The notes under the pieces are model-generated. The model was not told where the DNA came from. It saw only the letters and a program-made list of their open reading frames with translations, and made no database searches. Made by a program: the position numbers and the translations under genes. Shown here in pieces: positions 1 through 64,000 of a stretch of 64,000 nucleotides of DNA. The DNA is from Andreesenia angusta. GTDB lineage: Bacteria; Bacillota; Clostridia; Tissierellales; Gottschalkiaceae. Location of the stretch: the NCBI GenBank assembly GCA_030537835.1, contig JAUNVB010000004.1:1-64000 (forward strand), written 5' to 3'. Numbering within the stretch: position 1 is the stretch's first letter; every line of letters begins with the position of its first letter.

Positions 1-51
1 ACCGTCACTGAAATTTGGTACGGCTAGAATATACTTTTTACCTTCTGACAT
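1..51 (-). CDS. Formiminotransferase (glutamate or glycine formimidoyltransferase), N-terminal 17 codons only
   Basis: Only the first 17 codons lie in the window; the gene runs off the left edge. The ATG (complement of 49-51) follows a strong ribosome site (AGGAGG). The peptide starts MSEGKKYILAVPNFSDG, matching the conserved start of formiminotransferases (typically ...VECVPNFSEGR...). These enzymes move a formimino group to tetrahydrofolate. In purine-fermenting clostridia the donor is formiminoglycine, in histidine degraders it is formiminoglutamate. The nearby cyclodeaminase and purine permease favour the purine role, which is inference. The call rests on a short peptide plus context. Confidence 0.7.
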   Translation of the reverse strand, partial: MSEGKKYILAVPNFSDG

Positions 52-456
52 TTAATATTACCTCCTAATTTTTATGTATCTGAATCTTAATATAGTTCAA
101 ATACTATTCGATTAAGTATTTGTATTTAACTTAGTAAAACTTTCTAATTTGTAATATAAGACGTAATTATTCTTTCTTTCAACTTGTAAATACATAATAA
201 CATAACCGAACTCATATTTCTTTATAATAATATAACAAAAAATAGACTATTTTTCAAATTTTACAGTCTTTTCTTGTATTCAATCCTTTTTTACTTTAAA
301 GCATTACATTATTTTCAGATTCATACTTTTAAGTATTAGGAACGATATCTGCCCTTTAATACTATAGAATAAACTAAATATGATGCTTTAAAATTTTTAA
401 CTCATTATATGAAAACTATATATTTCTTATGGGAAAATGTTTTCTTCTCATCCCTT
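52..456. other. Long AT-rich leader and promoter region of the formiminotransferase gene
   Basis: About 400 bases without a convincing gene. A short plus-strand reading frame from 409 runs antisense into the downstream regulator gene and has no ribosome site, so it is not called. The stretch contains the promoter at 229-257 and a leader of about 170 bases. I see no known riboswitch pattern in it. Confidence 0.5.
229..257 (-). promoter_or_regulatory. Sigma-A type promoter for the formiminotransferase gene, with a palindrome in its spacer
   Basis: On the minus strand, TTGAAA (252-257) and TATATT (229-234) are separated by exactly 17 bases. The spacer holds a perfect 8-base inverted repeat around A246 (AAAAATAG-A-CTATTTTT, 238-254), which could be an operator. 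Prediction from sequence only; AT-rich DNA yields chance matches. Confidence 0.45.
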
Positions 457-487
457 AAAAAAACCTTTTGTAAAAACTACACAAAAG
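457..487 (-). terminator. Terminator after the PucR-type regulator
   Basis: A 7-bp stem (ACAAAAG/CTTTTGT, 465-471 with 481-487) is followed on the minus strand by a run of T (complement of 457-463). It lies about 70 bases past the regulator's stop codon. The stem is low in GC, so confidence is moderate. Confidence 0.5.
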
Positions 488-554
488 ACTTTTTTGTAAT
501 AAACCGATATCACTTAATAATTATATCATACTTTTTATTTTTTGCCTGTTCAAT

Positions 555-2225
555 CTATGAAATCAATTTTTTAATTTTCAATGCGACATTTAAGTCTAGT
601 CTTTCTGACTCATTATCTAGAGACATCCCAGTTATCTCTTCTATTCTATGAACTCTATATAAAACCGTATTATAATGAGTGAATAGTTCATCAGACATTT
701 TCTTTAAATTTCCGTTATTATTAAAATACGATTCTAAGGTTCTTGTCAACTCTGTCGATTTGCTTTCATCGTAATCTACTAAAGGTTTTAAAGTCTCCTC
801 ATAAAATCTCCTAAGTTCATTTCCTAAGCAGTCTTGACTTAATAACTGATATATACCTAGTTTAGAAAAAATAGTAACTTTTCCATGATTTAGTATTTTT
901 CCTGTATCGATTGCAAATATTGAATCTAAATAGCTCTTTCGAAAATTGTTTATACCTTTATATATTCTACCTACACCTATACCGATATCGACATCTTCTA
1001 TTTCTAGTATTGCTTTTTCTAGATCTGGTAAAATATCTGCATGTCTCTTCTTCTCATAATCATAATTATCTTTATTAAAAGAAATTAGTATAGGAACTTG
1101 ATCCATCTTATTCCCTATTATACATTTTATATTTTTATTTGCGCTCAATACCTCTAATTTATCATTTAACTTAGAAATATATTGCTGAATAGATATAACA
1201 TTTTCATTTATATTTCCTTTTTTAAACATACCTCTGAGCTTTGCTGTTATACAAAAATAATAATCATCTTTTTTAAGATTAAAAAAGCCTATTCTATCTA
1301 TAGACTTTTTATTTCTCTTATCTTCTTCAGATATCAAATCCTCAATAAATTCTGATTTATATCTATTCTCTACTTCTTTAACGGACAATGCCTTTAGAAC
1401 TTCTAATGCTATTGTAGTAGATGCTATTTCCATCACCGACATCTCATATCCAGATAGAGGTGAATTAAGTCCCCATGCGAATATATGTCCATATACATTT
1501 TCATTAGCAATTATTGGAATTATAACTCTATCTATAACTTTTTCTTTTATAAACTCTTTCGTTTGGTGAATCTTTTTTTCTTTTCTAATATATCTATCGA
1601 GATAGAATGCATTCATACTTTTTTCTATAGTGATTTCAGTATAATCGTCAGCTGTACTATATTCTTTTATAAGTTTTTTAGGAAAATCTAATTTCAAAAT
1701 TATAGGATTTTTTATATTCTGACTTGTCAACTCTATTAATCCCTTTATATCCGTGCTTTTAAGCATAGCTTCCATAAACTGTTCATATATATTCTCAATC
1801 TTCTGAAGTAATAGGGATTGTCTGTCGAATATTTCTTTTAAAATTGGGGTTGTTATCTCAGATATGGATATATTTTCATCTATTTCAATTATAGGAAGAT
1901 TATTGTCATCCGCTATTTTTAAAAGCTGTTCTGGTAATTCATCTAGATAGGGCTTAACTTTTATTCCTATTGCTGCTAATGTTATGTCTTTAGCTTGCTT
2001 AATCAGTTCTTTCTGTTCATATATATCCATTTTATTTAATGCATAGCCTGTGGTTAAAAGAAACTCTCCTCCTTCAACCCATTTCATAACATCAGGATCA
2101 GCCATTACATTGACATTCGAGACAATATTTTGAAGACCTGAACCTCCAGCTAAAACTTTACTATTTTTCATTATATCCATGCTGAGAGTTTCTTCAACAG
2201 TTATACCTGTTCTATTAGTTGCCAA
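555..2225 (-). CDS. PucR family transcriptional regulator (purine catabolism type)
   Basis: A 556-residue protein with the PucR layout: an N-terminal PucR domain (about residues 8-125, with ...DPDVMKWVEGGEFLLTTGYAL...), a central GGDEF-like/CdaR-type region, and a C-terminal helix-turn-helix of the HTH_30 type (LKKMSDELFTHYNTVLYRVHRIEEITG). PucR proteins control purine or other nitrogen catabolism; the B. subtilis namesake activates the purine genes. It lies between the formiminotransferase and cyclodeaminase genes on the same strand, so it probably controls this cluster (inference). Start: TTG at 2225 behind AGGGGTGA; an ATG 16 codons in lacks a good ribosome site. The ligand cannot be read from sequence. 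Confidence 0.85.
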   Translation of the reverse strand: MATNRTGITVEETLSMDIMKNSKVLAGGSGLQNIVSNVNVMADPDVMKWVEGGEFLLTTGYALNKMDIYEQKELIKQAKDITLAAIGIKVKPYLDELPEQLLKIADDNNLPIIEIDENISISEITTPILKEIFDRQSLLLQKIENIYEQFMEAMLKSTDIKGLIELTSQNIKNPIILKLDFPKKLIKEYSTADDYTEITIEKSMNAFYLDRYIRKEKKIHQTKEFIKEKVIDRVIIPIIANENVYGHIFAWGLNSPLSGYEMSVMEIASTTIALEVLKALSVKEVENRYKSEFIEDLISEEDKRNKKSIDRIGFFNLKKDDYYFCITAKLRGMFKKGNINENVISIQQYISKLNDKLEVLSANKNIKCIIGNKMDQVPILISFNKDNYDYEKKRHADILPDLEKAILEIEDVDIGIGVGRIYKGINNFRKSYLDSIFAIDTGKILNHGKVTIFSKLGIYQLLSQDCLGNELRRFYEETLKPLVDYDESKSTELTRTLESYFNNNGNLKKMSDELFTHYNTVLYRVHRIEEITGMSLDNESERLDLNVALKIKKLIS

Positions 2226-2241
2226 AAAATCACCCCTAATA

Positions 2242-2271
2242 AAATAAAAGCACCATACGGTGCTTTTATTT
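2242..2271 (-). terminator. Terminator or attenuator between the cyclodeaminase and the PucR-type gene
   Basis: A 13-bp stem (AAATAAAAGCACC/GGTGCTTTTATTT) with a 4-base loop, followed on the minus strand by TTTTATT-rich sequence. It begins 8 bases after the cyclodeaminase stop and sits directly before the regulator start, so any read-through transcription of the regulator would have to pass it. Confidence 0.75.
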
Positions 2272-2279
2272 AGAATTTA

Positions 2280-2921
2280 TTATAGTAATGCTTCGTAAAC
2301 TATTTTAACAGCTTCGTCTCTTAAAGCTTTTGCTTCTTTAACTAGCTCGTCACACTCTTTTTTCATACTAGCAACATATTCTTCATCTTTTACATCGCCA
2401 AGATTTATAAGAACGTTAAATGCTGCTCCTTCAACTCCTGCACAAGCAAGTAATGCTCCTACACCAGCATCAGTTATAGCATTTTGATTTCCGTATACAG
2501 CTAATGGCTTAGAAAGCTTTAATATTTCTAATGAAGTTTTAGCTGCGTCTAGAGGTACAACTATTGCTTTCTTTATTCCTTCTTGCATAGCCTCTGATCT
2601 TGCTGACTTTTCTTCATCAGTTTCTTTAGGCATTTTTAATGCTGTCATGAAATCGTTAAAAGCATTAGTGTCTTCATCGATTAATTCATTTAGTCTTTTT
2701 ATTAGTGGCTTTGTAGCTGCTAAGCTATCATCTACTATTTTTTTCTCGTCATCAGAAAGAGATTCATATCTTTTTCTTCCTACTGTAAGCTCTCCAACCA
2801 TTGAAGTAAGAGCTGCACCTAGAGATGCTGTCAATGCTGCAACACTTCCACCACCTGGAGCTGGCTCATTGCTTGCAACTTGATCTACAAAATCTTTAAC
2901 TGTTTTATCTACTAATAACAT
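2280..2921 (-). CDS. fchA: Formiminotetrahydrofolate cyclodeaminase
   Basis: Converts 5-formimino-THF to 5,10-methenyl-THF plus ammonia. The 213-residue protein matches the FTCD C-terminal family along its length: VDQVASNEPAPGGGSVAALT near the N terminus (residues about 12-32), NAFNDFMTALKMP in the middle, and helical C-terminal repeats. Length is usual for the stand-alone bacterial form. ATG at 2921 follows GAGGAGG with good spacing; a TTG one codon upstream is too close to it. With the formiminotransferase it completes the formimino-to-THF step of purine or histidine breakdown, feeding the one-carbon pool used by the glycine cleavage and formate enzymes in the same window. Confidence 0.93.
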   Translation of the reverse strand: MLLVDKTVKDFVDQVASNEPAPGGGSVAALTASLGAALTSMVGELTVGRKRYESLSDDEKKIVDDSLAATKPLIKRLNELIDEDTNAFNDFMTALKMPKETDEEKSARSEAMQEGIKKAIVVPLDAAKTSLEILKLSKPLAVYGNQNAITDAGVGALLACAGVEGAAFNVLINLGDVKDEEYVASMKKECDELVKEAKALRDEAVKIVYEALL

Positions 2922-3117
2922 CAATCTTCCTCCTCATATACATATTATGTATATTCTTTATAATAATTTCAGTTTATCATATTATTCCTTTAAAGTCCAA
3001 TATAAAAAAAGAATATAATATCTAATTAAAATAATTTTTTTATAAAATTGTTTCAATTAATCATTCTTGGGTAGTTATTTCATTAAATACAATATTATAT
3101 TTAAAGAGGTGAGATTT

Positions 3118-4473
3118 ATGTCAAGTTATCAAAAAACCAGCTCTAATCTTTTATATGGAGTTGAAGACAAACCTAAGCTGTCGGTTTCAATAATACTTGC
3201 TATCCAAAATATTTTAACAGCTTTTGGAGGTATAGTTGCAGTACCCCTAGCTATAGGTAAAGCGGCTGGTGTCGATGTAGCTGATACTGCCTTTCTAGTT
3301 AGTGCAACAATGATAGGTGGAGGTATTACGACTCTTTTACAATCTATAGGAGTTGGTCCTAAAAGATTTAAAATTGGTGCTAGAGTTCCTGTGCTAATGG
3401 GTACAGATTCTACATTCGTATCACCTGGAATAATAGTTGTAGGCATGGGAGGACTACCTGCCTATTTTGGAGCTACTATATTGGGATCTTTTATAGAAAT
3501 AATTCTGAGTAGATTCTTAAAAGTTATAATGAAATTTTTCCCACCACTTGTTACTGGTACTGTTGTTACATTAATAGGTATGACTTTAATACCTGTAGCA
3601 ATAATATGGTCAGGTGGAGGAGACCCTTCAGCTGCTGATTTTGGAAGCCTTCAAAATTTCCTAATATCTATTATGGTATTATTAATAATAGTTTTCCTAA
3701 ATAGATATGGTAAAGGAATTCTTGGAAGTTCAGCAGTGCTAATAGGAATAGTAATTGGTTATATAGTGTGTATACCTATGGGACTCATAGATTTTACATC
3801 TTTTAAAGAAGCAGGATTTTTAGAATTACCTAAAATTCTTCATTTTGGTGTTGATTTCAGTCCTAAATATGTAATACCTTTTATTGCAGCATATCTCGTT
3901 ACAACTATTGAAACTGTTGGTGTTTTAAAAGCAGTTGGAGAAGCATCAGAAGAAGATTTATCAGATCAAAGAATAGCGGATGGTGTGCTTTGTGATGGTA
4001 TAGGTAGTTTAATAGCAGGATTTATTGGCTCAGGTCCTAATACCTCATTTAGTCAGAATGTTGGATTAATACCATTGACTAAAGTTGCTAGTAGACATGT
4101 TGCTACAGTGGCAGGAGTTGTGCTTATAATACTTGGAATATTCCCTAAACTAAGTACATTAATCGCTATAATGCCATCTCCGGTTCTTGGAGGAGCAGGA
4201 CTTTTAATGTTCGGAGTAGTTGGTGCTTCAGGAATAAGAACTCTTAGTAGAGTAAAAATGGATAATAGAAATCTACTGATTATTGCAACTTCTTTAGGAA
4301 TTGGTATCGGTGTTTCTGTTTTCCCAGATTATGTTAAATCATTACCTGGAGTATTAAACTCTATTTTTTCTTCAGGTATATCTGCAGGAACTGTGGTTGC
4401 ATTAATTTTAAATATAGTTTTAAAAGAAGAAGAAACTACAGAAGAAGAAGTTTCCGATATGAATTTAATGTAG
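3118..4473 (+). CDS. Xanthine/uracil-type permease (NCS2 family)
   Basis: A 451-residue, highly hydrophobic membrane protein with about 12-14 predicted membrane segments. The NCS2/NAT signature QNVGLIPLT follows FIGSGPNTSFS, the substrate-binding region of nucleobase transporters; an early AVPLAIGKAAG segment also fits. Likely imports xanthine or urate by ion symport. It is transcribed away from fchA across a 196-base divergent gap, and the purine catabolism neighbours support a purine substrate over uracil (inference). Start ATG 3118 follows AGAGGTGA; an in-frame start 17 codons upstream lacks a ribosome site. No purine riboswitch was seen in the leader. Confidence 0.88.
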   Translation: MSSYQKTSSNLLYGVEDKPKLSVSIILAIQNILTAFGGIVAVPLAIGKAAGVDVADTAFLVSATMIGGGITTLLQSIGVGPKRFKIGARVPVLMGTDSTFVSPGIIVVGMGGLPAYFGATILGSFIEIILSRFLKVIMKFFPPLVTGTVVTLIGMTLIPVAIIWSGGGDPSAADFGSLQNFLISIMVLLIIVFLNRYGKGILGSSAVLIGIVIGYIVCIPMGLIDFTSFKEAGFLELPKILHFGVDFSPKYVIPFIAAYLVTTIETVGVLKAVGEASEEDLSDQRIADGVLCDGIGSLIAGFIGSGPNTSFSQNVGLIPLTKVASRHVATVAGVVLIILGIFPKLSTLIAIMPSPVLGGAGLLMFGVVGASGIRTLSRVKMDNRNLLIIATSLGIGIGVSVFPDYVKSLPGVLNSIFSSGISAGTVVALILNIVLKEEETTEEEVSDMNLM

Positions 4474-4516
4474 ATATAATTTCGTAATTTTAATAAAATA
4501 CATTTTTAATAAATTA

Positions 4517-4545
4517 AATAGAGCTTCCATTATGGAAGCTCTATT
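4517..4545. terminator. Bidirectional terminator between the permease and the MOSC gene
   Basis: Perfect 12-bp stem AATAGAGCTTCC/GGAAGCTCTATT with a 5-base loop, lying between two convergent genes. Its right arm forms the last codons of the MOSC gene, whose stop codon starts in the loop. Flanking sequence is A/T-rich on both sides. Confidence 0.8.
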
Positions 4546-4964
4546 TCTATCTTATCACCTTTTTTTATTTCCCCACCTTTTATAATTTTTGTAAATATGC
4601 CTTCATTAGGCATTACACAAGTTCCTACAGTTTTCCCTATATTGCACATAGTATGACATTCTTTTCCTATCTGAGTGACTTCCTGAACAGTTTCGCCAAT
4701 TTTCAATACTGTACCTACTGGTAAGGTATGAAGCTCTATGCCTTCTGTAGTTAAGTTTTCTCCAAATGCACCTATAGGAAGATCTTTTATACCTTGCTCT
4801 TCCATTCTATGATAACTTTCTATTGCTAATAAACTAACTTGTCTATGCCATTTTCCCGCATGTGCATCATTCTCTAGACCGAAATCTTCTATAAATTTTC
4901 CACTACCTATTGGCTCTTTCTTTATGCCCTTTTTATCACTTCTATTAACCTCTAATATCTTCAT
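4530..4964 (-). CDS. MOSC domain protein (Moco-sulfurase C-terminal type)
   Basis: A small stand-alone MOSC protein of 144 residues. Visible features are DFGLENDAHAGKWHRQVSLLA, the MOSC core near residues 30-50, then AFGENLTTEGIELHTLPVGT, and a conserved cysteine region CHTMCNIGKTVGTCVM. MOSC domains bind sulfur or the molybdenum cofactor and are common in Moco gene clusters, where stand-alone members have no firmly proven role. It follows moaC and a cation efflux gene on the same strand, about 40 bases downstream. ATG 4964 is preferred because the protein then starts MKILEVN, as is usual; an upstream TTG abuts its ribosome site. Confidence 0.85.
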   Translation of the reverse strand: MKILEVNRSDKKGIKKEPIGSGKFIEDFGLENDAHAGKWHRQVSLLAIESYHRMEEQGIKDLPIGAFGENLTTEGIELHTLPVGTVLKIGETVQEVTQIGKECHTMCNIGKTVGTCVMPNEGIFTKIIKGGEIKKGDKIEIELP

Positions 4965-5007
4965 ATTTTCTTTCAACCTCAACACCTTCTATCGATTAAA
5001 TTTATAT

Positions 5008-6195
5008 CTATATCAATACAATTCTTTCACTTTTATATATTAAAGTATTAACTATCAGATTGTAATCTGGATTCTTCTCTTTAACCTTTTCCTTTAACTC
5101 TCCGATAATTTCACTCTCTTTCTTATTTTCTAATTCTCTTGGCACTACTAAATCAAATATTATATTAGTTCTTTTCCTAATGCTAGTAACCCTAAGTGAT
5201 CTTATTTTATATTCAGGATTAACATTTTTTAAAATATTTATAAAATCTTTTTTTACTTTCATAACTTTCTCTGCATCAGTAAACATGGGTTCAACATGAA
5301 TTACTATATCTATATCTAACTTTTCTTTTATATCTTCTTCAATCTCATCTATAGATAGATAAGCTTCCGATATATCTATATAATCTGGAACTTCTGCGTG
5401 AATAGATGCTATTCTTCTACCTGGTCCATAATCATGAACTTTAAGTTCATGAGTCCCTATAATATTTTCCCCTGACAATACTATTTCATTTATCTTTTTT
5501 ATTAATTCTTCATCAGGAGAAAGGCCTAATAATAAGCTTATAGTTTCCTTCGCTATAGAATATCCTGTATATAATATCAATATAGATACTATAGAACCAA
5601 CTAAACCATCAATATTTAAATTAAAAAAATGACCTATTATCAAAGCTATGACTATAGCTAGTGTCGCATATACATCACTTATACTATCCATTGCTGTCGC
5701 CTTCATCATAGATGAGTTTATCTTTTCACCTATATATTTATTATAGGAATAGATCCATATCTTTATGAATACGGATAATGACAATATTATCATAGATATA
5801 TAACTAAATACTAGTTCTTCTGGATTGATTATCTTTTTGATAGATGATGTAAATAACTGAAATCCTACTAAAATAACTATCATAGATATTATTAAAGAAG
5901 ATACATATTCAATCCTTCCGTGTCCCATAGGATGATCTTGATCTGGAGGACTATTACTCATCCTAGCGCCTATAATAGTTATTATAAAAGAACCTAAATC
6001 TGTTAAATTATTAAATGCGTCTGAAATAACAGCAATACTATTAATTAGATATCCTATTATGAGTTTTATAATAAATAAAAGTAAATTTAATATTACTCCT
6101 AGTACACCTGATAAAATCCCATATTTCTCTCTGACATATTTATCTTCTACATCTTCATAATTCTTTATATATTTTCTAATCAATATATTTATCAT
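5008..6195 (-). CDS. Cation diffusion facilitator (CDF) family efflux transporter
   Basis: A 395-residue membrane protein with about six transmembrane helices in the first 215 residues and a cytoplasmic C-terminal dimerisation domain. CDF hallmarks are the metal-site motif SDAFNNLTD in helix II, HPMGHGRIEY between helices, and AMDSISD in helix V. These proteins export divalent cations (Zn, Mn, Fe, Co) against protons. The C-terminal part is longer than in the minimal family member, with a second ferredoxin-like stretch. It starts 2 bases after moaC and is followed by the MOSC gene, so it is part of a cofactor operon. The metal is unknown. Confidence 0.9.
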   Translation of the reverse strand: MINILIRKYIKNYEDVEDKYVREKYGILSGVLGVILNLLLFIIKLIIGYLINSIAVISDAFNNLTDLGSFIITIIGARMSNSPPDQDHPMGHGRIEYVSSLIISMIVILVGFQLFTSSIKKIINPEELVFSYISMIILSLSVFIKIWIYSYNKYIGEKINSSMMKATAMDSISDVYATLAIVIALIIGHFFNLNIDGLVGSIVSILILYTGYSIAKETISLLLGLSPDEELIKKINEIVLSGENIIGTHELKVHDYGPGRRIASIHAEVPDYIDISEAYLSIDEIEEDIKEKLDIDIVIHVEPMFTDAEKVMKVKKDFINILKNVNPEYKIRSLRVTSIRKRTNIIFDLVVPRELENKKESEIIGELKEKVKEKNPDYNLIVNTLIYKSERIVLI

Positions 6196-6197
6196 AT

Positions 6198-6665
6198 TTA
6201 CACCCTCATATAATCCCCTGATTTACCTCCAGATTTTTTGAGAAGTCTTATATTTTGAATTTCCATATCTTTATTTATGCTCTTACACATATCATATATA
6301 GTCAATGCGGCAATTGATACTCCTGTAATTGCTTCTATTTCGACTCCTGTTTTGCCAAAAGTCTTAACTTCTGATTGTATATATATGCCTTCTTCCTCTA
6401 ATTTAAATCTTATATCTGCTCCTGTTAAAAATATATTATGGCACATAGGAATTAAATCACTAGTTTTCTTAATTCCCATTATTCCACCTATCTGTGCAAC
6501 AGATAAAACATCGCCTTTTTTTATATTTCCATCTACAATTCTATCTAATATCTCTCTATCCATTTTTATGAAACCTTCTGCTATAGCAGTTCTTTTGGTT
6601 TCTTTTTTATCGGTAACCTCAACCATTCTTGCTCTTCCTTCTTCATTAAAATGAGTAAAATCCAT
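6198..6665 (-). CDS. moaC: Cyclic pyranopterin monophosphate synthase MoaC
   Basis: Second enzyme of molybdopterin synthesis; with MoaA it turns GTP into cyclic pyranopterin monophosphate. The 155-residue protein carries [16 protein letters not shown] near the start, the catalytic stretch [45 protein letters not shown] and a KSGGKSGDY end, all diagnostic of MoaC. The length is normal. It is the first gene of a three-gene operon (moaC, CDF transporter, MOSC). A ribosome site GAGG lies seven bases before ATG 6665. Confidence 0.97.
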
Positions 6666-6780
6666 TTTAAAACCTCCTCATATCTATATTATATCACATT
6701 TATCATCATTGTTTTTATATTATAATACTCTAAACATTTTTTAATTAAACAGTGGTAGAATTATAAAAGGGGGTGTTCTG

Positions 6781-6933
6781 ATGAAGTTTAAACTTATAAG
6801 CTCAAGAAATGCATCTGAATTCGAAAAATTAATAAATTCATTCATTTCTAATAATAAAATAGAGAGAATAGAGTATAATACTGTTTCAGATGATGGATTC
6901 GTTATTTTCATTGCTTATATAGAATATTCATAA
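6781..6933 (+). CDS. Small protein of 50 residues, unknown function
   Basis: A short gene of 50 codons with a good ribosome site (GGGGGTG, five bases before ATG) and a strong hairpin just after the stop, which argues for real expression. The protein (MKFKLISSRNASEFEKLINS...) is not membrane-bound and has the look of a small alpha/beta fold. The spacing of hydrophobic residues vaguely recalls small Cse60-type sporulation proteins, but I cannot confirm it. It is a plus-strand gene isolated between two minus-strand Moco operons. Confidence 0.6.
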   Translation: MKFKLISSRNASEFEKLINSFISNNKIERIEYNTVSDDGFVIFIAYIEYS

Positions 6934-6938
6934 ATTAA

Positions 6939-6980
6939 AGCATCAGATATTGAACTATATCTCTTCAATACTCTGATGCT
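6939..6980. terminator. Bidirectional terminator between the small gene and moaA
   Basis: A two-part hairpin: outer stem AGCATCAGA/TCTGATGCT (9 bp, perfect) and inner stem TATTGAA/TTCAATA, with a 9-base loop. It stands between convergent genes, 6 bases after the small gene's stop and about 20 bases past the moaA stop. There is no long T run, so termination may be weak or the hairpin may protect the 3' ends. Confidence 0.65.
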
Positions 6981-7000
6981 ATACCGATTCCTATTTGATT

Positions 7001-7957
7001 TTATCCGCCAATTGTCGACATACTCTTGCTCACGAAATCACCATCTTCTAAATGATGTTCCTCAGGCTTTTTTAAAATCGTCTTTATCAAAAACTCTTTT
7101 AATTCTTCATAATTATCAAGATGTGGTTTTAAGTCTATCTCTTCATTAGAGTGAAGACATAATTTTAAAAATCCTTTAGAAGTCAGTCTTATTCTATTGC
7201 AGTCTTTGCAAAATTTACAGGTTACAGGTTTTATAATACCTACCTTACCTTTAGCACCTGGTAATTTATAATATATAGCCGGTGAAGATGGATCATCTCT
7301 TTTAGTTGGCTCTAATTCTTTTACCTTTTCAAGAACTATATCTCCACTTATTGTATTTTTATCTTTAAGATTCAACACTTCTCCAATAGGCATCAATTCA
7401 ATAAAGCGCACATCTATTTTTCTAAATCTCGTAAGCTCAACTAAATCTCTTATCTCATCAATATTGAATCCATCTATTAAAACTGCATTAATTTTTATAG
7501 GAGTAAGATTTAGTTCTTCCATTTTTTTAATACCCTTTAAAACTTTATCTAAATCTCCTCCTCTAGTGATTTCAGAATATTTCTTTGGATCTAATGTATC
7601 AAGACTTATATTCACTCTATCAAGTCCTGCATTTTTTAAATCTTCAGCATATTCTTCTAGAAGAATTCCATTCGTAGTCATAGTTATCTCATCTATATTC
7701 TCAAGCTTATTTATATTTTTTATAAAATCTATAATATCTCTTTTTACAAGAGGTTCTCCTCCTGTTATTCTTACTTTGTTTACACCTAGCTCTGAAAAAG
7801 CCTTAGTTATAGTGTAAAAATCTTCAAAACTCAATATATTTTCATGTTCTGATTTACATATTCCAGATGCCGGCATACAATATTGACATCTTAAATTGCA
7901 TAAATCTGTAATAGATATCCTCAAATAATTAATTTCTCTACCAAATGAGTCTTGCAA
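7001..7957 (-). CDS. moaA: GTP 3',8-cyclase MoaA (radical SAM)
   Basis: First enzyme of molybdopterin synthesis. The radical-SAM CX3CX2C motif is at Cys20, Cys24 and Cys27 (DLCNLRCQYCMPA). The second cluster motif CX2CX13C is in KDCNRIRLTSKGFLKLC and its preceding cysteines, and the C terminus ends in the conserved Gly-Gly. The 318-residue length is typical. The gene is last in the tupABC-moeA-moeA-moaA run, 12 bases after the second moeA. Start is TTG 7957 with the ribosome site AGGTGG. MoaD and MoaE are not in this window. Confidence 0.97.
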   Translation of the reverse strand: MQDSFGREINYLRISITDLCNLRCQYCMPASGICKSEHENILSFEDFYTITKAFSELGVNKVRITGGEPLVKRDIIDFIKNINKLENIDEITMTTNGILLEEYAEDLKNAGLDRVNISLDTLDPKKYSEITRGGDLDKVLKGIKKMEELNLTPIKINAVLIDGFNIDEIRDLVELTRFRKIDVRFIELMPIGEVLNLKDKNTISGDIVLEKVKELEPTKRDDPSSPAIYYKLPGAKGKVGIIKPVTCKFCKDCNRIRLTSKGFLKLCLHSNEEIDLKPHLDNYEELKEFLIKTILKKPEEHHLEDGDFVSKSMSTIGG

Positions 7958-7969
7958 AAGACCACCTAC

Positions 7970-9853
7970 TTACTCTACTTTTATTATTTCCCCTGTATTT
8001 AAAAGTCTATAACCACCCATTTGCTCTAATTGTTTTTTAAATTCTTCTGATTTTATTATATTAATAAATTTTTTAACCCTCTTATCTTCTAATGATTTTT
8101 CATATATTAGGAAATCATAGTCCTCATAAGCAACCTCTATAAAATCTAACCCCAAAGCTTTAGCTGCTGAATATACGCCTAATCCTACATCAGCATTACC
8201 CGACTTAACTCCTTGGGCTATATCCATATGTGTGTTGTACTCAAGATCATAGCCCTTTATAGATTCAGCGTCTATATTCTTTTCTTTTAATTTATAATCC
8301 AATAAAACTCTTGTTCCAGAACCTCTTTGTCTATTTATAAAAACCACATCATCCCTTAGCAAATCTTCAAAATTCTGTATGTTTTTAGGATTTCCCTTTG
8401 GTACAATGAATCCTTGAATTCTTTGTACTCCTTTTATTATAACAGTATTTTCATTAGGAATATATCTTTTAACATAAGAAATATTATATATTCCTGAATT
8501 TTCATCTAATAAATGGATTGGTGCTATATGTGCCTCTTTTTTTCTCATAGAGATTATTCCACCCATGCTCCCAACATGTGCCGATGAAAGAGAGATTTTA
8601 TCCGATATTATATCTATTATTAAATCATGGCTTCCTATAGAAACTAATTTTTCTTCTATTTCTTCTATATTTTTTAAGAGTTTAACTCTTATTATTTCTC
8701 CGCTTTCCATTCCTTCTAGATTTCTAGGCACTTCTCCTATTCCATCTGCTCTTACAAGACTTGTTGTAGAACCTGCTCCTCCAGATATTGGTGTTGCTAT
8801 TAATTTTGTATCAACTTTACCTATATTCATTCTTATCAATTCTTTATTTTTTAATGATGAATATACTCTTTTAGAAAGAATTGCATCTACATATTCTACT
8901 CTCTCTTTCTCCCCAGAAAACCTTAATAATATAGGTTTAGCAAATGAATCGAAGGCAATATAAGCTGATACTGGATAACCTGGAATTCCTATGACAGGTT
9001 TTCCATTTACTTTACCTAATATAGTTGGTTTTCCAGGCTTTACAGCAATTCCATGAATTATTTTTTCTCCTAATTCATCGATTATTCTCGAAGTATAATC
9101 TTTTGAGCCGGCAGATGAACCTGCAATTATCAGTAATAAATCATTTTCTTTTGAAGCAGAATCTATACCAGATTTTAATTTATCATATTCATCTGGGATT
9201 GGATTATACCTTTTAGGAATGCCTCCGCAATCGATTACTGATCCTGCTAACATGAATGAATTCGTATCTGTTATTTTTCCACTCTCTTCTATAGTAATAT
9301 CCTCTACTATTTCTGAACCAGTTGGTATTATTCCTACTTTAGGTTTCTTATAGACTTCTACTTCTTCAACACCGCCTGATATTATTGCCCCTAAATCTAA
9401 AGCTCTTATCTTATGATTTGTCGGCAAAATCATTTCTGTAGCAACTATATCTTCACCAATATTTCTAACGTATTGCCATGGATGTGTTGATTGATTTATC
9501 TGAACTCTGCCATCACCTAATTCTATAACATCTTCAATCATTATTACAGAGTCATATCCTTCTAAAATTGGATTTCCAGTGTTTATATATAAAAAATCCT
9601 CTCCCTCTTTTAATATTTTCGGATTCATTTCTGATGCGCCCTTAGTTTTTTCAGAGTTTACAATAATGCCGTCCATAGCAGCAGAATTGTAATGAGGTGA
9701 TGATTTTTTTGCAAATACTGGCTTTGATGTTATTCTACCTTGTGCTTCTATAGATGATATTTTTTCAGTGTTCTTCGTAAAGTCTATTTCATTAATATAT
9801 TTATCTATAGCAATTTCTATATCCATATTATCTATATACCTATTTCTATCCAT
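7970..9853 (-). CDS. MoeA-type molybdopterin molybdenumtransferase fused to a periplasmic-binding-like domain
   Basis: A 627-residue, two-part protein. Residues about 1-400 are MoeA-like: SPHYNSAAMDGIIV near the start and GIIPTGSEIV, then IAGSSAGSKDYT and HGIAVKPGKPTILG in the MoCF-like domain. Residues about 410-627 match the PBP-like domain often annotated 'MoeA/LysR substrate-binding' (FINRQRGSGTRVLLDYKL, GLGVYSAAKALGLDF), which is thought to sense molybdate, tungstate or cofactor. MoeA inserts the metal into adenylylated molybdopterin. It directly follows a second moeA, and both follow the tungstate transporter. The ATG has a good ribosome site (AAGGTGG). Confidence 0.92.
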   Translation of the reverse strand: MDRNRYIDNMDIEIAIDKYINEIDFTKNTEKISSIEAQGRITSKPVFAKKSSPHYNSAAMDGIIVNSEKTKGASEMNPKILKEGEDFLYINTGNPILEGYDSVIMIEDVIELGDGRVQINQSTHPWQYVRNIGEDIVATEMILPTNHKIRALDLGAIISGGVEEVEVYKKPKVGIIPTGSEIVEDITIEESGKITDTNSFMLAGSVIDCGGIPKRYNPIPDEYDKLKSGIDSASKENDLLLIIAGSSAGSKDYTSRIIDELGEKIIHGIAVKPGKPTILGKVNGKPVIGIPGYPVSAYIAFDSFAKPILLRFSGEKERVEYVDAILSKRVYSSLKNKELIRMNIGKVDTKLIATPISGGAGSTTSLVRADGIGEVPRNLEGMESGEIIRVKLLKNIEEIEEKLVSIGSHDLIIDIISDKISLSSAHVGSMGGIISMRKKEAHIAPIHLLDENSGIYNISYVKRYIPNENTVIIKGVQRIQGFIVPKGNPKNIQNFEDLLRDDVVFINRQRGSGTRVLLDYKLKEKNIDAESIKGYDLEYNTHMDIAQGVKSGNADVGLGVYSAAKALGLDFIEVAYEDYDFLIYEKSLEDKRVKKFINIIKSEEFKKQLEQMGGYRLLNTGEIIKVE

Positions 9854-9883
9854 TTTTCCACCTTCTCATTTTAAGCTTAATCA

Positions 9884-11110
9884 TTAAATATATATAACTT
9901 TTCTAACAGCGCCTTCATATATTCCCTCTTCATCTGAGTCTATTTTTATATATCCATCTGCTTTTGAAATAAGACTTATCATTCCCGACTTACCAAAAAC
10001 TGGTTTAGCATAGAGTTCTCCCTTTTTCTCATAGACTTTTACCATCTGATAAGTTGTCTTTCCTGAAGATGATGGAAAATTACTATCAAGCTTACAATAT
10101 GCAAATTTTTCTTTCTCTTCCATGCCTAAAACTTTTCTTATACTTGATTTAACAACTATATTATATATTATTATTGAAGAAGCTGGATGTCCAGGAAGAC
10201 CAAAGACAAACTTATCCTTAGCTTCTCCAATTATTGTAGGTTTTCCAGGTTTTATCGATATTCCGTGTACAAATACTCCATCTTTACCTAATTCATTTAT
10301 GACATCAGATGTGTAGTCTTTGGTTCCAACGGAGGATCCTCCTGATATTAATACCATATCAGAGTTATCTATACCTTTTTTAACTGCTTCTCTTAATTTT
10401 TCATATTCATCTTTAATTATTAATCTATCAACTACTTCATGATTCATATTTATTAAATCTGATGCTATAACATAACTATTTATATCTCTGATCTGTCCAC
10501 TTTTTATATCATCATCTATATCTACTATTTCATCTCCTGTTGAAATAATAGTAAATTTTAATTTTCTAAATACTCTTATTTTTTCAATGCCTTGACTAGC
10601 CAATACACCTATATCGTAAGCAGTTATTGCTTTTCCTTTTTCTATCAATATAGAGTTTTCAGAAATATCATCGCCACGTCTTAATATATTAGAGCCATCT
10701 GATACTGCCTTATAGATCATTATAGTTTGATCATCTAACTCTTCAGCATTCTCTATCATAACGACTGAATCAGCTCCTTTAGGAAGCATTCCTCCGGTAG
10801 GTATATAAGAAGCTTCTCCTGATTTTATCTCTCTTTTTGGAGCTTCACCCATATCTATTCTCTCTACAATACTGAGCATACTAGGTATAGTAGAACTTGC
10901 TCCAAAAGTATCCTTACAGCTCACAGCATATCCATCGACAGTCGAACGAGTAAATGATGGAACTATTTCTCTTGATTTCACCTCTTCAGCTGATATTCGT
11001 CCTATTGCATCTATTAACATAATTTCTTCTGAATCTATATTATAATTATCAACTCTTTTATCTATTTCTTCATATACTTCTTCTATACTTTTAGTATTAA
11101 AAAAATCCAA
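9884..11110 (-). CDS. moeA: Molybdopterin molybdenumtransferase MoeA
   Basis: A single-domain-architecture MoeA of 408 residues, the usual length. Motifs are VPSFTRSTVDGYAV (residues about 48-61), YIPTGGMLPKGADSVVMIE, ISTGDEIV, ISGGSSVGTKDYTSDVI and HGISIKPGKPTIIGEAKDK. It ligates the metal (Mo or W) to molybdopterin-AMP. It lies 17 bases after tupC and 30 bases before the fused moeA paralogue, so both probably share the tungstate-uptake transcript. Start TTG 11110 follows GAAGGTGA. Why two paralogues are kept is discussed in the findings. Confidence 0.95.
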   Translation of the reverse strand: MDFFNTKSIEEVYEEIDKRVDNYNIDSEEIMLIDAIGRISAEEVKSREIVPSFTRSTVDGYAVSCKDTFGASSTIPSMLSIVERIDMGEAPKREIKSGEASYIPTGGMLPKGADSVVMIENAEELDDQTIMIYKAVSDGSNILRRGDDISENSILIEKGKAITAYDIGVLASQGIEKIRVFRKLKFTIISTGDEIVDIDDDIKSGQIRDINSYVIASDLINMNHEVVDRLIIKDEYEKLREAVKKGIDNSDMVLISGGSSVGTKDYTSDVINELGKDGVFVHGISIKPGKPTIIGEAKDKFVFGLPGHPASSIIIYNIVVKSSIRKVLGMEEKEKFAYCKLDSNFPSSSGKTTYQMVKVYEKKGELYAKPVFGKSGMISLISKADGYIKIDSDEEGIYEGAVRKVIYI

Positions 11111-11127
11111 TATATCACCTTCATTAT

Positions 11128-11757
11128 CTATATTCTATTTATATCGGTTAAGTTTATCTCTTTATTGCATAATCTATTTATCTGCTCTTTATTATGACTA
11201 ACTACTATAATACTAGCTTTCTTTTCTCTATGATATTCTAAGACTAGATTTTCCATCTCTGATACCATTTTATCATCTATATTTGAAGTGAATTCATCTA
11301 ATAGTAATAATTTAGGCTCTAATATTAAAGCTCTAGCAAGAGAAACTTTTTGTGTCTCTCCACCAGAAAGTACATTGCCTGATCTATCTGATATACTTTT
11401 TAAATTTAATTTATCTAGATAAAAATTCACTTTTTCTACTCTGTCTAATTTCGATATTTTTCTTAATTTCAATGGATATTCTATATTTTCAAATACAGTT
11501 TTTTTGAAAATATAGGGTTTTTGATGAACTAATGTTATATCTTTTTGTTCTATATCCTTGTATTCTAAGCCATCATATAATATCTTTCCTTGATATTTTA
11601 AATCTATTCCCGCTATAATATTTAATAATGTCGATTTTCCAGATCCATTTTTTCCTGTTAATCCGACAATATCTCCAGAATCAAAAACCATATTATCAAT
11701 ACTCAGAATATGATTTTGCTTAAAATACTTGTTTAGATTTTCAATTCTTATTTCCAT
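11128..11757 (-). CDS. tupC: Tungstate ABC transporter ATP-binding protein
   Basis: A 209-residue ABC ATPase: Walker A GKNGSGKST (residues about 36-44), Q-loop LVHQKPYIF, signature LSGGETQKVSLARAL, Walker B LLLLDEFTS and a switch histidine in VVSHNK. It lacks the C-terminal TOBE extension of ModC-type molybdate ATPases, as expected for TupC. The gene starts one base after the permease stop region and shares its ribosome site (GGAGG) with the permease end. It energises tungstate uptake by TupA and TupB for the cofactor of the formate dehydrogenase encoded upstream. Confidence 0.88.
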   Translation of the reverse strand: MEIRIENLNKYFKQNHILSIDNMVFDSGDIVGLTGKNGSGKSTLLNIIAGIDLKYQGKILYDGLEYKDIEQKDITLVHQKPYIFKKTVFENIEYPLKLRKISKLDRVEKVNFYLDKLNLKSISDRSGNVLSGGETQKVSLARALILEPKLLLLDEFTSNIDDKMVSEMENLVLEYHREKKASIIVVSHNKEQINRLCNKEINLTDINRI

Positions 11758-11758
11758 A

Positions 11759-12448
11759 TTAATCCTCCGAACTATATTTATATATTACAGAATTAATTCC
11801 AAAAGATATTATTATTAGTACCAAACCCAATGCTATAGCCATAGGATAATCTCCCATAGAGTTTAACATAGATATAGAAGTAGTTATTACTCTTGTCTGT
11901 CCTTTTATATTTCCACCGACAATCATAACTGCTCCAACTTCTGATATCGCTCTTGAAAAACCGGTTATTATATTTATTAAGAGATTTCCTCTCAGTTCTG
12001 AAATAATCATTTTGACCGTTTCTTTATTTCCTCCACCAAGAGTCTTGCAGGTATCAGCTATTATCTTTCCATTGTTTTTAGCTAATCCATATGATAGTCC
12101 AATTAACAGAGGAGTTAATAAAGCCGTTTGAGCTATAATCATTGCTCTAGGAGTATACATTAAATTCAAGAAACCTATTGGTCCTCTTCTAGATAAGAGT
12201 ATACTTATTAATAGTCCTACTATTACTGAAGGAATACTCATAAATGTATATATTATTCGAGAAATCGTATTTGGAAATCTAAGCTTCTTAACTCCCAGAT
12301 ATAGTCCTAAAGGAATAGAGTATACTGAAGCTAAAATAGTAGCTGTAAGAGATACTCTAATAGACAAGAATATTATTCCATAAAGTTCTTTATCAAAACT
12401 AAATAAAAGTTCTATCGCTTTTTTTAAACCATCTACAATATAATCCAT
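11759..12448 (-). CDS. tupB: Tungstate ABC transporter permease
   Basis: A roughly 229-residue membrane protein with about five to six helices and the binding-protein-dependent permease loop with a conserved EAA-like motif (CKTLGGGNKETVKMIISELRG). SVRVSLTATILAS-like start and AISEVGAVMIVGGNIKGQTRVITT are typical of TupB. ATG 12448 follows GAGGGAATAT; an earlier in-frame ATG 16 codons upstream has no ribosome site, so the shorter form is called. It lies between tupA and tupC. Confidence 0.88.
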   Translation of the reverse strand: MDYIVDGLKKAIELLFSFDKELYGIIFLSIRVSLTATILASVYSIPLGLYLGVKKLRFPNTISRIIYTFMSIPSVIVGLLISILLSRRGPIGFLNLMYTPRAMIIAQTALLTPLLIGLSYGLAKNNGKIIADTCKTLGGGNKETVKMIISELRGNLLINIITGFSRAISEVGAVMIVGGNIKGQTRVITTSISMLNSMGDYPMAIALGLVLIIISFGINSVIYKYSSED

Positions 12449-12561
12449 ATATTCCCTCACAATAAAATAATCATTTTTGTAAATTAATACCATCAATTTA
12501 AATTCTATATTTCAAAACTCTAGGCTATTTAAATAAAATAATTAATATAATTATATAAAAC

Positions 12562-12588
12562 AAAAAAGGGACCTAAGCCCCTTTTTTT
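12562..12588 (-). terminator. Attenuator-type terminator between tupA and tupB
   Basis: Hairpin of AAAAAAGGG with CCCTTTTTT, loop of seven to eight bases, overlapping the tupA stop codon. The minus-strand side ends in a T run. A terminator directly after the binding-protein gene is a common way to make more binding protein than permease; that role is inferred. Confidence 0.7.
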
Positions 12589-13519
12589 ATTCTGCATTCG
12601 GTGTGAACAATGGTTGTCCATATTTATCTACGCCAAAGTCAGATATTAATTCTTGTACTTCTGCTGAAGTTATCCACTCTTCAAAAGCTTTTGCTCCTTC
12701 AGTGTTTACAGTTTCTACTCCTGATTTTTCAGGATTTACAGGTATTACCCCGTATTGATTATATAATACATCTTCTTTTTCAGTTACTATATCTAAATCT
12801 AAATCATCTTTCATACTTAGATAAGTTCCTCTATCAGCTATAGTGTAAGCTTGCTTTTCGCTAGCCATTTTAAGTACATCACCCATACCACTTCCTGCTG
12901 ATATATACCATTCTCCTTCTGGTTCTATTTCTGCTGATTTCCAAATCTTAAGCTCTGCTTTATTAGTACCAGAATCATCTCCTCTCGATACAAAAGGTGT
13001 TGCTGTTTCGCTTATCTCTTTTAGAGCTCCTTTTATATCATTTGGATGATTTTCTTTTATCTGAATTGGATCTGATTTTGGTCCGAGTAGAATAAAGTCA
13101 TTATACATAACATCTTTTCTCTCTAATCCATAACCTTCTTCAACAAATTTTTCTTCCTCAGATTTAGCATGGACTAAAAGCACATCTGCTTCACCATTTC
13201 TTCCCATTTCTAAAGCTTTTCCTGTTCCTACTGCAACAGTTTTTACTTTAATTCCTGTTTCTTCAGTGAATTTTGGTAATAAAAAGTCTAAAAGACCACT
13301 GTCCTGTGTACTAGTCGTAGTAGATAGAATGATTTCCCCTGCTTCTTCTTTTTCTTCATCATTCTTTTCTTCTTTTTGATCTTCTTTCTTTTCTTCAACC
13401 TGAACTTCTTGTTTACTGTCTTCTGTATCACTTTTCTCTTGTTCATTTGAGCCACATCCTACCGCTATCATAGATACCAGTGAAATGGCCATTAAAATTG
13501 TTAATAGTCTTCTTTTCAT
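12587..13519 (-). CDS. tupA: Tungstate-binding lipoprotein TupA
   Basis: Extracellular tungstate-binding protein of the TupABC transporter. The 310 residues begin with a lipoprotein signal peptide (lipobox AVGC, Cys22), then an acidic/lysine-rich linker to about residue 60, then the TupA signature STTTSTQDSGLL, and further VAVGTGKALEMGRNGEADVLLVHA and FVSRGDDSGTNKAELKIW, all conserved in TupA/WtpA-like tungstate binders. TupA binds tungstate with high selectivity over molybdate in characterised relatives. Neighbouring formate dehydrogenase genes suggest the metal is used there. The ATG has a strong ribosome site (AAGGAGG). Confidence 0.92.
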   Translation of the reverse strand: MKRRLLTILMAISLVSMIAVGCGSNEQEKSDTEDSKQEVQVEEKKEDQKEEKNDEEKEEAGEIILSTTTSTQDSGLLDFLLPKFTEETGIKVKTVAVGTGKALEMGRNGEADVLLVHAKSEEEKFVEEGYGLERKDVMYNDFILLGPKSDPIQIKENHPNDIKGALKEISETATPFVSRGDDSGTNKAELKIWKSAEIEPEGEWYISAGSGMGDVLKMASEKQAYTIADRGTYLSMKDDLDLDIVTEKEDVLYNQYGVIPVNPEKSGVETVNTEGAKAFEEWITSAEVQELISDFGVDKYGQPLFTPNAE

Positions 13520-13660
13520 AGAATAACCTCCTTGTCCTAATAATAATACCCCGATATCCTTATACTTAAACCCTAATTACGATTATTTATTAAAAAATTA
13601 TATTTACAACTCAATAATTTATAAATATTTATATATAGATTTAACTATATATATAAAATA

Positions 13661-13693
13661 ATCAAGCAACTGAGAAGTGCTCAGTTGCTTGAT
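13661..13693 (-). terminator. Terminator after fdhD, upstream of tupA
   Basis: Perfect 14-bp stem ATCAAGCAACTGAG/CTCAGTTGCTTGAT with a 5-base loop, followed on the minus strand by TATTTTAT. It ends the fdhF-to-fdhD transcript and separates it from the tupA transcript, which must have its own promoter in about 13520-13660. Confidence 0.82.
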
Positions 13694-13739
13694 ATTTAAC
13701 CTTTATATTTTATTTAAATAGACGCTTATTGCAAAAGTC

Positions 13740-14519
13740 TTATAAATATCTATCTATATTAGTATAGACATTCATCTTTAAACCTCTTGCAAATCCTATA
13801 GTTGTTATATTTAAATCATTTGCAATTTTTATAGCGAGTTCTGTCGGTGCAGATTTAGATACAACTGCTGGTATTCCTCTCTTAGCTATTTTTATCATTA
13901 TTTCTGATGAAATTCTTCCTGTAGTCAATACTATCTTATCATCTAATGCTATATCCGACATAACAGCTTTTCCAATTATCTTATCTAATGCATTATGTCT
14001 TCCTATATCATCTCCAAAAACTAGTATCTCCTTTCCATCAGATAACGCACAGCTATGAACTCCTCCAGTTTGTAAAAACATTTCCGAGTATCTATTAAAT
14101 TTTCTAACAAGATCTCTTATCTCTTCTAGATTCATTTTAAAATTCGAATCTACTTTTTTTGATTTAAAAGAATCTACAACGCTATAAAAAACTGTTCCTT
14201 TTCCACAACCAGAAGTCAATGTTCTCTTACCATATAACTTTTCCATTAGATTAGTTTTTTTTACAGTTTCAACATATCCAATGCCTTTTTCTTCATCTAT
14301 CTTTATGCTCTCTATATCCTCTTTTTTATCTATTAGACCTTCTGATACTAAAAAGCCTACTAAAAGATAATCTAAAGAACTTTGAGTGCAGAGAAGAGTT
14401 ATAAATTCTTTTCCATTTAAAAATATTGTAAATGGATATTCCGTTATTATACTATCTTCTTCAACAAATTTTTCTTCATTTCTAAGTTTTAATACCTCTC
14501 TAATAGTTATTCCATCCAA
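13740..14519 (-). CDS. fdhD: Formate dehydrogenase accessory sulfurtransferase FdhD
   Basis: Needed for active formate dehydrogenase: it transfers sulfur from a cysteine desulfurase to the metal cofactor. The 259-residue protein has VKKTNLMEKLYGKRTLTSG, then GGVHSCALSDGKEILVFGDD and IGRHNALDKIIGKA, plus the C-terminal TTGRISSEIMIKIAKRGIPAVVSKSAPT block, all FdhD hallmarks. In the reactive loop only one cysteine is present (SGCGKGT), where E. coli has CxxC. TTG 14519 follows AGGAGG with seven bases between. It is the last gene of the formate dehydrogenase operon. Confidence 0.95.
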   Translation of the reverse strand: MDGITIREVLKLRNEEKFVEEDSIITEYPFTIFLNGKEFITLLCTQSSLDYLLVGFLVSEGLIDKKEDIESIKIDEEKGIGYVETVKKTNLMEKLYGKRTLTSGCGKGTVFYSVVDSFKSKKVDSNFKMNLEEIRDLVRKFNRYSEMFLQTGGVHSCALSDGKEILVFGDDIGRHNALDKIIGKAVMSDIALDDKIVLTTGRISSEIMIKIAKRGIPAVVSKSAPTELAIKIANDLNITTIGFARGLKMNVYTNIDRYL

Positions 14520-14520
14520 T

Positions 14521-15108
14521 TTATTTCCTCCTAATCATATAGTCTTTTAAATCCTGCTGGGTATTAAGATTTAAAAATATATCACTACCATATCCTTCTT
14601 CTATCTCTACTATACGTGATTTCGAACTATATACTAAATTTCGGATAGCGAGGATATCTTCATCTAGGAGCTTTTCTATTCTAGGTATTAAACCCTTATT
14701 ATAGAATCCATTGAAGAGTTCTAATCTTCCTTCTCTTTTAGGTATACAGATTTCTATTTCTTCATTATCAATTTTTGATTCCATAAAATCTATAAAACTT
14801 AAATCTATTTCGGGCATATCACATGCCAAAAAATAAACATATTCACTACTAGAATTCTTAAGCGCTGCATGTATGCCACTTAAAGGTCCTTTTTGAAATA
14901 TTATATCTTTAATAGTTATTATATATTCTTTATCTTTATAAAATTGCTGATTGTTCGTTACTACTATGATTTCATCAAATTTCTCTTTTAATTTTTCAGC
15001 ATTTCTCTTCACTATATTCTGTCCATTGAACTCAATTAGCTGTTTATCAAATCCCATTCTTGAACTTTTTCCACCAGCTAATATAGCAACTGTTCCAAAT
15101 TTTTTCAA
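14521..15108 (-). CDS. mobA: Molybdenum cofactor guanylyltransferase MobA
   Basis: Adds GMP to the metal-pterin cofactor to make the bis-guanine-dinucleotide form used by formate dehydrogenases. The N terminus has the nucleotidyltransferase signature VAILAGGKSSRMGFDKQL, and later FLACDMPEIDLSFID with the metal-binding Asp. I prefer TTG 15108 as the start: it follows AGGTGAT, lies just past the moaB stop, and begins MKKFGTVAILAGG. A longer frame from TTG 15135 overlaps moaB. The length, about 195 residues, is normal. The fdhD start follows its stop by one base. Confidence 0.93.
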   Translation of the reverse strand: MKKFGTVAILAGGKSSRMGFDKQLIEFNGQNIVKRNAEKLKEKFDEIIVVTNNQQFYKDKEYIITIKDIIFQKGPLSGIHAALKNSSSEYVYFLACDMPEIDLSFIDFMESKIDNEEIEICIPKREGRLELFNGFYNKGLIPRIEKLLDEDILAIRNLVYSSKSRIVEIEEGYGSDIFLNLNTQQDLKDYMIRRK

Positions 15109-15119
15109 AATATCACCTG

Positions 15120-15614
15120 CTATTTCCTCGCGCAATCTGATGCATTTCCGAGCATTATATCGAGTCCATGTGTTACTGAATCTATAATATACTCCAATGT
15201 TTCTTTGACCGCTTTTTCACTACCTGGTAAATTTATTATTAAGCTATTATTCTTTCTTATGCCTGATATCCCTCTAGATAGCATTCCTCTAGGAGTTATC
15301 TGGAGACTATGATATCTCATAGCCTCCGATATCCCTGGAGTAGGTTTGTCAATTACTGCTTCAGTTGCTTCAGGAGTATTATCTCTTATACTAAATCCTG
15401 TTCCTCCTGTTGTTAATATGAGTTCTATACCTAATTGATCAGACATATAGATCATCTCTTCTGACAATAATTTTTTATCATCCGGCAATATTGTCTTTCT
15501 TTCTACTTTATATCCTTTAGATTCTACAATTTCCTTTATTGCAGATCCACTCAAATCCTCTCTCTGTCCTTTAGAACCCTTGTCACTTGCTGTAATTATA
15601 CCTACTCTATACAT
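15120..15614 (-). CDS. Molybdopterin adenylyltransferase-type protein (MoaB/Mog)
   Basis: A 164-residue MoCF-domain protein. Motifs are VGIITASDKGSKG (residues 3-15), LILTTGGTGFSIRDNTPEAT with the MPT-binding GGTG, and the DKPTPGISEAMR stretch. It adenylylates molybdopterin before metal insertion by MoeA. Family members are named mogA or moaB, and the symbol cannot be decided here. ATG 15614 is chosen behind GGGGAGG; a longer frame begins inside the ferritin-like gene. It stands in the formate dehydrogenase operon between the ferritin-like gene and mobA. Confidence 0.93.
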   Translation of the reverse strand: MYRVGIITASDKGSKGQREDLSGSAIKEIVESKGYKVERKTILPDDKKLLSEEMIYMSDQLGIELILTTGGTGFSIRDNTPEATEAVIDKPTPGISEAMRYHSLQITPRGMLSRGISGIRKNNSLIINLPGSEKAVKETLEYIIDSVTHGLDIMLGNASDCARK

Positions 15615-15619
15615 AAATT

Positions 15620-16132
15620 CTAGCCTCCCCAAGGAAGTGTTAAATATTCTTTTTTCATTCTATCGTATTCTGCTTTAAATAGCTTCTCATGGCCATCTTC
15701 CCAAGCCGCAAGTTTATTCAATAGTTTTTTAATTTCTGGATCTTCCACTTCTTCAGCCGATTCTTGATAGAACTCTTTAAAGTCTCTTTCTATTAAATAA
15801 GCCATTCTAAGAATTGTTAAATCTGGTACATCCGACTCTACAAGAGTTGTATCTATATTCTCAGATTGTTGTCTGAATTCGAATATAGAAGACTCATCCC
15901 TATTTAAAAATTCTGTATTCACTTTATAATCATCACTATTTGCATAGTTCTTTATTTCTTGCTCAATATACTTATAGTGCTCATATTCTGCCTCTGATAA
16001 TCTAAGAAATAATTCCTTAGTAGTAGCACTTCTAAAAGCCTCTGCTTTTTCTTTGAAAAAATTATATCCATCTAACTCCATTTGTCTTGCAAACTGAAGT
16101 ATTCTAAGACACTTTGTTCTTTGATCTTCCAT
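15620..16132 (-). CDS. Ferritin-like/rubrerythrin-type diiron protein in the formate dehydrogenase operon
   Basis: A 170-residue all-helical protein with the four-helix ferritin-like arrangement: ligands E19 (ARQMELDGYNFF), the ExxH pair E49/H52 (AEYEHYKY), E in AYLIERDFKEF, and the final ExxH in WEDGHEKLF. No C-terminal rubredoxin Cys motif is present, so it is an erythrin rather than a full rubrerythrin. Its role beside formate dehydrogenase is unknown. Peroxide or oxygen protection of the enzyme, or iron storage, are guesses. It starts behind GAGGGG and lies 26 bases after fdhF in the operon. Confidence 0.82.
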   Translation of the reverse strand: MEDQRTKCLRILQFARQMELDGYNFFKEKAEAFRSATTKELFLRLSEAEYEHYKYIEQEIKNYANSDDYKVNTEFLNRDESSIFEFRQQSENIDTTLVESDVPDLTILRMAYLIERDFKEFYQESAEEVEDPEIKKLLNKLAAWEDGHEKLFKAEYDRMKKEYLTLPWGG

Positions 16133-16158
16133 TATTATACCCCTCTCTAAAATAATAC

Positions 16159-18843
16159 TTACACTATCTTCTCAATTCTAACTGCTGCAACTTTAAGTTC
16201 AGGAATTTTACAAATACTATCTCTCTCTGTATTTGTCAACATATTCGCTGCTCCATCTGCAAAGTGAAATGGCATGAATACAACATTTTTATTTACTATA
16301 GGTGTTATTTTGGCTTTGGTTTCCGTATCCCCACGTCTAGATTTTACTCTAACTACTTCACCATCACTTATATTGAGTTCTTTAGCTATATTTTCACTTA
16401 TCTCTATAAATGACTCTGAAACTTTTTCATTAAGCCCATCAACTCTTCCTGTCATTGTTCTAGTATGATAATGGTACAATACTCTTCCTGTAGTAAGAAT
16501 ATACGGATATTCTGTATCAGCCATCTCTGCACTATCTCTATGGTCTGCTGGGAAGAATAGACCTTTACCTCTAGCCATTGCATCTTTGTGTAGATAATCT
16601 GTTCCCGGATGATCCTTTGATGGACATGGCCATTGTATACCAGTCTCTTCTATTCTTTCATACGATATTCCTGTATATGATGGAGTTAAGCTCGCTATCT
16701 CTTCCATTATTTCTGAAGGATTATTATATTGTTTTTCATAACCAAATCTATTCATAAGCTCCATGAATATCATCCAGTCAGGTTTTGCATCTCCAACAGG
16801 ATCTATAGCTTTTCTAACTCTTTGAACTCTTCTTTCTGTATTAGTAAAAGTTCCTTCCTTTTCAGCGAATGATGCTGCAGGTAAAACTACATCTGCATAT
16901 TCACTAGTTTCATTCATAAAAATATCTTGGACAACTAAAAAGTCTAAATTCTCTAATGCATGCTTCACATGATTTAGATCTGGATCAGAAACCATTGGAT
17001 TCTCACCAAATACATAGAGCATTTTTAAATCACCATCTGCAGCTCCATCCATTATCTCTGATAATGTAAGACCGATTTTAGATGATAATTTTGCTCCCCA
17101 TGCTTCTTCAAATCTATCTATTACCTCAGGCTTCATAACTTTTTGATATCCTGGTAAATCTGCTGGTAAACATCCCATATCACAAGAGCCTTGAACATTG
17201 TTTTGGCCTCTAAGAGGATTAATTCCTGCAGATGCTTTTCCAATATTACCACAAAGAAGTGATAGATTAGATAATGCCATTACATTATAAGTTCCTAAAG
17301 TATGTTGAGTTATTCCCATAGCATAGAATATTCCTGCTTTTCCTGCTTTAGCATATATTCTAGCCGCCTTTATTATATCTTCAGCATCGACTCCGCATAT
17401 CTCAGCTGCATATTCAGCTGTATATGGTTTTACAAGCTCAACTAAATCTTCATAGTCTGCAGTTCTCTTTTCTATATATTCTTTATCTTCTAATCCTTCT
17501 TCTATTATTATATGAATCATAGAGTTTATAAGAGCCAGATTAGTTCCTGGTCTTATTTGAAGATAAACATCTGCATAATCAGCCATTTCAATTCTTCTAG
17601 GATCTGCGACTACCAATTTAGCTCCTTTTTCTATTGCTTGCTTCATATGTGAAGCTATTACCGGATGATTCTCTGTTGTATTAGATCCAATTATAAACAT
17701 AGCATCTGTATCTAATATATCTTCTATACTATTCGTCATAGCTCCGCTTCCTAATGTAGTTGCAAGACCTGCAACCGTAGAAGCGTGTCAGAGACGAGCA
17801 CAGTGATCTATATTATTAGTACCTATTACTGCTCTAAATAGCTTTTGGAATAAATAATTATCTTCATTAGTACATCTAGCTGAAGCAAATCCTCCAATAG
17901 CATCAGAACCATATTTTTCCTTGATTTCATTAGTTCTTTCTACTATATAAGCATATGCTTGTTCCCAACTAGCTTCTTCAAGTTTACCATTTTTTCTAAT
18001 AAGTGGTGTCTTTAATCTGTCTGGGCTATTTATAAATTTATATCCAAATTTACCCTTTACACAAAGGAGTCCATTATTAGGTGTTACATTAAGAGGTTTA
18101 ACTCCTATTATATTATTATCTTTTACTACAAGATTTATTTGACATCCAACCCCACAGTATGAACATGTAGTCCTAACTTCTCTTTGATCCCATATTCTAG
18201 TTTTAGGAATATATTTACTTCTCTTTGGCATAAGCGCTCCTACTGGACAAACCGATACACAGTTTCCACATGAAACACATGTCGATTTATTTATACCTAA
18301 TTCAAAAGGAGTTCCTACATGAGTCTCAAAACCTCTGCCATTCAATTCTATTGCAGAAGTTCCTTGTAGCTCTTGACAAGCTCTTACGCATTTCCCACAT
18401 AGTATACATTTACTAGGATCATAATAGTAAAATGGATTTGTCATATCTATCTTAAGAGATCTTTTTTCTCCTTCATAGGTTCCTCTTGCAACTCCATATT
18501 CATAACAATAGTCTTGAAGTTTACAATCACCTGATTTATCACAAGTTAAACAGTCATTAGGATGGTTAGAGAATAGTAGATCTAATAAATCTTTTCTCGC
18601 TCTCATAACTTTTTCGCTATGAGTTTGTACATTAAGACCCTCATAAACCTCTAAAGAGCATGATGTCATTAAATTACTTTTTCCTTCTACCTCTACTATA
18701 CAGAGTCTACATGCTGCATGCGCTCTAAGTCTTTCATCATAGCAAAGTGTAGGTATCTCTATACCCATATTCCTACAAGCCTGTAAAACTGTGATTCCCT
18801 CTTCTACCATACATTCAGTTCCATTGATGATTATTTTTATCAC
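16159..18843 (-). CDS. fdhF2: Formate dehydrogenase catalytic subunit, selenocysteine-containing (FdhF2 type)
   Basis: Read as one gene of 895 codons with an in-frame UGA (17788-17790) at residue 352 coding for selenocysteine. Around it the protein reads NNIDHCARL-U-HASTVAGL, the active-site sequence of formate dehydrogenases, with His directly after the Sec. N terminus: a 2Fe-2S domain (Cys about 34, 45, 48, 62), a His/Cys3 4Fe-4S site (HPNDCLTCDKSGDC), two ferredoxin-type clusters (CILCGKC, CVSCGNC) and the CSYCGVGC...CVKGKFG cofactor-proximal cluster with the conserved Lys. The rest binds the bis-pterin cofactor. In C. acidurici the relative FdhF2 pairs with HylABC in an NAD- and ferredoxin-dependent enzyme. 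The split is therefore not a frameshift. Confidence 0.93.
17745..17787 (-). promoter_or_regulatory. Bacterial SECIS element for selenocysteine insertion
   Basis: Directly after the UGA, the minus-strand RNA can form a lower stem CGCTTC/GAAGCG (17780-17785 with 17745-17750) and an upper stem GTTGCA/TGCAAC (17759-17764 with 17770-17775) closed by a GGTCT loop (17765-17769). The apical part GGTTGCAGGTCT is the same as in the E. coli fdhF SECIS, and the loop begins 18 bases after the UGA, the usual distance. This supports UGA decoding by SelB and SelC. The element lies inside the coding sequence. Confidence 0.93.
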
Positions 18844-18916
18844 AGTATCACCTCAATCTTCAATTTTCAAGTTTCAAAATATAATAACTATAATTTTTTA
18901 TTTTTATACCTTTATA

Positions 18917-18946
18917 TATATACCCGCTTTTAGACTAATTATTCAA
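18917..18946 (-). promoter_or_regulatory. Possible promoter of the fdhF2-to-fdhD operon
   Basis: On the minus strand, TTGAAT (18941-18946) and TATATA (18917-18922) are separated by 18 bases, upstream of fdhF2. The hairpin between it and hylA suggests fdhF2 can be transcribed separately. Moderate evidence in this AT-rich region. Confidence 0.4.
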
Positions 18947-18978
18947 AAATAATCTATAAAGCCTTATATCTATAAAAC

Positions 18979-19020
18979 CTAGAAAACCTATCTCTACATC
19001 AGCAAAGATAGGATTTCTAG
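18979..19020 (-). terminator. Terminator or processing hairpin between hylA and fdhF2
   Basis: Imperfect long stem: CTAGAAA/TTTCTAG (outer) and CCTATCT/AGATAGG (inner) with a single A-A mismatch and a 12-base loop, followed on the minus strand by GTTTTATA. It lies just after the hylA stop and may set the ratio between the hyl genes and fdhF2. Confidence 0.7.
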
Positions 19021-19043
19021 ATATAATAACTAAATATTTAATA

Positions 19044-20003
19044 CTACTTTTCTTCAGATTCTATTTTTTCATTTTCATTTTGTTTCAAAAGTTTCTCTAA
19101 TATACCTTCTAGACCCATAGTCTCTTCCCAAGAAGCTTCGACAAACTTTCCATCAACTTTCTTATAAGTTGTATCAGGATTGTCAAGATACAAGAATTCT
19201 GTAGTCATTCTTCCTTTTAGACAAAGAGGTCTTCCTACAATAGGTTTTTTAGCTCTAACAGCAACTCTCTTTCCGTTTTTTGATAGAACTTCAAACATAC
19301 ATCCATATTCACAAACCTTACATTGAACCTCTTCAACCTGACCTTCCCAAGTTCTTGCTTTTCCAGAAAATCTTCTATCTAACAGGGCTCCTACAGGACA
19401 TACAGCTACACATCTATTACAAGATACACAAGTAGATTCTTCTAAACTCATATTAGCGTCTGCTGCTATCTTTGTATCAAATCCTCTATTAGCAAATGTC
19501 AATACTTGTCTGTCTGAAACTTCTGCACAAGTTCTAACACATTTCCCGCATAGTATACATTTTGTATCATTTTTAATTATATATGGGCTAGAATTATCAA
19601 ATACTTTCCCAGCTTTTCTAGCTCCATCATGTTCTCTAAATACAACTCCATATTTATAAGCAGCATCTTGCAATAAACATTCTCCTGCTTTTTGACATGT
19701 TAAACAATCATTTGGATGATTGTCTAATAAAAGCTGTAATATATCTTTTCTTGCATTTTTTATCTTTTCTGTTTCAGTATTAACAACCATACCATCCTGT
19801 ACTACTATTGAGCATGAAGTCTGTAATTTGTTTACTCCCTCAACTTCAACAATACAAAGTCTACATGCTGAAACTATTTCTAACCCCGGTTCATAGCATA
19901 ATGCCGGTATATTTATACCTACTGTTGCTGCTGCTTGAAGTATGGTATAGTTTTCTGGTACCGTAACGTTTATGCCGTCTATAGTAAGATTAACATTTCT
20001 CAT
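19044..20003 (-). CDS. hylA: NuoG/HydA-like iron-sulfur subunit HylA
   Basis: A 319-residue iron-sulfur protein with the modules of the N terminus of NuoG and HydA: 2Fe-2S (CYEPGLEIVSACRLC), a His/Cys3 4Fe-4S site (HPNDCLTCQKAGEC), two ferredoxin clusters (CILCGKC, CVSCNRC) and a last cluster CKVCEYGC...PLCLKG. It stops there, with no molybdopterin or hydrogenase H-cluster domain. It is likely the electron wire between HylB and the formate dehydrogenase, as in the C. acidurici complex (inferred by analogy). The start ATG has AGGAGG. Gene order is hylC-hylB-hylA-fdhF2. Confidence 0.88.
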   Translation of the reverse strand: MRNVNLTIDGINVTVPENYTILQAAATVGINIPALCYEPGLEIVSACRLCIVEVEGVNKLQTSCSIVVQDGMVVNTETEKIKNARKDILQLLLDNHPNDCLTCQKAGECLLQDAAYKYGVVFREHDGARKAGKVFDNSSPYIIKNDTKCILCGKCVRTCAEVSDRQVLTFANRGFDTKIAADANMSLEESTCVSCNRCVAVCPVGALLDRRFSGKARTWEGQVEEVQCKVCEYGCMFEVLSKNGKRVAVRAKKPIVGRPLCLKGRMTTEFLYLDNPDTTYKKVDGKFVEASWEETMGLEGILEKLLKQNENEKIESEEK

Positions 20004-20045
20004 TTTAAACCTCCTAAATTTATCTGCATAAATACCTCAAAAATA

Positions 20046-21920
20046 CTATCTCTTTATAACTGCTCCTACAGGACAAACTGTTTGACAGTTTCCACACTTA
20101 ATACAAGCCTCTGTATTTATAATATGCTTTTCTTTCACTTTACCATCTATACAATTAACAGGACAATTTCTTGCACATTTTGTACAACCAATACAATTGT
20201 CTGTTATGTGGAATTCTAGTAATTCTTGACAAACACCAGCTGGACATTTCTTATCTTTAACATGAGCTTCATATTCTTCTCTAAAGTATTTCATAGTAGA
20301 TAATACTGGGTTCGGCGCTGTTTGACCTAATCCACAAAGTGATGATATCTTAATAGTTTCAGCAAGGCTTTCTAATCTCTTAAGATCAGCCATAGTTCCT
20401 TTACCTTCTGAAATCTTTTCAAGTAGTTCTAGCATTCTCTTAGTTCCTTCACGGCAAGGCGTACATTTACCACATGACTCCTCAACAGTAAAGTCAAGAT
20501 AGAATCTTGCTATGTCAACCATGCAAGTTTCCTCATCCATAACTATCATACCACCAGACCCCATCATAGATCCCATTGCTGAAAGGTTCTCAAAATCTAT
20601 TGGAGTATCTATATCGTCTGCTGTTATACATCCTCCAGATGGTCCTCCAGTTTGAACAGCCTTGAATTTTTTTCCACCAGGTATTCCTCCACCAATATCA
20701 TAAACAACTTCTCTTAATGTAGTACCCATTGGTATTTCAACAAGACCAGTATTATTTACTTTTCCTCCTAATGCGAAAACTTTTGTTCCTGGTGAGCCTT
20801 CTGTACCATATGTTTTAAACCATTTAGCTCCCTTTCTTATTATCTGAGGAACGTTTGCATAAGTTTCAACATTATTTATAAGAGTTGGCTTCTGCCATAA
20901 TCCTTTGTTAGCAGGGAAAGGTGGCTTATTTCTAGGCATTCCTCTTTCTCCTTCAATCGATGCAATAAGTGCTGTCTCCTCACCACAAACGAAAGCTCCT
21001 GCCCCAAGTCTAATTTCAAGATCAAAGTTAAAGCCTGTGCCAAATATATTTTTTCCTAAAAGTCCTCTTTCCTTAGCTTGATCTATAGCTATCTGTAGTC
21101 TTTGTACTGCAATAGGATATTCTGCTCTTATATATACATATCCTTGCTCTGAACCTATTGCATATCCTGCTAATTCCATAGCTTCTATAACTGAATGAGG
21201 ATCTCCCTCAAGAATAGATCTATCCATGAATGCTCCTGGGTCTCCCTCGTCAGCATTACATAGTACATATTTTATATCTCCTGTAGCGTTTGCTGTAAAT
21301 TCCCATTTTAATCCTGCTGGGAATCCACCACCACCTCTACCTCTTAATCCTGATTCTTTCATTTCAGCTGTAACCTCATCAGGTGTCATTTCTGTAAGTG
21401 CTTTATATAATGCTACATATCCATCATAAGCTATATATTCTTCTATGCACTCTGGATCTATCATTCCACAGTTTTTAAGAGCTATTCTTTCTTGCTTTGC
21501 ATAGAATTGTACTTCATCTATAGCTTTTATTACATCATCTTCTATAGCACCTTTATAGAGAAGATCCTTTACAACTTCATTATTTGTGAGATCACTATCT
21601 ACAATTGTTTCAACATCTTCTAAATCGATATGACTATAAAATGTTCCCTCCGGATAAACAACAACAACTGGTCCTGCTTCACATAATCCAAAACAACCAG
21701 TTCTTACAACATCCACATCTTCTGTCATGCCTTTTTCATCTAAGATATTTCTAAACTTTTTTTCTATTTTATCGGACTTAGATGATGTACATCCTGTTCC
21801 ACGACAAATAAGCACTTGTTTTTTAAATACACTTTCATCTTCTTTAGTATCATTGTGTCTTAGTGCTATCTTAGGCAATGTATTCTTTTTTATTATTTCC
21901 AAATCTTTCATAGTAATCAC
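20046..21920 (-). CDS. hylB: NuoF/HydB-like NAD(P)-binding flavoprotein subunit HylB
   Basis: A 624-residue protein with four parts: an N-terminal thioredoxin-like 2Fe-2S domain (CRGTGCTSSKSDK, VRTGCFGLCEAGP; residues about 34-85), the NuoF flavin and nucleotide core (GLRGRGGGGFPAGLKW, NADEGDPGAFMDRS), the 4Fe-4S site ESCGKCTPCREG...SLCGLGQ, and two C-terminal 4Fe-4S ferredoxin motifs (CIGCTKCARNCP and CIKCGNCQTVCP). This is the layout of HydB/HylB of bifurcating enzymes, the proposed site of flavin-based electron bifurcation with NAD(P). GTG 21920 follows GGGGGTG; an ATG three codons in is the alternative. Confidence 0.93.
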   Translation of the reverse strand: MITMKDLEIIKKNTLPKIALRHNDTKEDESVFKKQVLICRGTGCTSSKSDKIEKKFRNILDEKGMTEDVDVVRTGCFGLCEAGPVVVVYPEGTFYSHIDLEDVETIVDSDLTNNEVVKDLLYKGAIEDDVIKAIDEVQFYAKQERIALKNCGMIDPECIEEYIAYDGYVALYKALTEMTPDEVTAEMKESGLRGRGGGGFPAGLKWEFTANATGDIKYVLCNADEGDPGAFMDRSILEGDPHSVIEAMELAGYAIGSEQGYVYIRAEYPIAVQRLQIAIDQAKERGLLGKNIFGTGFNFDLEIRLGAGAFVCGEETALIASIEGERGMPRNKPPFPANKGLWQKPTLINNVETYANVPQIIRKGAKWFKTYGTEGSPGTKVFALGGKVNNTGLVEIPMGTTLREVVYDIGGGIPGGKKFKAVQTGGPSGGCITADDIDTPIDFENLSAMGSMMGSGGMIVMDEETCMVDIARFYLDFTVEESCGKCTPCREGTKRMLELLEKISEGKGTMADLKRLESLAETIKISSLCGLGQTAPNPVLSTMKYFREEYEAHVKDKKCPAGVCQELLEFHITDNCIGCTKCARNCPVNCIDGKVKEKHIINTEACIKCGNCQTVCPVGAVIKR

Positions 21921-21971
21921 TAAAGTGCACCCCCGTAATATTTAAGTTCTTCATATTTTACTCAGTTAAGA

Positions 21972-22484
21972 TTAATCCTCTACAATAGGAAGTTCGCCTG
22001 TCTTATACTTGTTTATAATATCTTTAACCTCATCAGGCTGAAGTCTTCCATAAACATCCTCGTTTATAGTCATAACTGGTGCTAAACCACATGCCCCAAT
22101 ACATCTTGTTGCAGTTAAAGAAAATTTTCCATCTTTTGTAGTGCTTCCAACAGCTAAATCTAAATCTTCTGAAATAACATCCACAACTTTCTGTGAACCC
22201 TTTACATAGCATGCTGTTCCTAAACATACACCTATTTCGTATTGGCCTTTTGGTATAAGCGTAAACTGTGCATAGAAAGTTACAACTCCATATACCTCAG
22301 CCAATGGAATCCCCAAACCTTTAGATATCTTTTGCTGGACTTCTATCGGAAGATATCCGAACATGTGTTGTGCTTCATGAAGAACTTCCATAAGAGCACC
22401 TTTTTTTGTCTTTCTCTTTTCAATAAACTTATCAAGTTTCTGAAGCTTTTCTTTATTAGCTTCCATATCGAATTTGAATTCCAT
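21972..22484 (-). CDS. hylC: NuoE/HydC-like 2Fe-2S subunit HylC
   Basis: A 170-residue thioredoxin-like 2Fe-2S protein, the family of NuoE and HydC. The four cysteine ligands are in GVCLGTACYVKGS and TATRCIGACGLAP. It partners the flavoprotein HylB and is first in the hylC-hylB-hylA gene set, with ATG 22484 behind an AGGAGG site. In bifurcating hydrogenases and formate dehydrogenases this subunit is part of the NAD(P) module. A candidate promoter lies about 75 bases upstream. Confidence 0.95.
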   Translation of the reverse strand: MEFKFDMEANKEKLQKLDKFIEKRKTKKGALMEVLHEAQHMFGYLPIEVQQKISKGLGIPLAEVYGVVTFYAQFTLIPKGQYEIGVCLGTACYVKGSQKVVDVISEDLDLAVGSTTKDGKFSLTATRCIGACGLAPVMTINEDVYGRLQPDEVKDIINKYKTGELPIVED

Positions 22485-22557
22485 ATCTTAACCTCCTGTA
22501 GTTTTGCCTCTTCATTATATTTATATAAAATCTCTATAAAATTACACCCTTATTTTA

Positions 22558-22586
22558 AGTTTAATCTTTATTTGAGAAATAGTCAA
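22558..22586 (-). promoter_or_regulatory. Candidate sigma-A promoter for hylCBA
   Basis: Minus strand TTGACT (22581-22586) and TAAACT (22558-22563) with exactly 17 bases between, about 75 bases upstream of the hylC start. The -35 matches five of six consensus bases and the -10 matches four. The rest of the 390-base gap between hylC and the PhzF-like gene shows no gene, only this promoter and the terminator at 22744-22788. Confidence 0.5.
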
Positions 22587-22743
22587 TAAATGATAATTTT
22601 TATTCAATTTTTGTGATAATCCCCACTATTGTCTTAGCATTGTTTTAAAAAGTATAATTATTATCATTTACCTCTCATATTGCCTTGAGACCTGTATTTG
22701 GTCATGATTTAAACATTTTCTAGAATATAAAAAACAAAAAAAA

Positions 22744-22788
22744 ACGATTTTCTTTATTTTAGGAGCCTTTTTTTTTCCTGAAAATCGT
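22744..22788. terminator. Terminator after the parB-phzF-like transcript
   Basis: Stem ACGATTTTC/GAAAATCGT (9 bp, perfect) with a T/A-rich loop containing a smaller AGGA/TCCT hairpin. On the minus strand it is followed by a long T run (complement of 22728-22743). On the plus strand a short T run also follows, so it may act both ways. About 90 bases separate it from the PhzF-like stop. Confidence 0.75.
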
Positions 22789-22874
22789 CTTTTTTATAGC
22801 TAAGTTTGTTATTTTTTTATCTAACTTTTAATTCTTATTGATAGACCTACTCATATCCTGTATCTCTATTCGTT

Positions 22875-23783
22875 TTATAGGCTTAAAATTCCTTCATAGA
22901 AAATCTTACCCATTCCACCAACTTTTATCGGACAATCTATTTTAAAATCAGTAATTTCACAAAATACCATTGACGGTCTTTCATCGTAACGCCCTTTAAA
23001 GCATAGACATTTCTTTACACCTATTATATCATTTCTTTTTAAGAAAAATACCATTCCAGCATTTTCTGTGCCGGTACAGGATTTTTCAACAATATTGTAT
23101 TCCTGTACTTCAAACTGTCTACTCTCAATAATTACATCATCTTTAAAATAAAATAAATTTATTCTAGGATATTCATATAAATTTATATTCAACTTTTTTA
23201 GTAGTTCTTTTGCCTTTATATTATTTATCTTCGCTTTCATAAGCACTTCTTCAGATTTAACCGGTATTATTATATCCTGTGTTCCTGTATAAACAAGTTC
23301 TGGATATACATCATAATCCTTTATTCCAATATCCTCTTCATTTAAATTTAACATATTTGAAATAATGTTCTTATCTTCTATTATCTGTAATAGAGTTGGA
23401 CTTCCTTTAGTCATTTCAACTCTTTTTACTTTCCAATCTTCAAAGTAAATATCAATAGGCGTTACTTCTATATCTGTTTCTGCATATACTCTTATAACTC
23501 CTTTTTCTACATTGTCTATATATCCTTTTTCAGACAGTGTGTAGAAAGCAGAAATTATACTAGATGCACAGAATTTTCTTTCTTGAACTTCTCTAAAAAA
23601 ACGTAGCCTAAATTTGTTCTCACTCTGTCTATATATAAAAACTGTCTTTTCTAGTTTTAATACCCTTATAATATTTTTTACATCTTGCTCTGATAAATCA
23701 GTTGCATCTGGTATTATCGCTACTGACTTCCCCCCAAATGGAACATCAGTAAAAGCATTCGTTTGATATATTATTACCTGCAT
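22875..23783 (-). CDS. PhzF family isomerase-like protein
   Basis: A 302-residue protein with the PhzF start (YQTNAFTDVPFGGKSVAIIPDATDLSEQD) and the family's catalytic-glutamate region: E45 in LKLEKTVF aligns with the catalytic Glu45 of Pseudomonas PhzF. Two common family marks are altered: the usual GNP near residue 18 reads GGKS, and the usual CGHAT reads CASSI. The true substrate is unknown; most bacterial relatives are not phenazine enzymes. It begins 2 bases after the ParB-like stop, behind AAGGAG, so the two are probably translated from one transcript. Confidence 0.8.
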   Translation of the reverse strand: MQVIIYQTNAFTDVPFGGKSVAIIPDATDLSEQDVKNIIRVLKLEKTVFIYRQSENKFRLRFFREVQERKFCASSIISAFYTLSEKGYIDNVEKGVIRVYAETDIEVTPIDIYFEDWKVKRVEMTKGSPTLLQIIEDKNIISNMLNLNEEDIGIKDYDVYPELVYTGTQDIIIPVKSEEVLMKAKINNIKAKELLKKLNINLYEYPRINLFYFKDDVIIESRQFEVQEYNIVEKSCTGTENAGMVFFLKRNDIIGVKKCLCFKGRYDERPSMVFCEITDFKIDCPIKVGGMGKIFYEGILSL

Positions 23784-23785
23784 AT

Positions 23786-24595
23786 CTACTGCTCCTTATT
23801 ATTCAAGTGATTTTCTAAATTTACTATAAAATCTTCAAATTGCCTAATATCATTATATTCTATCTCTATAATCTTATTATTCTTGCCCTTATTCTTTATC
23901 CTAACCTTTGTTCCTAATAAGCTTATCAGTTTATTTTCAATATCTAAATTAATTAAATCTTCAACTTTGTCGAAATTATTAGGTTTTTTTTCTTTTTTTG
24001 CTTTATTATTCATACTCTTAGCAATACTCTCTGCTTCTCTAACATTAAGCTTTTCTAATTGAATCCTATTATTCAACTCTTTTTTCAGCTGTTCGTCCTT
24101 GACGGATAGTATTGCTCTTGCATGACCAGGATTTATCTTCTTATTTTGTATATCTTCAATAATACACTCTGGCAATAATAGTAATCTCATAGTATTAGAT
24201 ATATATGAGCGACTCTTTCCTAAAATTTTAGCTAAATCTTCCTGTCTAGTTTTAGTTTTTTCTAAGAAATCTTTAAAAGCTATAGCTTCTTCTATAGCTG
24301 ATAAATCCTCTCTTTGAAGATTTTCTATTATGGATATTTCTCTTTCTTTGGTTTCATCTATATCTAATATAATAGCTGGAACCTCAGACATATTAATAGA
24401 CATAGCCGCTCTCCATCTTCTTTCACCAGCTACTATTCTATATCCATTATCTAGTTTTCTTAAGATCAATGGTTGTATTATGCCATTTCTAGCTATTGAC
24501 TCTTGTAAATCTAACATAGAGTCTTCATCAAAAAATTTTCTTGGCTGATTTTCATTGGAAATTATTCTATCAATATCTATATAATATATATCCAT
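23786..24595 (-). CDS. ParB/Noc family DNA-binding protein (CTP-switch type)
   Basis: A 269-residue ParB-fold protein: NQPRKFFDEDSMLDLQESIARNGIIQPL, the CTP-binding GERRWRA box near residue 60, ENLQREDLSAIEEA, and a central HTH (TRQEDLAKILGKSRSYISNTMRLL). It occupies the spot after rsmG where Bacillus has noc. Noc and Spo0J are paralogues and cannot be told apart by eye here. No parA/soj gene lies nearby, which is unlike B. subtilis. A likely role is origin segregation or nucleoid occlusion. An 84-base gap separates it from rsmG. Confidence 0.88.
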   Translation of the reverse strand: MDIYYIDIDRIISNENQPRKFFDEDSMLDLQESIARNGIIQPLILRKLDNGYRIVAGERRWRAAMSINMSEVPAIILDIDETKEREISIIENLQREDLSAIEEAIAFKDFLEKTKTRQEDLAKILGKSRSYISNTMRLLLLPECIIEDIQNKKINPGHARAILSVKDEQLKKELNNRIQLEKLNVREAESIAKSMNNKAKKEKKPNNFDKVEDLINLDIENKLISLLGTKVRIKNKGKNNKIIEIEYNDIRQFEDFIVNLENHLNNKEQ

Positions 24596-24679
24596 ATAAA
24601 TTCCCCTCTTTAATATTATTATTATACAACAAATCGTATAGTTCTACCACTATTTGAATATTTATATATTATTTATCGA

Positions 24680-25390
24680 CTACAACGGTTTTTTCTTAGG
24701 ATTTCCTCCACCTCTAGGATACTGTTTTGGGGTATTTCTTATCTTCTTTATAGCTATTATTTTATGATCTAATTCACTAAAGGGTATATGGATATCCTGT
24801 ATTTTTTCTACATTTCCACCCAGTTTTTTTATCGCATTTTGAGCATTTTTTAATTCATCTGATGCATCTGGTCCTTTCATAGCTATAAAATATCCTTCTT
24901 TCTTTACAAATGGAAGACAGTATTCTGAAAGTGTATTAAGAGATGCTACAGCTCTTGATACTGCAATATCATAAGTTTCTCTATAATCATTTTTTCTTCC
25001 AAATTCTTCTGCTCTACCATGTACTGTCTCTATATTTTTTAAATCTAGCTCTTCTATTACTAAATCTAAAAACTTTAATCTCTTCTTTAAACTATCAAAT
25101 AAAGTGATTTTTGTTTCTGGTAATAGTATCTTTATAGGTACTCCTGGAAACCCACCACCAGTTCCTATATCTATTATTCTATCATCATATTTAATTATAT
25201 TGGAATTCAATATAGCTGAACTATCTAGAAAATGTTTAATATCAATTTCTTTATCATCAGTTATCGCAGTTATATTCATTTTTTTATTCCATTCTTTTAA
25301 TAATCTCTTATAAATTGAGAACTTTTCCAATATCTCTTCGTTATAATATATATTCATTTCTTCAAATCCATCTCTTAAAATATTGGTCAA
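24680..25390 (-). CDS. rsmG: 16S rRNA (guanine527-N7)-methyltransferase RsmG
   Basis: Methylates G527 of 16S rRNA. The 236-residue protein has the SAM-binding motif DIGTGGGFPGVPIKIL, the NMNIT-like region NKKMNITAI at residues about 36-44 and the ending TPKQYPRGGGNPKKKPL, standard for Firmicute RsmG. Start is TTG 25390, behind GGAG; the next ATG is 11 codons in and would cut the family's first helix. The mnmG stop precedes this start by one base, so the two are co-transcribed. Confidence 0.97.
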   Translation of the reverse strand: MTNILRDGFEEMNIYYNEEILEKFSIYKRLLKEWNKKMNITAITDDKEIDIKHFLDSSAILNSNIIKYDDRIIDIGTGGGFPGVPIKILLPETKITLFDSLKKRLKFLDLVIEELDLKNIETVHGRAEEFGRKNDYRETYDIAVSRAVASLNTLSEYCLPFVKKEGYFIAMKGPDASDELKNAQNAIKKLGGNVEKIQDIHIPFSELDHKIIAIKKIRNTPKQYPRGGGNPKKKPL

Positions 25391-25391
25391 A

Positions 25392-27293
25392 TTAAATCTC
25401 CTCTCTAGTTTTCCTCTTCATCTGTTCAAGATATATTAATAATACATTTATATCTGCCGGTGATACACCAGATATTCTAGAAGCCTGTCCTACCGACTCT
25501 GGCTTTATTGAATTCAATTTTTGTCTAGCTTCCATTCTTAATCCGTGTATTTTTTCATAATCTATTTCTTCACTTAATTTCTTTTTCTCAAGTTTTTTAA
25601 ACTGCTCTATCTGAATATTCTGTTTCTTTATATATCCTTCATACTTTATCTGTATATCAACTTGCATTCTAATTTCTTTAGGGAGATATTGTCTATTCTC
25701 ATCGAAAACTTTAGACTTATCATAATCTATTTCTGGTCTCTTTATAAAGTCATATAGAGAGACTGAAGTCTTAAGTTCTGAACTTCCTAGTCTTTTTACT
25801 ATTTCATTAGTCTTTTTATTAGGATTTAACTTTATATCCTTAAGTCTATTTATTTCTTTCTCTACAAATTCTTTCTTTTTTAGATATTTCTTATATCTAT
25901 CTTCTGTAACTAAACCAACTCTATACCCCTTCTCTGTAAGCCTTAAATCTGCATTATCTTGTCTTAAAGTCAATCTATACTCTGATCTTGACGTCATCAT
26001 CCTATAAGGCTCTTCTGTTCCCTTAGTAACTAAATCATCGATCAGTACTCCAATATAAGATTCTGATCTATTTAATATCATAGGTTCTTTATTCTCCAGT
26101 TTTAATGAAGCATTTATTCCTGCAACTAAGCCCTGAGAAGCAGCTTCTTCATAACCCGATGTTCCATTTATTTGACCTGCAAAATACAAATTCCCTATTT
26201 CTCTAGATTCTAATGATCTCTTAAGTTGTATTGGATCTATACAATCATATTCTATTGCATAGGCAGATCTCATTATCTTAGCATTTTCTAAACCTTTTAC
26301 AGTTTTAAACATCTCTAATACTAAATCTTCAGAAAATGTAGTAGACAGTCCTTGAACGTACATTTCATTAGTATCTCTACCTTCAGGCTCTATAAATACT
26401 TGATGCCTATTCTTATCTTTAAATCTCATAACCTTGTCCTCTATTGAAGGACAGTATCTTGGTCCTATAGATTCCATTTTTCCAGAATACATAGGAGAGC
26501 GTTCTATATTATCTCTTATGATATTATGAGTTTCTTCACTAGTATAAGTTAAATAACAAGGAACTTGATCTATTTCTAAAGAATCATTCATAAATGAGAA
26601 TGGTATTATTTCATCATCACCATCTTGTCTTTCAGTTTTAGACAAATCTACAGAATTGTAATTTATTCTTGCAGGTGTTCCGGTTTTAAATCTTTTTAAA
26701 TTGAAACCTAAGTCTTTTAAATTATCCGATAATTTATTTGATGGATAAAATCCATTAGGGCCTCCTTCATAATTGAGTTCACCAATAAATATCCTTCCTT
26801 TTAAATAAGTTCCTGTAGAAACTATTATCGTCTTAGCATAATATATTTCTCCCGTTCGTGTCTTCAATCCCTTTACCTTTTTATCTTCTAATATTATTTC
26901 TATTACTTCACCTTGCTTTAAATATAGATTTTCTCTATTTTCTAATCTATATTTCATTTTTTTCTGATATTCAAACTTATCAGCTTGAACTCTTAGAGAA
27001 TGAACTGCAGGACCTTTTGAAGTATTAAGCATTCTAGATTGAATCGTTGATTCATCAGTTATAATTCCCATCTCTCCTCCAAGAGCATCTATTTCTTTTA
27101 CTAAATGACTTTTACCTGTTCCACCTATTGAAGGGTTACAAGCAAGTAATGCTATAGCATCTAAACTCATAGTTAGTATAAGTGTCTTCTTTCCCATCTT
27201 TGCAGAAGCTAATGCTGCCTCACATCCCGCATGTCCTGCTCCAATCACTATGATATCGTATTCTCCTGCAAAATATTCTATAGCTTTATTCAT
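25392..27293 (-). CDS. mnmG: tRNA uridine-5-carboxymethylaminomethyl modification enzyme MnmG
   Basis: FAD enzyme that works with MnmE to add cmnm5 to wobble U34 of certain tRNAs. It has the FAD motif [19 protein letters not shown] near residue 20, [25 protein letters not shown], and the C-terminal GIDA domain ending with [15 protein letters not shown]. The 633-residue length is normal. ATG 27293 is the start: a GTG three codons upstream is part of the ribosome site GAGGTGA. It follows mnmE after 14 bases. Confidence 0.98.
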
Positions 27294-27307
27294 AATAATC
27301 ACCTCAA

Positions 27308-28690
27308 TTATTTACCAATACAGAAATCACTAAAGATTTTATCTAATACTTCTTCTCCACTGGTATCTCCTGTTATTTCTCCAATATTTTGCCAGCAACT
27401 CTTTATATCTACTTCTAGACAATCTATTGGTATATTCATATTTATTGCATCTATTGCATCTAAAATATTTTCTCTTGCTTTTAATAAAAGGTTTTTTTGT
27501 CTAGCATTAGTAATTATAGTATCATCTTCTATTCTTATATCATTATTAAAGAACATCTTTTTAATAAAATATTCTATCTCCTCTAATCCATAATTATTTA
27601 TTAGAGAAGTCTCTATTATAGGATGATTCGGGAGTACTGATTTTATATCTTCTTTACTAAGCTTAGGCTCTAAATCTGTTTTATTCAATAATGCTATGGT
27701 ATTCTTATATTCAATCAATTTTATTATTTTTAAATCTTCTTCATCTAATTTTGAAGATGCATCAAAAATTATTATTACTAAATCAGAAGTATTTAATTCT
27801 TCCTTAGCTCTATCTATCCCTATTTTCTCTACAATATCACTAGTATCTCTTATTCCAGCCGTATCAACTACTCTTAGAGGAATACCATTCAAACTTATAT
27901 ATTCTTCAATTATATCCCTAGTCGTTCCTGGAATATCTGTAACTATAGCTCTATCCTCTCCTAAAAGTTTATTCATAAGAGATGATTTCCCAACATTGGG
28001 TTTTCCTAAAATCACTGTTTTTATCCCATCTTTTATTATTCTTCCTGTCTCAGCTGTATTTAAAAGTCTGTCTATATTCTCTAATATTAGTTTTGCACTT
28101 TCTAGAAAATCTCTTGTATCTGATTCTTCAATATCATGTTCAGAAAAATCTATTGAAGCCTCTATATGTGCTAACATTTCTATTAGCATATCTCTTAATA
28201 TAGAAACTTCCTTACTAACACTACCGCTTAATTGATTTAATGACATGTCGAAATTGCTCTCAGTTTTTGACTTTATTAAATCTATTACAGCTTCTGCCTG
28301 CGAAAGATCTATTCTTCCATTTAGAAAGGCTCTTTTTGTGAACTCTCCCCTTTCTGCAAGCTTTGCTCCATTGTTTAATATTAGATCTAAAATTCTCTTA
28401 ACAGATATTATTCCACCATGACAATGTACTTCTACTATATCTTCTGCTGTATAAGTCTTAGGACTATTCATATATACCGCCATAACTTCATCTATAATCC
28501 TACCCGTTGTCGGATCTACTATATGACCATAATGAAGCTTTCGTTCTTCTAAATCTATTAAACTATCATCTTTTTTATCTTTAAATAATTTATTTGCTAT
28601 TTTCTTTGAATTACTCCCACTTATTCTTATTATCCCTATTCCACCTTCTCCTGGTGGAGTAGCTATCGCTGCTATAGTATCTGTATCCAT
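27308..28690 (-). CDS. mnmE: tRNA modification GTPase MnmE
   Basis: GTPase partner of MnmG in wobble-uridine modification. The protein begins [20 protein letters not shown], has the G-domain motifs [17 protein letters not shown] and NKTD, and ends with the C-terminal CxGK (FCIGK). Length about 460 residues is typical. ATG 28690 gives the conserved N terminus; upstream in-frame codons add six residues not seen in the family. It is separated from jag by a terminator hairpin and therefore may also have its own promoter in about 28691-28763. Confidence 0.98.
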
Positions 28691-28763
28691 ATATTCACAT
28701 CCAATCATTTCTTATTCTTATATTCTATCATAATTGAATATTCCTTACACTTTAGAAAAAAAT

Positions 28764-28791
28764 AAAATGCCCCATAATAATGGGACATTTT
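28764..28791 (-). terminator. Terminator after jag
   Basis: Stem AAAATG-C-CCCAT/ATGGG-A-CATTTT with one mismatch and a 4-base loop, followed on the minus strand by TATTTTTTTC. It touches the jag stop codon (28791-28793). Confidence 0.8.
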
Positions 28792-29420
28792 TATTTTAAT
28801 GATATTACCAATCTTCTATTCGGTTCTTCACCTTCACTAAATGTTTTAACTCTTTGATCAGATTGCAATTCTGAATGTATAATTTTTCTTTCATATGCAT
28901 TCATAGGTTCTAATTTTATAGGCCTTCTATTTCTCTCTACGGAATTAGCTAATTTCTTTGCTAATTCTTTTAAAGTCTCTTCTCTTTTTTCTCTATAATT
29001 AGATATATTCAGTAGAACCTTCTTATAACCTTTAACATATTTATTTAAAGATATTGTCAGATAATACTGAATAGCATCTAAAGTGCTTCCTCTTTTTCCT
29101 ATAAGAATACCTTCATCCTTACTATCTAAATTTATAATTTCTAATTTTAAATTATTATTTTCTTCTTCTATTTTTATATCGCCTTTTATATTCATTGCTT
29201 CTAAAAGCTCAACTATCAGATTATTCAAAATATAATCTGACTTTTTATCTGCTATTACTTCTACTTTAGCATCTTTACTTCCTATTAATCCAAGAAATCC
29301 TCTAGAAGGTTCTTCTAAGACATTAACCGTGACTTCTTCTCTTTTGGCATCCAATTCTGCCAATGCAAGTTTTACAGCTTCTTCTATTGTTTTTGCTGAC
29401 TGTATATTTGACTTTGGCAA
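28791..29420 (-). CDS. jag: RNA-binding protein Jag (KhpB), with Jag-N, KH and R3H domains
   Basis: A 209-residue protein with an N-terminal Jag domain (AKTIEEAVKLALAEL...EPSRGFLGLIGSKDAKV), a KH domain (ILIGKRGSTLDAIQYYLTISLNK) and a C-terminal R3H-like helix (RNRRPIKLEPMNAYERKIIHSEL). It binds RNA together with KhpA and affects cell elongation and division in Gram-positives. The gene lies after yidC in the conserved rpmH cluster, and starts with TTG 29420 behind GAGGAGG. Confidence 0.95.
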   Translation of the reverse strand: MPKSNIQSAKTIEEAVKLALAELDAKREEVTVNVLEEPSRGFLGLIGSKDAKVEVIADKKSDYILNNLIVELLEAMNIKGDIKIEEENNNLKLEIINLDSKDEGILIGKRGSTLDAIQYYLTISLNKYVKGYKKVLLNISNYREKREETLKELAKKLANSVERNRRPIKLEPMNAYERKIIHSELQSDQRVKTFSEGEEPNRRLVISLK

Positions 29421-29445
29421 GCTTTCTACCTCCTCAAAATCTATT

Positions 29446-30255
29446 TTACTTGCTTTTTTTCTTAGTAATTTTATTTTTACTTATTTTTATTTCATCACTA
29501 TCTTTTTTAGTATTCTTTTTGATTACAAATTGCTGAACTATACTAAAAACATTAGAAACTGTCCAGTATAGAGTGAATCCTACTGGATAAGTATATCCAA
29601 AAAATAGGAACATTATAGGCATTGTGTACATCATCGCTTTCTGAGTAGATTGAGCTTGATTATTTCCTCCAGAAGCATTTGCCATTTGTTGATTCATAGT
29701 ATATTTACTATATAGAAAAGTAGTTAATGCTGATAATATCGCTATTACTGGAATAACCACTCCCGCAATTTCTAAATCATTTGTTTGATTCCCTATAACT
29801 GCTGTTGGCGTCTTTGATATATCTATTATCCATAAAAATCCTTTATGAATAGATTCAAATAATTGTTTAGATCCAAAGACATATTTAACAGGATCTCTAA
29901 CTACTCTAATATATGCTAGTAATATCGGAAACTGTATAAGTAAAGGTAAACATCCACCAAAAGGATTTACACTATATTCTTTATATAGCTTCATAGTTTC
30001 TTCATTTAATTTCTGAGGATTACTCTTATATTTTTTCTGTAGTTCTTGTAGTTTTGGTTGAATAACTTGCATATTCTCCATCGATTTAGTCTGTTTTATA
30101 GTCAATGGAAGTATTATAAGTTTGAATATTATCGTAGTAATTATTATAGATATCGCATATGCTGACATATAATCTCCATCTAAACCAGCTTTACTACATA
30201 AATCATATATAAACTTAAGCAAAATCCCTAGCGGTTTTGCAAAAATATCTAGCAC
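29446..30255 (-). CDS. yidC: Membrane protein insertase YidC/SpoIIIJ
   Basis: Membrane protein insertase. The 269-residue protein has five predicted membrane segments, the family regions YKEYSVNPFGGCLPLLIQFPILLAYIRVVRD and VGFTLYWTVSNVFSIVQQF, and a lysine-rich cytoplasmic tail (KISKNKITKKKSK). It lacks a lipoprotein-type signal Cys, unlike B. subtilis SpoIIIJ. Start GTG 30255 stands seven bases after GGAGG. It is between yidD and jag in the standard origin cluster. Confidence 0.96.
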   Translation of the reverse strand: MLDIFAKPLGILLKFIYDLCSKAGLDGDYMSAYAISIIITTIIFKLIILPLTIKQTKSMENMQVIQPKLQELQKKYKSNPQKLNEETMKLYKEYSVNPFGGCLPLLIQFPILLAYIRVVRDPVKYVFGSKQLFESIHKGFLWIIDISKTPTAVIGNQTNDLEIAGVVIPVIAILSALTTFLYSKYTMNQQMANASGGNNQAQSTQKAMMYTMPIMFLFFGYTYPVGFTLYWTVSNVFSIVQQFVIKKNTKKDSDEIKISKNKITKKKSK

Positions 30256-30271
30256 CCAGGTTCCTCCTTTC

Positions 30272-30484
30272 TTATTTTAAGGGGTCATACCCACCTGGAT
30301 TAAAAGGGTTACATCTAAGAATTCTATAAATACTCTTAATACCACCCTTTAAGATCCCGTATTTATTTATTGCTTGAATAGCATAATCAGAACATGTAGG
30401 ATAGAATCTACAAGTTCTTGGTTTATAAGGAGAAATTTTATTTTGATATATTTTTAAAGAATGGATTATTAATTTTTTTATCAT
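30272..30484 (-). CDS. yidD: Membrane protein insertion efficiency factor YidD
   Basis: A 70-residue protein with the conserved YidD core: [29 protein letters not shown] and [12 protein letters not shown]. It helps membrane protein insertion, in the same operon as yidC and rnpA. Its ATG overlaps the rnpA stop by four bases, indicating translational coupling. Confidence 0.96.
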
Positions 30485-30825
30485 TTTCTTCCTTTCTTCA
30501 AGCCGGAAATAGATATGATATGATTTAAAGCGCTATTTATATCTTTGTATTCTAATTCTGGTATATTTTTTCTAAATAAAAAAATCATATCGTATCCTTT
30601 TTTCAATTTATTTGAATTAAGTCGATAAGATTCTTTTAAACGCCTTTTATATTTATTTCTCTTCACTGAATTACCTAGTTTTTTTGTAGTCACAAAGCCA
30701 ACTCTATTAATATTCATTTTATTCTTCATAAAAAAGACGATCAAATATTTATTAGCAAATGAATTACCATTTTTATAAATCCTCTGAAAATCTCTATCAC
30801 TTTTTAATCTTTCCATTTTCTTCAT
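30481..30825 (-). CDS. rnpA: Ribonuclease P protein component RnpA
   Basis: Protein subunit of RNase P, which trims tRNA 5' ends. The 114-residue basic protein starts [20 protein letters not shown] and carries the family core [32 protein letters not shown] 30825 follows GAGGAG; a longer frame upstream runs through a terminator hairpin and is unlikely. It lies 50 bases after rpmH, with the attenuator hairpin between. Confidence 0.97.
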
Positions 30826-30850
30826 AAAATAAATCTCCTCATTACTAAAA

Positions 30851-30876
30851 AAGACCACAATTAATTATGCGGTCTT
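30851..30876 (-). terminator. Partial terminator (attenuator) overlapping the rpmH stop codon
   Basis: Stem AAGACC/GGTCTT (30851-30856 with 30871-30876), with CA/TG inside, followed on the minus strand by TTTTTT. It includes the last base pair of the rpmH stop (30875-30877). It likely lets only some transcripts continue into rnpA and yidD, giving more L34 than RNase P protein. Confidence 0.75.
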
Positions 30877-31009
30877 ATGCAGATAATTTTTTTCTGCCTT
30901 TTTGTCTACGTCTTTTTATGATATTTCTTCCTGATTTAGTTTTCATTCTTTTTCTAAATCCATGCTCTCTACTTCTTTGTTTCTTCTTTGGTTGATAAGT
31001 TCTCTTCAA
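30875..31009 (-). CDS. rpmH: 50S ribosomal protein L34
   Basis: A 44-residue basic ribosomal protein: L34 with [20 protein letters not shown] after the initiator and [12 protein letters not shown] at the end. It starts with TTG 31009 behind a perfect AAGGAGGTG ribosome site. It heads the rpmH-rnpA-yidD-yidC-jag cluster next to oriC. The consensus promoter at 31101-31129 lies 92 bases upstream. Confidence 0.99.
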
Positions 31010-31100
31010 TTAAGACACCTCCTTAAACAATCTTTTCTAATTTTGTCACTATATTTTAGATTGGATTTTCTGTATTCGTATATAAACGTATTACTTTTAC

Positions 31101-31129
31101 ATTATATTAATAAGCCGGTTCTATGTCAA
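31101..31129 (-). promoter_or_regulatory. Perfect-consensus sigma-A promoter of rpmH
   Basis: Minus strand TTGACA (31124-31129) and TATAAT (31101-31106), both exact consensus, with exactly 17 bases between. This is the strongest promoter sequence seen in the window and fits the high demand for L34. Confidence 0.9.
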
Positions 31130-31140
31130 GATTTATAGTA

Positions 31141-31509
31141 ATTAATCTATTTTTTAAACTATTCACAACTTGTGGATAATGTTGATAAGTTTTATATGAA
31201 AACTGTTTATTCTGTTGATAAACTTGATTTATTCTGATATCATTATAATACTTGTTGATAAGTTTATATATATTATTAACATTATTAACAGTTATTTATC
31301 TATCTTTTATTTTTGCTATAAACGTTGTAATATCAATATTTATCTCTATATGTATATTTATAAATATTTCTTTATTTATCGGTTTATTAACAAATTACTT
31401 TAGCTTTTCCACAGAGTTATCCACAGAATATAGATTTTTATGTGGAAAACTCGATATTCCTAGTTCTGTCGCGAAATCTGTGGATAACTTTTTTTATGGA
31501 GGATTTAAA
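31141..31509. other. Upstream half of oriC: DnaA box cluster between rpmH and dnaA
   Basis: The gap between rpmH and dnaA holds DnaA boxes in both directions. Exact consensus (TTATCCACA or its complement): 31171-31179, 31417-31425, 31479-31487. One mismatch: 31180-31188, 31213-31221, 31253-31261 (TGTTGATAA type), 31405-31413 and 31441-31449. DNA is very AT-rich. Two candidate reading frames here are poor in codon sense and dnaA itself starts at 31510. This corresponds to the upstream incA/incB part of the bipartite origin of Bacillus. Confidence 0.9.
31215..31243 (+). promoter_or_regulatory. Possible dnaA promoter inside a DnaA box region
   Basis: TTGATA (31215-31220) and TATCAT (31238-31243) with 17 bases between. 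The -35 overlaps the DnaA-box-like site 31213-31221, which would allow autorepression. The 5' leader would be long (about 260 bases), so this is tentative. Confidence 0.35.
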
Positions 31510-32844
31510 ATGAAAAAAACTTTAGAAGAATTATGGACTGCAGCATTAGAAAACTTAAAAACTGAATTATCTGCTGTAAGTGTTAATACTTGGTTTCATA
31601 CAGCAACACCTCTTCGTTTAAATGGAAATATTATAACTATAGGAGTTCCAAATGATTTCAGTGCTAAAGTCTGGAGCGAAAGATATGCGAATATGGTTGA
31701 AAATACTTTAAAAGATATTACTAATAATGACTATATCGTGGAAGTTAAAATGTTAGAAAAAAATCCTAGTCAAAAAACTCATATGGAAAATACTAGTAAA
31801 AATGATGGAACAGCGCAATTTACAACTTCTTTAAATCCTAAATATACCTTTGATCATTTTGTAATTGGAGAAAGTAATCGATTTGCACATGCAGCAGCTC
31901 TAGCAGCTGCAAAATCTCCTGGTGAAACTTATAATCCTCTATTCATATATGGTGGAGTTGGACTTGGAAAGACTCATCTTATGCAAGCTATAGGTAATTA
32001 TATGCTACAAGAAAATCCTGAATTAAAAGTAGTATATGTTTCATCAGAAACTTTTACGAATGATTTAATCAATTCAATACTTAAAGATAGAAATAGTCAA
32101 TTTCGAGATAAATATCGAAATGTAGATGTATTATTAGTTGATGATGTGCAGTTTATTGCTGGTAAGGAAAGTACTCAAGAAGAATTTTTTCATACTTTTA
32201 ATACTCTTTATGATGATAATAAACAGTTAGTAATGACCAGTGATAAACCACCAAAAGAAATTCCAGAACTAGAGGAAAGAGTACGTTCTCGTTTTGAATG
32301 GGGGCTTAGTGCAGATATACAGCCACCAGATTTAGAAACTAGGATTGCAATATTAAAGAAAAAAGCAGAAATTGAAAGATTTTTCGTAAGTGATGAAGTC
32401 ATGGTTTATATAGCAGAAAATATGAAATCTAATATAAGAGAATTAGAAGGAGCTCTTACAAAAGTAATGGCTTATTCAACTCTTTCTAATCAAGATGCCA
32501 CAATAAATCTAGCTGAAAAAGCTTTAAAAGATATTATGGTTGAAGCTAAGCCTAAAGAAATTGATATAGAAATGATAAAAGAGATCATAGCAAAGCATTT
32601 TGGAATTACTGTAGAAGATTTAGAATCAAAGAAAAGACCTAAAAATATATCTTATCCTCGTCAAATAGCTATGCATTTAGCTAGAGATTTAACCGATTTA
32701 TCTCTTCCTAAGATAGGAGAGGCTTTTGGTGGAAGAGATCATACAACTGTAATTTATGCTTACGATAAAATTGAAAAAGATAAGGAAATAGATGAGTTAT
32801 TTAGAAATGAATTTAATATAATACTCAAAAAAATTACAGATTAA
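31510..32844 (+). CDS. dnaA: Chromosomal replication initiator protein DnaA
   Basis: Binds oriC and opens it. 444 residues with the four-domain layout: domain I (MKKTLEELWTAAL), a short linker, AAA+ core with Walker A GGVGLGKT (about residues 148-155), Walker B LLVDDVQF, and C-terminal DNA-binding domain with GGRDHTTVIYAYDKI. The ATG at 31510 follows GGAGG and matches the family N terminus; upstream in-frame codons overlap the DnaA boxes. Gene order and the boxes on both sides are typical of Firmicutes. Confidence 0.99.
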   Translation: MKKTLEELWTAALENLKTELSAVSVNTWFHTATPLRLNGNIITIGVPNDFSAKVWSERYANMVENTLKDITNNDYIVEVKMLEKNPSQKTHMENTSKNDGTAQFTTSLNPKYTFDHFVIGESNRFAHAAALAAAKSPGETYNPLFIYGGVGLGKTHLMQAIGNYMLQENPELKVVYVSSETFTNDLINSILKDRNSQFRDKYRNVDVLLVDDVQFIAGKESTQEEFFHTFNTLYDDNKQLVMTSDKPPKEIPELEERVRSRFEWGLSADIQPPDLETRIAILKKKAEIERFFVSDEVMVYIAENMKSNIRELEGALTKVMAYSTLSNQDATINLAEKALKDIMVEAKPKEIDIEMIKEIIAKHFGITVEDLESKKRPKNISYPRQIAMHLARDLTDLSLPKIGEAFGGRDHTTVIYAYDKIEKDKEIDELFRNEFNIILKKITD

Positions 32845-33142
32845 TCCACAATGCCTGTGGATAAGTCTTAATATCTGTGGATAATTAGATCAATTATGTG
32901 GATAAGTTTTTTTAGAAAATTTTATAAATTTTTGAACTGTTTATAATTCAGTTCATATTAACACTCTTATTAACATTTTATCCACAGCTTAAATAGCTTA
33001 ATTTCAAATGTTTTTAATAGTTATAAACATATTCACAGCTACTACTACTACTACTATCTTTAGTATTTATAATAATAATATGTAATTTGCATAAAAAAGT
33101 TATTAGATTCAATCTAAAAAAATAAGAAATGGAGATGAGATC
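32842..33142. other. Main oriC unwinding region between dnaA and dnaN (DnaA boxes, DnaA-trios, AT-rich stretch)
   Basis: Exact DnaA boxes at 32856-32864, 32876-32884, 32897-32905 and 32978-32986, and one-mismatch boxes at 32842-32850 and 33029-33037. The last is followed by a GC step and six perfect CTA repeats (33039-33056), the DnaA-trio element to which DnaA filaments bind on single-stranded DNA, and then a very AT-rich stretch (33057-33120), the unwinding element. The order box, GC step, trios, AT-rich DNA is that described for B. subtilis. Confidence 0.93.
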
Positions 33143-34261
33143 TTGAAAATAACTATTAGTCAAAAAGAATTTAATAAATCACTTAGTAATGCATTAAAAA
33201 TAGTTGAAAGAAGTACTACTATGCCAATTTTGAAAGGGATAAAATTAGAAGTAAAAGATAATAGATTATATATATCGGCAACAGATTTATTAATTTCTAT
33301 AGAATCTAGTATTTCTGGTTTAGATGATGAATATGAGAATGGAAGTCTTGTTGTTGAATCTGCAAATATACTTCTAGAAATAATAAAGAGACTTCCAGAC
33401 GAAAATATTAAACTCAATACTGATCTTATGAATAATCTAAATGTACATTGCAATTATTCAGATTTTACTTTAAATGGACTGTCTTCAGATGAATATCCTG
33501 AGTGGCCTGAAGTTGATAGTAATCAGTCTTTTCAAATTGAAAAAGACTTACTAATGGATATGATAAGTAAGACTGAATTTGCTATATCTAATGACCAAGC
33601 TAGACCAGTTTTAACAGGGGCTTTATTAGAAATAGATAATAATGAAATTGTTTTAGTTTCCTTAGATGGCTATAGATTAGCTGTGAGAAAGTCTAAATTA
33701 GATAATTTTGATAAGAATATTTCAATTATAATACCAGGAAAAGCTATTAGAAAACTTTTAGATATTTTAAAAACTATAAAAACAGACAGTGAAAATATAG
33801 AAATAAAATCATCAGAAAATCATATAGTTATAAATATGGGAGAAACGACTATGGTATCAAGGTTACTTGACGGTCACTTCCTATCGTATAAAGATATTAT
33901 AAGAAATGAATACAATACGAAAGTTACAATAGATAAAAATGATTTTAAATTAGCATTGGAAAGAGCATCATATATAGATAGAGAAGGTCATAATAGTTTG
34001 ATTAAGCTAAAGATAGAATCTGACAGACTAGTCATACGATCAAATTCTGATACAGGTGATATAAATGAAATAATTCTATGTGAAATAGAAGGAGAACCTA
34101 TTGAAATTGCTTTTAATACTAGATATATACTGGATGGTGTAAAGGTTATAGATACAGAAAAAATTAATATGTATCTTATTGGAGATGTTCATCCATGTAT
34201 AATAAATCCTGAGAATGACCCTATGTACACATATCTAATATTACCTGTACGACTTGCTTAA
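33143..34261 (+). CDS. dnaN: DNA polymerase III beta subunit (sliding clamp)
   Basis: The ring that keeps the replicative polymerase on DNA. The 372-residue sequence shows the three-domain clamp pattern, with MKITISQKEFNKSLSNALKIVERSTTMPIL near the start and the ending YTYLILPVRLA, which forms part of the partner-binding pocket. The start TTG 33143 is seven bases after GGAGATGAG. It is next to dnaA as in most bacteria. Confidence 0.98.
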   Translation: MKITISQKEFNKSLSNALKIVERSTTMPILKGIKLEVKDNRLYISATDLLISIESSISGLDDEYENGSLVVESANILLEIIKRLPDENIKLNTDLMNNLNVHCNYSDFTLNGLSSDEYPEWPEVDSNQSFQIEKDLLMDMISKTEFAISNDQARPVLTGALLEIDNNEIVLVSLDGYRLAVRKSKLDNFDKNISIIIPGKAIRKLLDILKTIKTDSENIEIKSSENHIVINMGETTMVSRLLDGHFLSYKDIIRNEYNTKVTIDKNDFKLALERASYIDREGHNSLIKLKIESDRLVIRSNSDTGDINEIILCEIEGEPIEIAFNTRYILDGVKVIDTEKINMYLIGDVHPCIINPENDPMYTYLILPVRLA

Positions 34262-34279
34262 TAAATATGGCATTTAATA

Positions 34280-34327
34280 AAAATATCCACTTAGAAATTA
34301 GTTTAATTTCTAAGTGGATATTTTTTA
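34280..34327 (+). terminator. Strong terminator after dnaN
   Basis: A perfect 19-bp stem AATATCCACTTAGAAATTA with its complement around a 3-base loop, followed by TTTTTT (34321-34326). It starts about 20 bases after the dnaN stop, so the following yaaA-recF genes need their own promoter. Confidence 0.92.
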
Positions 34328-34415
34328 TTAGAAAATTAAGATATTATAGTACTGATATAAAATCTTAGAATATGTTATAATATAGCAGTAAGTATATTAA
34401 TTTAAGGATGATAAA

Positions 34416-34628
34416 ATGAAAAAAATACAGATAAAAGATGAATATATAAAACTAGATCAATTTTTAAAATATGTTGGAATAACTGGTACTGGTGGAGAAA
34501 GTAAAAATATAATAAAAGATGAATATGTATTAGTCAATAATGAAATAGTTACTCAAAGAGGCAAAAAATTGAAATCAGGAGATATAATAAGTATAGTGAA
34601 TGGTGATGAAAAATATATTATAGAATAG
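34416..34628 (+). CDS. yaaA: S4-domain protein YaaA (RlbA family)
   Basis: A 70-residue protein with an S4 RNA-binding fold (YIKLDQFLKYVGITGTGGESKNIIKD...VLVNNEIVTQRGKKLKSGDII), located between dnaN and recF as in Bacillus. Family members are small RNA-binding proteins; the exact function is not established. The stop is 10 bases before recF. A TATAAT box lies upstream near 34375, but no convincing -35 was found. Confidence 0.93.
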   Translation: MKKIQIKDEYIKLDQFLKYVGITGTGGESKNIIKDEYVLVNNEIVTQRGKKLKSGDIISIVNGDEKYIIE

Positions 34629-34638
34629 AGGGGTTTTT

Positions 34639-35742
34639 TTGCGCGTTAAAGAATTAAAATTGATTAATTTTAGAAACTATAAAAAATTAAAATTAGCTCT
34701 TAATCCTAGACTTAATGTATTTTTAGGAGATAATGCGCAGGGGAAAACTAATCTTTTAGAGTCAATTTATATTGCTGCACTAGGTAAATCATATAAAACT
34801 AATAGAGATAGAGAGATTATAAATTTAGATAAAGAACAGGGATATCTTGGTTTAAAACTAGATACTAATAGAGGCGAAAGATTAATAGAAATTAAATTTG
34901 ATATAAATAATCCCAAAAGAGTAAAAATTAACAGGATAGAACTTGAACGTATTAATGATATATTAGGAAATTTAAATATTGTAATATTCTCTCCAGAAGA
35001 TCTTAAATTGATAAAGGGAGGACCATCTGAAAGGAGAGATTTCTTAGATAATGAAATATCCCAAATAAAGCCTTTATATAGATATAATATACAAAAATAT
35101 AATAGTATTTTATATCAGAGAAATAAGATATTAAAATCTAATAATAAAGGATTACTAGATACCCTTGAAATATGGGATGAGCAGATGATTGAATATGGCA
35201 GTTATATAATAAGTGAAAGAATAAAGTTTATAAATAAACTCAGAAGAATTTCTAAGAGAATTCATAAGGATATATCGAATGGGAAAGAAGAATTAGAAAT
35301 AAATTATAATTCATCAATACCTTTTAAAAATGATAATTTAGAAGATATAAAGAATAATTATAAGATAAGTTTAAAAAATAATATTTCAGAAGATATTGAA
35401 AGACGAAGTACTGGTAGAGGAATTCATAAAGATGATTTAGAAATACTAGTTGATGATAAATTATGCAGGAATTATTGTTCACAAGGACAACAGAGAACAG
35501 CCTCACTTTCATTAAAACTTGCAGAAGTCGATTTGATAAAAGAAGAGATAGGTGAATATCCTGTTATACTACTAGATGATGTACTATCAGAATTAGATAT
35601 GAATAGAAGAACTAAATTAATTTCTTCATTTCAAGATATTCAAATTATAATTACTTCTACAGATGATATAGATTTAGAAGACTATAGAGGAAAGAAAAGA
35701 AGTACCTTTATTATAAAAGAAGGTACTGTTTATCAGGAGTGA
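34639..35742 (+). CDS. recF: DNA replication and repair protein RecF
   Basis: SMC-like ATPase that helps load RecA at gaps. The 367-residue protein has Walker A GDNAQGKTNLLESIY near residue 31 and the signature/Walker B region YCSQGQQRTASLSLKLAE...VILLDDVLSELD. Start is TTG 34639 (RBS AGAGGGG). RemB follows 4 bases later, so the two are probably coupled. Confidence 0.97.
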   Translation: MRVKELKLINFRNYKKLKLALNPRLNVFLGDNAQGKTNLLESIYIAALGKSYKTNRDREIINLDKEQGYLGLKLDTNRGERLIEIKFDINNPKRVKINRIELERINDILGNLNIVIFSPEDLKLIKGGPSERRDFLDNEISQIKPLYRYNIQKYNSILYQRNKILKSNNKGLLDTLEIWDEQMIEYGSYIISERIKFINKLRRISKRIHKDISNGKEELEINYNSSIPFKNDNLEDIKNNYKISLKNNISEDIERRSTGRGIHKDDLEILVDDKLCRNYCSQGQQRTASLSLKLAEVDLIKEEIGEYPVILLDDVLSELDMNRRTKLISSFQDIQIIITSTDDIDLEDYRGKKRSTFIIKEGTVYQE

Positions 35743-35746
35743 TATA

Positions 35747-36031
35747 ATGTATATTCATATTGGAAAAAATTGCGCAATTCCTGAAGAAAATATAATTGCA
35801 ATAATTGACAAAAAAAATATGTATAATTCAGACATAAATAAGGAGTTTCTAAATATTGCATCCGATGAAGGGTTTGTTGAAAACCTAGCTGAAAAAAAAG
35901 AAATAAAATCATATATAATAACAGAGGAAATGAGTAAATATAGTAAAAAAAACTATATGAAGACAAAAATTTATGCGTCAAATATTTCCTCAACTACTCT
36001 TATGAAGAGAGTAAACTATAATATTTTTTAG
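35747..36031 (+). CDS. remB: RemB-like regulatory protein (DUF370 family)
   Basis: A 94-residue protein starting MYIHIGKNCAIPEENIIAIID, matching the DUF370/RemB family which follows recF in many Firmicutes. In Bacillus, RemA and RemB activate biofilm-matrix genes. Members carry a basic tail of variable length. It sits between recF and gyrB with 34 bases to gyrB. Confidence 0.9.
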   Translation: MYIHIGKNCAIPEENIIAIIDKKNMYNSDINKEFLNIASDEGFVENLAEKKEIKSYIITEEMSKYSKKNYMKTKIYASNISSTTLMKRVNYNIF

Positions 36032-36047
36032 TTGTTTTAGTGTTTAA

Positions 36048-37970
<1,923 letters not shown>

Positions 37971-37980
37971 TAATTATATA

Positions 37981-37997
37981 AGTTTCACATGAAAACT
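37981..37997. promoter_or_regulatory. parS-like near-palindrome between gyrB and gyrA
   Basis: AGTTTCACATGAAAACT contains GTTTCAC and TGAAA in the arrangement of the parS site (TGTTTCACGTGAAACA), matching 12 of 16 positions. It may be a site for the ParB-like protein encoded at 23786-24595. It is only one site and it is imperfect. Confidence 0.35.
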
Positions 37998-38038
37998 AAA
38001 TAAATAATATTATAATAAATATGGTATATATAGTGAAT

Positions 38039-38068
38039 AAGCCAATCTAATACAGATTAGGCTTTTTT
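38039..38068 (+). terminator. Terminator between gyrB and gyrA
   Basis: Stem AGCC-AATCT/AGATT-(A)-GGCT with one bulged base and a 5-base loop, followed by TTTTTT. It lies about 70 bases after the gyrB stop, 65 before gyrA, so gyrA probably has its own promoter (TATAAT-like box near 38087). Confidence 0.75.
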
Positions 38069-38132
38069 CATTTTATCAATATATATGTTATAATTAGAAG
38101 TATGAAAACTCTAAAGTGAGGGAAGTAAATTT

Positions 38133-40577
38133 ATGGATGAAAATTTAAAAATAGATGGTAGTATTACAAATATAAATTTAGAAGATGAAATGAAAAAGTC
38201 GTATTTAGACTATGCTATGAGCGTAATTGTAAGCAGAGCATTGCCAGATGTGAGAGATGGAATGAAACCAGTTCATAGAAGGATAATATATTCTATGAAT
38301 AACTTGGGAATTTATCCGGATAAACCTCATAGAAAGAGTGCAAGAATCGTAGGAGATGTACTAGGTAAATATCATCCTCATGGTGATTCAGCTGTATACG
38401 ATGCTATGGTTAGATTAGCTCAGGACTTTTCAACTAGATACCTTTTAGTTGATGGACATGGTAATTTTGGTTCTGTTGATGGAGATAGCGCAGCAGCTAT
38501 GCGTTATACAGAAGCTAGAATGTCAAAATTATCACTTCATCTATTGAGAGATATAGATAAGGAAACAGTAGACTATCAACCTAACTTTGATGAATCTGAT
38601 AAAGAACCTATAGTACTTCCAAGTAGATTTCCAAATTTATTAGTAAATGGTTCATCAGGTATAGCAGTTGGGATGGCTACTTCTATTCCTCCACATAATC
38701 TAGATGAAGTAATAGATGCTATAGTCAAGATGATAGAGAATCCTTCTATAGAGATTGAAGAGATAATAAAGTATATAAAGGGACCTGACTTTCCAACGGG
38801 AGCAACTATACTAGGTAAGGAAGATATAAGAAATGCATATAGAACTGGAAGAGGAAAGGTTACAGTAAGAGCAAAATCTTTTATAGAAGAAAGTGGAAAA
38901 GGTAGATCTTCAATTATAATAACAGAGATTCCTTATCAAGTTAATAAAGCGAGAGTTATTGAAAAAATTGCTGAATTGGTAAGAGATAAAAAAATTGAAG
39001 GAATTGCAGATTTAAGAGATGAATCTAATAGAGAAGGTATGAGAATTGTAATAGATGTAAAGAGAGAAGTAAATCCTAATATAGTTCTCAATAATTTATA
39101 TAAATACACTCAACTTCAAGATACTTTTAGTATAATTATGTTAGCATTAGTTGATAATATACCTAGAGTTCTAAATATAAAAGAAGTCATAAAGCATTAT
39201 CTAGATCATCAATATGAGATAATAGTCAGAAGAACTAGATATGATCTAAATAAATCAGAAGAAAGAGCACATATTTTAGAAGGATTAAGAATAGCTCTAG
39301 ATAGAATTGAAGAGATAATAGAAACGATCAGAGGATCGAATAATACCCAAGAGGCGAGAGAAAAGCTTATTGAAAACTTTGGACTTTCTGAAAAACAAGC
39401 ACAAGCTATATTAGATATGAGACTTCAGAGACTTACAGGTTTAGAAAGAGGAAAAATAGAAGAAGAATATCAAAAATTATTATTAGAGATAAAAAATCTA
39501 AAAGAAATATTAGCTAGTGATGAAAAAATATATGGAATAATAAAAGATGAATTATTAGAAATAAGAGATGAATTTGGTGATGAAAGAAGAACTGAAATTA
39601 TAGGGTATGAAGGTGAAGTAGATATAGAAGATTTAATTGAAGAAGAAGAAGTAGTAATAAATCTAACTCATCTAGGATATATTAAAAGGATGCCAGAAGA
39701 TACTTATAAGATTCAAAGAAGAGGTGGAAGAGGTATTTCTGGAGCAAATACTAGAGAAGAAGATTTTGTAGAAAGTATTTTTACTTGTTCAACTCACGAT
39801 GATGTTCTATTTTTTACTAGTAAGGGAAAAGTTTATAATCTCAAGGGTTATGAAATACCAGAAGCTTCAAGACAGGCAAGAGGTACTGCTATTATAAATT
39901 TATTAGAATTAGAAAGTGATGAAAAGATAAATACAATAATACCTATAAAAGAGTTCGTAGATGATTCTTATTTAACTATTGTAACTAAATTAGGATTGAT
40001 TAAAAGAGTTCATTTAGAAGCATTTAAGAATATTAGAAAAAATGGTCTAATAGTAATAAGATTAAGAGAAGAAGATGAGCTATTGGCTGTTAGAAAATCA
40101 AGCGGTGAAGATGAAGTAATAGTCATAACTAGAAATGGATTTGCTATAAGATTTGATGAAAATGAGTCAAGAGTTATGGGAAGAACTGCAATGGGCGTTA
40201 AAGCACTTAATTTAAAAGATAATGATTATGTTGTTGGTGTAGATTTAATAAGAAAAGATGATTTAGAGGATAAAGAACTTTTAGTAATAAGTGAAAATGG
40301 ATATGGAAAGAGGACATCTATAGATGAATATACTACACAGAAGAGAGGCGGAATAGGCTTAAAGACATATCATGTTAGAAAGAGAACAGGAAAATTAGTA
40401 TGCGGTAAAATTGTTTCTGAAGAAGATGAAATAATAATAACATCAATTAATGGGACAATAATAAGACTTAATGTTTCTGATATTTCCCAACTCAGCAGAG
40501 CTACTCAAGGAGTTAGACTGATGAAAATAGCAGAATCGGATAAAGTATCATCAGTAGCAAAATTAGAGTCAGAATAA
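38133..40577 (+). CDS. gyrA: DNA gyrase subunit A
   Basis: Cleaves and rejoins DNA in gyrase. The 814-residue protein has [21 protein letters not shown], the quinolone region [15 protein letters not shown] (Ser and Asp at the positions whose change gives resistance are intact), the active-site tyrosine in [11 protein letters not shown], the GyrA box [10 protein letters not shown] and a six-blade C-terminal domain. ATG 38133 has GAGGGAAG upstream. It is followed after 41 bases by the RsbV-like gene. Confidence 0.99.
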
Positions 40578-40618
40578 TATATTATATATAATCGTATAGA
40601 GTTTATGGAGGGAAGAGT

Positions 40619-40936
40619 ATGTCTTTAAAAATTCAAGAAACTTTTGATGAGAAAAGCAATGAGCTAATATTGAGCCCTATAGGTGAAATAGATATATATA
40701 CATCGGAACAATTTAAAAAAACATTATTAGATAATATATCTAAGGTAAAAGATAGAATTATAGTAGATTGTGAATCTTTAGAATTTATTGATAGCACTGG
40801 ACTTGGAGCTTTAGTTTCTGTATTAAAGGATTCGCAAGAAAACAATAAAGAAATTGTATTAAGAAAAGTAAAACCTAATATAAAGAAATTATTATTTCTC
40901 ACAAAACTAGATGAAGTATTTAAAATAGAGGATTGA
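40619..40936 (+). CDS. Anti-sigma factor antagonist (STAS domain, RsbV/SpoIIAA type)
   Basis: A 105-residue STAS domain protein. The conserved phosphorylation motif is DCESLEFIDSTGLGALVSVLK, with the Ser in DSTGL. When unphosphorylated such proteins bind the RsbW-type kinase and free the sigma factor. It is first in a three-gene set with the RsbW-like and SigB-like genes, with tight spacing (1 base to the next gene). Confidence 0.93.
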   Translation: MSLKIQETFDEKSNELILSPIGEIDIYTSEQFKKTLLDNISKVKDRIIVDCESLEFIDSTGLGALVSVLKDSQENNKEIVLRKVKPNIKKLLFLTKLDEVFKIED

Positions 40937-40937
40937 T

Positions 40938-41336
40938 ATGATGAATGAAAAAATCGAATTAATAATACCAGCTAAAGCTGAAAATATCAGTGTTGCAAGA
41001 CTTACTGCTTCATCAATAGGTATGAAGATGAAATTAAGCATAGATGAAATTGAAGATATAAAACTTTGCGTTGGTGAAGCATGTAATATTCTTTTACAAA
41101 AAAGCAATATAGATAAAGATGATAGCATATATATAGAATTTTTAATTTCTGAAGATATAGATATTTCAGTATCTACTAAGAAATCGAAATCTAAAAAAAG
41201 TATAGAGTTTGTAAACGACAAGGAATTAACTTATGCAAGAATGATATTGCAAACGCTTATGGACTGTGTGGAAGTCGATCTGAATGATGATATTAAAATT
41301 ATTATGAAAAAAGATATGGAGAAAATTGATGAGTGA
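40938..41336 (+). CDS. Anti-sigma factor serine kinase (RsbW/SpoIIAB type)
   Basis: A 132-residue GHKL kinase-like protein. IELIIPAKAENISVARLTASSIG, IDEIEDIKLCVGEACNILLQ (the N-box region of the ATPase) and the C-terminal helix resemble RsbW. It would bind and inhibit the sigma factor and phosphorylate the RsbV-like partner. The ATG lies behind GAGG one base after the STAS gene; its stop overlaps the sigma gene. Confidence 0.88.
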   Translation: MMNEKIELIIPAKAENISVARLTASSIGMKMKLSIDEIEDIKLCVGEACNILLQKSNIDKDDSIYIEFLISEDIDISVSTKKSKSKKSIEFVNDKELTYARMILQTLMDCVEVDLNDDIKIIMKKDMEKIDE

Positions 41337-42123
41337 TAAAAATTCTGATAATTTAACTTTGCAAGAGATTTCTGAAGCTGATACAAAGGATTTATTTAGG
41401 TTTTTTTCAGAAAATGAAGATAAAAGGATAAGAGAAGAACTCATTTCTCGACATATGTATATAGCAGAAATATTATCTAAAAAGTATGCTAATAAAGGAA
41501 TAGACTATGATGATATATATCAAGTTGCATGTATAGGCCTTATATATGCTGTTGATAGATTCAAAGTAGAGAAAGGTTATGAATTTTCAAGCTTTGCTAC
41601 ACCGACAATAATAGGAGAGATAAAAAAACATTTCAGAGATAAAGGTTGGTCAATTAGAGTTCCTAGAAGAATTCAAGAATTATCTCAAAAAGTAAATGTA
41701 GCTAGAACTAATTTAAGTCAGGAATTACAGAGATCACCTACTATAGAAGAAATAGCAGAATACTTAAATTGTTCAGAAGAAAATATTTTAGAAGTTATGG
41801 AAGCTAGAAAAGTATATACTCCTAAATCTTTAGATATCACTTATGAATCTGATGGAGATGATAAAGATATCTCATTATTAGATTTAATAGGTGAAGATGA
41901 TATTGAATTTTCTAGAATTGAAAATAAGGATTTTATAGCTAAAGCAACTCTAAAGTTAAATGAAGTAGAAAGAAAAATTATAGAGGATAGATATTTCTAT
42001 AAGAAAACACAGATTGATATAGCTAATGATTTAGGAATATCTCAGATGACAGTATCAAGAATGGAAAAAAAGATAATATCTAAATTCAGAAAAGAATTGG
42101 AAAGAACGAATTTAATTAATTAG
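41329..42123 (+). CDS. RNA polymerase sigma factor, SigB type
   Basis: A 264-residue sigma-70 family factor with region 2 (AEILSKKYANKGIDYDDIYQVACIGLIYAVDRF), the SigB-like stretch FATPTIIGEIKKHFRDKGWSIRVPRRIQEL, region 3 (RSPTIEEIAEYLN) and region 4 HTH (KKTQIDIANDLGISQMTVSRMEKK). Together with the upstream partner-switch genes it makes a stress-response-like module; a sporulation SigF role is less likely because neither the surrounding spoIIA genes nor dacF are adjacent. ATG 41329 follows GGAG; it overlaps the RsbW-like gene by eight bases. Confidence 0.9.
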   Translation: MSDKNSDNLTLQEISEADTKDLFRFFSENEDKRIREELISRHMYIAEILSKKYANKGIDYDDIYQVACIGLIYAVDRFKVEKGYEFSSFATPTIIGEIKKHFRDKGWSIRVPRRIQELSQKVNVARTNLSQELQRSPTIEEIAEYLNCSEENILEVMEARKVYTPKSLDITYESDGDDKDISLLDLIGEDDIEFSRIENKDFIAKATLKLNEVERKIIEDRYFYKKTQIDIANDLGISQMTVSRMEKKIISKFRKELERTNLIN

Positions 42124-42131
42124 ATAAAAAG

Positions 42132-42222
42132 ACCCTGTGAATACTATAAATTGATTATGAAAAATTAAGTTTTTAAATAGAAACTTTGGTAGTCAAGATA
42201 TATTATTACAGGGTTATTTTAA
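42132..42222 (+). terminator. Long-loop hairpin after the sigma factor gene, possibly a structured RNA
   Basis: Outer stem ACCCTGT/ACAGGGT (42132-42138 with 42208-42214) followed by TATTTT encloses about 69 bases with two more possible stems: ACTA/TAGT and AAGTTT/AAACTT (42167-42172 with 42181-42186). It lies 8 bases after the sigma gene stop, so it may simply be a terminator, but the loop is much longer than usual. Confidence 0.5.
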
Positions 42223-42318
42223 TATCTTATTTATTAATTCTATAGTTAATAATAGATGTTTATAAAAAACAGATATGATATAATAATTATTAATTATTAT
42301 ATAAAAGTGGTGGTGAAT

Positions 42319-44286
42319 ATGAAAACGAAAGACTTAAATTTAAAAACTAAAAAAGTTAATAGATATTTACCTGGTTTAGACACATTAAGAGGATTAGCAA
42401 TATTTGGTGTAGTACTATACCATATGATACCACATGTATTTCCCGGTGGTTTTCTTGGTGTAAATCTATTTTTTACTATGTCAGGATTTTTGATAAATAG
42501 GAGCTTAGAAAAAGAGTATAAGAAAAGTGGATACATAGATTATTTTAATTTTATAAAGAGAAGATTGAAAAAATTATTTCTTCCTATGTTTTGGATGTTA
42601 ATAATAGTTTCTGCATTCTTATTTTTATTTAAAAAACCATTATTAAATAATTATTTAGGAGAAATGATTTCATCAATATTTTTCTTTAATAACTGGTGGC
42701 AAATAGGGATGGGTAATTCTTATTTTATGAAATTTTTAACACCATCAACTATAACACATCTCTGGTATCTGAGTGTTCAAGTACAATTATATATAATTTG
42801 GCTTATAGTATTTATTATGGTTAAGAAATACTCTGAAAAATCTAAAAGCAATAAAGCACCTACTATTTATTTATCTGTAACGATATTATCAGCGATACTT
42901 ATGGGGGTTTTATTCACTCCAGGAGAAGATCCTACAAGAGTTTACTATGGTACAGATACAAGAATATTTTCTTTTGCATTCGGGGCATTCATATCACTCT
43001 ATTATAGAGAAAGAAGAGTAAGGAAAAGAAATAGCTATAGAGTTGAATCTTATGATGCAGTCAATTCGAATATAAGAAGAAAGAAAAAGGAAAAGTTCAA
43101 ACCATTTGGACTAATTTCTTTAATAATTATAATAAGTATGTTCCTTAAAGTACTGGATAATAGTGCCTTTACTTTTAGGGGTGGAATGTTGATATTTACA
43201 ATTATATCGGGTATTTTCATATTTGCTATAATTAATCCTAGAATGTTTGTATCTAAATTATTTGAATCATCCATTATTTTAAAATATCTTGGAAAGAGGA
43301 GTTATCATATCTATCTATGGTATTATCCAGTATTAACCATATATCAATCTATAAATAAAGGTGGTAATTCATCGAATTTACTACAGATAATCATAATTAT
43401 TATAATGTCTGAGATCAGTTATATTTTATTTGATAAACAATATATATCTATACCAATATATCAATTTGAAGGATTAAAAAAGGAAAAAGAAAAATTTAAT
43501 AAGACTTGGTTCGATAAAAAAAATAAAAGAGTTTTTTCTAAAGTATTATTTAGTTTATTGACTTTTTCATTAATACTATCTCTTACTGGACTTATAAGCT
43601 TTAAGCCAGACAATAGTACAGCGGAAGATTTACAGGCGAAGATAAAAGAAAATGAGAAGAAAATAGACTCTAAAAAAACAGAAAAAGAAAAAACAGAAGA
43701 TAAAAGAGAAAATGAACGAAAAGAAGAAGAAAAAATAGAAGGTGAAAAACAGAAAATTGAAAATATAGAGGGATTGACTGAGGATGAAGCTAGATATGCT
43801 AATAAATTAAATATTACATTCATTGGGGACTCTATGCTGTTAATGGCAGTAGATCAAATAAATGAAATATTTCCTAATGCAGAAATAGATGGAGCTGTTG
43901 GTCGACAACTCTATCAAAGTGGAACTGTTATTGAGCAATTAAAATCTCAGAATAGATTAAATGATATTGTAGTTGTAATCTTAGGAGCTAATGGTAGTTT
44001 CACAGATTCACAATTCGATCAATTTAGAAAAACCATTGGAGAAGATAAGAAAATATTTCTAGTCACTACTAATGCAGAAACAGAATGGAAAGAAAATGTT
44101 AACAAGAGCTTTAAAGCTAATAGTGATAAATATAAGAATATATATTTAGTGGATTGGGATAAGTATTTAAATAATAATTTAGATAGTGAAATAGATTGGT
44201 TAGAACCTGATCAAACACACCCTAGTAGATATGGCGCAAGAAAAATGATTGTTTTAATAGCAAAAGAGATTTATAAAGAAAAATAA
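42319..44286 (+). CDS. OatA-like membrane acyltransferase with SGNH domain
   Basis: Two-domain protein, about 655 residues. N-terminal part: an acyltransferase-3 membrane domain with 10-11 membrane segments and the motif GLDTLRGLAIFGVVLYHM, with the usual His residue. A charged linker (about residues 450-500, E/K rich) leads to a C-terminal SGNH esterase-like domain: FIGDSMLLM (block I Ser), LGANGSF (block III) and DQTHPSRYG (block V Asp/His). This is the layout of peptidoglycan O-acetyltransferases such as OatA, giving lysozyme resistance (function inferred). ATG 42319 with GGTGGTGA is preferred over a start 21 codons upstream. Confidence 0.88.
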   Translation: MKTKDLNLKTKKVNRYLPGLDTLRGLAIFGVVLYHMIPHVFPGGFLGVNLFFTMSGFLINRSLEKEYKKSGYIDYFNFIKRRLKKLFLPMFWMLIIVSAFLFLFKKPLLNNYLGEMISSIFFFNNWWQIGMGNSYFMKFLTPSTITHLWYLSVQVQLYIIWLIVFIMVKKYSEKSKSNKAPTIYLSVTILSAILMGVLFTPGEDPTRVYYGTDTRIFSFAFGAFISLYYRERRVRKRNSYRVESYDAVNSNIRRKKKEKFKPFGLISLIIIISMFLKVLDNSAFTFRGGMLIFTIISGIFIFAIINPRMFVSKLFESSIILKYLGKRSYHIYLWYYPVLTIYQSINKGGNSSNLLQIIIIIIMSEISYILFDKQYISIPIYQFEGLKKEKEKFNKTWFDKKNKRVFSKVLFSLLTFSLILSLTGLISFKPDNSTAEDLQAKIKENEKKIDSKKTEKEKTEDKRENERKEEEKIEGEKQKIENIEGLTEDEARYANKLNITFIGDSMLLMAVDQINEIFPNAEIDGAVGRQLYQSGTVIEQLKSQNRLNDIVVVILGANGSFTDSQFDQFRKTIGEDKKIFLVTTNAETEWKENVNKSFKANSDKYKNIYLVDWDKYLNNNLDSEIDWLEPDQTHPSRYGARKMIVLIAKEIYKEK

Positions 44287-44293
44287 TATAAAG

Positions 44294-44346
44294 ACACTTC
44301 AAAATTAGACAGAATAAAAAATAGTCTATTTTGAAGTGTTTTTTTC
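44294..44346 (+). terminator. Terminator after the acyltransferase gene
   Basis: Stem ACACTTCAAAAT-TAGAC with GTCTA-TTTTGAAGTGT (44294-44310 with 44324-44339, one bulged base), then a run of TTTTTTT. Confidence 0.9.
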
Positions 44347-44394
44347 TTGAAATATATTTCTTATATATGAGAATTAATAATAAAAACTCATCTA

Positions 44395-44423
44395 TTGAAA
44401 AAAATACAATATTATGTTATATT
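44395..44423 (+). promoter_or_regulatory. Promoter of the NiaR-type regulator with possible operator
   Basis: TTGAAA (44395-44400) and TATATT (44418-44423) with 17 bases between. The sequence CTGACAAGACAG (44429-44440) lies at the predicted start of transcription and contains a repeated GACA; it could be an autoregulatory operator. The operator idea is not confirmed. Confidence 0.5.
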
Positions 44424-44456
44424 TACTACTGACAAGACAGAAGAAAGGAGTATTTT

Positions 44457-44972
44457 ATGAAAACAGTAGAGAGAAGGAAAAAAATAAAATCTCTTTTAGA
44501 GAAATCTAATAAGCCTATAAAGGGTATAGATATAGCTAAAGAATTTAATGTTTCTAGACAGGTAATAGTTCAAGATATGGCAATTTTAAAGGCTGAAGGA
44601 TTTGATTTTGTATCTACACCAGTAGGATATATGATATTAAAAACGGATAATTCAAAAATAATTAAAAGAATAGCTGTAAAACATGGTTTTGATGAAATAG
44701 AAAAAGAATTAAATATTATTCTTAAATATAATGGAGTTATAAAGGATATTATAATTGAACATTCAATATATGGAGAGATAAAAGGAAATCTTAATATAAA
44801 CAATAATATAGATTTGCAGGAATTTTTAAAAGTCTTAGATAATAATAAAGATGAACCACTTTCATACATAACTAATGGTCTACATATTCATACCATAGAG
44901 GTAGAAAAAAATTCAGATTATGAATCTATAATAAAGGAATTAAAGGAAGAGAAAATATTATTTGAAAATTAA
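44457..44972 (+). CDS. niaR: NiaR-type transcriptional repressor of niacin genes (HTH plus 3H domain)
   Basis: 171 residues: an N-terminal HTH_11 (NKPIKGIDIAKEFNVSRQVIVQDMAILKAEGFDF) followed by the 3H domain with conserved histidines (about residues 75-170, including EHSIYGEIKGNL and NGLHIHTIEVEK). This arrangement is that of NiaR/YrxA, which represses niacin uptake or NAD synthesis genes when niacin is bound. ATG 44457 follows AAGGAG. The next gene is a membrane transporter-like protein, a possible target (inferred). Confidence 0.85.
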   Translation: MKTVERRKKIKSLLEKSNKPIKGIDIAKEFNVSRQVIVQDMAILKAEGFDFVSTPVGYMILKTDNSKIIKRIAVKHGFDEIEKELNIILKYNGVIKDIIIEHSIYGEIKGNLNINNNIDLQEFLKVLDNNKDEPLSYITNGLHIHTIEVEKNSDYESIIKELKEEKILFEN

Positions 44973-44994
44973 AAAATAATAATAGGAGAATATT

Positions 44995-46008
44995 ATGGGA
45001 ATTAGAAAATATATAATAAAAGTTTTAAATGGAATGGCTTTAGGATTGTTTTCATCGCTTATAATAGGTTTAATTTTAAAACAATTAGGAATTTTAATAC
45101 ATCAAGAAATACTTATTAACTCAGGCATAATAGCTCAACATATGATGGCTCCAGCCATTGGTGCTGGTGTTGCATATAGTATTACTAAAAGTCCATTAGG
45201 AATTTTCTCTGGACTTGTTGCTGGTGCTATTGGAGGAGGAGCAATAAGTATAAATGCAGATAGTACTATAATATCTATAGGAGAACCAGTAGGTGCATTA
45301 GTTTCTTCTTTAATAGGAGTTATATTAGCAAAGAAAATTGAAGGTAGAACGAAAGTAGATATAATATTGGTTCCAGCAGTTACTATAGTAATAGGAGGAA
45401 TTGCTGGAGAATATCTATCTCCTATTATTTCTAAAATGATGACAGCAATTGGAGAAATTATAAATTTTGCAACTATGCAACAACCGATAATTATGGGAAT
45501 ACTAATATCTCTTATAATGGGAATAATACTTACACTGCCTATAAGTAGTGCAGCAATTGGGATATCACTTGGATTAAATGGATTAGCAGCCGGAGCAGCT
45601 ATTATAGGCTGTTCTTGTCATATGGTAGGCTTTGCTATTGCTTCATTTAGAGAAAATGGAATAGGAGGACTTATATCGCAGGGATTAGGAACTTCTATGA
45701 TACAGATATCAAATATAGTTAAAAAGCCTATAATCGCCTTACCCGCTATAATATCTTCGATTATACTAGGTCCAATAGGCACTACAGTATTTAAAATGGA
45801 AGGAGATAAGATAGGCTCTGGAATGGGAACTAGTGGATTAGTTGGACAATTCTCTACTATAAATGCTATGGGGGTTGAAAGCGTATGGAAGATAGCAATA
45901 ATGCATTTTCTATTGCCAGCTATAATATCTACTATAATAAGTGAATATATGAGGAAAAAAGGCATTATAAAGTATGGAGATATGAAATTAAATATAGAGG
46001 AAAAATAA
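44995..46008 (+). CDS. PTS_EIIC_2-type membrane protein (function unknown)
   Basis: A 337-residue, strongly hydrophobic protein with about 9-10 membrane segments, rich in Gly, resembling the PTS_EIIC_2 family (MAPAIGAGVAYSITKSPLG, AGAIGGGAISINADST, IIGCSCHMVGFA, GSGMGTSGLVGQFSTINAMG). No PTS IIA or IIB gene is near. It lies 22 bases after niaR with its own ribosome site (TAGGAG). It could be a niaR-controlled transporter of a niacin-like substrate, or a stand-alone member of unknown substrate. Named only by resemblance. Confidence 0.75.
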   Translation: MGIRKYIIKVLNGMALGLFSSLIIGLILKQLGILIHQEILINSGIIAQHMMAPAIGAGVAYSITKSPLGIFSGLVAGAIGGGAISINADSTIISIGEPVGALVSSLIGVILAKKIEGRTKVDIILVPAVTIVIGGIAGEYLSPIISKMMTAIGEIINFATMQQPIIMGILISLIMGIILTLPISSAAIGISLGLNGLAAGAAIIGCSCHMVGFAIASFRENGIGGLISQGLGTSMIQISNIVKKPIIALPAIISSIILGPIGTTVFKMEGDKIGSGMGTSGLVGQFSTINAMGVESVWKIAIMHFLLPAIISTIISEYMRKKGIIKYGDMKLNIEEK

Positions 46009-46034
46009 AGCTGCTATTTTAGTAGCTTTTTTTC
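46008..46034 (+). terminator. Terminator after the PTS_EIIC_2-type gene
   Basis: Stem AAGCTGCTA/TAGTAGCTT (one G-T pair) with a short loop, then TTTTTTT. It begins at the stop codon of the gene. Confidence 0.85.
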
Positions 46035-46113
46035 TTTTAAAATATATATAGAAATGAAAAATAATATGAATTGTATTATAATAATTAATATATTATTATT
46101 TGGAGAGGATTAA

Positions 46114-46851
46114 ATGAATAAATTAGCATTAATAACTGGATCATCTAGAGGGATAGGAAGATCTACTGCGAAAAAATTTGCAGAAAATGGATATAATATT
46201 ATAATTAATTATAAAGAGAATGAAGAAATGGCAGAATCTATAGTAAGAGAAATAAATGAGCTAGGTAGAATTGCAATGGCTATAAAGGCAGATGTATCTA
46301 AATACAATGAAGTTGAAAATATGTTTAATGAGATATTTAAATACTTTAAGAGATTAGATGTATTAATAAATAATGCCGGTATTGCAGATTTAACTCTTTT
46401 TAACGATATAGATGAGGAGCATTGGAGAAAATTATTTGATACAAATGTACATGGAATGTTTAATTGTTGTAAATTTGCAGTTCCTAAAATGATAGAGCAA
46501 AGACAAGGTGTTATACTCAATATGTCCTCTATCTGGGGGATAGTTGGTTCATCTTGTGAAACACATTATTCAGCGACTAAAGGTGCTATAAATGCTTTTA
46601 CAAAAGCATTAGCAAAAGAATTGGGGCCTTCTAATATAAGAGTTAATGCAGTCGCACCAGGAGCAGTAGATACTGATATGATATCCGAAGTACCTGATGA
46701 GATATTAGAGAAGATAAAAGAAATCACTCCATTAGGAGAAATTGGAAAGCCAGATAAGATAGCTGAATACTTATATTTTTTAGCATCCGATAAGTCTGAT
46801 CATATGACTGGTCAGATAATAAGTCCTAATGGTGGATTCACGATATATTAA
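46114..46851 (+). CDS. SDR family reductase, probable EF-P 5-aminopentanone reductase (YmfI-like)
   Basis: 245-residue Rossmann-fold protein with the NAD(P) motif TGSSRGIGRS, NNAG, the catalytic Ser and YxxxK (SSIWG...YSATKGA) and the ending MTGQIISPNGGF. The SSIWGIVGSSCETHYSATKG stretch resembles YmfI, which reduces 5-aminopentanonyl-EF-P, more than FabG. A 3-oxoacyl-ACP reductase remains possible. ATG 46114 has GGAGAGG upstream. It stands alone beside a binding protein with no obvious link. Confidence 0.7.
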   Translation: MNKLALITGSSRGIGRSTAKKFAENGYNIIINYKENEEMAESIVREINELGRIAMAIKADVSKYNEVENMFNEIFKYFKRLDVLINNAGIADLTLFNDIDEEHWRKLFDTNVHGMFNCCKFAVPKMIEQRQGVILNMSSIWGIVGSSCETHYSATKGAINAFTKALAKELGPSNIRVNAVAPGAVDTDMISEVPDEILEKIKEITPLGEIGKPDKIAEYLYFLASDKSDHMTGQIISPNGGFTIY

Positions 46852-46870
46852 TTTATAGGAGATTGATATT

Positions 46871-48193
46871 ATGAAAAAATCTAAATATATAATAATAATC
46901 TTATCATTGATTTCTATAATTTTTTTAATTGGAAAAGATTATTTTATAAAAGATACGAATAAACAAGTTAAAAGCATAAAAACGAATCCATTACAAAAGA
47001 ATATAAAAGAAAGAAAAGAAATTGATATATTAGTTCCAGATTATGCAGTACCACCAGAAGATATGATTAAAGATTTTGAAAAAAAGACTGGAATAAAACC
47101 AAATTTTAAGATAATGAATTGGTCTAGAATTTCTAAGACATTGGAATATGAAGAAAAAAAACCAGATATTGTTCAATTAGATTGGACATGGGTAGGCAGG
47201 TATAAAAAATTAAATCTCATATCTCCAATAGAAGTATCTAATGAAGAGATAGAAGCTATGCCTTCGTTAAAAGCATTCGCAATAGAAGATAAGTTCTATG
47301 CTAAACCTTATTTTAATGAATTCAGAATAGGATTGTTTAATCAAAAACAATATCTTGATTCAGGTATTGAAAATATACCGAAAACATGGGATGAAATTTA
47401 CTATTCTTCAAAGCAGATAAGAGATAAAAATATAAATAGATATCCATACCATATAAGATTAAGCGATACAGAATATACATCTATAGACTTTATATCTCTT
47501 GCATTTTCGAGAAATGGAAAAGTTTTTAATGAAGATGGAAGTATAGATATAGAAAGTGCTAGGGATACTCTTGACTTCATAAATCAGATGTATTACGAAG
47601 AGTATATTTCTCCAGCTAGTAAAGATATATATATATTAGATGATTATAGAAGAATAGCGACAGGTGAAACAAGTTTTATGATTGGTAGTAGCTCTTATTT
47701 GATAGGATTGAATGATAAGTCTAAATCGAGTATTGCTGGAGAAGTCAAAGATATTAGAATTCCTGGAATAGATGGGAGTTCAAATTATATATTATCTTGT
47801 CCCGAAGGACTTGCTATAATGGAAAATTCAAAAGATAAAGAATCAGCTAAAGAGTATATAGATTGGTTTACATCTAAAAATGTACAAGAAAAACTTTTTT
47901 TAAATTCTAATATAATACCTTCTAGACTTGATGTTTTGGATGAAATCATAAAATCTAAAAAACTTAAAACTACTGGAGAGATATTAGAATCTGCTAAAAT
48001 TGCAAGTACACCTATACCAGATATAGATAAAATATATATGAAAGAAATGTTAGAAATTATTTCTTTTTCTATTAATAAAATGATAATAGGAGAAAAGTCA
48101 CTAGATGAGAGTCTTTACTTTATGGATGACTCTATAAGAAATCTTATAAACGGTAATCCTATTCCTGATGAAGTTAAGCAGACTGTCGACTAA
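46871..48193 (+). CDS. Extracellular solute-binding protein (ABC family 1), without a lipobox
   Basis: 440 residues. An N-terminal hydrophobic segment (residues about 6-24) acts as a signal or anchor. No Cys follows it, so it is not a classic lipoprotein. The rest resembles sugar-type ABC solute-binding proteins: DILVPDYAVPPEDMIKDFEKKTGI, KPDIVQLDWTWVGRYKKL, and the ...GSSSYLIGL... core. No ABC permease or ATPase genes are next to it, so it is an orphan. ATG 46871 follows TAGGAG, 20 bases after the reductase gene. The ligand is unknown. Confidence 0.78.
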   Translation: MKKSKYIIIILSLISIIFLIGKDYFIKDTNKQVKSIKTNPLQKNIKERKEIDILVPDYAVPPEDMIKDFEKKTGIKPNFKIMNWSRISKTLEYEEKKPDIVQLDWTWVGRYKKLNLISPIEVSNEEIEAMPSLKAFAIEDKFYAKPYFNEFRIGLFNQKQYLDSGIENIPKTWDEIYYSSKQIRDKNINRYPYHIRLSDTEYTSIDFISLAFSRNGKVFNEDGSIDIESARDTLDFINQMYYEEYISPASKDIYILDDYRRIATGETSFMIGSSSYLIGLNDKSKSSIAGEVKDIRIPGIDGSSNYILSCPEGLAIMENSKDKESAKEYIDWFTSKNVQEKLFLNSNIIPSRLDVLDEIIKSKKLKTTGEILESAKIASTPIPDIDKIYMKEMLEIISFSINKMIIGEKSLDESLYFMDDSIRNLINGNPIPDEVKQTVD

Positions 48194-48203
48194 CAGTCTG
48201 CTT
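48176..48203. terminator. Bidirectional terminator in the overlapping ends of two convergent genes
   Basis: Perfect 11-bp stem AAGCAGACTGT/ACAGTCTGCTT with a 6-base loop. It contains both stop codons: the binding-protein gene ends at 48193 and the guanine deaminase gene ends at 48190 on the other strand. T-rich flanks are present on both sides. Confidence 0.85.
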
Positions 48204-49467
48204 CTATTTCTTTTAATTCTTTTCCTGAAGAAAATCTTTTATAGATATTTCTATCATCACCTATATAAAAATATCTTTCTAATCTCTCTTCTAGAGTTCT
48301 AGGATTTATATCTAATAGATTTGAATCATCTAATACTAAGGCATCAAAATAATAACCTTCTTTAAATCTTCCTGTTTTTTCAAAGAAAGCTCCTCCACCC
48401 TTTGTAGCTAAATAAAATAACTCTGCAGAATTTAAACTTTCTTCATCACTATTTAAATATACCCATCTCATTTTAGATACTTGAGCAGATATAGATATAA
48501 CTGATCTTATAGAAATATCATGTCCTCCAGAAATATCACTAGCAAGACCAACAGGAACACCATTATTTAAAAATTTTCTTATAGGTGCAATACCACTAGA
48601 TAGATTCGTATTTGAGTAAGGAGAATGTGCTACAAATACTTTATCTTCAGCCATAGATTTAATTTCTTCATCTGTATTCCAACAACAGTGAGCCATAACA
48701 GTCTTATTATTTCTTATTAAATTATATTTCTTATAAACATCATAATATGAAGAAGATTCTGGATGAAGCTCTTTAACCCATTCAACCTCACTTCTATTTT
48801 CAGACAAATGTGATTGTATCTTAAGATCATATTTGTCAGCAATTTCCCCTAATTCTGTCATCAATTCTCTTGTACAAGATGGTACAAAACGAGGTGTTAT
48901 GATAGGTTTTACTCTATTATATTTATCTATACTTTGTTCAATGAAATCTAAAGTTGTCTTTATTGAGCTTTCTGTATCTTCTATATAGAAATCAGGAGAA
49001 TTTCTATCCATATTTACTTTACCAACATATCCATTTATGCCAAATTCATCCATTATATCCATAAGTTCAATTGTTGCATCTCGATGGATAGTTCCGAATA
49101 CTACAGCGTTTAAAGTTCCTTCTCTCCATAGTTCTTTTACAAATTTTTTATAGGCTTTTTTAGCATATATCAAATCCTCATATTTAGATTCTTCAGGAAA
49201 AGTATAAAATTCTAACCAGTCTAGAAGTTCTTTATCCATACCAAGACCTCTATTTACAAATTGAGGAGCATGTAAATGTATATCGCAGAAACTAGGAATT
49301 ATAATCTTGTCTCCAAAATCAATTAATTCGTATCCATCTAAATCACTTGGAAAATCCTCATATATACCATATATGAATTCATTTTCAACTGCTATATAAC
49401 CATTTGGAATTATCTCGTACTCTCCAAAAACCTCAGCAAATATTATATTTCCTTTATATATTTTCAA
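48190..49467 (-). CDS. guaD: Guanine deaminase (amidohydrolase family)
   Basis: Converts guanine to xanthine and ammonia. About 425 residues, of the metal-dependent amidohydrolase family: the DIHLHAP motif with metal-binding His residues (about 64 and 66), QSHLSENRSEVEW, VMAHCCWN, and ASDISGGHDI with the Asp ligand. The length fits the guanine deaminase family. It follows a purine permease after a strong terminator. TTG 49467 is called as start: a GTG three codons upstream is part of the GAGGTGA ribosome site. Confidence 0.92.
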   Translation of the reverse strand: MKIYKGNIIFAEVFGEYEIIPNGYIAVENEFIYGIYEDFPSDLDGYELIDFGDKIIIPSFCDIHLHAPQFVNRGLGMDKELLDWLEFYTFPEESKYEDLIYAKKAYKKFVKELWREGTLNAVVFGTIHRDATIELMDIMDEFGINGYVGKVNMDRNSPDFYIEDTESSIKTTLDFIEQSIDKYNRVKPIITPRFVPSCTRELMTELGEIADKYDLKIQSHLSENRSEVEWVKELHPESSSYYDVYKKYNLIRNNKTVMAHCCWNTDEEIKSMAEDKVFVAHSPYSNTNLSSGIAPIRKFLNNGVPVGLASDISGGHDISIRSVISISAQVSKMRWVYLNSDEESLNSAELFYLATKGGGAFFEKTGRFKEGYYFDALVLDDSNLLDINPRTLEERLERYFYIGDDRNIYKRFSSGKELKEIEADC

Positions 49468-49510
49468 ATTTTTCACCTCAAATCATATTTTAAAAGATTT
49501 CAATTTAAAA

Positions 49511-49549
49511 ATAGAACAAAATGTATAAATTAAATACATTTTGTTCTAT
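49511..49549 (-). terminator. Perfect long hairpin between the purine permease and guaD
   Basis: 16-bp perfect inverted repeat (ATAGAACAAAATGTAT with its complement) around a 7-base loop, followed on the minus strand by TTTTTAAA. It starts 6 bases after the permease stop, so guaD has lower expression or its own promoter. Confidence 0.9.
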
Positions 49550-49555
49550 ATATAA

Positions 49556-50872
49556 TTAAGTCATAAATATTATTTTAAGTATAAATAATACCGCTAATAT
49601 ATACATTACTACAGAGCTTTCTTTAGCTCTACCAGATAAGATTTTACAAACAGGATAAGATATTATTCCCATCATCAATCCATCACCAATACTATAAGCT
49701 AAAGGCATAGTGATTATAGTTAGAAAAGCTGGGAAGCCTTCTGTAAAATCTGTAAAATCAATTTTCATTATATTCTCAACCATAAACAATCCAACTACTA
49801 TAAGAGCTGGAGCTGTTGCTGCAGCCGGTATTGCTGTAAATAGAGGAGCGAAGAATAATGCTAAAGCAAAAAGACAAGCCGATGTAAGTGAAGTAAGGCC
49901 TGTTCTTCCTCCTTCTGAAATACCTGCTGTACTTTCAACGAAAGTAGTTACTGTAGAAGTACCTAAAACTGCACCAACTGTTGTACCAACAGCATCTGCG
50001 AATAAAGCTTGCTTTACATTAGGAAGTTTTCCTTCATCATCTAACATATTAGCTTTAGATGCAGCACCTATTAAAGTACCTATTGTATCGAATAAATCAA
50101 CAAATAGGAAAGTTATAACGACTACTAACATTTCACTAGTTAAGATATTAGATAATCCTATATTTTTAAATGCTAGAGCAGTAGGTGCTATCGATGGTGG
50201 TAAACTAAACAACCCATTAAAATTAGTAATACCTAATGGTATTCCAACTATAGTAGAGACTATTATTCCTATTAATAGAGAACCTTGTACTTTTTTCATA
50301 TGTAATATTGCTATTACAATCAACCCTATTATACAAGTTATAGCTTCTGGTGATTTTAAATTACCTAGTCTTAAGAGTGTTGCATCATCATTTATTATTA
50401 TATTTGATGCTTGAAGACCTATAAATGCAATAAATAAGCCTATACCAGCAGAAACTGCATTTTTTAGATTTATTGGAATTGCATTAACTATTGCCTCTCT
50501 AACGTTTACAAAAGTAAGTAATAAGAAAATCAACCCTTCGATAAATACAGCTGTTAATGCAAATTGCCAAGTCTGTCCATTCTGCAACACGACAACATAA
50601 GCAAAATAAGCATTTAATCCCATTCCAGCACTTAGAACGAAAGGATAATTAGCATAGAATGCCATTATAAGTGTAGCTACTATAGAAGCTAATATTGTAG
50701 CTGTAAATACTGCACCTGAATCCATTCCGGCTTCAGAAAGAATAATAGGATTGACAGCTAAAATATAAGCCATGCTTACGAAAGTCGTAATACCAGCCAT
50801 AATTTCAGTTTTAACTGTGGTTTTATTGGCTGAAAGTTTAAATCTTTTTTCTAAAAAACCACTATCATTCAT
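49556..50872 (-). CDS. Purine (guanine/hypoxanthine) permease, AzgA-like NCS2 family
   Basis: A 438-residue membrane protein with about 12-13 segments. AzgA/PbuG marks: KTEIMAGITTFVSMAYILAVNPIIL at the start, DLFDTIGTLIGA and GTSTVTTFVESTAGISEGGRTGLT. It imports guanine, hypoxanthine or adenine; guaD downstream favours guanine or hypoxanthine (inference). ATG 50872 follows GGAATG; an in-frame ATG 17 codons upstream falls inside a LacI-type operator and has no ribosome site. The leader has no purine riboswitch sequence. Confidence 0.88.
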   Translation of the reverse strand: MNDSGFLEKRFKLSANKTTVKTEIMAGITTFVSMAYILAVNPIILSEAGMDSGAVFTATILASIVATLIMAFYANYPFVLSAGMGLNAYFAYVVVLQNGQTWQFALTAVFIEGLIFLLLTFVNVREAIVNAIPINLKNAVSAGIGLFIAFIGLQASNIIINDDATLLRLGNLKSPEAITCIIGLIVIAILHMKKVQGSLLIGIIVSTIVGIPLGITNFNGLFSLPPSIAPTALAFKNIGLSNILTSEMLVVVITFLFVDLFDTIGTLIGAASKANMLDDEGKLPNVKQALFADAVGTTVGAVLGTSTVTTFVESTAGISEGGRTGLTSLTSACLFALALFFAPLFTAIPAAATAPALIVVGLFMVENIMKIDFTDFTEGFPAFLTIITMPLAYSIGDGLMMGIISYPVCKILSGRAKESSVVMYILAVLFILKIIFMT

Positions 50873-50907
50873 ATTAATCATTCCTTTACAAAAAATTTTA
50901 CTATAAA

Positions 50908-50923
50908 AAGAAAACGTTTTCAA
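50908..50923 (-). promoter_or_regulatory. LacI-family (cre or PurR-like) operator upstream of the purine permease
   Basis: TTGAAAACGTTTTCTT matches the CcpA cre consensus (WTGNAARCGNWWWCAW) at all but one fixed position. It lies about 36-51 bases before the start codon and 62-77 bases after the predicted transcription start, where it could act as a road-block. Confidence 0.5.
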
Positions 50924-50991
50924 TTTTAATATAAATAAAACTTCTAAAACATTGATAAAATAATATCATAAATATTTTAGAATTAAGTTAA

Positions 50992-51020
50992 ATTATATAA
51001 TAAAACTAATATAAAATCAA
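50992..51020 (-). promoter_or_regulatory. Sigma-A promoter of the purine permease
   Basis: TTGATT (51015-51020) and exact TATAAT (50992-50997) with 17 bases between, minus strand. The leader is about 113 bases and contains the operator-like site at 50908-50923. Confidence 0.7.
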
Positions 51021-51052
51021 TACGAAATATAGAAAAATTGAATATAATAATA

Positions 51053-51079
51053 AAAAGAGTAGATTAAATCTACTCTTTT
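51053..51079 (-). terminator. Terminator after the D,D-carboxypeptidase gene
   Basis: AAAAGAGTAGATT pairs with AATCTACTCTTTT around a very small loop, followed on the minus strand by TTTTTATTATT. It overlaps the stop codon of the gene. Confidence 0.82.
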
Positions 51080-52205
51080 AAATTGAATTAAAAAAACCTT
51101 TAAACCATAGTTGTATTGCTTTTAATCTAGATATATCATTATTTGTAGTTAGATCGAATTCTTTTTTCGTATCTCCGTATTCAATTATAAGCTTTCCTAT
51201 TATATCCCCTTTTTTTATAGGGTATGATAAATTTTTCATTATTAAAATATCTGATTTATATTCTTCATTATCTTTTATAAAAATAGAAACATCTTCTTTA
51301 GGCACTAAATCAATTTCAACGTATTTGGAATCATTTATTTTTTTCTTCCCAACAGTTTTATTTTTATTAAATAGAATTTTACTAGAGTATTCATTGTATA
51401 GAGAATCTATTATATCTATCGTCTTTTGATCTCTATCCTCTACGGATTCGGCTCCCATTATAACTGAGAGGATTCTATTAGATTTTTCACTTTTCTTTCC
51501 TGTTGCTATAAGACATCTACCTGCATTGTCTGTGAATCCTGTCTTTAATCCATCAACACCTTTTACATCTCCTAAGAGATTATTAGTATTTTCTAATTTT
51601 ATATCGTATTCTTTAATTATCAATTCTTTCTTACTAGTTATTTCAAGAATCTCAGGATATTTTTTTATAACATGACTTGATAGAGTGAATAGCTCTTCTG
51701 AAGTCATAGTATTTTCATTGCCCTCTGTGTCAGCTAGGCCATTAGGAGTATAGAATATAGCTTTTTCTAAACCTAATTCTTTAGCTTTACTATTCATCAG
51801 TCTAACGAAATTAGGAATCGATTCACCAAAATGTTTGGCTAATACCAGACAAGAATCGTTAGCTGACGATATGAGTATTGATTCAAGAAGAGTTTCAGCT
51901 CTAACTTTAGATCCTTTAACAAGATCTAATTTACTACCTTCAACCTCTAAAGACTCTTCATCGAATACTAAAGTATCGTCAAGACTTCCTCTTCCTTCAG
52001 CTATTAAATCCTTTATTACCAAATAAGTCATTATTTTAGTAGTACTTGCTATAGGAACAGGATTATCTCCATTGTAATTTATAACTATTTCATCATTATC
52101 AAGATTTCCAGCTACAACTCCTTTATAACTCTCGAAAGGAGCTGCAAGAACTATATTATTTAAAGATAAACATAAAATTAACAAAAACGTAAATGTTCTT
52201 TTCAA
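51078..52205 (-). CDS. D-alanyl-D-alanine carboxypeptidase (DacF/PBP5 type)
   Basis: 375 residues: signal peptide (to about residue 22, LAA), catalytic SxxK at Ser54-Lys57 (STTK), SAN motif (ISSANDSC), and KTG (GLKTGFTDNAG), followed by a C-terminal PBP5-type beta domain and a membrane-binding end. These enzymes trim D-Ala from peptidoglycan peptides. The ribosome site is AAGGGG. The gene is on the minus strand with serS 28 bases upstream. Confidence 0.9.
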   Translation of the reverse strand: MKRTFTFLLILCLSLNNIVLAAPFESYKGVVAGNLDNDEIVINYNGDNPVPIASTTKIMTYLVIKDLIAEGRGSLDDTLVFDEESLEVEGSKLDLVKGSKVRAETLLESILISSANDSCLVLAKHFGESIPNFVRLMNSKAKELGLEKAIFYTPNGLADTEGNENTMTSEELFTLSSHVIKKYPEILEITSKKELIIKEYDIKLENTNNLLGDVKGVDGLKTGFTDNAGRCLIATGKKSEKSNRILSVIMGAESVEDRDQKTIDIIDSLYNEYSSKILFNKNKTVGKKKINDSKYVEIDLVPKEDVSIFIKDNEEYKSDILIMKNLSYPIKKGDIIGKLIIEYGDTKKEFDLTTNNDISRLKAIQLWFKGFFNSI

Positions 52206-52233
52206 AGAAAAACCCCTTTATATTAAAATTTTA

Positions 52234-53505
52234 TTAATCAATTTTCTCTAAATTTCCCATATAAGGTTTTAATGCCTTAGGGATATCTATACTACCATCT
52301 TTGTTCTGATAGTTTTCTATTAATGCAGCAAAAGTTCTTCCAACTGCAAGACCTGAACCATTTAATGTATGCACGAATTCTGGTTTCTTAGTCTTTGAAT
52401 TTCTAAATCTTATATTGGCTCTTCTAGCTTGATAGTCCTCAAAATTACTACATGATGATATCTCAACATATCTATTATAACTTGGCATCCAAACTTCTAT
52501 ATCATAAGTTTTTGCTGACGAAAAGCCTAAATCTCCAGTACAGAGCTCAACAACTCTATAAGGTATTTCTAAAATCTGTAGAATTTTTTCTGCATTTGCA
52601 GTAAGTTTTTCAAGCTCTTCATAAGAGTTTTCAGGCTTAGTAAGCTTAACTAATTCGACTTTATCAAATTGGTGATTTCTTACTATTCCTCTTGTGTCTC
52701 TTCCTGCAGAACCAGCTTCCTGTCTAAAGCATGGAGTATAAGCAGTGTTATAAATAGGGAGATCATCTTCATTTAGAATCTCACCTCTGTGTATATTAGT
52801 TACAGGAACTTCTGCTGTAGGAATTAAGAAATAGTCTTTACCTTCTAGTTTAAACATATCATGCTCAAATTTTGGTAATTGACCGGTTGCCGTCATGCTT
52901 TCTCTATTAGCTATAAAAGGTGGAGATATCTCCCTATATCCATGTTCATTAGTATGCAAATCAAGCATGAAAGATATAAGTGCTCTTTCTAATTTTGCAC
53001 CTAATCCTTTGAACATTGTAAATCTTGAGCCGGTTAATTTAGAAGCTCTATCGAAATCTAATATATCTAAATTAGTTCCTAAATCCCAGTGAGCTTTTAT
53101 ATCAAAATCAAATTCTCTAGGCTCTCCCCATTTTCTTATCTCTTTATTATCTGCATCAGATTCACCTAAAGTAATATCTTTAAATGGAACATTAGGTATT
53201 TCTAATAATCTTCTATTGATTTCAGAGTCAATTTCTTTTACCTCTTTATCCATTTCGGTAATTTCATCTGATAATTTTTTCATCTTATCTAAAATAGAAG
53301 ATACATCCTTTCCTTCTTTCTTTAAATTAGGAATGGATTTTGAGACTTCATTTTGTTCAGCTTTCATCTCTTCAACTTTTACTAGAATATTTCTTCTCTT
53401 TTCATCTAAATTTAATAGTCCGTTTATATCATAGTCATTCCCCCTCTTATTAAGCCCTTCTTTTACTTCTTCAGTATTATATCGTATTCTCTTAATATCT
53501 AACAT
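52234..53505 (-). CDS. serS: Seryl-tRNA synthetase
   Basis: 423 residues, normal length. N-terminal coiled-coil arm (about residues 25-100, rich in K/E/D), then class II motifs: motif 2 region [25 protein letters not shown] and motif 3 [20 protein letters not shown], plus [18 protein letters not shown] 53505 follows AGGAAGTGA. No T-box leader was seen upstream. Confidence 0.98.
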
Positions 53506-53646
53506 TTGATCACTTCCTTAAGAATATTATAAGTAAAATATGTATTAAAGTAAAAATACATTAATCTATTTCTATATTACTAAATAAATTTTAGTTTTAC
53601 AATAGAATTGATATTAAAGTAATATACAATAGGAATAAAGGGATAA

Positions 53647-53676
53647 TTGACTATAAAAAAAAAATTATGTTATAAT
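53647..53676 (+). promoter_or_regulatory. Promoter of the tRNA-Arg gene
   Basis: TTGACT (53647-53652) and an exact TATAAT (53671-53676) with an 18-base spacer, ending 10 bases before the tRNA. Another TATAAT-like repeat immediately follows. It probably also serves tadA. Confidence 0.75.
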
Positions 53677-53685
53677 TATTATAAT

Positions 53686-53760
53686 GCACCCGTGGCGAAA
53701 CGGATATCGCGTACCCCTCCTAAGGGTAAATTGCAGGTTCGATTCCTGCCGGGTGCACCA
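53686..53760 (+). tRNA. tRNA-Arg (anticodon CCT)
   Basis: 75 bases with a full cloverleaf: acceptor GCACCCG/CGGGTGC, anticodon stem TACCC/GGGTA with loop CTCCTAA (anticodon CCT, reads AGG), T arm GCAGG-TTCGATT-CCTGC, and CCA encoded at the end. It lies 33 bases upstream of tadA, so both may be on one transcript. Confidence 0.97.
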
Positions 53761-53793
53761 AATTTATACATAGAAAATTTATGGGGAGAAAGA

Positions 53794-54267
53794 ATGGATA
53801 ATTTTTTTATGAAGAAAGCATATCTTGAAGCTGTGAAAGCAAAAGATATAGGTGAGGTACCAGTAGGTGCTGTAGTAGTTAAAGATGGTAAAATAATAGG
53901 ATCTGGTTTTAATACGAAAGAAGAGACATTCGATACTACTAATCATGCTGAGATAATAGCAATAAGAGCAGCAAGTAAGTATTTAAAATCTTGGAGACTT
54001 ACAGGATGTACATTATATACTACTTTAGAGCCATGTCCAATGTGCGCTGGAGCGATAATGAATTCAAGACTGACAAGAATTGTAATTGGAACAAGGGATA
54101 AGAGAATGGGTGCATGTGGTTCAGCATTAAATATATTGCAAAATGATAAGTTAAACCATAAAACGGAGATTAAGTGGAATATAATGCAAAGAGAATGTTC
54201 TAATATATTAAAAATGTTTTTTAAAGAATTAAGAGAAGGAAAATTACTAAAAGAGCTGAATGATTAA
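53794..54267 (+). CDS. tadA: tRNA-specific adenosine deaminase TadA
   Basis: Makes inosine at position 34 of tRNA-Arg(ACG). The 157-residue protein shows the deaminase zinc motifs TNHAEIIAI (HAE) and EPCPMCAGAI (PCxxC). ATG 53794 follows GGGGAGAAAG; a longer reading frame would run through the tRNA gene and is excluded. The location next to a tRNA-Arg gene is fitting, though its own substrate is the ACG isoacceptor. Confidence 0.95.
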   Translation: MDNFFMKKAYLEAVKAKDIGEVPVGAVVVKDGKIIGSGFNTKEETFDTTNHAEIIAIRAASKYLKSWRLTGCTLYTTLEPCPMCAGAIMNSRLTRIVIGTRDKRMGACGSALNILQNDKLNHKTEIKWNIMQRECSNILKMFFKELREGKLLKELND

Positions 54268-54311
54268 TATGAAATTTAGGATAAATAATATTAATCAAAA
54301 TCAGCTCTTTT
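54249..54311. terminator. Bidirectional terminator between tadA and lysC, two-step hairpin
   Basis: Outer stem AAAAGAGCTGA/TCAGCTCTTTT (11 bp, perfect) and inner stem TGATTAATAT/ATATTAATCA (10 bp, perfect) with a 17-base loop. It contains the tadA stop codon and lies 24 bases past the lysC stop on the other strand. Confidence 0.85.
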
Positions 54312-54334
54312 AATATATTTAAATATATAAACCA

Positions 54335-55543
54335 TTATTCACAAAATCTTTTATGCAAAGCCTTAAGAGCTTCCTCACCTTTTTCCTGTTCAATTATACA
54401 TGATATTTTTATTTCAGAAGTACTAATCATCTCTATATTTATTCCAAGATCAGATAATGTTTGGAAAAAAGCAGATGCTATATCAGCACTTCCAGCTATA
54501 CCAGTTCCAACTATAGAAACTTTTACAACGGATTCATCATATATTACTTTCTTAGCTCCCATTTCCTCACTGACTTTTGAAGTTACATCTAAAGCATCTT
54601 TTATATCATCAGAAGCCACAGTGAAAGTTATATCATTTACATTTCTTTGCGTTACGTTTTGAATTATCATATCGAAAAACACATTATTTTTTGCTAATGC
54701 AGAAAATAATTGAAAGGCAATACCTGGTCTATCAGGAACTTCTAATACAGATATTTTAACAATATTATCATCTTTAGTAACACCACTAACAATCGCTTTT
54801 TCCAAAGCAGACACCTCCACAACTAATGTTCCAGGATTATTATTTAGACTTGATCGTACTACCATAGGTAGATTATATTTTCTTGCAAGTTCTACAGATC
54901 TCGGATGGAGAACACCTGCACCAAGACTTGCAAGCTCTAGCATCTCGTCATAAGAAATTTTGTCTATTTTTTTGGCTTCAGGAACGATTCTAGGATCAGT
55001 AGTATAGACACCATCAACATCCGTAAAAATTTCACATTTTTTTGCCTCTAATGCACATGCAAGGGCTACAGCAGATGTATCCGAACCACCTCTTCCTAAA
55101 GTAGTTAAATCACCCTTACTATTAATTCCTTGAAAGCCAGCAACTATAACAATATTATGCTCTTCAAGTTCTTTTATCAATCTATCAGTATTTATTTCAG
55201 CTATACGTGCATTTTTATAAACATCTGTTGTTTGTATTCCAGCTTGCGGTCCTGTAAGTGAAATAGAGTCTTCACCAAAAGCTTGTATAGCCATTGCTAG
55301 TAAAGAAATGGAGATTTGTTCACCTGTAGTCAATAGCATATCCATCTCTCTATTAGAAGGTCTTATACTTATATCGTAAGCTTTTTCTATCAATTCATCA
55401 GTAGTATCTCCCATTGCAGATACTACTACAACCACTTTATTCCCATCTCTCTTAGTATCTATAATTCTTTTAGCTACATTTCTTATTCTTTCCGCATTTC
55501 CAACAGAGGTACCACCAAATTTCTGTACTATTATATTAGACAT
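54335..55543 (-). CDS. lysC: Aspartate kinase
   Basis: First step of the threonine/lysine/methionine branch. 402 residues, monofunctional: the N-terminal kinase domain starts with IVQKFGGTSVGNAERIRN and has LGRGGSDTSAVALA, followed by two ACT domains (about residues 260-402, VPDRPGIAFQLFSALAKNN and VSIVGTGIAGSADIASAFFQTL) for feedback control. It is next to hom on the same strand. ATG 55543 follows GGAGG. Confidence 0.93.
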   Translation of the reverse strand: MSNIIVQKFGGTSVGNAERIRNVAKRIIDTKRDGNKVVVVVSAMGDTTDELIEKAYDISIRPSNREMDMLLTTGEQISISLLAMAIQAFGEDSISLTGPQAGIQTTDVYKNARIAEINTDRLIKELEEHNIVIVAGFQGINSKGDLTTLGRGGSDTSAVALACALEAKKCEIFTDVDGVYTTDPRIVPEAKKIDKISYDEMLELASLGAGVLHPRSVELARKYNLPMVVRSSLNNNPGTLVVEVSALEKAIVSGVTKDDNIVKISVLEVPDRPGIAFQLFSALAKNNVFFDMIIQNVTQRNVNDITFTVASDDIKDALDVTSKVSEEMGAKKVIYDESVVKVSIVGTGIAGSADIASAFFQTLSDLGINIEMISTSEIKISCIIEQEKGEEALKALHKRFCE

Positions 55544-55581
55544 AATTAATCCTCCATAAATGAATAAAATATTATTTAATT

Positions 55582-56850
55582 TTAAAACGATATATCAACT
55601 AGTGAGTTTAAAACTTCACTTTCAATTCTTAAATATGAATAAGACTTAGCAGGTAGCTTCAAATCTTCAGTTATGAGGTTAGCAATTAGTTCTGAAGATA
55701 TCATCTCAGTTAATATAACTAACTCCTGATCTTGGACTTCATATTTTATATCTATAGATTTATCTTCAAATGCTTTGATTATTTTCTTATCATCATTCTC
55801 ATCTAACGAAGCTCTGAAATAATATAAACCTTCAAATAAACTATTTTCTCCAACTACAATATCAGGATTAGGACAGTAGTCAAATTTTTTATAGTCTTCA
55901 TTTATTATATCTATAATATCAGATACTACAGCATTCCCAGTTGGTAATTTACCAGCACCTTGTCCATAAAATTGTAGATCTCCTACTATATCGCAGTCTA
56001 AATTAACAGCATTGAAAGCATCTTTAACTGCAGAAAATAGTGAAGTATCATCTACTAAAATAGGTTCAACAGTTAACGAAAACTCATTATTCTTTTTAAT
56101 AGCGCATCCTAGAAGCTTAGGAGCAAGACCTATTTCTTTAAATCTCTTAATATCACTTGCTTTTATTGAAGAAATACCATGACATTCTACATCGTCAATA
56201 CTTGCTTTAGCATCGAATGCGAGAGAAGCTAAGATAGATATTTTTCTTGCAGCATCATATCCTTCAATATCATCAGTTGGATCAGCTTCAGCATAACCAT
56301 ATTCATGAGCAAGATCTAAAGCTTCTTCGAAGCTTAAATTATCATCATACATTTTTGTCAGAATAAAATTAGTAGTACCATTCAATATGCCTTCTATATT
56401 ATCAATTTTATTAATTCTAAGAGCTTCATTAAGCCCTTTTATTATAGGAATTCCACCTGCTACACTAGCTTCATATAAGAGTCCGCAATTATTTTCTTTA
56501 GCCAATCTATTAAGCTCTTCTAGATGTAAAGATATAACAGCCTTATTAGCAGTTACAACACTCTTACCTTTAGAAAGAGCAGTTTTTATATACTCATAAG
56601 CTAAATCGATTCCACCTATGACTTCAACAATGATATCGATACTGTCATCATTAAGTATATCATCAACATTTTCAGTTAAAATACTATTATCTATATCAAG
56701 ATTTCTATTCTTAGAAGCATCTCTTACTAATATCTTAGAGATATTTATATTCTTTCCAGTAGATTTTTTTAAGCTTTCATTTCTATCCTTTACTATATCA
56801 AAAACACCCGAGCCAACAGTACCAAGTCCGAGTAATCCAATATTTACCAT
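55582..56850 (-). CDS. hom: Homoserine dehydrogenase
   Basis: Reduces aspartate semialdehyde to homoserine. 422 residues with the NAD(P) motif IGLLGLGTVGSGVFDIV, TANKA (VVTANKAVISLH) and the catalytic core with GILNGTTNFILTKM and EADPTDDIEGYDAARK. The C-terminal part is ACT-like but divergent. ATG 56850 follows GAAAGGAG. It precedes lysC on the same strand and is divergent from thrC across 133 bases. Confidence 0.95.
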   Translation of the reverse strand: MVNIGLLGLGTVGSGVFDIVKDRNESLKKSTGKNINISKILVRDASKNRNLDIDNSILTENVDDILNDDSIDIIVEVIGGIDLAYEYIKTALSKGKSVVTANKAVISLHLEELNRLAKENNCGLLYEASVAGGIPIIKGLNEALRINKIDNIEGILNGTTNFILTKMYDDNLSFEEALDLAHEYGYAEADPTDDIEGYDAARKISILASLAFDAKASIDDVECHGISSIKASDIKRFKEIGLAPKLLGCAIKKNNEFSLTVEPILVDDTSLFSAVKDAFNAVNLDCDIVGDLQFYGQGAGKLPTGNAVVSDIIDIINEDYKKFDYCPNPDIVVGENSLFEGLYYFRASLDENDDKKIIKAFEDKSIDIKYEVQDQELVILTEMISSELIANLITEDLKLPAKSYSYLRIESEVLNSLVDISF

Positions 56851-56983
56851 AATAAATCTCCTTTCAAATAAATCTGTAGACACAGAAAAAACACTTGTCT
56901 TTTATCGAGAAACATTATATCATATATTATGAAATAATAAAATAGAAATCTGAAATTAATTAGATTTTAAAGAGGTGAAATTT

Positions 56984-58468
56984 ATGTCATTAAAATATAT
57001 TAGTACAAGAGGTGGAAAAGAACTCAATTCTATAGAAGCGATTGTAAAAGGTATAAGTGAGAATGGAGGACTTTATATACCGACTGAAATACCAAGAATA
57101 GATAAAGAAATATATGAATTAAAGGATTATGATTATAGAGAACTTGCAAAATATATAATAGGAAAATTCTTTCCAGACTTTACAGAGGAAGAATTAAAAA
57201 ACTGTGTAGAAGGAGCATACGACTCAAAATTTAATGATGAGAAGATAGTTCCTATAGTGTCGAAAGATAATGCTAATTTTCTAGAATTATATCATGGAGC
57301 TACATTAGCATTTAAAGACATGGCACTTTCAATACTTCCTTATTTCATAACTACTTCATTAAAAAAATTAAATCAAAAAGAAAAATTAGTAATATTAACT
57401 GCAACTTCAGGTGATACAGGAAAAGCTGCATTAGAAGGTTTTAAAGATGTAGAGGGTACAGAAATAATTGTATTCTATCCTGAATCTGGTGTAAGTCAAA
57501 TTCAAGAAAGACAGATGATAACTCAAGAAGGAAATAATACCCATGTCGTTGGTATAGAAGGAAATTTTGATGATGCACAAAATGGAGTAAAAGAAGCCTT
57601 TAATAATGAAAGCTTTAAAAAAGAATTAAAAGAAAAAGGTTATCTATTGTCTTCAGCTAATTCTATTAATATTGGAAGATTAGTTCCTCAAGTAGTCTAC
57701 TATGTCTATGGTTATATTAATCTTTTGAAAGAAGGAAGAATACAAGAAGGAGAGAAAATAAATATAGTAGTTCCTACAGGAAATTTTGGTAATATATTAG
57801 CAGGTTATTATGCAAAGCTTATGGGTATACCAATAGATAAACTAATTACAGCATCAAATGAAAATAATGTTCTCTATGATTTCTTCAGTACAGGAATATA
57901 CGATAGAAATAGAGAATTAAAACTTACAATATCACCATCTATGGATATATTAATATCTAGTAATCTAGAAAGACTTTTATATAAAATCTGTGGAGATAAT
58001 CCTAATAAGGTAAAGGAATTAATGGGAGAATTGAGTGAGAAGGGCAGATATGAAATAGATTCAGAAATTAGAGAAAATCTTAATGATTTTTATGGGAATT
58101 TTTCTACTGAAGAAGAGATTGAATACACTATTAAAGAAGTTTATGAAAAATATGATTATGTAATAGATACACATACAGCAGTTGCTTATAATGTATATCA
58201 AAAATATTTAAAAGATACTGGTGATGATAAGAAGACATTAATAGCTTCAACCGCAAGTCCTTTTAAATTCACAAGATCTGTAGCAAAAGCTCTTGGAATC
58301 AATGTAGAAGGAAAAACTGATTTTGAATTAGTATATGAACTTTCAGATAAAACAGGTTTAGAGATACCTAAAAATATATATAAGATTGAAGATAAAAAGA
58401 TAATTCATAAAAACAAATGTAAAAAAGATGAAATGAAGGATATAATAAGAGAACTTTTAAATGAATAG
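56984..58468 (+). CDS. thrC: Threonine synthase
   Basis: PLP enzyme that turns O-phosphohomoserine into threonine. 494 residues, the long form of ThrC with an N-terminal Thr_synth_N-like part (MSLKYISTRGGKELNSIEAI) and the PLP-Lys site HGATLAFKDMAL. Other motifs are TATSGDTGKAALEG and VPTGNFGNILAGYYAK. ATG 56984 follows AGAGGTGA; a GTG three codons upstream is part of the ribosome site. It starts the thrC-thrB-ACT operon. Confidence 0.96.
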   Translation: MSLKYISTRGGKELNSIEAIVKGISENGGLYIPTEIPRIDKEIYELKDYDYRELAKYIIGKFFPDFTEEELKNCVEGAYDSKFNDEKIVPIVSKDNANFLELYHGATLAFKDMALSILPYFITTSLKKLNQKEKLVILTATSGDTGKAALEGFKDVEGTEIIVFYPESGVSQIQERQMITQEGNNTHVVGIEGNFDDAQNGVKEAFNNESFKKELKEKGYLLSSANSINIGRLVPQVVYYVYGYINLLKEGRIQEGEKINIVVPTGNFGNILAGYYAKLMGIPIDKLITASNENNVLYDFFSTGIYDRNRELKLTISPSMDILISSNLERLLYKICGDNPNKVKELMGELSEKGRYEIDSEIRENLNDFYGNFSTEEEIEYTIKEVYEKYDYVIDTHTAVAYNVYQKYLKDTGDDKKTLIASTASPFKFTRSVAKALGINVEGKTDFELVYELSDKTGLEIPKNIYKIEDKKIIHKNKCKKDEMKDIIRELLNE

Positions 58469-58477
58469 GTGATTTAT

Positions 58478-59362
58478 ATGGTAAAGATAAGAGTACCGGC
58501 TACTAGTGCCAATTTAGGACCTGGATTTGATTGTATGGGAATAGCATTAGGTCTATATAATACATTCATATTTGAGGAGACGAATGGTGGTCTATTAGTT
58601 GAGGGAAGTGAAAAGAGTTTTGAAGAGGAAGATAATTTGATATATCTTTCTATGAAAAGATGTTTTGAAAAGATTAATTATAAATTTAAAGGATTGCGAA
58701 TAACTGCAAAGTCAGATGTTCCAGTTTCACGAGGATTAGGTAGCAGTGCTACTTGTATCATAGGTGGTGTTATGGGTGCAAATGCTTTAGCTGGAAATCC
58801 TCTATCTAAAAAGGAAATTCTAGATATTGCAGCTGAAATTGAAGGGCATCCTGATAATGTTGCGCCTGCATTGCTAGGAGGATTAGTTACATCTGTAGTA
58901 GATTCTGATAAAGTATATTACAGTAAGATTGAAGTGCCTAAGGGGATAAAATTCTATGCATTAATACCTAATTTCAAACTATCCACTAAGAAATCTAGAG
59001 AAATACTACCTAAGACTGTACCATTTGAAGATGCAGTTTATAATCTTAGTAGAGCTTCTCTTATGACGGCTGCCTTCTCAAAAGGAGATTTTAAGCTTTT
59101 AAAAATAGCAGGTAAAGATAGATTGCATCAAGAGTATAGGGGAGAGCTTATAGAAGGGTATGAATCTATAATAAAGGAAAGTGAGCAAGCTGGAGCATAT
59201 GGCTCTTTTTTAAGCGGAGCAGGACCTACTATTTTAATAGCTGTACCTAAGAAAGACAGAAATATATATTTAAAGCTAAGAAACCATGTTGAAAAATTGA
59301 AGTATTTTTGGGAAATAAAAGAACTTTTTATAGATAATAGAGGGGCTAAGATTTGTCGCTAA
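58478..59362 (+). CDS. thrB: Homoserine kinase
   Basis: GHMP kinase that phosphorylates homoserine. 294 residues: VPATSANLGPGFDCMGIALG at the N terminus, the ATP-binding P-loop SRGLGSSATCIIGG, and the ending GAYGSFLSGAGPTILIAV. ATG 58478 follows GGTGATT nine bases after the thrC stop; an upstream GTG lies in the ribosome site. It works with thrC on one transcript. Confidence 0.96.
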   Translation: MVKIRVPATSANLGPGFDCMGIALGLYNTFIFEETNGGLLVEGSEKSFEEEDNLIYLSMKRCFEKINYKFKGLRITAKSDVPVSRGLGSSATCIIGGVMGANALAGNPLSKKEILDIAAEIEGHPDNVAPALLGGLVTSVVDSDKVYYSKIEVPKGIKFYALIPNFKLSTKKSREILPKTVPFEDAVYNLSRASLMTAAFSKGDFKLLKIAGKDRLHQEYRGELIEGYESIIKESEQAGAYGSFLSGAGPTILIAVPKKDRNIYLKLRNHVEKLKYFWEIKELFIDNRGAKICR

Positions 59363-59395
59363 TGATCATTTATTCTATTGAAAGGGTAATGCTAT

Positions 59396-59845
59396 ATGGA
59401 TAATTTAGAATCAAGTAAGTATTTAATAATTGAAAAAGAGGTTTTGCCAGATATATTCGAGAAGGTGTTATTAGCAAAAGAATTATTGATGATTGGTGAA
59501 TATAAGGAAGTTACAGAAGCAGTTAAAGAAGTGGGTATTAGTAGAAGTAGCTTCTATAAATATAGAGATAAAGTTTTTAGATTTTCGGAAAAAAATGTAT
59601 CGAAAAAAGTAATAATGAATTTTATGTTAAATCATAGACAAGGTGTGCTTGCATATCTGATAAAAACGTTGTCCTCATTTGGAGGAAATATCTTAACTAT
59701 CAATCAAGAAATACCTATAAATGGAATAGCAAGTGTGAATATAACTTTTGAAATACAGTCTTTATCAAGGAATCTAGATAAAATGACTTCAGAACTTAAA
59801 AAAATCGATGGAGTTAGCCAGGCATCAATAATTGCAATGGAATAG
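59396..59845 (+). CDS. ACT domain protein, UPF0735/PheB type
   Basis: 149 residues: a short N-terminal helical part with an HTH-like stretch (VTEAVKEVGISRSSFYKYRDKVF) and a C-terminal ACT domain (NHRQGVLAYLIKTLSSFGGNILTINQEIP). This family (PheB/UPF0735) accompanies hom or thr genes in Firmicutes, presumably sensing an amino acid. The role is not proven. It starts 33 bases after thrB. Confidence 0.88.
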   Translation: MDNLESSKYLIIEKEVLPDIFEKVLLAKELLMIGEYKEVTEAVKEVGISRSSFYKYRDKVFRFSEKNVSKKVIMNFMLNHRQGVLAYLIKTLSSFGGNILTINQEIPINGIASVNITFEIQSLSRNLDKMTSELKKIDGVSQASIIAME

Positions 59846-59873
59846 CATGATGATGTTATTTATTTAACAATAC

Positions 59874-59902
59874 TTGAAAAAATGGCGAATCTATTATAGT
59901 AT
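59874..59902 (+). promoter_or_regulatory. Promoter of the glycine cleavage operon
   Basis: TTGAAA (59874-59879) and TAGTAT (59897-59902) with 17 bases between, upstream of gcvT. The leader of about 85 bases contains a hairpin ACATAAG...CTTATGT (59918-59942) whose inner part also pairs. I found no sequence like a glycine riboswitch. Confidence 0.5.
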
Positions 59903-59993
59903 TGAACATAAGATAGTACATAAGGAGAACCTTTTCTTATGTAATAGCTAGTTTTTAATTTAAAATTAGTGTAATTTCGAGGAGGAATGTAAA

Positions 59994-61106
59994 ATGGCAA
60001 AAAAGACAGCGCTATATAATAAGCATCTTGAATATGGTGGAAAAATAGTAGATTATGCAGGATGGAATTTATCAAGTGACTTTGAAGGATTAGGTCTTGT
60101 TGCAGAGCATAATGCAGTAAGAAATGATGTAGGAGTATTCGATGTATCTCATATGGGAGAAATTGAAATAAAAGGACCGGAAGCGGCTAAATACGTACAG
60201 TACTTATGCACGAATGATATAGATTCTATAACAGACAATCAAGTTATATATACATTTTTCTGTCAAGAAGATGGTGGAATAGTAGAAGACTTATTAGTTT
60301 ATAAATACAATACAGAACACTATCTACTAGTTGTAAATGGTGCAAATGTTGAAAAAGACGTTGAATGGGTAAATAAGCATAAAGAAGGATTTGATGTTGA
60401 AGTAATAGACTCATCACCAGAAATATCAGAAGTAGCAGTTCAAGGACCTAAAGCTCAGGCAACTGTGCAAAAACTAGTTGACTTTGATTTAGATGAAATA
60501 AAATTCTTCCACTTCAAAGACAATGTTAGTGTAGGTGGAGTAAACTGCCTAATATCAAGAACAGGATATACTGGAGAAGATGGATTTGAAATCTACTTCA
60601 AAAATGAAGATGCTGAAAAAGTATGGGATTTAGTATTTGAAGCTGGAGAAGAATTCAATATAAAACCAGCTGGATTAGGATGTAGAGATACTCTAAGATT
60701 TGAAGCTAATCTACCACTATATGGTAATGAGCTTACAGACTCTAATACACCATTAGAAGCAGGATACGGCTTCTTTGTAAAAACTGGCATAGATGCAGAT
60801 TTTATAGGAAAAGATGTTCTTAAAAAACAAAAAGAAGAAGGACTTAAAAGAAAAGTTGTTGGATTTGAAATGATAGATAAGGGAATACCTAGACATGGAT
60901 ATAAGGTTGAAGTAGATGGAAAAGAAATAGGATATGTTACTACAGGATATTCTGCACCAACAGTTGGTAAAACTATAGGAATGGCTATGGTTGATATTGA
61001 ATATGCTGAGATAGGAACTGAAATTGAAATAGCTATAAGAAAGAAAAAAGCGAAAGCAAAAGTTATAAGCAGAAAGTTCTTAGAAAGACATAATAAGTCT
61101 AAGTAG
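59994..61106 (+). CDS. gcvT: Glycine cleavage system T protein (aminomethyltransferase)
   Basis: Moves the methylene unit from aminomethyl-lipoyl-GcvH to THF, releasing ammonia. 370 residues with LYNKHLEYGGKIVDYAGWNL near the start, VSHMGEIEIKG, and SRTGYTGEDGFEIYF and the C-terminal GCV_T domain ending EIAIRKKKAKAKVISRKF. The gene is first in the gcvT-gcvH-gcvPA-gcvPB set, with a GAGGAGG ribosome site. In purinolytic clostridia this pathway is central to glycine use. Confidence 0.97.
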   Translation: MAKKTALYNKHLEYGGKIVDYAGWNLSSDFEGLGLVAEHNAVRNDVGVFDVSHMGEIEIKGPEAAKYVQYLCTNDIDSITDNQVIYTFFCQEDGGIVEDLLVYKYNTEHYLLVVNGANVEKDVEWVNKHKEGFDVEVIDSSPEISEVAVQGPKAQATVQKLVDFDLDEIKFFHFKDNVSVGGVNCLISRTGYTGEDGFEIYFKNEDAEKVWDLVFEAGEEFNIKPAGLGCRDTLRFEANLPLYGNELTDSNTPLEAGYGFFVKTGIDADFIGKDVLKKQKEEGLKRKVVGFEMIDKGIPRHGYKVEVDGKEIGYVTTGYSAPTVGKTIGMAMVDIEYAEIGTEIEIAIRKKKAKAKVISRKFLERHNKSK

Positions 61107-61210
61107 AAAAATAATTAATAGAATAAGTTTTTAATTGTGTTTTTACGCATCATTTTGTAAAATGATTAAGTAAATAAATAAAATTTAATTAATATTAGGA
61201 GGAAATTATA

Positions 61211-61591
61211 ATGAGCAAAATAGTAGAAGGATTATATTATTCAGAGGATCATGATTGGGTAAAAGTTGAAGGTGGAGTTGCAACAATAGGAATAACTGAT
61301 GAAGCACAACATCAATTAGGAGAAATAGTTTATGTTGAACTTCCAGAAGAAGATGACGAACTATCAGCAGGAGATGTTTATGGAGTTGTTGAATCAGTTA
61401 AAGCAGCATCAGATTCACATTCACCAGTATCAGGAAAAGTTGTTGAAATAAACGAAGAATTAGACGACAATCCAGGAGCATTAAACGAAGATCCATATGG
61501 CAACTGGATAGTAAAAGTAGAATTAAGTGATGAGTCAGAAGTTGAAAAACTTATGGATGCTAAAAAGTACGAAGAATTTTGTGCAAAGTAA
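61211..61591 (+). CDS. gcvH: Glycine cleavage system H protein
   Basis: Lipoyl-carrying protein. 126 residues, with the lipoylated lysine at Lys64 in [10 protein letters not shown] and the motifs [21 protein letters not shown] and [13 protein letters not shown]. The length is standard. ATG 61211 follows AGGAGG. An imperfect short hairpin (61149-61166, ATCATTTT/AAAATGAT) lies in the gap from gcvT; it has no T run and is not called a terminator. Confidence 0.97.
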
Positions 61592-61627
61592 ATTAGAACC
61601 CAAAGTTAATGAATATTAAAATATGAT

Positions 61628-61688
61628 TTTTATAGCGACCGATATTGCAAATGCCAAAGAAGTGGTAATGCAGACGGTCGCTATAAAA
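61628..61688 (+). repeat. Long GC-rich hairpin between gcvH and gcvPA
   Basis: A perfect 14-bp inverted repeat (TTTTATAGCGACCG, 61628-61641, with its complement at 61675-61688) closes a 33-base middle that itself folds (TGCCA/TGGTA around AAGAAG). It is unusually GC-rich for this DNA. No T run follows (AAAAGAATAT), so it is unlikely to be a normal terminator. It lies 37 bases after gcvH and 30 before gcvPA and may tune mRNA stability or be a small repeat element. Confidence 0.75.
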
Positions 61689-61718
61689 GAATATATGAAA
61701 AATTAGGAGGAAGAGATT

Positions 61719-63059
61719 ATGCATAGATATATTTCTAGCACTAAGAAAGAGCAAGAAGAAATGTTAAAAAGCATTGGTGCAAGCAGTATAGAAGATTTAT
61801 TTTCAGATATACCAGAAGATCTGAAGTTTAAAGGAGAATTACAAGTAGGAGAGCCTCTTTCAGAGCTTGAATTGCGTAATAAATTAGGTAAATTAGCGAA
61901 GAAGAACCAATCTGATTTAGTTTGCTTCTTAGGAGCAGGAGCATACGACAGATTTATACCTGGCGTTATAAATCATATGGCTTTAAGACAAGAGTTTTTC
62001 ACAGCATATACTCCTTATCAGCCAGAAGTTTCTCAAGGAACATTAACAGGAATATTTGAATTCCAAACTATGATATCTAGTCTTACTGGAATGGATGTAA
62101 CTAATGCATCACTATATGATGGACCAACTGCTACAGGAGAAGCTGTTTCTATGGCTTGTGATCAGGCGAGAAGAGATAAGATTGTTGTTTCAGCAACACT
62201 AGGAGAAGATTTAATAAAAGTAATTAAGACTAATTGTGAAGTTAAAGATATAGAAGTTATAGTAGCACCTATGAAGGATGGAGTTACAGATATAGAAGCT
62301 ACAAAAGAACTTATGACTAAGGAAGTAGCTGGATTAGTTGTTAAGAGTCCTAACTTCTTTGGAATAATAGAAGATTTAGATGAGTTAGAAAAAGTAGCTC
62401 ACTCAGATAAAAAATCATTATTTATAGTTAATACTGATCCAATATCGCTTGGAATACTTAAAAAGCCAGGAGACTGTGGAGCTGATATAGTAGTTGGAGA
62501 AGGACAGTCACTAGGAATACCTCTAAGCTATGGTGGTCCTTATTTAGGATTTTTCTCTACAACTAAAAAATTAGTTAGAAAGATACCAGGAAGAATAGTT
62601 GGACTTACTGAAGATAATGATGGTAATAGAGGATTAGTTCTTACACTTCAAGCTAGAGAGCAGCATATAAGAAGATATAAGGCTACATCAAATATATGTT
62701 CAAACCAAGGACTTATAATGTTAATGGCAACAATATATATGAGCTTAATGGGTAAAGAAGGTATAAAAGAAGTAGCTAATCAAACAGTACAAAAAGCACA
62801 TTATGCTTATAAAAAATTAACTGAAGGTGGAAAATTCAAGCCATTATTCCCAGATAAACCATTCTTCCAAGAGTTTGCATTAAAAGCAGATGTAGATATA
62901 AAGAAATTAAATGAAAAACTTCTTGAAAATGGTATACTTGGAGGATATGAGTTAGGTAAAGACTATAAAGAGTATGAAAATGGAGTTCTTATCTGTGTAA
63001 CAGAAAAGAGAACAAAAGAAGAAATTGACGAGTTAGCTCGTATAATGGAGGCGATCTAA
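61719..63059 (+). CDS. gcvPA: Glycine dehydrogenase (decarboxylating) subunit 1
   Basis: N-terminal half of P protein in the two-gene form. 446 residues, starts MHRYISSTKKEQEEMLKSIG, with FLGAGAYDRFIPGVINHMALRQEFFTAYTPYQPE and the ending region VTEKRTKEEIDELARIMEAI. Together with GcvPB it decarboxylates glycine on a PLP cofactor. The ATG is behind AGGAGGAAG. The stop is directly joined to the gcvPB start. Confidence 0.97.
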   Translation: MHRYISSTKKEQEEMLKSIGASSIEDLFSDIPEDLKFKGELQVGEPLSELELRNKLGKLAKKNQSDLVCFLGAGAYDRFIPGVINHMALRQEFFTAYTPYQPEVSQGTLTGIFEFQTMISSLTGMDVTNASLYDGPTATGEAVSMACDQARRDKIVVSATLGEDLIKVIKTNCEVKDIEVIVAPMKDGVTDIEATKELMTKEVAGLVVKSPNFFGIIEDLDELEKVAHSDKKSLFIVNTDPISLGILKKPGDCGADIVVGEGQSLGIPLSYGGPYLGFFSTTKKLVRKIPGRIVGLTEDNDGNRGLVLTLQAREQHIRRYKATSNICSNQGLIMLMATIYMSLMGKEGIKEVANQTVQKAHYAYKKLTEGGKFKPLFPDKPFFQEFALKADVDIKKLNEKLLENGILGGYELGKDYKEYENGVLICVTEKRTKEEIDELARIMEAI

Positions 63060-64000
63060 ATGTATAACGATTACAATAAAATGATATTTGAGATATCAAC
63101 AGAAGGTCGTAAAGGATATAGTCTTCCAGCATTGGATGTAGAAGAATCTAATCTTGACGACTTAATCCCATCGAATCTATTAGGAGATGGAGAGAGTAAA
63201 TTACCAGAAGTTAGTGAGTTTGACGTAGTTAGACATTATACTAACCTTTCTTTATTAAACCATGGTGTTGATAAAGGATTCTATCCATTAGGATCATGTA
63301 CAATGAAATATAATCCAAAGCTCAATGAAGATATGGCAAGATTAGAAGGATTTGTAAATATACATCCACTACAGCCAGAATCTACTGTTCAAGGAGCTTT
63401 AGAATTAATATATGATTTAGATATGAAATTGTCTGAAATAGCTGGATTTGCTAGAACAACTACTCAACCAGCAGCAGGAGCAAATGGTGAGTTTACAGGT
63501 CTTATGCTTATAAATGCATACCATAAAAAGAATGGAGAAGATAAGAAAAGAACTAAGATTATAGTACCTGATTCAGCTCATGGTACAAACCCATCATCAG
63601 CATATGTAGCGGGATATGAGATAGTTGAAGTTAAATCTAATGAAGATGGATCTGTTAATGTGGATTCATTAAAAGAAGTAATTGCAGAAAACGAAGGAGA
63701 AATAGCAGGACTTATGCTTACTAATCCGAGTACTCTTGGGTTATTTGAAAAGAGCATATCTGAAATAACTAAATTAGTTCATGATGCTGGTGGACTTAAC
63801 TATTATGATGGAGCGAATATGAATGCTATTATGGGTAAAGTTAGACCTGGAGAAATGGGATTTGACGTAATGCACTATAATCTTCATAAGACAATGTCTA
63901 CACCACATGGTGGTGGAGGTCCAGGTGCAGGTCCTGTTGGAGTTAGAGAAGATCTAGTAGAGTTCTTACCAGTACCTGTAATAGAAAAAGGTGAAGATGG
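63060..64000 (+). CDS. gcvPB: Glycine dehydrogenase (decarboxylating) subunit 2, partial (runs past the window end)
   Basis: About 313 codons of the C-terminal-type P subunit. It starts with ATG 63060, one base after the gcvPA stop codon ends, preceded by GGAGGCGAT. Motifs include [32 protein letters not shown], and the PLP-lysine region [18 protein letters not shown]. The 3' end lies outside. A dihydrolipoyl dehydrogenase gene would be expected next. Confidence 0.97.

Follow-up and report, generated by a model that had tools for sequence, protein, structure and literature searches.

Does the TGA in the middle of a formate dehydrogenase gene of Andreesenia angusta end one protein, or does it specify selenocysteine (Sec) within a longer one? 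The gene lies in the window (the whole stretch of 64,000 nucleotides that was analyzed) and is laid out as follows.

18848-18855, minus strand: candidate Shine-Dalgarno-like sequence GAGGTGAT ahead of the GTG start, found by sequence inspection
18843-16159, minus strand: fdhF, formate dehydrogenase alpha subunit, 894 aa when translated with one TGA read through
18843-18841, minus strand: start codon GTG
17790-17788, minus strand: in-frame UGA read as selenocysteine, residue 352 (codon 352)
16161-16159, minus strand: stop codon

One Gene, One Internal UGA

Codon 352 is the sole internal TGA of the interval, and the active-site context DHCARL-U-HASTVAGL that a sequence-only reading of this DNA had proposed is seen in the translation. 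That reading had also counted a single gene of 895 codons, and the count is exact: 894 residues and a stop. Its interval (16159-18843) is right and only needs its missing strand, which is minus; frame 1 of the plus strand is littered with stops. As it had foreseen, conventional gene calling splits the gene: the open reading frame listing holds a 351-aa and a 526-aa piece. Plain ORF calls thus cut selenoprotein genes such as fdhF in two.

The rejoined product matches the Fdh-alpha family TIGR01591 over the entire profile (1-672 of 672) with 919.9 bits (curated cut-off, 666.25). Alignment with E. coli FdhF, active site included, yields 303 identities at 687 positions (44%), and the two enzymes place Sec at the aligned position. 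Residues 352-353 (Sec or Cys followed by His) and PLRGQNNVQGSCDMG, the RGQNNVQG motif, align with their E. coli counterparts; we take these residues to be catalytic. In contrast, the E. coli protein is shorter (715 aa) and has no NuoG-like N-terminus. From its sequence, fdhF is almost certainly the catalytic subunit of a Mo or W formate dehydrogenase made by selenocysteine readthrough of UGA; we infer Sec at residue 352.

The Selenocysteine Machinery

The sequence-only reading had staked its claim on the presence of selB and selC. The genome (assembly 97.7% complete, in 54 contigs) has the complete set, each gene above its curated cut-off: selA (635.9 bits), selB (344.3), selC (72.2) and selD (383.6). 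They form a single cluster, selD-selA-selB-selC, at 40391-35784 of contig C7. The selD gene itself carries a UGA, as does a second formate dehydrogenase gene of the same genome.

In the established scheme, Sec-tRNASec would be brought to the ribosome by SelB-GTP bound to an mRNA hairpin, and this complex would compete with RF2 at the UGA. The incorporated Sec352 would then ligate Mo or W in an enzyme that putatively interconverts formate and CO2.

The Hairpin Behind the UGA

The RNA at and behind the UGA has the following elements.

17735-17793, minus strand: match to Rfam SECIS_3 (RF01989), entire model 1-59, 52.6 bits
17745-17785, minus strand: whole two-stem fold; its lower stem (17785-17779 with 17751-17745) is largely specific to the window sequence
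17758-17776, minus strand: bacterial SECIS apical hairpin of 7 pairs (one G-U), loop GGUCU (17769-17765), 18 nt between UGA and loop

The two-stem fold has a predicted energy of -16.4 kcal/mol (z -3.07), equaled by none of 200 shuffles; the apical hairpin by itself reaches -7.9 kcal/mol (z -3.74). The bacterial consensus limits behind bSECISearch, as given by a 2026 review (PMC13188914), are a stem of 4-16 bp, a loop of 3-9 nt with G as its first base, a spacing of 16-37 nt and an energy limit of -7.5 kcal/mol. The apical hairpin fits these limits: its stem is 7 bp long, its 5-nt loop starts with G, and its spacing and energy are 18 nt and -7.9 kcal/mol.

As a family member, the element belongs closer to SECIS_3 (52.6 bits, E 1.3e-11 in a search of 301 bases) than to SECIS_2 (RF01988; 17.0 bits, E 1.1, gathering score 70). 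Because 52.6 bits falls under the SECIS_3 gathering score of 63, a curated Rfam scan of the window lists no SECIS. The full SECIS_3 model is matched with UGA and apical hairpin in register; it differs in that several of the model's lower-stem pairs are non-standard here. The second formate dehydrogenase gene of this genome scores 48.0 bits on SECIS_3, and E. coli fdhF scores 87.1 bits on SECIS_2.

The element had been called identical to that of E. coli at its top. This is so for the letters: the 12-letter GGTTGCAGGTCT occurs in fdhF of E. coli MG1655 in the same codon register, and the shared run extends to 13 (CGGTTGCAGGTCT). The identity owes something to the common peptide VAGL, yet the choice among synonymous codons is constrained as well. 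The resemblance does not extend to the predicted pairing: in the E. coli fdhF hairpin a U bulges out and the loop has 4 nt (in a fold with a z of only -1.01), and the window hairpin has an unbroken 7-bp stem and a 5-nt loop. "E. coli-like" accordingly describes the loop letters; the better covariance model is SECIS_3.

Selenocysteine and Cysteine Among Relatives

The comparison set of formate dehydrogenases comprises 111 distinct homologues, left from 121 rows after removal of a misaligned row from another protein (L047), the E. coli row (L009) and 8 duplicates; the tree holds 110 sequences, one partial row being left out. At the position of codon 352, 65 of the 111 have TGA and 46 have TGC or TGT. 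Among the 24 genomes with a full-length match at ≥60% identity, this one included, 22 have TGA and 2 have Cys; two of the 22 hold a Cys copy as well. The 21 other TGA genomes have no further stop within the gene, and named records also show TGA at this position, among them those of the cultured relatives Anaerosalibacter bizertensis and Tepidibacter formicigenes.

The hairpin region is under RNA-level constraint in the UGA-bearing genes, unlike in the Cys genes. The mean identity of codons +1 to +14 is 0.602 in the 65 Sec genes, beyond the maximum (0.540) of 222 other alignment windows; the corresponding value for the 46 Cys genes is 0.316, versus a mean of 0.381 over the alignment windows. 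Pairing of the apical stem is retained in 407/427 cells for Sec (61 distinct sequences) and 235/315 for Cys; at two pairs, changes are seen on both sides. The idea that the lower stem is a conserved part of the SECIS was for the most part dismissed: of its seven pairs, four can form in only 29-33 of the 61 Sec sequences. The remaining three form in 54, 61 and 61, but the two pairs at 61/61 are uninformative about RNA because they are also kept in 45/45 and 44/45 Cys sequences. The claim of a two-stem hairpin thus stands for the fold of this RNA and for the upper stem, and largely lapses for the lower stem across relatives.

On well-supported branches of the tree, genes switch between Sec and Cys no fewer than 11 times. 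Over 11 independent Sec/Cys pairs, GGT at codon +7 tracks Sec in 7.6 and runs counter to it in 0.0 (median p 0.008). The set amounts to a natural experiment in which the codon-level RNA signal of the SECIS follows the Sec/Cys switches; a literature search on paired Sec/Cys formate dehydrogenases found nothing on point.

Other Readings of the UGA

These comparisons bear on three other accounts of the split frame. The gene might be a broken one of the Cys type, its UGA a nonsense mutation or a sequencing error and its two halves pseudogenes, and it is true that Cys homologues exist in the set and that the ORF listing cuts the gene there. A mutation or error would have to recur at this very codon in 21 other Tissierellales genomes (≥60% identity), where it is the only internal stop, and in the named records, in the class of genes that the hairpin and its synonymous constraint characterize, and here in a genome equipped with the sel genes; the chance of a broken gene is negligible, and the sequencing error that the sequence-only reading had named as a danger to its claim is very unlikely. 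Scarcely better are the prospects of two proteins, an iron-sulfur protein ending at the UGA and a catalytic protein starting from ATG 17739. Both ORFs are listed and this downstream ATG has GGAG shortly before it, but the Met codon at 17739 is ATG in all 65 Sec and all 46 Cys genes, the latter being read without interruption, and the split would fall inside a domain whose alignment with E. coli FdhF is unbroken.

Insertion of Trp or Cys by a near-cognate tRNA, or a reassigned code, would also let the ribosome pass. Some readthrough is general at UGA-C contexts. Across the window and eight loci of this genome or its family, however, 11 ORFs of >200 codons end at TGA, and the exchange of Sec for Cys at the position of codon 352, together with the Sec machinery and the SECIS, points to selenocysteine; a reading as anything else is as improbable as a broken gene. 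All three accounts were rejected, on the conserved TGA, the uninterrupted Cys genes and the TGA-terminated ORFs. The observation is real, and the arrangement an ordinary, well-known one: the gene is a further well-supported instance of a known selenoprotein.

The Operon and the Path of Electrons

The neighbors of fdhF, all on its strand, suggest how the enzyme might be used.

21972-22484, minus strand: NuoE/HylC-like [2Fe-2S] subunit, 170 aa
20046-21920, minus strand: NuoF/HylB-like FMN and NADH subunit, 624 aa
19044-20003, minus strand: HylA-like / NuoG N-terminal iron-sulfur subunit, 319 aa
15620-16132, minus strand: rubrerythrin/ferritin-like protein, immediately downstream of fdhF (PF02915, 49.7 bits)
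15120-15632, minus strand: MoCF_biosynth (Mog/MoaB-like) protein
14521-15135, minus strand: MobA-like molybdenum cofactor guanylyltransferase (top match 125.8 bits, below the cut-off of 164)
13740-14519, minus strand: FdhD sulfurtransferase (TIGR00129, 216.2 bits, cut-off 140.9)
11128-13519, minus strand: TupABC-like tungstate/molybdate ABC transporter, three genes (TupA-like 232.3 bits, below the cut-off of 400; permease and ATPase domains)
9884-11110 and 7970-9853, minus strand: two MoeA-type molybdotransferases

The metal is left as Mo or W because the TupA and MobA scores lie under their curated cut-offs. The HylA-like subunit is not an [FeFe] hydrogenase by the criterion of an H-cluster domain: none of its 10 Pfam matches is an H-cluster family, and FeFe_hydrog_A6 is matched only at profile positions 1-209 of 571. 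In at least 13 of 41 searched genomes, a HylA-like gene sits no more than 300 bases upstream of an fdhF homologue and in the same orientation.

A plain NAD-dependent enzyme with no coupling to ferredoxin, in which Sec would be inserted all the same, has a substantial though smaller chance of being the right description of this complex. FdhF matches the formate dehydrogenase structures 6tg9, presumably the NAD-linked FdsABG, and 9wxb over residues 3-890, and gene content does not prove bifurcation. The presence of hylA/B/C-like genes in the fdhF operon speaks for ferredoxin coupling: the set resembles HylABC-FdhF2 of Clostridium acidurici, listed as Mo-Sec in a table of a review (PMC5861303). 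By that review's description, the likeness at the level of genes lies in a Sec FdhF, a NuoF-like FMN subunit and hydrogenase-like subunits; a difference is that the operon here runs on into the rubrerythrin-like gene, cofactor genes and Tup-like transporter. Electron bifurcation is the somewhat favored reading of this gene content, tempered by the shortness of the HylA-like subunit (319 aa): electrons would leave FdhF by way of its own iron-sulfur clusters and those of the HylA-like subunit, reach the FMN subunit of NuoF type, and go from there to NAD+ and ferredoxin.

The Base Before the UGA

One more feature of the decoding site lies on its 5' side.

17791-17793, minus strand: CTC (Leu) codon directly 5' of the UGA, placing C at -1

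C at -1 precedes the UGA in 57 of the 65 Sec fdhF genes, and in 57 of the 60 in which C is a synonymous choice within the same codon box; the background column mean is 0.186, and the column ranks first of 519 in the alignment. The Cys genes are at background (15/42 versus 0.356 expected). Codons ending in C, for different residues, are also frequent before the Sec UGA of other selenoproteins: GTC in 43/44 GrdA, ACC in 33/45 GrdB, GGC in 27/62 SelD, 14/27 PrdB and 16/26 HesB-like genes (6.5 expected for the last). C before the Sec UGA is thus commoner than synonymous choice would predict in several selenoprotein families that are unrelated to one another, an observation that is possibly new.

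Rare-codon usage was considered as the cause and judged unlikely: in grdB, ACG is as rare as ACC (4% each), yet their counts are 0 versus 24 and 2 versus 33 in two samples. A C-ending codon, read by a G34 tRNA in the ribosomal P site, might diminish termination by RF2 or improve delivery of Sec-tRNA; alternatively, the base could form an outer pair of the SECIS. Since the Rfam consensus sequences already have this C (paired in SECIS_2, unpaired in SECIS_3), its generality and function would be the new part, and its presence in both lowered our estimate of a general element from somewhat short of even to more doubtful. Only tentatively, then, may NNC-UGA be proposed as a general 5' element of bacterial Sec recoding, with selection acting on the synonymous third position of the codon ahead of the UGA. 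If the preference is true, it gives selenocysteine decoding a simple, testable cis signal, and one that selenoprotein predictors could use.

Several results weigh on the other side. The phylogenetically paired test over the 11 pairs is not significant for -1 C (5.0 for, 0.5 against, median p 0.125); its controls are 0.4 for and 2.1 against at codon -2, and 2.8 for and 0.7 against at codon -3. The contrast is weaker in formate dehydrogenase genes with third-position GC of ≥0.40 (12/16 Sec versus 11/23 Cys). FdnG-type formate dehydrogenases have -1 C in 17/29 versus 10.5 expected, one row lacking C being a false motif match. SelD at class level (21) has GGC in 6 and GGG in 8, and GGG is also favored in PrdB (9/27). 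Cys SelD genes have GGC in 1/10, a weak control, since most belong to a single family whose local peptide differs. In this genome, three of six genes examined have -1 C (CTC, ACC, GTC), and SelD (GGA) and both GrdB (ACT) do not.

Covariation, examined at 57 positions in each family, does not clearly support pairing of -1 C with a fixed downstream base: the highest z values are 2.8 (FDH), 2.7 (SelD), 2.7 (GrdB) and 2.3 (PrdB), and GrdA, with a single variant, is uninformative. In each of the two SelD sets, position +23 is among the highest-scoring (z 2.3 and 2.5). Hints of pairing remain in the structure of SECIS_2 and in two further observations. Of 47 genes with Leu CTC at codon -1, 27 have GGA at codon +15, versus 0/7 of those with other Leu codons (Fisher p 0.010, kinship ignored). 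In fold predictions the -1 base of GrdB is paired at 0.65, its best partner being +32 (0.46); for GrdA the value is 0.80, and +21 comes first among the partners (0.27).

The fdhF gene and its product

The formate dehydrogenase alpha subunit of the window is encoded on the minus strand; the plus strand of 16159-18843, frame 1, has no open frame, being closed by stops.

18843 to 16159, minus strand: fdhF, one frame, GTG start, 894 residues, stop at 16161-16159
17790-17788, minus strand: the single in-frame TGA, codon 352, in the translation with readthrough

The sequence-only reading of one gene read through a UGA is thus borne out, with the strand now added, and its expectation that standard gene calling would split the gene was also correct: a plain ORF listing cuts fdhF into pieces of 351 and 526 residues. 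The protein scores 919.9 bits against TIGR01591 Fdh-alpha (cut-off 666.25), carries NuoG-type [2Fe-2S] and [4Fe-4S] domains N-terminal to its molybdopterin domains, and is 44% identical to E. coli FdhF in an alignment running through the active site; the top solved-structure matches spanning nearly its whole length, 9wxb and 6tg9, are formate dehydrogenases. As a gene, fdhF is a further case of an already known selenoprotein type and nothing new.

The SECIS hairpin

The RNA following the UGA is predicted to fold into a 7-bp apical stem with the loop GGUCU above a lower stem of 7 bp (-16.4 kcal/mol, z -3.07; none of 200 shuffles did as well); the apical hairpin by itself reaches -7.9 kcal/mol (z -3.74; 1 of 200 shuffles did as well). 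In spacing (18 nt), stem (7 bp), loop (5 nt), first loop base (G) and energy the element lies within the limits for bacterial SECIS elements stated in section 5 of PMC13188914. Across 61 distinct Sec sequences, 407 of 427 apical-stem cells keep their pairing, as do 235 of 315 across 45 distinct Cys sequences (homologues with TGC or TGT at that codon), and two apical pairs change on both sides in the Sec set (TA 53, CG 6, GC 2; AT 52, CG 5, TA 1). Four of the seven lower-stem pairs are present in just 29, 29, 31 and 33 of the 61 Sec sequences.

An Rfam scan of the window at gathering scores returned no SECIS; a lax scan of 301 bases placed the whole SECIS_3 model (RF01989) at 17735-17793 with 52.6 bits (E 1.3e-11), below its gathering score of 63. 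Against SECIS_2 (RF01988), the family of the E. coli fdhF element, the window element scores 17.0 bits, compared with 87.1 for E. coli fdhF itself. The two share 13 identical bases in the same codon register, but the predicted minimum-energy hairpin of E. coli carries a bulged U and a loop of 4 nt (z -1.01), whereas the window hairpin pairs throughout. Of the proposed E. coli-like, two-stem SECIS, the hairpin and the shared letters stand; by these model scores and predicted folds the element is SECIS_3-type rather than fdhF-type, and its description as a SECIS is confined to the apical hairpin.

Codon constraint downstream of the UGA

Over the usable columns of codons +1 to +14 (counted downstream of the UGA), mean codon identity in 65 Sec genes is 0.602, and none of the 222 other 14-codon windows exceeds 0.540; the same window in 46 Cys genes gives 0.316, lower than the average of 0.381 for their windows. 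Of codons +4 to +11 in the Sec genes, all but +8 are more uniform than every background column of equal degeneracy, and +8 is equalled or surpassed by 1.6% of such columns; taken singly, codons +1 and +12 to +15 do not stand out there. GGT at codon +7 goes with Sec in 7.6 independent pairs and against it in 0.0 (n=11, median p 0.008). Selection therefore acts on the RNA and not on the peptide VAGL alone.

A preference for C before the UGA

The codon just 5' of the UGA (CTC, window 17791-17793) first stood out in the synonymous-constraint scan. Among 65 Sec FdhF genes it is CTC in 47, ACC in 7, TTA in 3, TTG, CTT and GTC in 2 each, and ATC and GTT in 1 each; its third base (-1) is thus C in 57 of 65, although CTC accounts for 5.3% of leucine codons in the rest of these genes. 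Restricted to codons whose box offers a synonymous C-ending codon, the count is 57 of 60, a share that none of 518 other Sec FdhF columns reaches (mean 0.186, maximum 0.754). Cys FDH genes are at background (15/42 against a mean of 0.356). At third-position GC below 0.40, C occupies -1 in 45/49 Sec and 4/23 Cys genes, and at 0.40 or above in 12/16 and 11/23.

An excess of C at -1 over synonymous expectation (window 17791-17793; L052, L269 and other sampled loci) spans several unrelated selenoprotein families.

Codon or base before the UGA in other selenoprotein genes
GrdA (order): GTC 43/44; background 7.4%
GrdB (order): ACC 33/45; column background 0.134; 4 of 277 columns as high
SelD (order): GGC 27/62; background 0.137; 3 of 211 columns as high, including codons +4 and +13; Cys SelD, GGC 1/10
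PrdB (order): GGC 14/27, GGG 9
HesB-like (phylum level): C 16/26; 6.5 expected
FdnG-type FDH (phylum level): C 17/29; 10.5 expected
E. coli fdhF, fdnG and fdoG: all GTC-TGA

At the stops of long ORFs (window plus eight loci of its own genome or family), C precedes 1 of 11 TGA and 13 of 109 TAA or TAG codons. The selenoprotein counts for C at -1 come mostly from best-scoring loci rather than a random draw. SelD sampled at class level (n=21) has C in 6 and G in 8, the window's own genome has C in 3 of the 6 selenoprotein genes looked at, and the independent-pairs test of C at -1 falls short of significance (5.0 for, 0.5 against, n=11, median p 0.125). No clear covariation ties the -1 base to any base further downstream, though other results hint at pairing; the Rfam consensus already has C at -1, in SECIS_2 as part of an outer stem and in SECIS_3 unpaired. 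A literature search that mostly could not reach subscription papers met no discussion of the -1 C, which is not proof of absence, and the passages on upstream, context or preceding sequence in PMC4513850, PMC8659212, PMC12013277, PMC13188914, PMC1242214 and PMC1794560 leave it unmentioned. That the preference is general across bacterial selenoproteins is a tentative proposal, with the balance somewhat against it; this generality would be the only novel part of the finding.

Selenocysteine machinery

The own genome (1.52 Mb, 54 contigs, 97.7% complete) contains all four sel genes, the presence of which the earlier reading had left to be checked: tRNA-Sec scores 72.2 bits (cut-off 47), SelA 635.9 (267.9), SelB 344.3 (242.25) and SelD 383.6 (125).

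Contig C7, 40391 to 35784: selD-selA-selB-selC cluster
Contig C23, 23191-25863: second formate dehydrogenase with UGA, 51% identical to the window FdhF

The selD gene (L051:9354-10391) itself contains an in-frame UGA, so that selenophosphate synthesis would depend on its own product. A GrdA gene with UGA lies on contig C15 and GrdB-type genes with UGA on C15 and C21, one each; both GrdB elements (61.7 and 65.1 bits) exceed the Rfam SECIS_4 cut-off of 38.

The operon

21972-22484, minus strand: NuoE-like subunit (profile matches), upstream of fdhF
20046-21920, minus strand: NuoF-like subunit (profile matches), upstream of fdhF
19044-20003, minus strand: HylA-like subunit, upstream of fdhF; [FeFe] hydrogenase profile matched at 1-209 of 571 only
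Downstream of fdhF, in order: rubrerythrin-like, Mog/MoaB-like, MobA-like, FdhD, Tup-like transporter, two MoeA-type proteins
7001-7957: MoaA-like protein, beyond the MoeA-type genes
6198-6665: MoaC protein, beyond the MoeA-type genes

The likeness of the HylA-like subunit to [FeFe] hydrogenases is confined to the iron-sulfur N-terminus, and an H-cluster domain is absent from its listed domain matches. In at least 13 of the 41 genomes surveyed, counting the own genome, the FDH gene is preceded on its own strand by a HylA-like gene no more than 300 bases away. Such a neighbourhood would suit an NAD(ferredoxin)-linked Mo/W formate dehydrogenase and provide for its cofactor. The closest described complex known to us is HylABC-FdhF2 of C. 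acidurici, in which formate oxidation is coupled to reduction of ferredoxin and NAD+ (PMC5861303).

Between the HylA-like gene and fdhF lies a terminator-like hairpin (19012-18987, minus strand; 11 pairs, then TTTTCT), which might attenuate or separate fdhF expression; the examined stretch holds four such sites, with 2.2 expected from shuffling. The gene directly after fdhF (15620-16132, minus strand) is rubrerythrin/ferritin-like, and two genomes of the same family, G002 and G003, have a Cys paralogue at that place.

Exchange of Sec and Cys

In a survey of 41 genomes (own, genus, family, order), 24, the own genome included, have a full-length FDH match of at least 60% identity; 22 of these have TGA in the best such match or a neighbouring one, and two have none. 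G002 and G003, within the 22, have an additional full-length copy without TGA, and of the 26 such rows in total, 22 carry TGA and 4 a Cys codon. With named genomes included, 111 distinct full or partial homologues carry 65 TGA and 46 TGC/TGT codons. On a tree of 110 homologues the labels change at least 14 times, 11 of these forced by the starred branches (35 with shuffled labels). Such exchange agrees with the abstract of PMC1794560, according to which the few Sec-to-Cys replacements fall chiefly within formate dehydrogenase and selenophosphate synthetase.

Sec and Cys copies of both FDH types occur in G002 and G003 (L053, G002:C2:3076705-3082212; L054, G003:C19:11473-17438; L057; L058), 0.2-0.7 kb apart for the first type and 2.2-2.7 kb for the second; their adjacency suggests a selenium-dependent isoform switch. 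For the own genome and for its genus mate, the full-length matches listed include TGA copies and no Cys copy. Since the first-type Cys copies cluster with the G003 Sec copy, in a group sister to the own genus, that genus probably never possessed the spare copy. Beside the tandem Sec/Cys pair of G003, a HylA-like gene (G003:C19:17460-18377) is listed with one in-frame TAA and may be broken or reflect a sequencing error.
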